From a virus, in IMG/VR virus record IMGVR_UViG_3300010430_000547, positions 1 through 20,521 of that record: DNA of 20,521 nt, one strand, 5' to 3'. The first letter of the stretch is position 1, and each line of letters starts with the position of its first letter. Below, piece by piece: positions 1 to 20,521 of this stretch. The notes under the pieces are model-generated. The model had not been told where the DNA came from, did not search any database, and worked only from the letters and a program-made list of their open reading frames with translations. The position numbers and the translations under genes were made by a program.

Positions 1-74
1 CAGGGCATAGCTTAGCCTGGTAAAGCGCGTGTTTTGGGTACACGAGAGCGAAGGTTCGAATCCTTCTGTCCTGA
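1..74 (+). tRNA. tRNA-Pro (anticodon TGG)
   Basis: A complete cloverleaf can be drawn. Acceptor CAGGGCA (1-7) pairs with TGTCCTG (67-73), the anticodon stem CGTGT/ACACG holds loop TTTGGGT with anticodon TGG (codon CCA), and the T-arm is GAAGG-TTCGAAT-CCTTC. The C1-G72 pair and A73 match bacterial proline tRNA identity. The CCA tail is not fully encoded: the discriminator A is followed by CATAG. The gene begins at the first base of the window, so upstream context is missing. Confidence 0.93.
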
Positions 75-79
75 CATAG

Positions 80-139
80 AATGCAAAGGACGTCTAAATA
101 GTAGCATAGGCATAAAACTATGAGGAAGTCCTTTGCATT
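80..139 (+). promoter_or_regulatory. Hairpin over the first homing endonuclease start, with late-promoter-like box
   Basis: A perfect 12-bp inverted repeat (80-91 with 128-139) encloses a smaller CATAG/CTATG hairpin (105-109 with 118-122). The TTG start codon (133-135) lies inside the 3' arm, and the SD-like GAGGAA (122-127) sits between the inner and outer stems. A box TCTAAATA (93-100), one base from the T4 late consensus TATAAATA, ends 33 nt before the start codon. The same architecture with different but complementary arms precedes the second endonuclease gene. In T4, the I-TevI mRNA is known to have its translation signals hidden in a hairpin on early transcripts; a similar role here is inference. 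Confidence 0.7.
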
Positions 140-777
140 ACACGATCTACAAAATAACCCATCGGTCAAGTGGCAAAATCTACATTGGTAAACACCAGAC
201 GAATAATCTTGACGACGGCTATATGGGTTCAGGGAAAATTCTGAAACGTGCCGTTGAAAAGTACGGTATTGAAGAATTTGAAAAGGAAATTCTATTCGAC
301 CTTAATTCCGAGGAAGAAATGAATACTATGGAAGCCGAGCTTGTGACTGAGGAATTTTGTAGTCGCAATGATACATATAATCTCTGTCCAGGAGGACACG
401 GTGGTTGGGGATACGTGAACTCTAACGGTAAATCCGTAAACTACATAACCAAAGACAACAGCTTGGAATTGGCAAAGTTGTCTAAAGATCGAAAAGAATT
501 CTTGTCTAAGACTGATCCGGAGTGGAAAAGGAAATATTCTGAAAACCATTCTAAGGCACAAGTCAAAAGACAGAAAACACATGGGAATGGATTTAAGAAC
601 AAATCCCATAGTGATGAATGGAAACTGAGACAGTCGGAAGTTATGAAACTACGACAGTCGGGAAAGAACAATTCTCAGTTTGGTTCCATGTGGATAACAA
701 ACGGAACTGAGAATAAAAAGATTTCTAAGCTTGACATTATACCGGAAGGATGGTATAAAGGTCGAAAGATGAAATAA
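133..777 (+). CDS. GIY-YIG homing endonuclease (free-standing)
   Basis: This 214-residue protein has an N-terminal GIY-YIG nuclease domain: the YTIY strand at residues 3-6, then KIYIGK at 15-20, then the EAELVTEEF segment near 68-76 carrying the expected acidic residue. The C-terminal half is basic, with a NUMOD3-like segment (GSMWITNG) typical of DNA-binding tails of homing endonucleases. Such enzymes cut an allele lacking the gene so that repair copies the gene in. It starts with TTG, chosen because the aligned paralogue at 1329 starts at the same place with ATG. The gene sits between tRNA-Pro and tRNA-Ala and stops two bases before tRNA-Ala. It is not inside an intron or another gene. Family assignment is firm; the DNA target is unknown. 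Confidence 0.9.
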   Translation: MHYTIYKITHRSSGKIYIGKHQTNNLDDGYMGSGKILKRAVEKYGIEEFEKEILFDLNSEEEMNTMEAELVTEEFCSRNDTYNLCPGGHGGWGYVNSNGKSVNYITKDNSLELAKLSKDRKEFLSKTDPEWKRKYSENHSKAQVKRQKTHGNGFKNKSHSDEWKLRQSEVMKLRQSGKNNSQFGSMWITNGTENKKISKLDIIPEGWYKGRKMK

Positions 778-779
778 TT

Positions 780-854
780 GGGGCACGTCTATGGGGTAGC
801 GGGCGATCCTTGCAAGATTGCCGTCATCGGGTTCGATTCCCGAGTGCTCCACCA
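780..854 (+). tRNA. tRNA-Ala (anticodon TGC)
   Basis: Acceptor GGGGCAC (780-786) pairs with GTGCTCC (844-850) and includes the G3:U70 wobble that defines alanine tRNAs. The anticodon stem CGATC/GATTG holds loop CTTGCAA, anticodon TGC. The T-arm is TCGGG-TTCGATT-CCCGA. A73 and CCA are encoded. The D-arm pairs poorly and its loop looks short, so the D region is atypical. Confidence 0.9.
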
Positions 855-870
855 ATTTAGGAGTTTGTTA

Positions 871-900
871 ATGTTTAGTGAAAAACGAGTTGGTATTTAA
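871..900 (+). CDS. Possible 9-codon minigene between tRNAs
   Basis: An AGGAG Shine-Dalgarno sequence (859-863) lies 7 bases before ATG 871, which opens a nine-residue frame (MFSEKRVGI) ending in TAA. There is no homology to support it, and so short a frame can arise by chance. It is listed because the ribosome-binding site is good and it fills most of the gap between tRNA-Ala and tRNA-Trp. Confidence 0.15.
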   Translation: MFSEKRVGI

Positions 901-907
901 GTAATAT

Positions 908-980
908 GCCGGTCTAGCTCATGGGGTAGAGCAGCGGTCTCCAAAACCGCGTGTGTAGGGTTCGAGTCCCTAGTCCGGTG
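908..980 (+). tRNA. tRNA-Trp (anticodon CCA)
   Basis: The anticodon stem GCGGT/ACCGC is perfect around loop CTCCAAA (anticodon CCA). The D-stem is GCTC/GAGC and the T-arm TAGGG-TTCGAGT-CCCTA. The acceptor GCCGGTC/GTCCGGT has one T:T mismatch and a G:T terminal pair. The discriminator is G, as in bacterial tRNA-Trp. Only GCA follows, so the full CCA is not encoded. Confidence 0.92.
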
Positions 981-990
981 CAAACAATAT

Positions 991-1076
991 GCGGGCGTGG
1001 CGTAATTGGTAGCCGCGTTAGATTTAGGTTCTAATGTCCTTGTGACGTGTGGGTTCGAGTCCCTCCGCCCGTACCA
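991..1076 (+). tRNA. tRNA-Leu (anticodon TAG), class II
   Basis: Acceptor GCGGGCG/CGCCCGT closes a class II tRNA. The anticodon stem TTAGA/TCTAA holds loop TTTAGGT (anticodon TAG), and a long variable arm with a GTC/GAC stem follows. A73 and CCA are encoded. This is the only leucine tRNA in the window with the long variable arm usual for bacteria. The T-stem has one T:T mismatch. Confidence 0.92.
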
Positions 1077-1199
1077 AGAATCGTCCAGTCTGCGAAGGAC
1101 GTTAAGCGCAAAGCAGGGGAGCAAGGATGATGGAAGTTGGCCCGAAAGGGTAGCATTGGTACTTGCGGCGCTATCTGAGATTGGGTACGATAGCAATTT
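1077..1199 (+). other. Untranslated spacer with three small hairpins
   Basis: No convincing gene is seen between tRNA-Leu and tRNA-Gly. The stretch holds CGTCC/GGACG (1082-1101), CCC-GAAA-GGG with a GNRA tetraloop (1141-1150) and GCTATC/GATAGC (1170-1194). It could be a small stable RNA, a decayed tRNA or simply precursor spacer cut by tRNA processing. The overlapping long frame here runs straight through tRNA-Gly and is not credible as protein. Confidence 0.3.
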
Positions 1200-1270
1200 G
1201 CGGGCATGGCGTAAGGGGAACGTACCTGGTTGCCAGCCAGGAGTCGAGGGTTCGAATCCCTCTGTCCGCG
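1200..1270 (+). tRNA. tRNA-Gly (anticodon GCC)
   Basis: Acceptor GCGGGCA/TGTCCGC, anticodon stem CCTGG/CCAGG around TTGCCAG (anticodon GCC) and T-arm GAGGG-TTCGAAT-CCCTC are all well formed. Discriminator position 73 reads G, whereas bacterial glycine tRNAs usually have U73. Only CA follows, so the CCA end is incomplete. The second endonuclease leader begins immediately afterwards. Confidence 0.92.
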
Positions 1271-1275
1271 CATAG

Positions 1276-1335
1276 AGTGCATGAAATGTCTAAATAGCAT
1301 CATAGGATTAAGACTATGAGGATATTTCATGCACT
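1276..1335 (+). promoter_or_regulatory. Hairpin over the second homing endonuclease start, with late-promoter-like box
   Basis: A 12-bp inverted repeat (1276-1287 with 1324-1335) encloses CATAG/CTATG (1301-1305 with 1314-1318). ATG 1329 lies in the 3' arm, SD-like GAGGA is at 1318-1322, and TCTAAATA (1289-1296) again ends 33 nt before the start codon. Compared with the first copy, six of the twelve stem positions differ and all six are compensated on the other arm. That is direct covariation evidence for a selected RNA fold. Confidence 0.75.
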
Positions 1336-1976
1336 ACATCATATATCAAATTACCAATACAGTGAACGGTAAGATTTACATCGGCAAACACCAGACTGAT
1401 AATTTGGACGACGGATATATGGGCTCCGGGAAGGTTCTCATCTATGCCATCGAAAAGTACGGCATAGATAAATTCGAAAAGAAAATTCTCCACGATTTCC
1501 CTTCTGAATCAGAAATGAATCATGCGGAAGCTGAGTTGGTGACAGAAGAATTCTGTAAACGCGACGACACATACAACCTATGTCCAGGAGGACAAGGTGG
1601 CTTCGGATACATCCAAAATCATCCTGATCGGGATAGGTGGAACAAAAAAGGAAGAAAGGCTACCGACACATATTTGAAAGAGAAATATGGAGTCGATAAT
1701 CCTTCCCAAATACCAGAGATTAGATCGAAGCATAAGGCTTCTTTGGCCCGACGGAGGTTATCAGGAGAGAAATTTGGTGATCCTCAGGGATTTAAAGGAA
1801 AATCTCACACCGACGAGTGGAAATCCAAACAATCCGAGATTATGAAGCGCAAGCAGTCTGGAGATTCCAACTCACAGTTCGGTTCTATGTGGATCACTAA
1901 TGGAGTTGAAAATAAAAAGATAAACCGTCTTGACAAAATACCGGAAGGATGGTATAAAGGACGAAAGATGAAATAA
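1329..1976 (+). CDS. GIY-YIG homing endonuclease, paralogue of the first
   Basis: This 215-residue protein aligns along its whole length with the product at 133-777. It shares the MHY start, KIYIGK at 15-20, a YMGSGK segment, the EAELVTEEFC block, a CPGG motif and an almost identical C-terminus ending KGRKMK. The middle (about residues 100-150) differs most, as expected if it helps set target preference. It is a GIY-YIG endonuclease domain followed by a basic NUMOD3-like tail. It begins with ATG in the 3' arm of the leader hairpin and stops three bases before tRNA-Gly(TCC). The pair probably arose by transposition or duplication within the tRNA island. Target site and activity are unknown. 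Confidence 0.9.
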   Translation: MHYIIYQITNTVNGKIYIGKHQTDNLDDGYMGSGKVLIYAIEKYGIDKFEKKILHDFPSESEMNHAEAELVTEEFCKRDDTYNLCPGGQGGFGYIQNHPDRDRWNKKGRKATDTYLKEKYGVDNPSQIPEIRSKHKASLARRRLSGEKFGDPQGFKGKSHTDEWKSKQSEIMKRKQSGDSNSQFGSMWITNGVENKKINRLDKIPEGWYKGRKMK

Positions 1977-1979
1977 CAT

Positions 1980-2053
1980 GCGGCGCTGGCGTAAGGGTAG
2001 CGTAAGTGATTTCCAATCATTTGGTACGGGTTCGAATCCCGTGCGCCGCTCCA
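1980..2053 (+). tRNA. tRNA-Gly (anticodon TCC)
   Basis: The perfect acceptor GCGGCGC/GCGCCGC, the anticodon loop TTTCCAA (anticodon TCC) on stem AGTGA/TCATT and the T-arm ACGGG-TTCGAAT-CCCGT are clear. U73, the usual glycine discriminator, is followed by an encoded CCA. Confidence 0.94.
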
Positions 2054-2060
2054 AACACAT

Positions 2061-2138
2061 GCCCGAGCGATGTAATTGGCATAGCATATCACCCTCAGAA
2101 GGTGAGTTTTGCGGGTTCGAGTCCCGCCTTGGGTACCA
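2061..2138 (+). tRNA. tRNA with leucine anticodon CAG but short variable loop
   Basis: Acceptor GCCCGAG/CTTGGGT, D-stem ATGT/GCAT, anticodon stem TCACC/GGTGA around CTCAGAA and T-arm GCGGG-TTCGAGT-CCCGC form a standard class I cloverleaf with A73 and encoded CCA. The anticodon read from the loop is CAG (leucine CTG). The variable region is only GTTTT, whereas bacterial leucine tRNAs have a long variable arm. Position 8 is C instead of the nearly universal U. The charged amino acid is therefore uncertain. Confidence 0.85.
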
Positions 2139-2155
2139 AACATAATGGATACAGT

Positions 2156-2365
2156 ATGAAAAAAGACCTTGAAATTCCGTCTATTGAAATCCTAAAGACC
2201 TTTGTTCTTGCGGAAGACACCTACGTTGACCTCTCGGTTATCAACGGTGTAACAAAAACGCAAGTTTTCAAGAAAGTTTCCGGCACAAAGAACACTTTTG
2301 ATCTTGACAAAGAATATCCAGGTGATAAATTCGAGCAAGTTAAAGAGGAGTTCGAATGTTCGTAA
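2156..2365 (+). CDS. Small hypothetical protein inside the tRNA cluster
   Basis: This 69-residue acidic and basic mixed protein (start MKKDLEIP) has no recognised domain. ATG 2156 was chosen because longer versions of the frame would run back through the upstream tRNA gene. Upstream signal is weak (GGATAC at about -11). Its last bases overlap the start of the next gene, which suggests translational coupling. The sequence contains a valine/threonine-rich middle that could fold as a small beta structure, but nothing can be said about function. Confidence 0.6.
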   Translation: MKKDLEIPSIEILKTFVLAEDTYVDLSVINGVTKTQVFKKVSGTKNTFDLDKEYPGDKFEQVKEEFECS

Positions 2366-2793
2366 GAAAATCCCTACTTGAGAATATGCGGAAGGAAAAT
2401 CTTGCACTGCAAGGTATCGTGAACCATTTTAGAGGAAAAATTCTGGCGCGGGATAGAACAATTGACCGTCTTAGGGCAAAACTTATCAGTATGGAAAGTG
2501 AAAATACAGACATGGCACAATATACAAGTTATTCGTACGGAAACCTGTTGAATGGTAATGACAAATCTCTGTTTGAAATCATTCGAAAAAGTGATGGCAA
2601 ATTTGTTGTTGGACCTGGATTTGAAACGTATGAGGAGGCACATAAAGTGGCTTCTGATCTTGCTCGGTCCAATGTGAATGAAGTGTTCTTGATTTTGGCA
2701 CCGATTGCTGAAATCAAGGCAGATGTTCCTATCGTTTCGGAACAGAAATTTGAACCAGTCGATGTCGAGTCCAATAAGGTTCTCAACGGCTAA
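2356..2793 (+). CDS. Hypothetical protein with N-terminal coiled coil
   Basis: This 145-residue protein begins inside the end of the preceding gene, with an AGAGGAG site about 7 bases upstream of ATG 2356. Residues 1-50 are rich in Leu, Arg, Lys and Glu with heptad-like spacing and probably form a coiled coil. Residues 60-120 contain a segment (YGNLL, then FETYEEAHKVASDL) that could be a small alpha/beta fold. No family is recognised. The gene ends in tandem stops TAA TAG shortly before the next tRNA, so its mRNA tail would be trimmed by tRNA processing. Confidence 0.7.
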   Translation: MFVRKSLLENMRKENLALQGIVNHFRGKILARDRTIDRLRAKLISMESENTDMAQYTSYSYGNLLNGNDKSLFEIIRKSDGKFVVGPGFETYEEAHKVASDLARSNVNEVFLILAPIAEIKADVPIVSEQKFEPVDVESNKVLNG

Positions 2794-2801
2794 TAGAATA
2801 T

Positions 2802-2879
2802 GCCCTGGCGACGTAAATGGAATAGCGTACTTCCCTCAAAAGGAAGGTTTTGTGGGTTCGAGTCCCATCCGGGGTACCA
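2802..2879 (+). tRNA. tRNA with leucine anticodon CAA but short variable loop
   Basis: Acceptor GCCCTGG/CCGGGGT, D-stem ACGT/GCGT, anticodon stem CTTCC/GGAAG around CTCAAAA (anticodon CAA, leucine TTG) and T-arm GTGGG-TTCGAGT-CCCAT are well formed, with A73 and encoded CCA. Like the tRNA at 2061 it has the five-base variable loop GTTTT and CG at positions 8-9, so the two share an ancestor. It does not look like a normal class II leucine tRNA. Confidence 0.85.
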
Positions 2880-2899
2880 ATTCAACTACAACCACGAAA

Positions 2900-3184
2900 G
2901 AGTAGGCCTTAGGGCGAAATGGTAGTGGAAGAACGTGTTGAATTTTTAGGATGAAGTCAGCAACTCTAGGCTCAATGGGCCATAACTAAGTTCAGAGGAC
3001 TGCATATCATCTAGTAGGAAAGACTTGACGGCTGATCATCCTGTAATCAAAGGTTGGCTTGTCGGAACTACGGATGGCAGTGTAATTAAACAAGGGTGGT
3101 TACTGCAACCAAGCTAAATTACAATAGTGAGAGGGGCGAGTCGTCCGACCCACCCAGAAACCTTCAGGAAGGTAAACCCCTCAC
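2900..3184 (+). ncRNA. Candidate structured RNA in the tRNA cluster
   Basis: This ~285-nt stretch has no credible reading frame but holds nested pairings. GGATGA-AG-TCAGC (2949-2961) pairs with GCTGATCATCC (3031-3041), leaving an AG bulge. TGTAATT (3081-3087) pairs with AATTACA (3117-3123) around hairpin TGGTT/AACCA (3097-3111). GTGA-GA-GGGG (3127-3136) pairs with CCCCTCAC (3177-3184) around ACCTT-CAGG-AAGGT (3160-3173). The 5' end (2906-2925) resembles a leucine-type tRNA D-arm (GGCGAAATGGTAG), but no matching 3' half is found. It could be a stable RNA like the T4 cluster RNAs, an intron remnant or a decayed tRNA. Confidence 0.45.
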
Positions 3185-3186
3185 TT

Positions 3187-3261
3187 GCGGCTGTAGCATT
3201 AAGGCAATGCAGCGGCTTCTAACACCGACGAAAGCAGGTTCAATTCCTGTCAGCCGCACCA
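3187..3261 (+). tRNA. tRNA with CTA (amber) anticodon, putative suppressor
   Basis: Acceptor GCGGCTG (3187-3193) pairs perfectly with CAGCCGC (3251-3257). The D-stem is GCAT/ATGC, the T-arm GCAGG-TTCAATT-CCTGT, the variable loop CGAAA, and A73 plus CCA are encoded. With canonical spacing the anticodon arm is GCGGC-TTCTAAC-ACCGA. This puts CTA at positions 34-36 after U33 and before A37, which would read UAG. Only the three central stem pairs form: 27:43 is G:A and 31:39 is C:A. No shifted reading gives a better stem. It may be a real amber suppressor, a tRNA with a distorted anticodon arm, or a decaying gene. Confidence 0.7.
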
Positions 3262-3324
3262 ACACTAAACGCTAAAAATGGAGAGTAAAATGGGTGATTA
3301 TACCTAGACACGCGCGCCACCTGC

Positions 3325-3362
3325 CTAATATTGATCTTAACCAAACATCAAATCAATATTAG
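3325..3362 (+). promoter_or_regulatory. Hairpin ending at the ribosome-binding site of the next gene
   Basis: An 11-bp inverted repeat, CTAATATTGAT (3325-3335) with ATCAATATTAG (3352-3362), ends on the first two bases of the AGGAG Shine-Dalgarno (3361-3365) of the gene at 3373. The position suggests control of ribosome access or mRNA end protection. No T-run follows, so it is not a classical terminator. Confidence 0.5.
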
Positions 3363-3372
3363 GAGAATCAAA

Positions 3373-3813
3373 ATGAGTGTAGAACTTAAAATTAAAGCAA
3401 AACATCTGGCACTGGAACCTGCTATCATCCGTAAGGAAGAACAGCGAATCCGAAAGCAGATGAAATGGATGCGGGAAAACCTGCAGATCAACCACTGTAA
3501 AATCACCCTTTGGTCGTCAAAGCCTACCAATGAGCATGAAACGACCTACCGCAAACTTAATGACCAGCTGGTCAGTTTGCAAATGCATCGTGGAAAGGGC
3601 AGCAACTTGAGAATGGAAGCAAGAGCCACATACCTGGCAAGAGCTTTTATCGCAGGTAAACCCTACAAATCGGTTGAACAAAAAATCAAAGAGCCCGCCT
3701 TGAGCTATTACCTCATCAAACGCATTGCGAAAATGGTGACTAAATACGACAAGAGAAAGAGGCGTTCGGAAGAAGCGAACATCAAACTGGTCCAAGAGTG
3801 GATCAACATGTAA
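3373..3813 (+). CDS. Conserved phage hypothetical protein
   Basis: This 146-residue, strongly basic, mostly helical protein starts at ATG 3373 behind AGGAGAATCAAA; a longer in-frame start would lie in the leader hairpin. The segment from about 80 to 105 (RMEARATYLARAFIAGKPYKSVEQK) resembles a recurring small protein seen in many tailed phages, in which a short motif of the form EAR-hydrophobic-A-GxPY-VEQ is conserved. Its function is not known. It lies alone between tRNA genes and ends 7 bases before tRNA-Thr. Confidence 0.75.
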   Translation: MSVELKIKAKHLALEPAIIRKEEQRIRKQMKWMRENLQINHCKITLWSSKPTNEHETTYRKLNDQLVSLQMHRGKGSNLRMEARATYLARAFIAGKPYKSVEQKIKEPALSYYLIKRIAKMVTKYDKRKRRSEEANIKLVQEWINM

Positions 3814-3820
3814 CAAAAGT

Positions 3821-3895
3821 GCCGTTTTAGCTGAGTTGGTTTAGCACCGATCTTGTAAGTCGGGGACGGGGGTTCGAATCCCTCAAGCGGCACCA
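3821..3895 (+). tRNA. tRNA-Thr (anticodon TGT)
   Basis: Acceptor GCCGTTT/AAGCGGC, anticodon stem CCGAT/GTCGG around CTTGTAA (anticodon TGT, codon ACA) and T-arm GGGGG-TTCGAAT-CCCTC form a standard tRNA with A73 and encoded CCA. Confidence 0.95.
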
Positions 3896-3922
3896 GAAAT
3901 TGGAAGGCAACTTCCTACGAAT

Positions 3923-3999
3923 TGCGGAGTGGAGCAGTGGTCAGCTTGCCGGTCTCATAAGCCGGAGGTCGTAGGTTCGAATCCTACCTCTCGCAACCA
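3923..3999 (+). tRNA. Initiator-like tRNA-Met (anticodon CAT)
   Basis: The sequence tracks bacterial tRNA-fMet closely: TGGAGCAG in the D-arm, loop CTCATAA, GGTCG before the T-stem and a GCAACCA end. The D-stem carries the A11:U24 pair typical of initiators. The anticodon stem is CCGGT/GCCGG, so two of the three hallmark G:C pairs are present and the third is U:G. The 5' base T faces A72, a weak pair instead of the E. coli C:A mismatch. The 3' acceptor strand CTCTCGC carries one extra base (a bulged T) relative to the 5' strand. CCA is encoded. Confidence 0.88.
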
Positions 4000-4005
4000 T
4001 TACAA

Positions 4006-4030
4006 GGCGTCCTTTGGGACGCCTTTTTTT
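4006..4030 (+). terminator. Rho-independent terminator closing the tRNA cluster
   Basis: GGCGTCC (4006-4012) pairs with GGACGCC (4017-4023) across loop TTTG and is followed by seven T residues. It follows the last tRNA directly. Confidence 0.92.
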
Positions 4031-4035
4031 CTTGG

Positions 4036-4046
4036 TCACATAAATA
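4036..4046 (+). promoter_or_regulatory. T4-type late promoter box TCACATAAATA
   Basis: This exact 11-mer also occurs at 13285-13295 and, on the minus strand, at 5044-5054. In each case its last base lies 26-31 nt before a start codon with a good Shine-Dalgarno. It contains ATAAATA, close to the T4 late consensus TATAAATA. It would drive the gene at 4077. Confidence 0.75.
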
Positions 4047-4076
4047 TTCATATAGTTCTTGACAGGAGAGTATTAT

Positions 4077-4418
4077 ATGGATAATGATGAATTCGAGGAT
4101 TTCAAAACAATGATTTCCAATTCATACCATTTCGGTCTAACATTGGATGATATGTATTCGTGCATAAACATGAGCGAGACCATCGACCAATTTGAAGCTG
4201 GAATGGATGCCACAGTTGCATTGAATGACCTTATTGACGATTATTATGCCAGTCCAATATCGGACGCTATGATAGATTGTTATATCCAACACAGCCTGGG
4301 TCAGCTTGATGCAAAAACCATTGCCGAAATTGCTCTTGAACATGATGTGGAAGTAGGGGAAATTTACAAACGTCTGGATTCAAGGAAATCGGATTATAAA
4401 CGTACTAGGAGGTACTGA
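4077..4418 (+). CDS. Acidic hypothetical protein
   Basis: This 113-residue, very acidic protein starts at ATG 4077 behind AGGAGAG; an in-frame TTG further up would place the ribosome site inside the gene. The C-terminal third (about residues 78-113) reads like a small helix-turn-helix: alternating helices with TIAEIALEHDVEVGEIYKRL and then a basic tail (RKSDYKRTRRY). DNA or RNA binding is possible but unproven. It sits directly behind a late promoter box and is followed after one base by the exported protein gene, so the two are probably co-transcribed late in infection. Confidence 0.75.
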   Translation: MDNDEFEDFKTMISNSYHFGLTLDDMYSCINMSETIDQFEAGMDATVALNDLIDDYYASPISDAMIDCYIQHSLGQLDAKTIAEIALEHDVEVGEIYKRLDSRKSDYKRTRRY

Positions 4419-4419
4419 C

Positions 4420-4728
4420 ATGACTAAAATTTTTACCTTGATGATGGCCGGGCTTCTCCTGCTCTCTCCGACATATTCCTATGCACAGGCAGGACGCAAT
4501 TGCGCCGCACGTGAAGTTGTTGTAAGCAGACTGGCCGAAAAGTACAGCGAGACGCGACAAAACATCGGTCTGGCTGGACCAGGTGTGGTTATGGAAACCT
4601 ACGCGTCTCCAACCGGAACATGGACAATCGTGATGAATTTTCCGAATGGTGTTGCCTGTCTCATTGCCTCAGGCCAAGCCTACGAAAACTTAGAAGAAAG
4701 CCTTCCCAATACCGACGATGATACCTAA
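4420..4728 (+). CDS. Small exported (periplasmic) protein, alphaproteobacterial-type family
   Basis: This 102-residue protein has a clear Sec signal peptide: MTKIF, a hydrophobic core (TLMMAGLLLLSPT) and a cleavage site after AQA near residue 24. The mature part has the pattern C-AARE-VV-RLAEKY-E-R--IGL, then GTWTIV and GVACLIASGQAYE. This resembles a family of small periplasmic proteins common in Alphaproteobacteria. Two cysteines (residues 28 and 80) could form a disulfide. ATG 4420 has a strong AGGAGG 7-12 bases upstream. The gene is a candidate moron acquired from a host. Its function in the family is not established. Confidence 0.8.
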   Translation: MTKIFTLMMAGLLLLSPTYSYAQAGRNCAAREVVVSRLAEKYSETRQNIGLAGPGVVMETYASPTGTWTIVMNFPNGVACLIASGQAYENLEESLPNTDDDT

Positions 4729-4741
4729 TCATCGAAAGAGT

Positions 4742-4765
4742 AAAGGAGGCTTTCGCCTCCTTTTT
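4742..4765. terminator. Terminator between convergent genes
   Basis: AAAGGAGGC (4742-4750) pairs with GCCTCCTTT (4755-4763) across loop TTTC. The T-run on the plus strand is good (4761-4765), while on the minus strand only three Ts follow. It lies between the convergent genes ending at 4728 and 4764 and slightly overlaps the minus-strand stop codon. Confidence 0.85.
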
Positions 4766-5018
4766 ACTTTCTTGTCATGAATGCTTGGGCACCGAAGAAT
4801 GCCATAATAATTCCGGCCTGAGTGACATAAAACATTTCAATCATGTTGCTTAATGCAGCCACCCGCTCAACACCGATAAGAGGAGTGAGTAGGATAAAGG
4901 TTAGAGCTATGACCGCAATTACGGCGATCCAAACGATCCTACGCTGTTGGTCCGACCTCTTATCTTGATTCTCTATCTCCAGTCTTTTCTTTTCTAATTC
5001 CAATTCTTGTTCTGTCAT
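4764..5018 (-). CDS. Small membrane protein with two predicted helices
   Basis: This 84-residue protein is the only minus-strand gene in the window. The first 26 residues are charged and helical (MTEQELELEKKRLEIENQ). A transmembrane segment follows at about 28-48 (IVWIAVIAVIALTFILL), and a second at about 60-80 (MFYVTQAGIIMAFFGAQAF) before a short MTRK tail. The size, topology and its own late promoter would suit a holin-like or other late membrane function, but no holin family is recognised. AGGAGA lies about 6 bases upstream of the start codon. The next plus-strand gene is divergent from it. Confidence 0.8.
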   Translation of the reverse strand: MTEQELELEKKRLEIENQDKRSDQQRRIVWIAVIAVIALTFILLTPLIGVERVAALSNMIEMFYVTQAGIIMAFFGAQAFMTRK

Positions 5019-5043
5019 ATCAATTCTCCTGTTGACTTAGGAA

Positions 5044-5054
5044 TATTTATGTGA
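5044..5054 (-). promoter_or_regulatory. T4-type late promoter box on the minus strand
   Basis: Reading the minus strand gives TCACATAAATA, identical to the boxes at 4036 and 13285. It ends 26 nt before the start codon of the small membrane protein gene. Confidence 0.75.
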
Positions 5055-5090
5055 TATGCGACTTTATCCACCCTAATGTGAGGAATAATA

Positions 5091-5633
5091 ATGAATGATC
5101 AAATTTTCACACAAGCGCAAGTAGACGAAATTGTGGATTTCTTATCCAAGCAGTCTACAGAAACAAAGCTATATTTCGGCTGCGACTCCGTGCGGTTCAT
5201 GAAAGAAGGAGTACAATACGCCAAGTTTGCTACCGTGCTTATCGTCCACATCAACGGTAAGAATGGTTGCAGAATTTTCGCAAACAAGGCCGTAGAGCGT
5301 GACTATGATATGAAGGCGAACCGCCCAAAAATGCGGATGATGAATGAGGTCATTCGCGTGTGTTCGCTTTACAAGCAGTTGATGCCTCACATTGAACAAT
5401 TCTCGGAACTGGTTGAGCTACCAAACGGTGACATCCAAGTAAAGGAATTTGATGTGGAAATTCACCTGGACATCAACACCGACCCTAAGCACGGTTCTAA
5501 CTGTGCAGCTAAAGAAGCGGCGGGTTACGTCCTAGGCATCACTGGCATTGAGCCAAAGCTAAAGCCTGAATCCTGGGCAGCAAGCTTCGGTGCAGATGCG
5601 GTTGCAAACAAGTCGACCAAAATCGGCACGTAA
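5091..5633 (+). CDS. RNase H-like protein, YkuK/DUF458 family
   Basis: This 180-residue protein matches the YkuK family, a group of RNase H-fold proteins of unknown substrate. Visible landmarks are the first strand YFGCDSVR (28-35) with an acidic residue expected in the active site, EIHLDIN (123-129) with a second acidic pair, and the C-terminal block EPKLKPESWAASFGADAVA matching the family's KIKPDSY-ASS-A pattern. The length is close to that of B. subtilis YkuK. GAGGA lies upstream of ATG 5091. The gene is bracketed by a divergent late gene and a terminator, so it is probably monocistronic. Nuclease activity is inference. Confidence 0.8.
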   Translation: MNDQIFTQAQVDEIVDFLSKQSTETKLYFGCDSVRFMKEGVQYAKFATVLIVHINGKNGCRIFANKAVERDYDMKANRPKMRMMNEVIRVCSLYKQLMPHIEQFSELVELPNGDIQVKEFDVEIHLDINTDPKHGSNCAAKEAAGYVLGITGIEPKLKPESWAASFGADAVANKSTKIGT

Positions 5634-5658
5634 CCACATCCAAATAAATTATCGAAAA

Positions 5659-5682
5659 GGCGGTCTTCGGATCGCCTTTTTT
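5659..5682 (+). terminator. Rho-independent terminator
   Basis: GGCGGTC (5659-5665) pairs with GATCGCC (5670-5676) across a TTCG tetraloop and is followed by six Ts. It ends the YkuK-like transcript just before a new promoter. Confidence 0.92.
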
Positions 5683-5683
5683 C

Positions 5684-5712
5684 TTGACATCATTCCACAC
5701 CTATGGTAGAAT
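5684..5712 (+). promoter_or_regulatory. Sigma70-type promoter, near consensus
   Basis: A perfect -35 TTGACA (5684-5689), a 17-nt spacer and -10 TAGAAT (5707-5712, one mismatch to TATAAT) form a strong host-type promoter. It immediately follows a terminator and starts the long gene run that includes the translation and nucleotide genes, as expected for an early phage promoter. Confidence 0.88.
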
Positions 5713-5747
5713 TCTCTTAACGAGATTGAAATGGATTATAATATATC

Positions 5748-6098
5748 ATGGACAACAAACAGAAAACATTGTTCAAACATGCTCTTTCAAATGAGAATGA
5801 GAATGAGGCATTCGCTGCACTTAGAAAACTCAGAAAGATGGGCATCAAAGAGATTCCGCAAAGCGGCACACAACAGTCTTCCGATATTGAGCAAACGAAA
5901 ATTCTGTATCAGCGATATATGGATTCCGAATACCAGCGTTCTGTTCTAAGGATGGATTATAACAAGGCATTGTTTGCAAACAATCAACTGATTAAAAGAA
6001 TTCAAAGTGCAGAATATTCGCTTGTATTCTGGAAAACCATTGCTATATGTAACTCAGTTGGTGTTTTCCTGGTATATCTGCACAAGGTGTTTTACTGA
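5748..6098 (+). CDS. Hypothetical protein with C-terminal membrane segment
   Basis: This 116-residue protein opens the early run. Residues 1-33 (KHALSNENENEAFAALRKLRKMG) look like an N-terminal helical repeat segment seen in phage proteins that process groups of similar amphipathic helices. The middle is coiled-coil-like (MDYNKALFANNQLIKRI), and residues 92-112 form a hydrophobic helix that may anchor it in the membrane. The ribosome-binding site is weak (GAGATTG well upstream), and ATG 5748 lies about 28 nt after the predicted transcription start. Function unknown. It overlaps the next gene by ATGA. Confidence 0.7.
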   Translation: MDNKQKTLFKHALSNENENEAFAALRKLRKMGIKEIPQSGTQQSSDIEQTKILYQRYMDSEYQRSVLRMDYNKALFANNQLIKRIQSAEYSLVFWKTIAICNSVGVFLVYLHKVFY

Positions 6099-6637
6099 TG
6101 ATCACATACGAATTTCTTACTACCCTGGATGCTAAGCCTGTCATCAAGATGGGATATGTTGAAAAGGTTTTGGATTCTGCTGTGGAATATTTCTTCAAAG
6201 ACGTTTCGGTGAATGGCATATACAAAATTTACGTCAACTTTGTTGAGGAGTTTGATTATGATAGGCCGAATTACCGCACTAGAGGCCATGTGAAATTTAA
6301 CAAATTCGTTACTGGTCAATACGCTCTGGTGGAAATTCGGTCTGATTTGACCTGGGATGTTTTCTGCCGTGTTGTGTTTCATGAATTTGCGCATATCAAG
6401 CAAAACATGGAAAACAGACTGATTTTCAGCGATATTCCTGGAACTATTATTTGGGAAGGTCTGCTTATGAAAAAGACTGCGCCAGTGGATTGCTTTTCTT
6501 CTTACCAAGAGCTTCCCTGGGAAAAGGAGGCTCGGTCCTTTGAAGAAGTTGGTAAGAAAGTTGTCCTAAAGTCCTTGGGGCTTTTGGGATATTGGAAATT
6601 ACAATTTGACATTATGATGGGAACGTTGTATGGATAA
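6098..6637 (+). CDS. Putative zinc metalloprotease-like protein (HEFAH)
   Basis: This 179-residue protein contains HEFAH at residues 95-99, a match to the HExxH zinc-binding motif of metallopeptidases, preceded by a hydrophobic helix (WDVFCRVVF). The third zinc ligand is probably a downstream Glu, for example in the WEKEARSFEE segment (about 148-157), as in gluzincin-like folds. The upstream strand (YALVEIRSD) fits the edge strand next to such a helix. No signal peptide is present, so it should act in the cytoplasm. It starts at the ATGA overlap with the preceding gene. Family membership beyond the motif is not recognised. Confidence 0.7.
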   Translation: MITYEFLTTLDAKPVIKMGYVEKVLDSAVEYFFKDVSVNGIYKIYVNFVEEFDYDRPNYRTRGHVKFNKFVTGQYALVEIRSDLTWDVFCRVVFHEFAHIKQNMENRLIFSDIPGTIIWEGLLMKKTAPVDCFSSYQELPWEKEARSFEEVGKKVVLKSLGLLGYWKLQFDIMMGTLYG

Positions 6638-6788
6638 AGATGAAATTTTGGAAGCCATTCGCGCTGCTGAAAAGCGGTCTAAGGAAGTTCCGGTTGATTA
6701 CAAAAATATTGAAGAATATTTTGAAATCGCCGAGTCCGATCCTGATCCGGACGGCGACTTTTCTGCTGGCTCAGACGAGTGGGACTGA
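6630..6788 (+). CDS. Very small acidic protein
   Basis: This 52-residue frame (start MDKDEILEAIRAAEK, end SAGSDEWD) begins in an ATGGATAA overlap with the stop of the metalloprotease-like gene and ends two bases before the start of the next gene. Exact packing between neighbours, a biased acidic composition and codon use like its neighbours support it as real. A longer alternative frame across this stretch belongs to the upstream extension of the SLOG gene and lacks a good start. Function unknown; small acidic phage proteins sometimes act as inhibitors or DNA mimics, but nothing here shows that. Confidence 0.65.
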   Translation: MDKDEILEAIRAAEKRSKEVPVDYKNIEEYFEIAESDPDPDGDFSAGSDEWD

Positions 6789-6789
6789 T

Positions 6790-7326
6790 ATGAGTAGTTT
6801 TAGAATTTTAGTATGTGGAGGAAGAACGTATGGTAAAGTCTGGTCCTACGAAATCTCAGATTGGGTCACAGACGCAAGAGCCATCGAACAACTCCATCGG
6901 GTATTGGGCGAAACTTGTTGCCGAACTGCAGCCAGACTTGCCGCAAAAGATAAGTTGTTCGACTGTCCGTCCTACTGGTCCGAAACTGGTTCTGATAAAT
7001 CCGATTGGATCGGGGACACACCCACTGCACTCGAAATTTTACGAAAGGTCGGTAGACCAGTTGAAATCGTCCACGGAGACGCAATTGGAGCAGACAAACT
7101 CGGAGGAGACTGGGCAAAACTCCACGGAGTGACAGAACACGCTAGTCCAGCAGATTGGAAGAAGCACGGTAAAGCCGCTGGATACATTAGGAACGCTTCC
7201 ATGCTCAAAGACTACCAGCCAGATTGCGTTGTCGCTTTCTTTGCTGAGAACCACGAAAATCGAGGCACAAAAATGATGTGCAAAATTGCAACAGACGCAA
7301 AAGTCCCTGTTTGGAGAATTAAATGA
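6790..7326 (+). CDS. SLOG-fold protein of the DUF2493 (YpsA-related) family
   Basis: This 178-residue protein starts at ATG 6790, chosen because it begins directly with the strand RILVCGGRTY (residues 5-14), the usual start of DUF2493 proteins. The family's second block, IVHGDAIGADKLGGDWA, follows, and then HGKAAGYIRNASML and RGTKMM near the end. SLOG proteins (relatives of DprA and LOG) bind nucleotide-derived ligands, and some sense NAD+ or ADP-ribose derivatives. An insertion of roughly 45 residues lies between the first two blocks (about 30-75). It overlaps the next gene by ATGA. A link to the NAD+ genes further on is inference. Confidence 0.82.
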   Translation: MSSFRILVCGGRTYGKVWSYEISDWVTDARAIEQLHRVLGETCCRTAARLAAKDKLFDCPSYWSETGSDKSDWIGDTPTALEILRKVGRPVEIVHGDAIGADKLGGDWAKLHGVTEHASPADWKKHGKAAGYIRNASMLKDYQPDCVVAFFAENHENRGTKMMCKIATDAKVPVWRIK

Positions 7327-7544
7327 GTACAATTTCTTTACAAATTGACCTAGAAGACGTTATGGATGAGATCGATGATGAGGATTTGATCAGGGAGGCT
7401 GAAGCCCGAGATTTGGTCTGCATTCCCACCATCACTAACGATGAAATTCAATATATTATTTCTCGACTTGATGGTGGAGGAATAGGAACAACTGAATATT
7501 TCATACGAGAAAAATTGATCAAAGTATGGAAGGACAAGATTTAA
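7323..7544 (+). CDS. Acidic hypothetical protein
   Basis: This 73-residue protein (start MSTISLQIDLEDVMDEID) is acidic in its first half and basic near the end (REKLIKVWKDKI). It begins at an ATGA overlap and ends at a TAATG overlap with the following gene, so translation is probably coupled along this run. No family is recognised. Confidence 0.75.
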   Translation: MSTISLQIDLEDVMDEIDDEDLIREAEARDLVCIPTITNDEIQYIISRLDGGGIGTTEYFIREKLIKVWKDKI

Positions 7545-7963
7545 TGGGATATTACACAGATTGGAAAGTTCGGATCATTCCTGAGTCCGAAGAAGAAAGG
7601 GCCATTAAAAATCTGAATAGGATTTCTGGTTATCATTTTGACTCTAATGGATATCTTGGGGAGGCAAAATGGTATGAGTCCGAAGACAGTCTGGCCAAAC
7701 TGACAATGGCCATACCAGATATCATCGTTATTGTGGATGCAGACGGTGAGGAATCCGGGGACATCTACCGCTTGTATGCGTGGAACGGTAAAGTGGAATA
7801 CGTTAAACCTGTAATGACGTATCAGGAACCGGATTGGATGGAAGAGGCTAATGATGTGGTGGAAAAGGCAATCCTTAGACGTATCCGAGAAGAGGAAGAA
7901 AAGGAAAAAGAGCTTTTGAAGAAATTGGTTGACAAGCACGGTCTTCCGGAGGATAAAGAATGA
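7544..7963 (+). CDS. Conserved phage hypothetical protein
   Basis: This 139-residue protein starts MGYYTDWKVRI, a beginning that recurs in small phage proteins of unknown role. ATG 7544 is preferred over an in-frame ATG 18 bases earlier because it has AAGGA at the right distance and a TAATG junction with the gene before. The first ~90 residues look alpha/beta with several strands (IIVIVDADGEESGDIY). Residues 105-135 are a charged helix rich in Glu and Lys, probably a coiled coil. Function unknown. Confidence 0.75.
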   Translation: MGYYTDWKVRIIPESEEERAIKNLNRISGYHFDSNGYLGEAKWYESEDSLAKLTMAIPDIIVIVDADGEESGDIYRLYAWNGKVEYVKPVMTYQEPDWMEEANDVVEKAILRRIREEEEKEKELLKKLVDKHGLPEDKE

Positions 7964-8895
7964 TGAAATTTGCACCGAAATACTTTGTCGGCATCAAGGG
8001 CGATCTTGGATTCGCTACTCCTGATGGCACAGATGCGGCCGCTAGGAAGCGTAAGAAAACCGTAGGAGATTGGGCAGGAGCTTATGTCTGGGCATACGAT
8101 CAAAACGGCGTAGGCTATAAGGAATATGATGAGGGATCATTTGAAACCTTCGATAATGTTCCAGTTTCCGGTTTCAACCTCGGCAAGAGCGTGTCCCGGT
8201 GGTCTACATCCAACAAGTGGTTTCGTATTAGTGATCCGCGAGGTTTCGACTTGGAAATCTCGGCAGAAAATCTGGCTGAACTGATCCAAACATCCGATAT
8301 TCTCAAAGGTGAGCTCCAAGGGAAATTCGTCTGGATGCGGAATGCAGCGACCAACTACCTGGTTTCCGAAAATCACGAATCTTATCTGACACGAAATGAT
8401 GAATCCCAAAACACTTACAAAGTTCAAGTTGGTGTTCCATTTATGTTTGACGGTAAACCACAGGTATATCTTGGCAAATTTTATGTCGGTGGAATTGCTA
8501 TGTCTCGCAGGAATAAATTGAAGCCCAGTGTTGCTAGATCCACGTGGGGCTTTAGAAAGAGCGATTATGAATATATCACCGAATATTCTGAATTCAAGGA
8601 TGAGAAACCTGTCCACGTTTATATCCATCGGGCATTAGACTACATGACTAAAGAATATTGTGTCCAAGTTGAATTCCGTCGGTCGAAAATTCCCAACAAG
8701 AAATGTACTGCAAGCGATGATACATGGCTGACAGAACAAAATTTCGACTTGACAGATGGTTTTCATGATGCATATACGTATATTGAATATCCTGGTGGAT
8801 ACACTAAACGGTCGACATTTTCTGAGAAATTTGAAGACCTTTCTGCCAAATTGAATACGGTCAGGGCGGAAGAAACAAGAGAAAAACTGTTTTAA
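7960..8895 (+). CDS. Conserved phage hypothetical protein, ~310 residues
   Basis: This 311-residue protein starts at ATG 7960 or at the adjacent ATG 7963; GGAGGA (7948-7953) suits both. The middle (residues 65-110, VPVSGFNLGKSVSRWST, then FRISDPRGFDLEI) and a later block (residues 120-135, KFVWMRNAATNYLVS) look well structured and resemble hypothetical proteins of other large phages. Aromatic and beta-rich composition suggests a beta fold. No enzymatic motif is visible. It ends nine bases before the PTH2 gene. Confidence 0.78.
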   Translation: MMKFAPKYFVGIKGDLGFATPDGTDAAARKRKKTVGDWAGAYVWAYDQNGVGYKEYDEGSFETFDNVPVSGFNLGKSVSRWSTSNKWFRISDPRGFDLEISAENLAELIQTSDILKGELQGKFVWMRNAATNYLVSENHESYLTRNDESQNTYKVQVGVPFMFDGKPQVYLGKFYVGGIAMSRRNKLKPSVARSTWGFRKSDYEYITEYSEFKDEKPVHVYIHRALDYMTKEYCVQVEFRRSKIPNKKCTASDDTWLTEQNFDLTDGFHDAYTYIEYPGGYTKRSTFSEKFEDLSAKLNTVRAEETREKLF

Positions 8896-8904
8896 GGATT
8901 ATCT

Positions 8905-9327
8905 ATGACACAAGAAATTGGTTTTGAACCGATACTTTATCTCCTGGCTCGCTGGGACATCCCCGATATGAATCCTGGTAAACTTGGTGCACAATGTGCC
9001 CATGCCGCCGATGAATTCCATGATCTGGCTACAGCCGAGATTATTCTTTGGCCAGAAGATCATTTTGCTCGGGTTTGGTCAAAATGGTGTGGTGATCGAA
9101 AGTTTGGCACAACCATTGTTCTGAAAGCGACCAACGCCGAAATTGAGGACCTTGTATATGCAGGCAGCTACAAATTCTCAGACTACGTCCACGATCCCAC
9201 TTATCCAATCCGCAACTGGCAAGGAGAAATTTTTACCGTGCCGATGAACACTGTTGGTTGGATTTTTCCAACATCTCCTGAAGGCGTAGACGCCATCAAA
9301 AATTCTGGACTGGAGCTGTATCCATGA
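8905..9327 (+). CDS. Peptidyl-tRNA hydrolase 2 (PTH2) family
   Basis: This 140-residue protein matches PTH2, the archaeal/eukaryotic-type enzyme that releases peptides from stalled peptidyl-tRNA. Landmarks are the first strand LYLLARWDI, then NPGKLGAQCAHAADEF (residues 23-38), matching the family's KGK-AAQC-HA active-site helix, then TTIVLKATNAEIEDL and the closing MNTVGWIFP. A loop that usually holds DAGxTQ is replaced here by HDPTYPIRNW, so activity should be tested. AAGGA lies upstream of ATG 8905. Together with the tRNA cluster and the CCA-adding enzyme it forms a translation-support set. Confidence 0.8.
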   Translation: MTQEIGFEPILYLLARWDIPDMNPGKLGAQCAHAADEFHDLATAEIILWPEDHFARVWSKWCGDRKFGTTIVLKATNAEIEDLVYAGSYKFSDYVHDPTYPIRNWQGEIFTVPMNTVGWIFPTSPEGVDAIKNSGLELYP

Positions 9328-9734
9328 AATTTTCGAAAATTAAAAAGGTCACGTATGAGGTAACCTATCTCAAAGTTGATGCCCATGTCCGATATCACGA
9401 GGACGCCGAAGTCAATGGCGTGGAGGATTCGGATGGCAAACTGATGCCCTTTATGGAGGGAAACCAGTGGACATTCTGGATCAACTTGGATGATGGTTCG
9501 ATTGTGGAATGGCCAAATGGAACTACCGCCAAAACTCATTACAAGGTCTGTGATGAAGGAGTATATGGCCTGTATGACATTTTCGGTAAAATGATTGCTG
9601 AGCGAGATTGGTACGTACCTGGAATGCTTGGTCCAGGTGGATATGGTGACTATATTATCCTTGATATCGATGAAAACGGATTCATCAAAAACTGGAATCC
9701 AGATTTATCCCACTTTTACGAAAATGATGATTGA
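9324..9734 (+). CDS. Conserved phage hypothetical protein
   Basis: This 136-residue protein starts at an ATGA overlap with the PTH2 gene behind GGAG. It is acidic and beta-rich. Residues 95-125 (WYVPGMLGPGGYGDYIILDI) form a glycine-rich block that recurs in hypothetical proteins of large phages and is usually followed by DENGFIKNW. No function is known. The small gap after it holds the leader hairpins of the CCA-adding enzyme gene. Confidence 0.75.
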   Translation: MKFSKIKKVTYEVTYLKVDAHVRYHEDAEVNGVEDSDGKLMPFMEGNQWTFWINLDDGSIVEWPNGTTAKTHYKVCDEGVYGLYDIFGKMIAERDWYVPGMLGPGGYGDYIILDIDENGFIKNWNPDLSHFYENDD

Positions 9735-9772
9735 CAAGATGGGTCCAGCTAGTTAAGTTGGACCTAACTTAA
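9731..9772 (+). promoter_or_regulatory. Leader of the CCA-adding enzyme gene: -35-like box and two competing hairpins
   Basis: A consensus -35 TTGACA (9731-9736) is followed after 17 nt by a poor -10 (TAAGTT), so a promoter is only possible. Hairpin A pairs GGTCCA (9742-9747) with TGGACC (9759-9764). Hairpin B pairs TTAAGTT (9753-9759) with AACTTAA (9766-9772) and ends at AGGAG (9773-9777), the ribosome-binding site. The two share bases and cannot form together, so a switch is possible. Confidence 0.4.
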
Positions 9773-9783
9773 AGGAGAAAGAC

Positions 9784-11037
9784 ATGAAAGTATATTGGGT
9801 AGGCGGCGCCGTACGTGATCTGGAAATGGGTCGTGTCCCTAAAGATGAAGATTTTGTGGTCGTCGGCGCAACACAAAAGGAAATGTTGGACCTGGGATTT
9901 GAACAGGTTGGTGCAGACTTTCCAGTCTTTCTCCATCCTGTTACTCGTGATGAATACGCTCTGGCACGGAAAGAGAAATCCACTGGCAAGGGCTATCACG
10001 ATTTTGAAGCTGAATTCGGTCCTGACGTAACTCTGATGGAAGACCTGATGCGCCGCGACCTGACGATGAACGCAATGGCGATGGACGAAACCGGAGAAGT
10101 GTTCGATCCGTTCGGGGGACGTCTTGATATAAAGGCTAAACTCCTTCGGGCAGTATCTCCTGCATTCAAAGATGATCCTGTTCGCGTCCTGCGTCTGGCA
10201 CGGTTTCGGGCTCAACTTGGTCCGAACTGGAAAGTTGCATCCGCGACTAAGGAAATGTGTCTCAAAATGGTGGCAGAAGGGATGCTGAATTCTCTGACCA
10301 AAGAACGCGTCTCCCAAGAGCTTATGAAAGCACTGGATAGCGATCATCCGCGAGTGTTCTTTGATACGCTGGATCAACTCGGCGCTCTGGAGACGGTGTT
10401 TCCTGTAGTCCACAAGATGAAATCCGTTGAGGAAAATCTGAAATGGCATCCTGAAGGCAACACCTATGAACACACAATGTTGGTTCTGACCGCTGCCAAG
10501 AAAGCTGGTGCAAATCAAACCCAAATGTTCGCTGCACTGACCCACGACTTCGGTAAGACCTTAACTCCGGTTGAGGAATATCCTGCGCACAAAATGCACG
10601 AGGTTCGTGGTGTTAAACTGGTTCGGAAATTCGCAAATGAAATGCGAGTGACCACATCCATGCGGAAAACTGCCGAAGTTGTGTGCCGTTATCACATGCA
10701 CCTCCACAAAATGGACGTCATGCGGGCAAAAACGTTCGTTAAGATGTTTGATGGCATGGGTGCCTGGAATAATCCAGCTGTTGTCGGCGACCTGTTTGTA
10801 GTTGGACTTGCTGATATGCGCGGCAAGCTTGGTAATGAGGATGCACCTACGTGCAACCGTACACGCCTCCTGGATACATTCCGCGCAGCAAAGGAGGTCA
10901 AGTTCATGGAAGTTGTCCAGAGCATGAAAGGTGTTGGCAAGTTTGATTACCAGAAGTGGTCCGGTGAGCGTAAAAAGCAAGTCATGTTCCAGGCACGGAC
11001 TAAAGCTGTTGCAGAGGTTCTAAATGATGGAAGATAA
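9784..11037 (+). CDS. cca: CCA-adding enzyme (tRNA nucleotidyltransferase) with HD domain
   Basis: This 417-residue protein is a full-length bacterial class II CCA-adding enzyme of the E. coli type (412 residues). The nucleotidyltransferase head has GGAVRD (7-12), catalytic DED (21-23), FPVFLHP (46-52) and RRDLTMNA (90-97). The neck region has DPVRVLR. A C-terminal HD domain has KWHPEGNTYEH (220-230) and HD at 254-255, which in E. coli gives phosphatase and phosphodiesterase activities. It builds or repairs the 3' CCA of tRNAs, and three tRNA genes in this window lack a fully encoded CCA. AAAGGAG precedes ATG 9784. The next gene overlaps its end. Confidence 0.96.
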   Translation: MKVYWVGGAVRDLEMGRVPKDEDFVVVGATQKEMLDLGFEQVGADFPVFLHPVTRDEYALARKEKSTGKGYHDFEAEFGPDVTLMEDLMRRDLTMNAMAMDETGEVFDPFGGRLDIKAKLLRAVSPAFKDDPVRVLRLARFRAQLGPNWKVASATKEMCLKMVAEGMLNSLTKERVSQELMKALDSDHPRVFFDTLDQLGALETVFPVVHKMKSVEENLKWHPEGNTYEHTMLVLTAAKKAGANQTQMFAALTHDFGKTLTPVEEYPAHKMHEVRGVKLVRKFANEMRVTTSMRKTAEVVCRYHMHLHKMDVMRAKTFVKMFDGMGAWNNPAVVGDLFVVGLADMRGKLGNEDAPTCNRTRLLDTFRAAKEVKFMEVVQSMKGVGKFDYQKWSGERKKQVMFQARTKAVAEVLNDGR

Positions 11038-11284
11038 AAAAATCCGTCCTTGGGCTTGCAAATGGTCTTGGGACGGATTAAAGTATTATAGAATCTATTT
11101 CGCCGGTGGTGCCTATACCTACCTGTATTACGTCTATTGGTGGAATTGGCTGAAAAAGGAATACCGATATTGGGGTTACGATGAATTCTGGTATGATTGT
11201 CCACACAACAATTTTGGGTTCTGGTTCTTTAATGTGAGTTGGTCCAGTCCATGGACCAAGATGAGGAAAGAAGACAATGGATAA
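11024..11284 (+). CDS. Aromatic-rich small hypothetical protein
   Basis: This 86-residue protein overlaps the end of cca and has AGAGG upstream of its ATGATG start. It is unusually rich in Trp and Tyr (for example YLYYVYWWNWLKKEYRYW and FGFWFFNVSWSS). It has no long uninterrupted hydrophobic helix, so a compact aromatic-rich fold is more likely than a membrane protein. It ends in an ATGGATAA overlap with the HD gene. Function unknown. Confidence 0.7.
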   Translation: MMEDKKIRPWACKWSWDGLKYYRIYFAGGAYTYLYYVYWWNWLKKEYRYWGYDEFWYDCPHNNFGFWFFNVSWSSPWTKMRKEDNG

Positions 11285-11864
11285 AATCAAGTTCAGAAAA
11301 GCGGTAGACTACGTATCCGTAAATATGGAATATAATCCCAAATACTACCACAATTTCAAGCACGTTTCCAGTGTTGTGCAAAGGTTGGGTGGGCCTGGAT
11401 GTTCTGCGGAGTTGAAACTTGCGGCTTTGTTCCATGATGTTGTCTATGATGATCAACCAGACAAAGAGCTCCGGTCTGCCCAGGCTGCAAAGACGTGGCT
11501 GACAGCAAATTGGCCAGAAGTTGACGCAAACCGAGTTTATGAATTGATCATGGCCACGGAAACTCACAAAATCAAAAACTACCTTGATGATGACGAGGCT
11601 ATTTCCTTGATCAAAGCCGATTTGTACACTCTTACCGAGCCGCTGTTGACAATTTCGAATTTCGCGAAAATCAACATGGAATCCCAGACCCTATATGGGA
11701 TTGATCAATATGATGCGGCCGCCGCCTCTCGTACCTTTATGATGACCTTCAAAAAGACGATGTTGGAAAATTATGCGTTGACTGGTGACGAATTCTGGTT
11801 TAAAGCTGTACAAGGTTGCGAGACAACCACTATGTTGGCAAATGATGTAATTCGGAGAAAGTGA
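11277..11864 (+). CDS. HD-domain phosphohydrolase
   Basis: This 195-residue protein carries the HD signature of metal-dependent phosphohydrolases: YHNFKHVSSVV (24-34) provides the first His, ALFHDVVYD (51-59) the HD pair, and DKELRSAQAA follows as in the bacterial family where NE-RSA trails the HD motif. A later Asp (IKADLYTL) probably gives the last metal ligand. Likely substrates are nucleotides or cyclic or modified nucleotides, but the sequence does not say which. GAGGAAAG precedes ATG 11277. It is followed directly by the cREC protein, which may act on related phosphate esters. Confidence 0.82.
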   Translation: MDKIKFRKAVDYVSVNMEYNPKYYHNFKHVSSVVQRLGGPGCSAELKLAALFHDVVYDDQPDKELRSAQAAKTWLTANWPEVDANRVYELIMATETHKIKNYLDDDEAISLIKADLYTLTEPLLTISNFAKINMESQTLYGIDQYDAAAASRTFMMTFKKTMLENYALTGDEFWFKAVQGCETTTMLANDVIRRK

Positions 11865-12265
11865 TGTCGGACTTATGTCCAGTATGCAAGCGGAGTTTCA
11901 GTTTCTCTTGCGACAATGATATGGACGCAAGCCGATGTCCGTTCATTCCCAGGTCGGACTGGTCCTTGTTTTTGGACGATGAGCGATTTCCTGTGGATGA
12001 CGGACGAAACTGGAGAATTGCTAGGACAAAGAAGCATGCCCTGGACTACTGTGTTGCATACGGTGCACCGGAGCATATCAGCTTTGACCACGATCTGGGC
12101 TATAATCAGCCCTCAGGAATGGATTTCGTGAAGGAATTTGTTCGACTTGACCAAGAAAAAGCTATTGACATTCCCGTTGATTTCACGTTTTATGTTCATA
12201 GCCAAAATCCGGTGGGTGCAGAAAACATTCGCCAATACTTAACACAATACCTTCGGGTTAGATAA
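11864..12265 (+). CDS. Zinc-ribbon plus cREC (cyclic-phosphate processing receiver-like) protein
   Basis: This 133-residue protein has four N-terminal cysteines (CPVC at 5-8, then Cys 16 and Cys 25) that may bind zinc. A receiver-like domain follows, with LFLDDERFP (about 35-43), a WRIARTKKHAL segment, ISFDHDLG and a closing VHSQNPVGAENI. This pattern fits the cREC family, receiver relatives proposed to process cyclic phosphates in RNA-repair and conflict systems. The start is set at ATG 11864, which overlaps the HD gene's TGA and has GGAG upstream, rather than at the GTG three bases earlier. A role on 2',3'-cyclic phosphate or ADP-ribose cyclic phosphate is inference. Confidence 0.75.
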   Translation: MSDLCPVCKRSFSFSCDNDMDASRCPFIPRSDWSLFLDDERFPVDDGRNWRIARTKKHALDYCVAYGAPEHISFDHDLGYNQPSGMDFVKEFVRLDQEKAIDIPVDFTFYVHSQNPVGAENIRQYLTQYLRVR

Positions 12266-12276
12266 AGGAATATATC

Positions 12277-13278
12277 ATGGGTTGCTGGAACGGAACTTGC
12301 GGACTTACAAATCTGCCTATTATTGCGGGTGATAAAATGTACGTTTTTCCAATTGCAGAAAACTACTCGGACAGTTTTTGCTACTCGACGGCATTCTATC
12401 GTCCGAGTGTGGTACCATTCGTCGCCGACTACAACGATTATGGTGCCGGTGAAAATTGCACTGGACCTGCCCTTGATCTTTTGATTGAAGGTATCAAAGG
12501 TTCATTGGTCGAAATGGAAGTCGGCGAAAACAAGTACCATGACATCGAAATTAAGCGCGAGGACTTCGATGTGGATAAGTTCTTTGAAGCTTGCCACGAG
12601 GGCCGACTGGAATATCTCAATCCAATGCGTGGTTGGAAAGGCCAACCACAAACCAAAAAGATGTATTTCACTATGATCCGTAAGGATGTTGTGGATCGTC
12701 TGTGGTCCGAGTGGAAATTCGACATGTGGAAAGGCTCTGACTGCGATTATGTTCCTGAAGGTTTTGAGACTGACCAGTATTACATCAAAAATGTAACCTA
12801 CGAGCGCCTGGCTGAATTGCTTCCCGAATATATGGAAGCACGTTATGAAAAATTCCAGAAAAACGTTAAGGTGGCAAAGGAAACCGATGACGAACAGGCT
12901 AAGATTGCTGTCTACCAACTCTTGCAAGGCTACTTCTTCCAGTCATATAAAGACCGCGACCACATTCTGTCAGATAAGTTTTCGCATATCTTTGGTTCCG
13001 GATATGCCGACGGTGGATTCCACAACTTTATTCCCGATCTATCTACCGAAATCGTTGCGCTCTATATTTCAGGCAAAAAAGAGGAAGCAATTGAACTCCT
13101 TCGCCAATGTCTTGTCGGTTACATGGTAAATTCGTACATGGAAGCCGTTCGCAAAATTTGGACGCCGCCGATGCACCAAGGTTCCCAGAGCCAAGAATTT
13201 TCTGAATATAAACTCTTGAATTCGATCATGAATGATATTATGGTTGAGAAAGAAAAGGAATATGACTGGGAGGAATAA
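12277..13278 (+). CDS. Conserved phage protein (MGCWNGTCG family)
   Basis: This 333-residue protein starts MGCWNGTCGLTNLPI, an N-terminus repeated in many phage proteins of unknown function. Residues 1-110 are beta-rich. Residues 175-220 are a charged helical region (YERLAELLPEYMEARYEKF). The rest is mixed. The two N-terminal cysteines and the CW motif may bind a metal. AAGGA precedes ATG 12277. It is the last gene before a new late promoter and the NAD+ island. Confidence 0.8.
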   Translation: MGCWNGTCGLTNLPIIAGDKMYVFPIAENYSDSFCYSTAFYRPSVVPFVADYNDYGAGENCTGPALDLLIEGIKGSLVEMEVGENKYHDIEIKREDFDVDKFFEACHEGRLEYLNPMRGWKGQPQTKKMYFTMIRKDVVDRLWSEWKFDMWKGSDCDYVPEGFETDQYYIKNVTYERLAELLPEYMEARYEKFQKNVKVAKETDDEQAKIAVYQLLQGYFFQSYKDRDHILSDKFSHIFGSGYADGGFHNFIPDLSTEIVALYISGKKEEAIELLRQCLVGYMVNSYMEAVRKIWTPPMHQGSQSQEFSEYKLLNSIMNDIMVEKEKEYDWEE

Positions 13279-13284
13279 TCCCAG

Positions 13285-13295
13285 TCACATAAATA
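13285..13295 (+). promoter_or_regulatory. T4-type late promoter box before pnuC
   Basis: TCACATAAATA is identical to the boxes at 4036 and (minus strand) 5044 and ends 29 nt before the pnuC start. If transcription begins 6-7 nt further on, the leader would start almost exactly at the SD hairpin at 13306. The NAD+ genes could then be transcribed late as well as by read-through from the early run. Confidence 0.72.
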
Positions 13296-13305
13296 CCGTA
13301 TAAGA

Positions 13306-13322
13306 GCTAAAGGAGGTTTAGC
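13306..13322 (+). promoter_or_regulatory. SD-in-loop hairpin, copy 1 (before pnuC)
   Basis: GCTAAA-GGAGG-TTTAGC forms a 6-bp stem that exposes the Shine-Dalgarno core in a five-base loop, two bases before ATG 13324 counting from the stem end. Exact copies lie at 14936 and 16771, so all three precede genes of NAD+ salvage. Confidence 0.8.
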
Positions 13323-13323
13323 A

Positions 13324-13932
13324 ATGTTTGAAATGGTAATTCAATATTTTTCTGGGTTCTGGGGCACGATTGAACTCCTCGGAACCATCGCCAGCCTGAT
13401 CTGTGTGTATCTCGCTGCGAAGCACAATCAATGGACCTGGTTTTTCGGTGCCATTGGTGTGGCACTATTCGGAGCTTTGTTCTTCGAATTCAAACTGTAT
13501 TCCGACGCCGGTCTCCAAATTCTGTTCTTCCTACCCATGCAAGTTTGGGGTTATTTTTACTGGAAGAAGCTGGCCGAATCGTCTGAGAATGACAGCATCA
13601 CACTCTCCACTGATCCTTACAAATTCCTGAGTATCCTATTTGCCATCGCTGGACTAACTGCGATTAACGGCTGGCTCATGCTCAATTACACGGATGCAAG
13701 TTTTCCGTATGCCGACGCGTTCACCACGTGGATGAGTGTCTTTGCTCAAATCCTGATGATCCGTAAATACTGGCAGTCGTGGATTTTGTGGGTTGTCATG
13801 GACGTCTTTGCCATCTATATCTACTTCCAGAAAGAACTCGTGGTTGTGTCGGGACTTTACGTTCTGTTCCTGATCATGGCTAGCGCAGGTCTGGTAAAGT
13901 GGTACAAAGACTGGAAAGGTCAAACGGTATGA
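13324..13932 (+). CDS. pnuC: Nicotinamide riboside transporter PnuC
   Basis: This 202-residue membrane protein matches the PnuC family of facilitators that bring nicotinamide riboside into the cytoplasm. It has about seven hydrophobic segments. The N-terminal helix (IELLGTIASLICVYLAA) is followed by HNQWTWFFGAIGV, and a late block TTWMSVFAQILMIRKYWQSW then WVVMDVFAIYIYF matches the family's conserved core. NadR downstream supplies the kinase that traps the imported riboside. The gene starts behind the first SD hairpin and overlaps nadR (GTATGA). It would sit in the host inner membrane. Confidence 0.94.
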   Translation: MFEMVIQYFSGFWGTIELLGTIASLICVYLAAKHNQWTWFFGAIGVALFGALFFEFKLYSDAGLQILFFLPMQVWGYFYWKKLAESSENDSITLSTDPYKFLSILFAIAGLTAINGWLMLNYTDASFPYADAFTTWMSVFAQILMIRKYWQSWILWVVMDVFAIYIYFQKELVVVSGLYVLFLIMASAGLVKWYKDWKGQTV

Positions 13933-14951
13933 CTGAAAAAGTAGGAGCAACAATCGGAAAGTTTATGCCCTTTCATAAGGGGCATAAACACATGATCGAC
14001 TCGGCACTGGCCGTCTGTGATGTGTTTTACATCATTGTGTCTGGAAGGGAAGATGATGCAATCCCTCTTTCCCACCGAGTCCTGTGGCTTGAAGCTGAAT
14101 ATGACAGCCAAGATTTGGTCACTGTCATCAAGCACGAGGACAACATTCCCGTAACGACCGTAGACAAAGACGGAACCTGCACAGACCCCGAGTTTTGGAA
14201 AAAGTGGGAAGCCGAATTCAATCGAATTCTTCCTGAGAAAATCACCCATTTTGTTTCTTCGGATATGTACGGTAAAAAGGTCGCTGAGGTTTTGAACTGT
14301 GAATGGCTTCCTATTGACCCAGGCCGAGAGTATATTCCCATTTCGGGTACTCAATGTCGATATGACATGGAAGCTAACTGGAACATGCTCACCGAAGACG
14401 TCCGACGCGATTTCGTGACCACAGTAGCAATTGTCGGTCCGGAGTCCACAGGAAAAACGACTTTGGCAAGATCGATGACCCCGGAAGCCACGTATATTCC
14501 TGAATATGGTCGGCATCTTTCTGAGGTTAAGCCGGAGCTGGAACTAAAAGACTTCCAAACAATCACTTTGATCCAAGATCGAATTGTTGAGAATGCAAGA
14601 TGGGACGCGGAAAAGCCACTAATTGTCACCGACACCGAGGCTTACACCACATATCTGTTTTCCAAGTTTTACACCGGAGAAGGAGATATTTGGTCTAAAT
14701 CTATCGCGGAACATATTCAACAGTTTGACCTTTACGTCTTGCTTGCGCCAACTGTACCTTGGGTTCAAGATGGAACTCGGGTGGTAGACACGGAAGATCA
14801 GCGCCAATGGTTTTTCGATGAAATGAAAAAGTTTCTTGACAAAATCAAGGCAAACTATATTGTGGTTGATGATGAGGACTTTGCCGAACGGCGACGCCAA
14901 GCATACCAAGCTATCACCAAAACACAAAAACAAAAGCTAAAGGAGGTTTAG
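13929..14951 (+). CDS. nadR: NadR-type bifunctional NMN adenylyltransferase / ribosylnicotinamide kinase
   Basis: This 340-residue protein lacks the N-terminal DNA-binding domain of E. coli NadR, as H. influenzae NadR does, so it is an enzyme rather than a repressor. The NMNAT half has GKFMPFHKGHKHMI with HKGH at 16-19 and ISGTQCR (138-144). The kinase half has a Walker A GPESTGKTT (170-178) followed by EYGRHLSE and DTEAYTT, typical of ribosylnicotinamide kinase. It turns imported riboside into NMN and then NAD+. ATG 13929 overlaps the pnuC stop; the longer frame lacks a good site. It ends in TAG, which lies inside the second SD hairpin. Confidence 0.95.
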   Translation: MTEKVGATIGKFMPFHKGHKHMIDSALAVCDVFYIIVSGREDDAIPLSHRVLWLEAEYDSQDLVTVIKHEDNIPVTTVDKDGTCTDPEFWKKWEAEFNRILPEKITHFVSSDMYGKKVAEVLNCEWLPIDPGREYIPISGTQCRYDMEANWNMLTEDVRRDFVTTVAIVGPESTGKTTLARSMTPEATYIPEYGRHLSEVKPELELKDFQTITLIQDRIVENARWDAEKPLIVTDTEAYTTYLFSKFYTGEGDIWSKSIAEHIQQFDLYVLLAPTVPWVQDGTRVVDTEDQRQWFFDEMKKFLDKIKANYIVVDDEDFAERRRQAYQAITKTQKQKLKEV

Positions 14952-14952
14952 C
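14936..14952 (+). promoter_or_regulatory. SD-in-loop hairpin, copy 2 (before the NMNAT-Nudix gene)
   Basis: This is the same 17-mer, GCTAAAGGAGGTTTAGC. It overlaps the nadR stop (TAG 14949-14951), encodes the end of NadR (KLKEV) and touches ATG 14953. It is preceded by an A-rich stretch similar to the one before copy 3. Confidence 0.85.
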
Positions 14953-16020
14953 ATGAAATATGACACGGCAGTTTTTATCGGACGTTTCCAACCGTTCCAT
15001 TTCGGACACAAATACATCATTGAACAGGCATTGAAAATTGCCGAGGAAGTTATCGTCATTGTCGGTTCGTCCTTTGCAGCGCCGTCTGTTCGAAATCCGT
15101 TTTCGTTTGATGTTCGAAAGGCGATGATCAAGGCTGAATTTCCAGATGATCGGATCAAAGTCGTTGGTCTCATGGACTATCCATACAACGATACCAAGTG
15201 GATTAAAAACGTCAAATCTCTGGTCGAAGAAAATCGGTCAATGTCATCGTTTCCTCAAAGTACGGTTCTTGTAGGATATGGTAAGGATGAAACTTCCTAT
15301 TACTTGAAAATGTTCCCGTCCTGGGACAGCTTTGATCCCGGCGAGGCAAAACTTGTCCCCGGCAAGATGATCAATGCTACCGACATTCGGAATAGGTTTT
15401 ATGCACACAAGACCCACTTTGTTCAGGAAGATTTCATTCCCAGTAAAGCAAGGAACGTACTGAATAGCAGATACTGGTCCATTAATGAGGACGGGTTTGA
15501 CGTGTCATGCTCTGATGTGTGGCAGACTATTCTGGATGAATATGATTTTTCCGTGAAGTATGAAGCCGACTTCGGTGTAAACATCTTCGGCAAAAAGCCA
15601 ATCCACATGACCGTGGATGCCTTGGTGACACAGGCAGATAAAATTCTGTTGATCCGACGCGGCAAACTTCCTGGTAAAAACCTGTGGGCATTGCCTGGTG
15701 GATTTCTTGAGCCTGATGAAACTCTGATGACTGGAATTATCCGAGAGCTACGGGAAGAAACAAAGTTGAAGGTGCCAGAACCAGTACTTCTGGGTTCCAT
15801 CAAGAATTCCAAAACATTCGATTCCGTACGTCGGTCCATTCGTGGCCGAGTTATCACCCACGCAACGCATTTCAAGCTAAATGATGACAAGCCATTGCCC
15901 AAAGTAAAAGGTAGCGATGATGCCTGGCATGCTGAGTGGGTGGACATTGAAAAAGTCGATCCAGAAAAAATGTTCGAGGATCACTACGGAATCATTGACT
16001 ATTTCCTGAATATCGCGTAG
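14953..16020 (+). CDS. nadM: Bifunctional NMN adenylyltransferase / Nudix hydrolase
   Basis: This 355-residue fusion has an archaeal NadM-type NMNAT domain (FIGRFQPFHFGHKY with HFGH at 16-19; INATDIR at 140-146) followed by a Nudix domain. The Nudix box runs from G250 (GFLEPDE) through RELREET (264-270), but the glycine near its end is Lys (EETKL), a mild deviation. The layout matches cyanobacterial Slr0787-type and KVP40-type enzymes. The NMNAT half joins NMN and ATP to NAD+; the Nudix half probably hydrolyses ADP-ribose or a related dinucleotide. It ends in TAG and the following codons stay open and in frame with the next gene's ATG. Confidence 0.95.
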   Translation: MKYDTAVFIGRFQPFHFGHKYIIEQALKIAEEVIVIVGSSFAAPSVRNPFSFDVRKAMIKAEFPDDRIKVVGLMDYPYNDTKWIKNVKSLVEENRSMSSFPQSTVLVGYGKDETSYYLKMFPSWDSFDPGEAKLVPGKMINATDIRNRFYAHKTHFVQEDFIPSKARNVLNSRYWSINEDGFDVSCSDVWQTILDEYDFSVKYEADFGVNIFGKKPIHMTVDALVTQADKILLIRRGKLPGKNLWALPGGFLEPDETLMTGIIRELREETKLKVPEPVLLGSIKNSKTFDSVRRSIRGRVITHATHFKLNDDKPLPKVKGSDDAWHAEWVDIEKVDPEKMFEDHYGIIDYFLNIA

Positions 16021-16029
16021 GATGACATC

Positions 16030-16251
16030 ATGAAATATAACAGAAATACAGGAAATTATCCAAAAATTGACGACAGGGTGGAAATTTGTCATACAAATTC
16101 CACACTAGACACGGAAAAGGGTGTTGTGATTGGATTTGTTGATATGATGGAATATTGTGCCATTGTTTTAATGGATAAGCCAGTAAATCTTAAACATCCT
16201 GGAGTTCGTGGATTAAGTATTCCAGTTTCCTGTCTAAAGCAAGTGTGGTGA
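16030..16251 (+). CDS. Small hypothetical protein, SH3/KOW-like
   Basis: This 73-residue protein looks beta-rich: PKIDDRVEICHTNST, then KGVVIGFVDMMEYCAIVLMD, then VRGLSIPVSCLKQVW. The pattern of a basic strand, a glycine turn and a valine-rich strand resembles small SH3-like barrels. It starts three codons after the TAG of the NMNAT-Nudix gene in the same frame, with ATCATGA before it and no clear Shine-Dalgarno. It may be made partly by reinitiation or by stop readthrough. Function unknown. Confidence 0.7.
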   Translation: MKYNRNTGNYPKIDDRVEICHTNSTLDTEKGVVIGFVDMMEYCAIVLMDKPVNLKHPGVRGLSIPVSCLKQVW

Positions 16252-16255
16252 CATA

Positions 16256-16534
16256 ATGAACAACGAAACGACTTTTACAGATGCACTAGGCCAAACTCCT
16301 GTCCTGGGAGATATTATCTTCTACGGACAAACCGGACGATACTCTGAATTTATGATCGGCAAGGTGGTAAAACTGACGCCAAAGGGAATTCGGATCAAAT
16401 GTCTCAAAGGCGACCGAGGAAGTCAAACTTCCAAATACAAAAATGAATTCCAAGTAAATGATGGATCACATGCCGTCATTATTACCGATGTGCCGGCAGC
16501 AGAAAGGTTTAAAGATGCCGTTTCCACTCTATGA
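16256..16534 (+). CDS. Small hypothetical protein, SH3-like beta
   Basis: This 92-residue protein contains LGDIIFYGQTGRYSEFMIGKVVKLTPKGIRIKC (residues 17-49), a strand-turn-strand pattern with a GKVVKLTPKGIRI unit often seen in SH3-like binding modules. A basic middle (KGDRGSQTSKYKN) could bind nucleic acid. Its end overlaps the start of the next gene by 20 bases. No family is recognised. Its position inside the NAD+ island is the only functional clue. Confidence 0.7.
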   Translation: MNNETTFTDALGQTPVLGDIIFYGQTGRYSEFMIGKVVKLTPKGIRIKCLKGDRGSQTSKYKNEFQVNDGSHAVIITDVPAAERFKDAVSTL

Positions 16535-16775
16535 AGGTCCTGAAAAGGCAGACAAAGGCCAAGAAAACGGTAGCTGCAACCGATCCCAATGTCAAGACGA
16601 TGGCGCCAACTGGTACAATCATGGATCAATGGCATGGTACTGCGCCAGATGCCGACATGATATCGAATTTGATTCTTTCAATTTCCAAGACTGGAAAAGA
16701 AATTTTGAACCGCAATACGGACATCCAATGTTCGAAACCCGAGCAATGATTGATGCTCGGACAAACAAAAGCTAA
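16515..16775 (+). CDS. Conserved phage zinc-binding small protein
   Basis: This 86-residue protein (start MPFPLYEGPEKADKGQENGS) has paired cysteines, CNRSQC at about 21-26 and CARC at about 43-46, which probably form a zinc site, and ends with YGHPMFETRAMIDART. This arrangement recurs in tailed-phage proteins of unknown role. ATG 16515 was chosen because the family-like sequence starts there and AAGG lies upstream. A competing frame starting at 16531 lacks these features and is rejected. Its stop codon TAA lies inside the third SD hairpin, so it is tightly linked to nadV. Confidence 0.8.
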   Translation: MPFPLYEGPEKADKGQENGSCNRSQCQDDGANWYNHGSMAWYCARCRHDIEFDSFNFQDWKRNFEPQYGHPMFETRAMIDARTNKS

Positions 16776-16787
16776 AGGAGGTTTAGC
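16771..16787 (+). promoter_or_regulatory. SD-in-loop hairpin, copy 3 (before nadV)
   Basis: GCTAAAGGAGGTTTAGC again, with the stop codon of the preceding gene (TAA 16773-16775) in its 5' arm and ATG 16790 two bases after it. The flanks AAACAAAA and CATGAAA resemble those of copy 2, so about 25 nt are shared. Confidence 0.85.
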
Positions 16788-16789
16788 AC

Positions 16790-18187
16790 ATGAAAAATCT
16801 AATTAATCTAATCATTTCCACCGACTCCTACAAAATGAGCCAATACCTGCAATACCCAAAGGATACTGCATACATCAGTTCCTATATTGAGGCTCGTGGT
16901 GGAGAATATTCTACTACCGTATTCTTTGGCCTGCAAGCATTTATTTCAGAATATTTGCTGGAGCCAATCACTATGGCGGACATCGATTTTGCCGAGGACA
17001 TTATCCTTGCGCACGGTGAGCCATTCAATCGTGAAGGCTGGGAATACATCGTCCGGGAGCACGGTGGTAAGCTGCCACTGCGTATCCAGGCAGTTCCCGA
17101 GGGTAGTGTCATGCCAACGCGAATTGCACAGGTCCAGGTCGTTAACACTGATCCAAAGTGCTTCTGGCTGACCAGCTACATTGAAACTGCTTTGCTCCGT
17201 GCAATCTGGTATCCTTCGACTGTTGCCACCGTTTCTCGCCAGATGAAAAAGTACATTGCACTTGGTTTGGAAAAGACATCCGATATTCCTGTTGAGGATC
17301 AAATCGGCTTCAAGCTGCACGACTTCGGTGCGCGTGGCGCAACATCGCAGGAAGCCGCTATGCTCGGTGGTATGGCTCACTTGGTGAACTTCCTTGGAAC
17401 GGACACCGCCGAAGCGTTGATTGGTGCAAAATATCTGTACGGTGAAACCATCGCTGGCTTCTCCATTCCTGCATCTGAACACTCCACGATTACTTCCTGG
17501 GGCAAAGATGGTGAGATTGAAGCCTTCGAAAACATGGTCGAAACTTTCGGAGGTGAAGGCAAAATTTACGCCTGTGTCTCCGACTCCTACAACATCTACA
17601 AAGCGGTTGATGAACTGTGGCCGTCCATCAAGGATAAAATCATCGAAAAGGGCGGAACTCTTGTGGTTCGTCCTGACTCCGGTGATCCACTGACTGTTCC
17701 GATTGAAGTCATTGAACGTCTTATGGACAAATTCGGATACACCGTGAACTCGAAAGGTTTCCGTGTTCTTCCGGAATACATTCGAGTTATTCAGGGTGAC
17801 GGAATTAACGCACAATCTCTGCCGAAAATCATTGACAACCTTATTGAGTCTGGTCTATCATTGGATAACATCGCATTCGGTATGGGTGGTGGACTTCTCC
17901 AGAACGTCAACCGCGATACCCTAAAATACGCGATGAAAGCAAGCGCACGTATGGACACTAATGGTGTTTGGCACGATGTTTACAAAGACCCGGTACACGG
18001 AGGTAAAACCTCCAAGAAAGGTCGTCTTGCTGTTCAACACTATCCACGTGGCGCATGGGTGACCATGCCTGAGGATATCCTTGATAGCCGTTCTGAGCAA
18101 AATAACATGCTCCAGGATGTGTTTGTAAACGGCGATCTTGTCCGAATTGAGAAATTCTCGGCCATCCGTAAGCGCGCCGAACTGTAA
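16790..18187 (+). CDS. nadV: Nicotinamide phosphoribosyltransferase (NAMPT/NadV)
   Basis: This 465-residue protein is a complete NAMPT. Landmarks are TDSYKMSQY (11-19), matching the substrate-stacking Tyr region; HDFGARGATSQEAA (177-190) in the nicotinamide pocket; PASEHSTITSWGKDGE (227-242) with the catalytic His at 231; VRPDSGDP (293-300) binding PRPP; and FGMGGGLLQ (363-371) in the phosphate loop. It joins nicotinamide and PRPP into NMN, which either NMNAT here can turn into NAD+. NAMPT plus NMNAT is the pair known in phages to rebuild NAD+ after defence systems cleave it. It sits behind the third SD hairpin. Confidence 0.97.
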   Translation: MKNLINLIISTDSYKMSQYLQYPKDTAYISSYIEARGGEYSTTVFFGLQAFISEYLLEPITMADIDFAEDIILAHGEPFNREGWEYIVREHGGKLPLRIQAVPEGSVMPTRIAQVQVVNTDPKCFWLTSYIETALLRAIWYPSTVATVSRQMKKYIALGLEKTSDIPVEDQIGFKLHDFGARGATSQEAAMLGGMAHLVNFLGTDTAEALIGAKYLYGETIAGFSIPASEHSTITSWGKDGEIEAFENMVETFGGEGKIYACVSDSYNIYKAVDELWPSIKDKIIEKGGTLVVRPDSGDPLTVPIEVIERLMDKFGYTVNSKGFRVLPEYIRVIQGDGINAQSLPKIIDNLIESGLSLDNIAFGMGGGLLQNVNRDTLKYAMKASARMDTNGVWHDVYKDPVHGGKTSKKGRLAVQHYPRGAWVTMPEDILDSRSEQNNMLQDVFVNGDLVRIEKFSAIRKRAEL

Positions 18188-18189
18188 AT

Positions 18190-18208
18190 GGTGGGGCTAA
18201 GCCCCACC
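18190..18208 (+). other. Strong hairpin after nadV, without T-run
   Basis: GGTGGGGC (18190-18197) pairs with GCCCCACC (18201-18208) across a three-base loop just after the nadV stop. No T-run follows, so it may protect the mRNA 3' end or mark a processing site rather than terminate. Confidence 0.6.
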
Positions 18209-18227
18209 TACACCAAAGGAATTTATA

Positions 18228-18464
18228 ATGTTTTTGACAATTTTGGGACTATTCACTCTTTGGATGATTGTCGGCACTTCAATCGTATTTGCCATATCCA
18301 TGTACGAAAAGGACACCATCTATATCCGCGACTTGCCCATTATGCTGTTTCTGACGGTAATCTGGCCAGTTGCAATAGTCATCTGGTCTATTGAATTGCT
18401 GGAAAAACGGCAATTTGGAGATCGGGTTATGTTTGACTTCTCGGAGAAATCTGATGAAGATTGA
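18228..18464 (+). CDS. Small membrane protein
   Basis: This 78-residue protein has two hydrophobic segments, at about 2-23 (FLTILGLFTLWMIVGTSIVFAI) and 36-57 (LPIMLFLTVIWPVAIVIWSI), joined by a short polar loop and followed by a charged tail. It starts behind AAAGGA and overlaps the macro-domain gene. No family is recognised; lying between nadV and the macro gene it could be a membrane partner of that set, but this is speculation. Confidence 0.75.
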   Translation: MFLTILGLFTLWMIVGTSIVFAISMYEKDTIYIRDLPIMLFLTVIWPVAIVIWSIELLEKRQFGDRVMFDFSEKSDED

Positions 18465-18939
18465 TTATCAAATCGGAAATATGTTTGAAAATTACCATGA
18501 GCCTATAATTTTTCTTGCCCATGGTTGTAATGCTAAGGGAGTTATGGGCAGCGGAGTTGCGGCTGAGGTCCGTGATCGATATCCGTGGGCATATAGCAAA
18601 TATCGCAAAAAGTTTCAGGAATCAGGACTTGCGCCTGGGAGTGTGGTGGAAGCATCCAAATATGTCGATGACCGAACCATTTATGTGTTCAACTGCATCA
18701 CGCAAAATTTGTACGGTCGTGACGGAAGACGTTATGCCAATTATGGTGCAATTCAAAAATGTATCAGACAGATTGACTTCCTAGTCACAACTAAGTCTGC
18801 CTTTGACACTATTAAGCCAGAGGTTAGATTTCCTATGATTGGTGCCTCACTAGGAGGAGCTGATTGGAACATTATTTCCAAGATAATCGAAAGGGAATCC
18901 GAAAACTTTCGCCCTGTTGTTTACGACATGACACCATAA
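18454..18939 (+). CDS. Macro-domain protein (ADP-ribose-1''-phosphate phosphatase type)
   Basis: This 161-residue protein is a stand-alone macro domain close in layout to the Poa1p type: FLAHGCNAKGVMGSGVA (20-36) binds ADP-ribose, followed by VEASKYVDDRTIYVFNCITQ, GRDGRRYANY, and FPMIGASLGGADWNII near residues 130-145. The family removes or hydrolyses ADP-ribose derivatives such as ADP-ribose 1''-phosphate or ADP-ribosylated groups. ATG 18454 was chosen because the fold begins there; the longer frame starts inside the preceding gene without a ribosome site. Clustering with NAD+ synthesis suggests recycling of ADP-ribose products. Confidence 0.92.
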   Translation: MKIDYQIGNMFENYHEPIIFLAHGCNAKGVMGSGVAAEVRDRYPWAYSKYRKKFQESGLAPGSVVEASKYVDDRTIYVFNCITQNLYGRDGRRYANYGAIQKCIRQIDFLVTTKSAFDTIKPEVRFPMIGASLGGADWNIISKIIERESENFRPVVYDMTP

Positions 18940-18948
18940 GGACACACA

Positions 18949-19152
18949 ATGAATCCAGAACAAATCGCGAAGGTGTGGGAGGCAAATGACCTGCGCACCA
19001 AGATGAATGTGGCGGCCGAACGTTTTGATTCGGTTATGCCAAAAATGGAAAATGAAGCCAAAGCATTTAAGCGGGCATGTTTTCGTGAAGGCTGGAAGGC
19101 TTGCGAAGCTGAGTTAAACACCCGGGCACAGGAGAAACTCGACCGTGGCTAA
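18949..19152 (+). CDS. Small helical hypothetical protein
   Basis: This 67-residue protein (start MNPEQIAKVWEANDLRTKM) is almost wholly helical and charged, with GWKACEAELNTRAQEKL near the end. The AGG in TAAGGACACACA lies upstream of ATG 18949. Its end overlaps the GTG start of the next gene. No family is recognised. Confidence 0.75.
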   Translation: MNPEQIAKVWEANDLRTKMNVAAERFDSVMPKMENEAKAFKRACFREGWKACEAELNTRAQEKLDRG

Positions 19153-19405
19153 TTCAGTTGAAAAATTCAGAAGTATGCAGAAAATTATCGGCGGATGCCA
19201 TGACGGTTATTGTGTCATTGAAAAGCCTAAAGGAATGCACACCAATGGCGGATGCAGTTGCTTGGAAGACCTTAACTTCCAGGGTCGTCAAAAAGTCGGA
19301 CACATGCTCCGGGCAGCACAGGAAATGGTAGACGACATTTCAAGTTTGGAAGAGGAAAACCAGAGGCTTAGAAAATCTTTGGAATTATACGAAAAAGAGG
19401 GTTGA
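19145..19405 (+). CDS. Small hypothetical protein with cysteines and coiled coil
   Basis: This 86-residue protein starts with GTG 19145, nine bases after AGGAGA, which supports the unusual start. The middle has GGCHDGYC and GGCSC (about residues 16-39), a possible zinc site. The last 30 residues (MVDDISSLEEENQRLRKSLELYEKEG) form a short coiled coil. The stop codon TGA lies in the stem of the terminator that follows. Function unknown. Confidence 0.75.
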   Translation: MANSVEKFRSMQKIIGGCHDGYCVIEKPKGMHTNGGCSCLEDLNFQGRQKVGHMLRAAQEMVDDISSLEEENQRLRKSLELYEKEG

Positions 19406-19428
19406 CTTCGGTCAGCCCTTATTTTATG
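19399..19428 (+). terminator. Rho-independent terminator
   Basis: GGGTTGAC (19399-19406) pairs with GTCAGCCC (19411-19418) across a TTCG tetraloop, followed by the T-rich TTATTTTAT. It ends the NAD+ island transcript. Confidence 0.85.
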
Positions 19429-19457
19429 TTGAACACAGATAAACGAAAGGTTGAACA

Positions 19458-19652
19458 ATGAGCAAGAAATTCGGTGATAAAACTCCAGCACAATGTGGCG
19501 AACGCGATGTTCTGTACGGACGCCGTCTTATTCCTCACAAGGAAGTGGATTATGTTCGCCTGTTCAACCTGACTGAGGAAGAAGTGGCTGAATATAAAAT
19601 CGCGTACCGTGCTGCCATGGACGCCGGACTATTTGCGGAGGCAATCAACTAA
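19458..19652 (+). CDS. Small hypothetical protein
   Basis: This 64-residue protein starts behind AAAGG at ATG 19458. It is charged and mostly helical in its second half (LTEEEVAEYKIAYRAAMDAGLFAEAI). Its final TAA overlaps the ATG of the PNK-like gene (TAATG), which indicates coupled translation. No family is recognised. Confidence 0.75.
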   Translation: MSKKFGDKTPAQCGERDVLYGRRLIPHKEVDYVRLFNLTEEEVAEYKIAYRAAMDAGLFAEAIN

Positions 19653-20161
19653 TGTTTAAATCTCTTATCGTTTTCGTTGGATTGCCGGGGTCAGGCAAGT
19701 CCACATATCTCAAAAAACTCCTTCGGGACATGCCTGAGGACACGTTCGTTTATTCTACGGACACAGCCGTGGAACGTATGTGTGCCGAAGCGGGTATGAC
19801 ATATGATGAGGGGTTTAAGACGTTTATCCGTGACGCCGAGAAAGAGTGTAAAGAGGGCCTCCGCAACGCAATGGATCAACATCGTGATATTGTGTGGGAC
19901 CAGACCAATCTTAGTGCCAAGAAGCGTAAGTCCATTATCACGCGTTTTGACCAGCATCCCAACAACTATTCCAAGTTTTTGGTGAACTTCTTCCACACCA
20001 AGGAAGAACATGTTCCCATTCTGGCAAAACGTCTGGCATCCCGTCCTGGAAAAACTATTCCGAAAGAAATCGTCGCTGCAATGGTGGAAAGTTACGAGAA
20101 GCCGACCTACGATGAAGGTTGGGAACACATCACAAATCTGCCTCTGGGTATTGAAGAATGA
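19652..20161 (+). CDS. P-loop kinase similar to T4 polynucleotide kinase N-terminal domain
   Basis: This 169-residue protein has a Walker A GLPGSGKST (10-18), an Asp in YSTDTA (34-39) where T4 Pnk has its catalytic Asp, then WDQTNLSAKKR (about 81-91), matching the DTNLN-RR pattern of Pnk, and a late RPGKTIPKEIV block like RGTKAVPIDVL. It resembles the kinase half of T4 polynucleotide kinase, which phosphorylates 5'-hydroxyl RNA or DNA ends. The 3'-phosphatase half is absent and no ligase is in the window. Related P-loop kinases, such as zeta-type proteins, are an alternative. It overlaps the next gene by ATGA. Confidence 0.8.
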   Translation: MFKSLIVFVGLPGSGKSTYLKKLLRDMPEDTFVYSTDTAVERMCAEAGMTYDEGFKTFIRDAEKECKEGLRNAMDQHRDIVWDQTNLSAKKRKSIITRFDQHPNNYSKFLVNFFHTKEEHVPILAKRLASRPGKTIPKEIVAAMVESYEKPTYDEGWEHITNLPLGIEE

Positions 20162-20521
20162 GCGAATTTTCACCAGCATATAATGGATGCACCTGCATCT
20201 GTCACACCCAGCCTGGAGTGATGCATATTGCACCATGTTGTAGTCCATCACAATCGACACTTGTGGATCGTGTATTGGGTGCCACAGTGTCTTCCTGTAC
20301 TTGTGGCACAAAAACTCCTGCTGTGGACTATCATGCCGAAGATTGTACCTACCGAGTTTTGTGTGAGGTACATAAGCTGTTGACTTCAAACAAGCTGTAC
20401 GTTAAATGTGGGTGTGGCTGGTGCGGCGGCACTGGAAATAAAAAATGGTTTAAAGAATGTACACCCGAGACTTGTACGAATTGCAACGGCACTGGGAACT
20501 ACTTTAAACGATATGGAGATA
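20158..20521 (+). CDS. Cysteine-rich, DnaJ-type zinc-finger-like protein (partial)
   Basis: This frame opens at an ATGA overlap with the kinase gene and remains open to the window end (about 121 residues seen). The first part is rich in Cys (NGCTCICH, then HIAPCC). Later, CGCGWCGGTGNKKWF and CTNCNGTGNY give two CxxCxGxG repeats like the zinc-binding repeats of DnaJ. Phage proteins with this start and such repeats are known but uncharacterised. It may bind zinc and nucleic acid or protein; the 3' end lies beyond the window. Confidence 0.8.
   Translation, partial: MSEFSPAYNGCTCICHTQPGVMHIAPCCSPSQSTLVDRVLGATVSSCTCGTKTPAVDYHAEDCTYRVLCEVHKLLTSNKLYVKCGCGWCGGTGNKKWFKECTPETCTNCNGTGNYFKRYGD

Follow-up and report, generated by a model that had tools for sequence, protein, structure and literature searches.

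The 17-nt hairpin repeated before NAD+ genes of the window (a whole virus record of 20.5 kb, itself a fragment) appears, from comparative data, to be the form which a conserved cis-acting RNA element of NAD+ salvage genes takes in one phage. Conservation lies not in the 17-mer but in a fold, with the Shine-Dalgarno (SD) in a GGANN loop, in a position at the gene start and, often, in an upstream hairpin. The hairpin carrying the SD, indicated as P2, has a stem of 5–8 bp and lies directly before the AUG; its stem sequence varies between genomes, while pairing is kept. The second, frequent hairpin, indicated as P1, is found about 4–14 nt upstream of P2 and features a conserved ANNGA loop. As a genuine cis-acting RNA feature of NAD+ genes, kept by selection, the element is nearly certain; its best reading is a putative translational control element in the 5'-UTR of NAD+ salvage genes.

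Depletion of NAD+ is common among antiphage defenses, and many phages respond to it by means of nadV and NMNAT genes (NARP2). An RNA element at the starts of these genes bears on their control, and is undescribed in the literature searched.

Copies of the 17-mer in the window and in other viral sequences

An exact search of the window for GCTAAAGGAGGTTTAGC gave exactly three matches, all on the + strand, compared with 0.00 expected in shuffled sequence; no further match was found in the window when up to three mismatches were allowed. The original prediction, which placed the 17-mer before pnuC, the NMNAT-Nudix gene and nadV and nowhere else in the window, is confirmed in both parts, and Pfam supports the identities of the genes (Table 1). 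The spacing between the last G of GGAGG and the ATG is 7 nt for pnuC, 6 nt for NMNAT-Nudix and 8 nt for nadV. The start of a NadR-like gene overlaps the pnuC stop (ATGA), which makes it a fourth NAD gene, behind copy 1: each NAD gene of the window either follows a copy or is coupled to a gene that does.

Table 1. Hairpins and NAD+ genes of the window. R1 is a covariance model built without the window.
Feature	Position	Strand	Evidence
P1-like hairpin 5' of copy 1, GACUGGGA-GGAAUAA-UCCCAGUC	13264..13286	+	sequence; aligned to P1 by R1
P2 copy 1, GCUAAA-GGAGG-UUUAGC, ahead of pnuC	13306..13322	+	exact match; R1 19.0 bits, rank 2 in window
pnuC, nicotinamide riboside/NMN transporter	13324..13932	+	PF04973, E 1.6e-48
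NadR-like NMN adenylyltransferase + P-loop kinase	13929..14951	+	PF01467 and PF13521
P2 copy 2, ahead of NMNAT-Nudix	14936..14952	+	exact match; R1 16.5 bits (P2 half only), rank 3 in window
NMNAT-Nudix (NadM-type NMN adenylyltransferase + Nudix)	14953..16020	+	PF01467 (CTP_transf_like), PF00293 (NUDIX)
P1-like hairpin 5' of copy 3, CCGAGCA-AUGAUUGA-UGCUCGG	16739..16760	+	R1 match
P2 copy 3, ahead of nadV	16771..16787	+	exact match; R1
nadV, nicotinamide phosphoribosyltransferase (NAMPT/NAPRTase)	16790..18187	+	PF04095, E 1.7e-51; PF18127

When folded in isolation, the 17-mer forms a 6-bp stem with a GGAGG loop (-4.0 kcal/mol). The predicted hairpin is also part of the minimum free energy (MFE) fold of copies 1 and 3 with their flanks, but not of that of copy 2. 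Copies 2 and 3, expected to share about 25 nt, have 24 nt in common (ACAAAAGCTAAAGGAGGTTTAGCA), and both overlap the stop codons of upstream genes, as anticipated: the NadR-like stop (TAG, 14949–14951) lies inside the 3' arm of copy 2, and the stop of the ORF upstream of copy 3 (TAA, 16773–16775) in its 5' arm. For copy 1, the upstream stop (TAA, 13276–13278) is in the loop of the P1-like hairpin, 28 nt before the copy. This loop, of 7 nt, differs from the usual ANNGA; the P1-like hairpin of copy 3 has an 8-nt loop and lies 10 nt ahead of P2. No P1 was seen 5' of copy 2.

In a scan of 2.9 million viral contigs, the exact 17-mer was found in 8 records. As a unit in itself it was discarded: most IMG/VR matches are in-frame coding sequence (peptide AKGGLA) or lie away from gene starts. 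Only two further sequence types have the 17-mer ahead of a gene; it is therefore not spread before many unrelated genes. One is a tail-type gene, with the 17-mer upstream in two near-identical records. The other is a nadV remnant in a 99-kb contig (L010): the 17-mer stands directly before it, NadV homology (residues 377–465) resumes 3 nt past the hairpin, and the record contains no second nadV. The same 17-mer thus stood at nadV in another phage as well.

Architecture, specificity and distribution of the element

The 75 nt upstream of nadV were compared in 71 related viral loci: most feature a hairpin in the same position, with a different stem. Examples are AGTAAA-GGAGA-TTTACT, AATAGA-GGAGT-TCTATT and TTTAAA-GGAAC-TTTAAA. 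The starts of NMNAT-Nudix genes follow the same pattern, a hairpin in the same position with varying stems. P2 loops are often GGAUU, GGAAC or GGAAU. P1 loops are mostly AUAGA, with AGAGA, AGUGA, AUGGA, AAAGA and ACAGA also present; an example of P1 is CCTAGAG-ATAGA-CTCTAGG, followed by a short spacer. As in SD-sequestering translational elements, the SD is located inside a hairpin at the start codon.

These data bear on the two explanations originally proposed, a shared control element of NAD+ salvage or a portable cassette. The former, strongly supported by comparative sequence data, probably stands as an undescribed element, although not with the 17-mer as its unit. The latter, a mobile repeat which copied itself before NAD+ genes, is very improbable. 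The three identical copies of the window, two of them with their common 24 nt, would fit it, as would the identical or near-identical hairpins which recur within the L266 and BcepSaruman genomes; yet the stems found at nadV and at NMNAT-Nudix differ in most genomes, also within a single phage (L014, L018, L029), and stems covary. No shared flanks were seen to move along with the hairpin, so that the transfer of a module with its flanks between loci, typical of T4-type mobile cassettes, is not observed. Local copying may explain identity within a genome, not the class.

Specificity was evaluated by running a simple gene caller on all loci, after removal of duplicates, and by scoring as P2 any hairpin with a GGANN pentaloop and a stem of 5 or more Watson-Crick pairs. 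With 80 loci chosen by a P1-plus-AAAGGA pattern included in the counts, P2 precedes 60 of 130 nadV, 48 of 102 NMNAT-Nudix (108 out of 232 starts for the two genes pooled) and 2 of 4 pnuC genes, compared with 12 of 1896 other genes. Permutation of the flanks, which retains their A-rich and T-rich sides, leads to expected values of 0.7, 0.3, 0.01 and 2.8, respectively. Nine of the 12 other genes are small ORFs of the type heading NMNAT operons, which NMNAT-Nudix followed in 10 out of 10 loci checked; the remaining three are nadD in a bacterial NAD cluster, a gene fetched for its 17-mer and one located about 300 nt before nadV. Before the pattern-chosen loci were added, P2 was found at 44 of 64 nadV genes and at 44 of 713 others, most of which are NMNAT-Nudix. 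P1 with an ANNGA loop accompanies 40 of 93 P2-bearing NAD genes and 2 of 852 others (pattern-chosen loci excluded).

A gene-blind scan for the pattern GAGATAGACTC..AAAGGA gave at least 80 readable loci. Among the matches listed we count 37 complete elements, 32 of them at NAD genes: 22 directly before nadV or NMNAT-Nudix, and 10 before leader ORFs followed by NMNAT-Nudix. The other 5 of the 37, all of one sequence type, precede small genes, with no NAD gene in the stretch.

Three cultured phages, DSS3P8 (Roseobacter), MD18 (Phaeobacter) and B23 (Synechococcus), feature P1 and P2 before both nadV and NMNAT-Nudix, which makes the question of control directly testable. The element is also present in Aeromonas phages and in several proteobacterial lineages. 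Variants with an AAAGA loop are found in phiAS5 and BUCT-ZZ01, while the jumbo phages K64-1, pEa_SNUABM_49 and PHA46 have a GNNGUA variant of P1, with P2 at most NAD genes. Mendera, KP27, RAS14, XacN1 and Vibrio 2.275.O contain P2, in some cases of only 4 bp, and no clear P1; CcrColossus, RHph_X66 and Cp1R7A-A1, with the same genes, contain neither P1 nor P2.

Bacterial contigs with the element come from Microbulbifer thermotolerans, M. rhizosphaerae, a Campylobacterales MAG (where nadV is near an argB-like ORF), a Chromatiales MAG and further relatives. An alphaproteobacterial MAG carries three elements in an NAD cluster composed of nadD-like, nadV, CinA-type and nadE genes and a further ORF, without a Pfam match, which we read as NAD kinase-like. 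Campylobacter-like small genomes (1.4–1.9 Mb) contain nadV and lack the element. In M. thermotolerans, the element locus adjoins a recombinase-like ORF; some of the element-bearing bacterial contigs may hold mobile islands.

Covariation and comparison with known RNAs

Both helices covary strongly, in a first alignment (A1) and in a second set of 59 matches (A2). A1 contains 32 sequences, the window being excluded; two-sided changes occur in all 13 pairs, and the score is 0.935 compared with 0.20 for shuffled sequences, a result which is partly circular, since rows were picked for having both hairpins. The matches of A2, nearly all from outside the training set, were fitted to the model, which favors structure: P2 is 96.7% paired, with two-sided changes in 5 of its 6 pairs, and the score is 0.724, compared with 0.145 for the control and with less than 0.1 when partners are slid by one column. 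The element thus features, as expected for riboswitches in general, a covarying conserved structure in the 5' leader of genes with linked functions.

When run without filters on the window, R1 ranks the three copies first to third (28.5, 19.0 and 16.5 bits), the next match scoring 9.6. The best one spans copy 3 together with its P1-like hairpin (16739–16787, E 0.0014). Over 85 loci, R1 marks 73 places: 42 at nadV, 24 at NMNAT-Nudix and 7 elsewhere, the latter including leader ORFs and the nadV remnant of L010. Over 45 whole phage records, nearly all matches are at NAD loci. On whole bacterial genomes a model of 45 positions is too insensitive, and nadV and NMNAT loci were therefore fetched by protein.

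Three other interpretations of the conserved letters were discarded. A DNA operator for a repressor is unlikely: the arms vary and covary while the center is conserved, the reverse of what is expected for an operator. Loop-loop pairing was sought by eye, and the variable letters of ANNGA and GGANN show no joint change. The GGA loop could pair with a CC of P1 in some members only, hence not as a fixed feature.

Small hairpins at the SD or start codon of phage mRNAs are known from the coat-protein hairpin of RNA phages and from the T4 RegA and gp43 sites. The NAD element differs from such translational operators by having two hairpins, by being common to several NAD genes and to bacteria, and by the lack of a known reader protein. 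GGA or GGAG in hairpin loops at the SD is typical of CsrA/RsmA sites and of T4 RegB cleavage sites. RegB needs GGAG, while many P2 loops are GGAUU, GGAAC or GGAAU; CsrA, in turn, was not found in several carriers.

The element has no match in Rfam 15 by cmscan at the gathering threshold, extended to E 10 for two elements; no match to an NAD+ riboswitch family was obtained. The nearest known RNA in architecture is guanidine-II, whose loops are ACGR: in both cases two short tandem hairpins are joined by a linker. The NAD element differs in its ANNGA and GGANN loops, neither hairpin showing the ACGR pair of loops, in the SD within the second loop and in the genes it precedes. The guanidine-II (mini-ykkC) riboswitch has conserved loops in both hairpins and a linker whose length varies from 7 to 40 nt, and acts on translation (PMC7544219). 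The NAD+-II riboswitch (pnuC motif), like the NAD element, is located in the 5' leader of NAD+ genes and includes the ribosome-binding site; it senses NAD+, NMN and NR, and was first found only in Streptococcus, before pnuC (PMC7749635). Its pseudoknotted three-helix fold (PMC10085692) differs from that of the NAD element. NAD+-I (nadA motif), also an NAD+-linked leader RNA, is composed of two homologous tandem domains (PMC10702441), and is confined to Acidobacteria (PMC7749635).

A survey of viral NAD+ systems mentions neither a riboswitch nor an untranslated-region element (PMC9503650), and no RNA element is mentioned in the consulted papers on NAD salvage and NARP2. In the literature searched, riboswitch, nadV and phage were not found together in any paper, which is no proof of absence. 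A new RNA family can be started from the alignment and the covariance model.

Possible function at the translation start

Strong sigma-70-like promoters end 6–24 nt before P1 in 27 of 71 cases, compared with 1.9 expected. P1 therefore seems to open the transcript, and the element to lie at the very start of the mRNA. P2 is predicted to enclose the SD and, when folded, should slow initiation: the 30S subunit would have to open it before translation starts. The element is probably an off-switch. The genes it precedes serve NAD+ synthesis or the import of NAD+ precursors, and feedback by NAD+ status would be the natural logic; the element is probably a built-in switch over NAD+ supply. P1 and P2, linked by a short single strand, would work as the sensor. 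An ample supply of NAD+ (or of a close precursor, such as NMN, NR or nicotinamide) would stabilize the folded state, and translation of the transporter, NMNAT and NadV would fall; upon a loss of NAD+, for example through host defenses which deplete it, P2 would open and the genes would be translated. In the window, where upstream stop codons lie within the element at all three copies, ribosomes finishing the preceding gene may in addition melt the hairpin and thereby couple the genes.

Conserved unpaired loops and position, with free stems, are typical of an RNA that a ligand or a protein recognizes. Of the possible readings, we consider direct binding of a metabolite, as in a small riboswitch acting on translation, to be the single most likely one; judging from the sequences, there is about an even chance that the RNA itself senses NAD+ or a close precursor. 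The presence of the element in varied phages and in proteobacteria is what would be expected of a metabolite signal that all of them share. On the other side, P2 without P1, as in copy 2 of the window, Mendera and KP27, measures 17 nt and is too small as a lone aptamer; moreover, several phages have the same genes without the element, and the P1 loops of the window differ from ANNGA. Tentatively, and with a probability somewhat short of even, the element may represent a new class of very small riboswitches for NAD+ or one of its direct precursors, common to tailed phages and proteobacteria, by which phage enzymes rebuilding NAD+ are made only when NAD+ is short, for instance when drained by defense. 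Binding of NAD+ or NMN would define a new class of NAD+ riboswitches.

The reader might instead be a protein, which we consider rather unlikely: a pathway enzyme, most plausibly NMNAT-Nudix (or NadV), would bind the P1 and P2 loops and repress its own mRNA and those of its partners, perhaps in a manner dependent on bound NAD+ or ADP-ribose. Enzymes that repress their own mRNA are known, thymidylate synthase being an example, and a new case would be added. A protein reader would be in keeping with two hairpins whose loops are fixed and whose stems are free, and could still bind members with P2 only. NMNAT-Nudix is present in nearly all element-bearing genomes checked and, among the bacterial ones searched, in all but one. 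The exception is the Campylobacterales MAG (G044), possibly incomplete, in which nadV features a full element and NMNAT-Nudix was not found. A Pfam scan of the window genes, in addition, saw no RNA-binding domain.

CsrA/RsmA, a global regulator of the host, prefers GGA in hairpin loops overlapping the SD, and might read the P2 loop. There is only a slight chance that the element is such a site: it would leave the AUAGA hairpin and the NAD specificity unexplained, and the element occurs in Roseobacter and cyanobacterial phages. CsrA (PF02599) is present in Microbulbifer; it was not found in three other element-bearing genomes, the MAGs G044, G045 and G715, which may be incomplete, or in a Rhodobacterales genome.

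Finally, it is improbable that the hairpins are a constitutive device, setting mRNA stability or a fixed level of translation, or enforcing coupling to upstream genes, with no sensing. Such a role would leave unexplained both the fixed loops and the restriction to NAD genes (12 out of 1896 others). It would agree with the probable location of P1 at the 5' end of the mRNA, where hairpins protect RNA, and with the upstream stop codons inside the element, found at all three copies of the window.

Hairpin types and the genes behind them

In locus L071, at both the nadV and the NMNAT start, and at the NMNAT start of locus L058, the Shine-Dalgarno (SD) hairpin itself features an AUAGA loop, in the arrangement GGAG-ATAGA-CTCC-ATG. 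The upstream P1 and the SD-bearing P2, the two hairpin types of the element, may therefore be able to stand in for each other, with a single partner recognising both. A P1-like hairpin with an AUAGA loop, along with an SD hairpin, is also found ahead of small ORFs of 66–79 aa in five other loci (L137, L153, L166, L192, L196), where no NAD gene is present within the stretch: these hairpins represent either a chance occurrence in one phage type, or members of the element outside NAD genes.

NMNAT-Nudix operons located behind the element can begin with a gene for a small protein from one of two families, reported in the table. In L266, an alphaproteobacterial MAG contig, the NAD cluster is composed of nadD-like, nadV, CinA-type and nadE genes; three copies of the element are found on this contig, two of them within an almost identical duplicated stretch.

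Features of the window and of the compared loci
Feature	Location	Remarks
tRNA, anticodon CUA, labelled tRNA-Pyl	3187-3261	ARAGORN; inside 10-tRNA cluster
Two similar ORFs, GIY-YIG homing endonuclease look	133-777, 1329-1976	judged by eye
ORF resembling CCA-adding enzyme	9784-11037	
Macro-domain protein	18454-18939	PF01661, E 5e-6
Small-protein family, 118-119 aa	L126, L127, L135, L147, L160, L176	
Small-protein family, 108 aa	L027, L033, L130	

A different hairpin in the window

The CCA-adding enzyme-like ORF is preceded by a 7-bp hairpin (TTAAGTT-GGACCT-AACTTAA, 9737-9783 region), where the SD is immediately 3' of the hairpin, outside the loop; searching the window with R1, the covariance model of the element, gave no match to it.

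tRNA cluster and macro-domain gene

Ten tRNAs are clustered at 1-3999, and the one with the CUA anticodon is possibly an amber suppressor; the stop of the NadR-like gene, within the SD hairpin preceding NMNAT-Nudix, is TAG. The GIY-YIG-like ORFs are flanked by tRNA genes. The macro-domain protein, likely a partner in ADP-ribose handling, is encoded a short distance downstream of the NAD+ genes.
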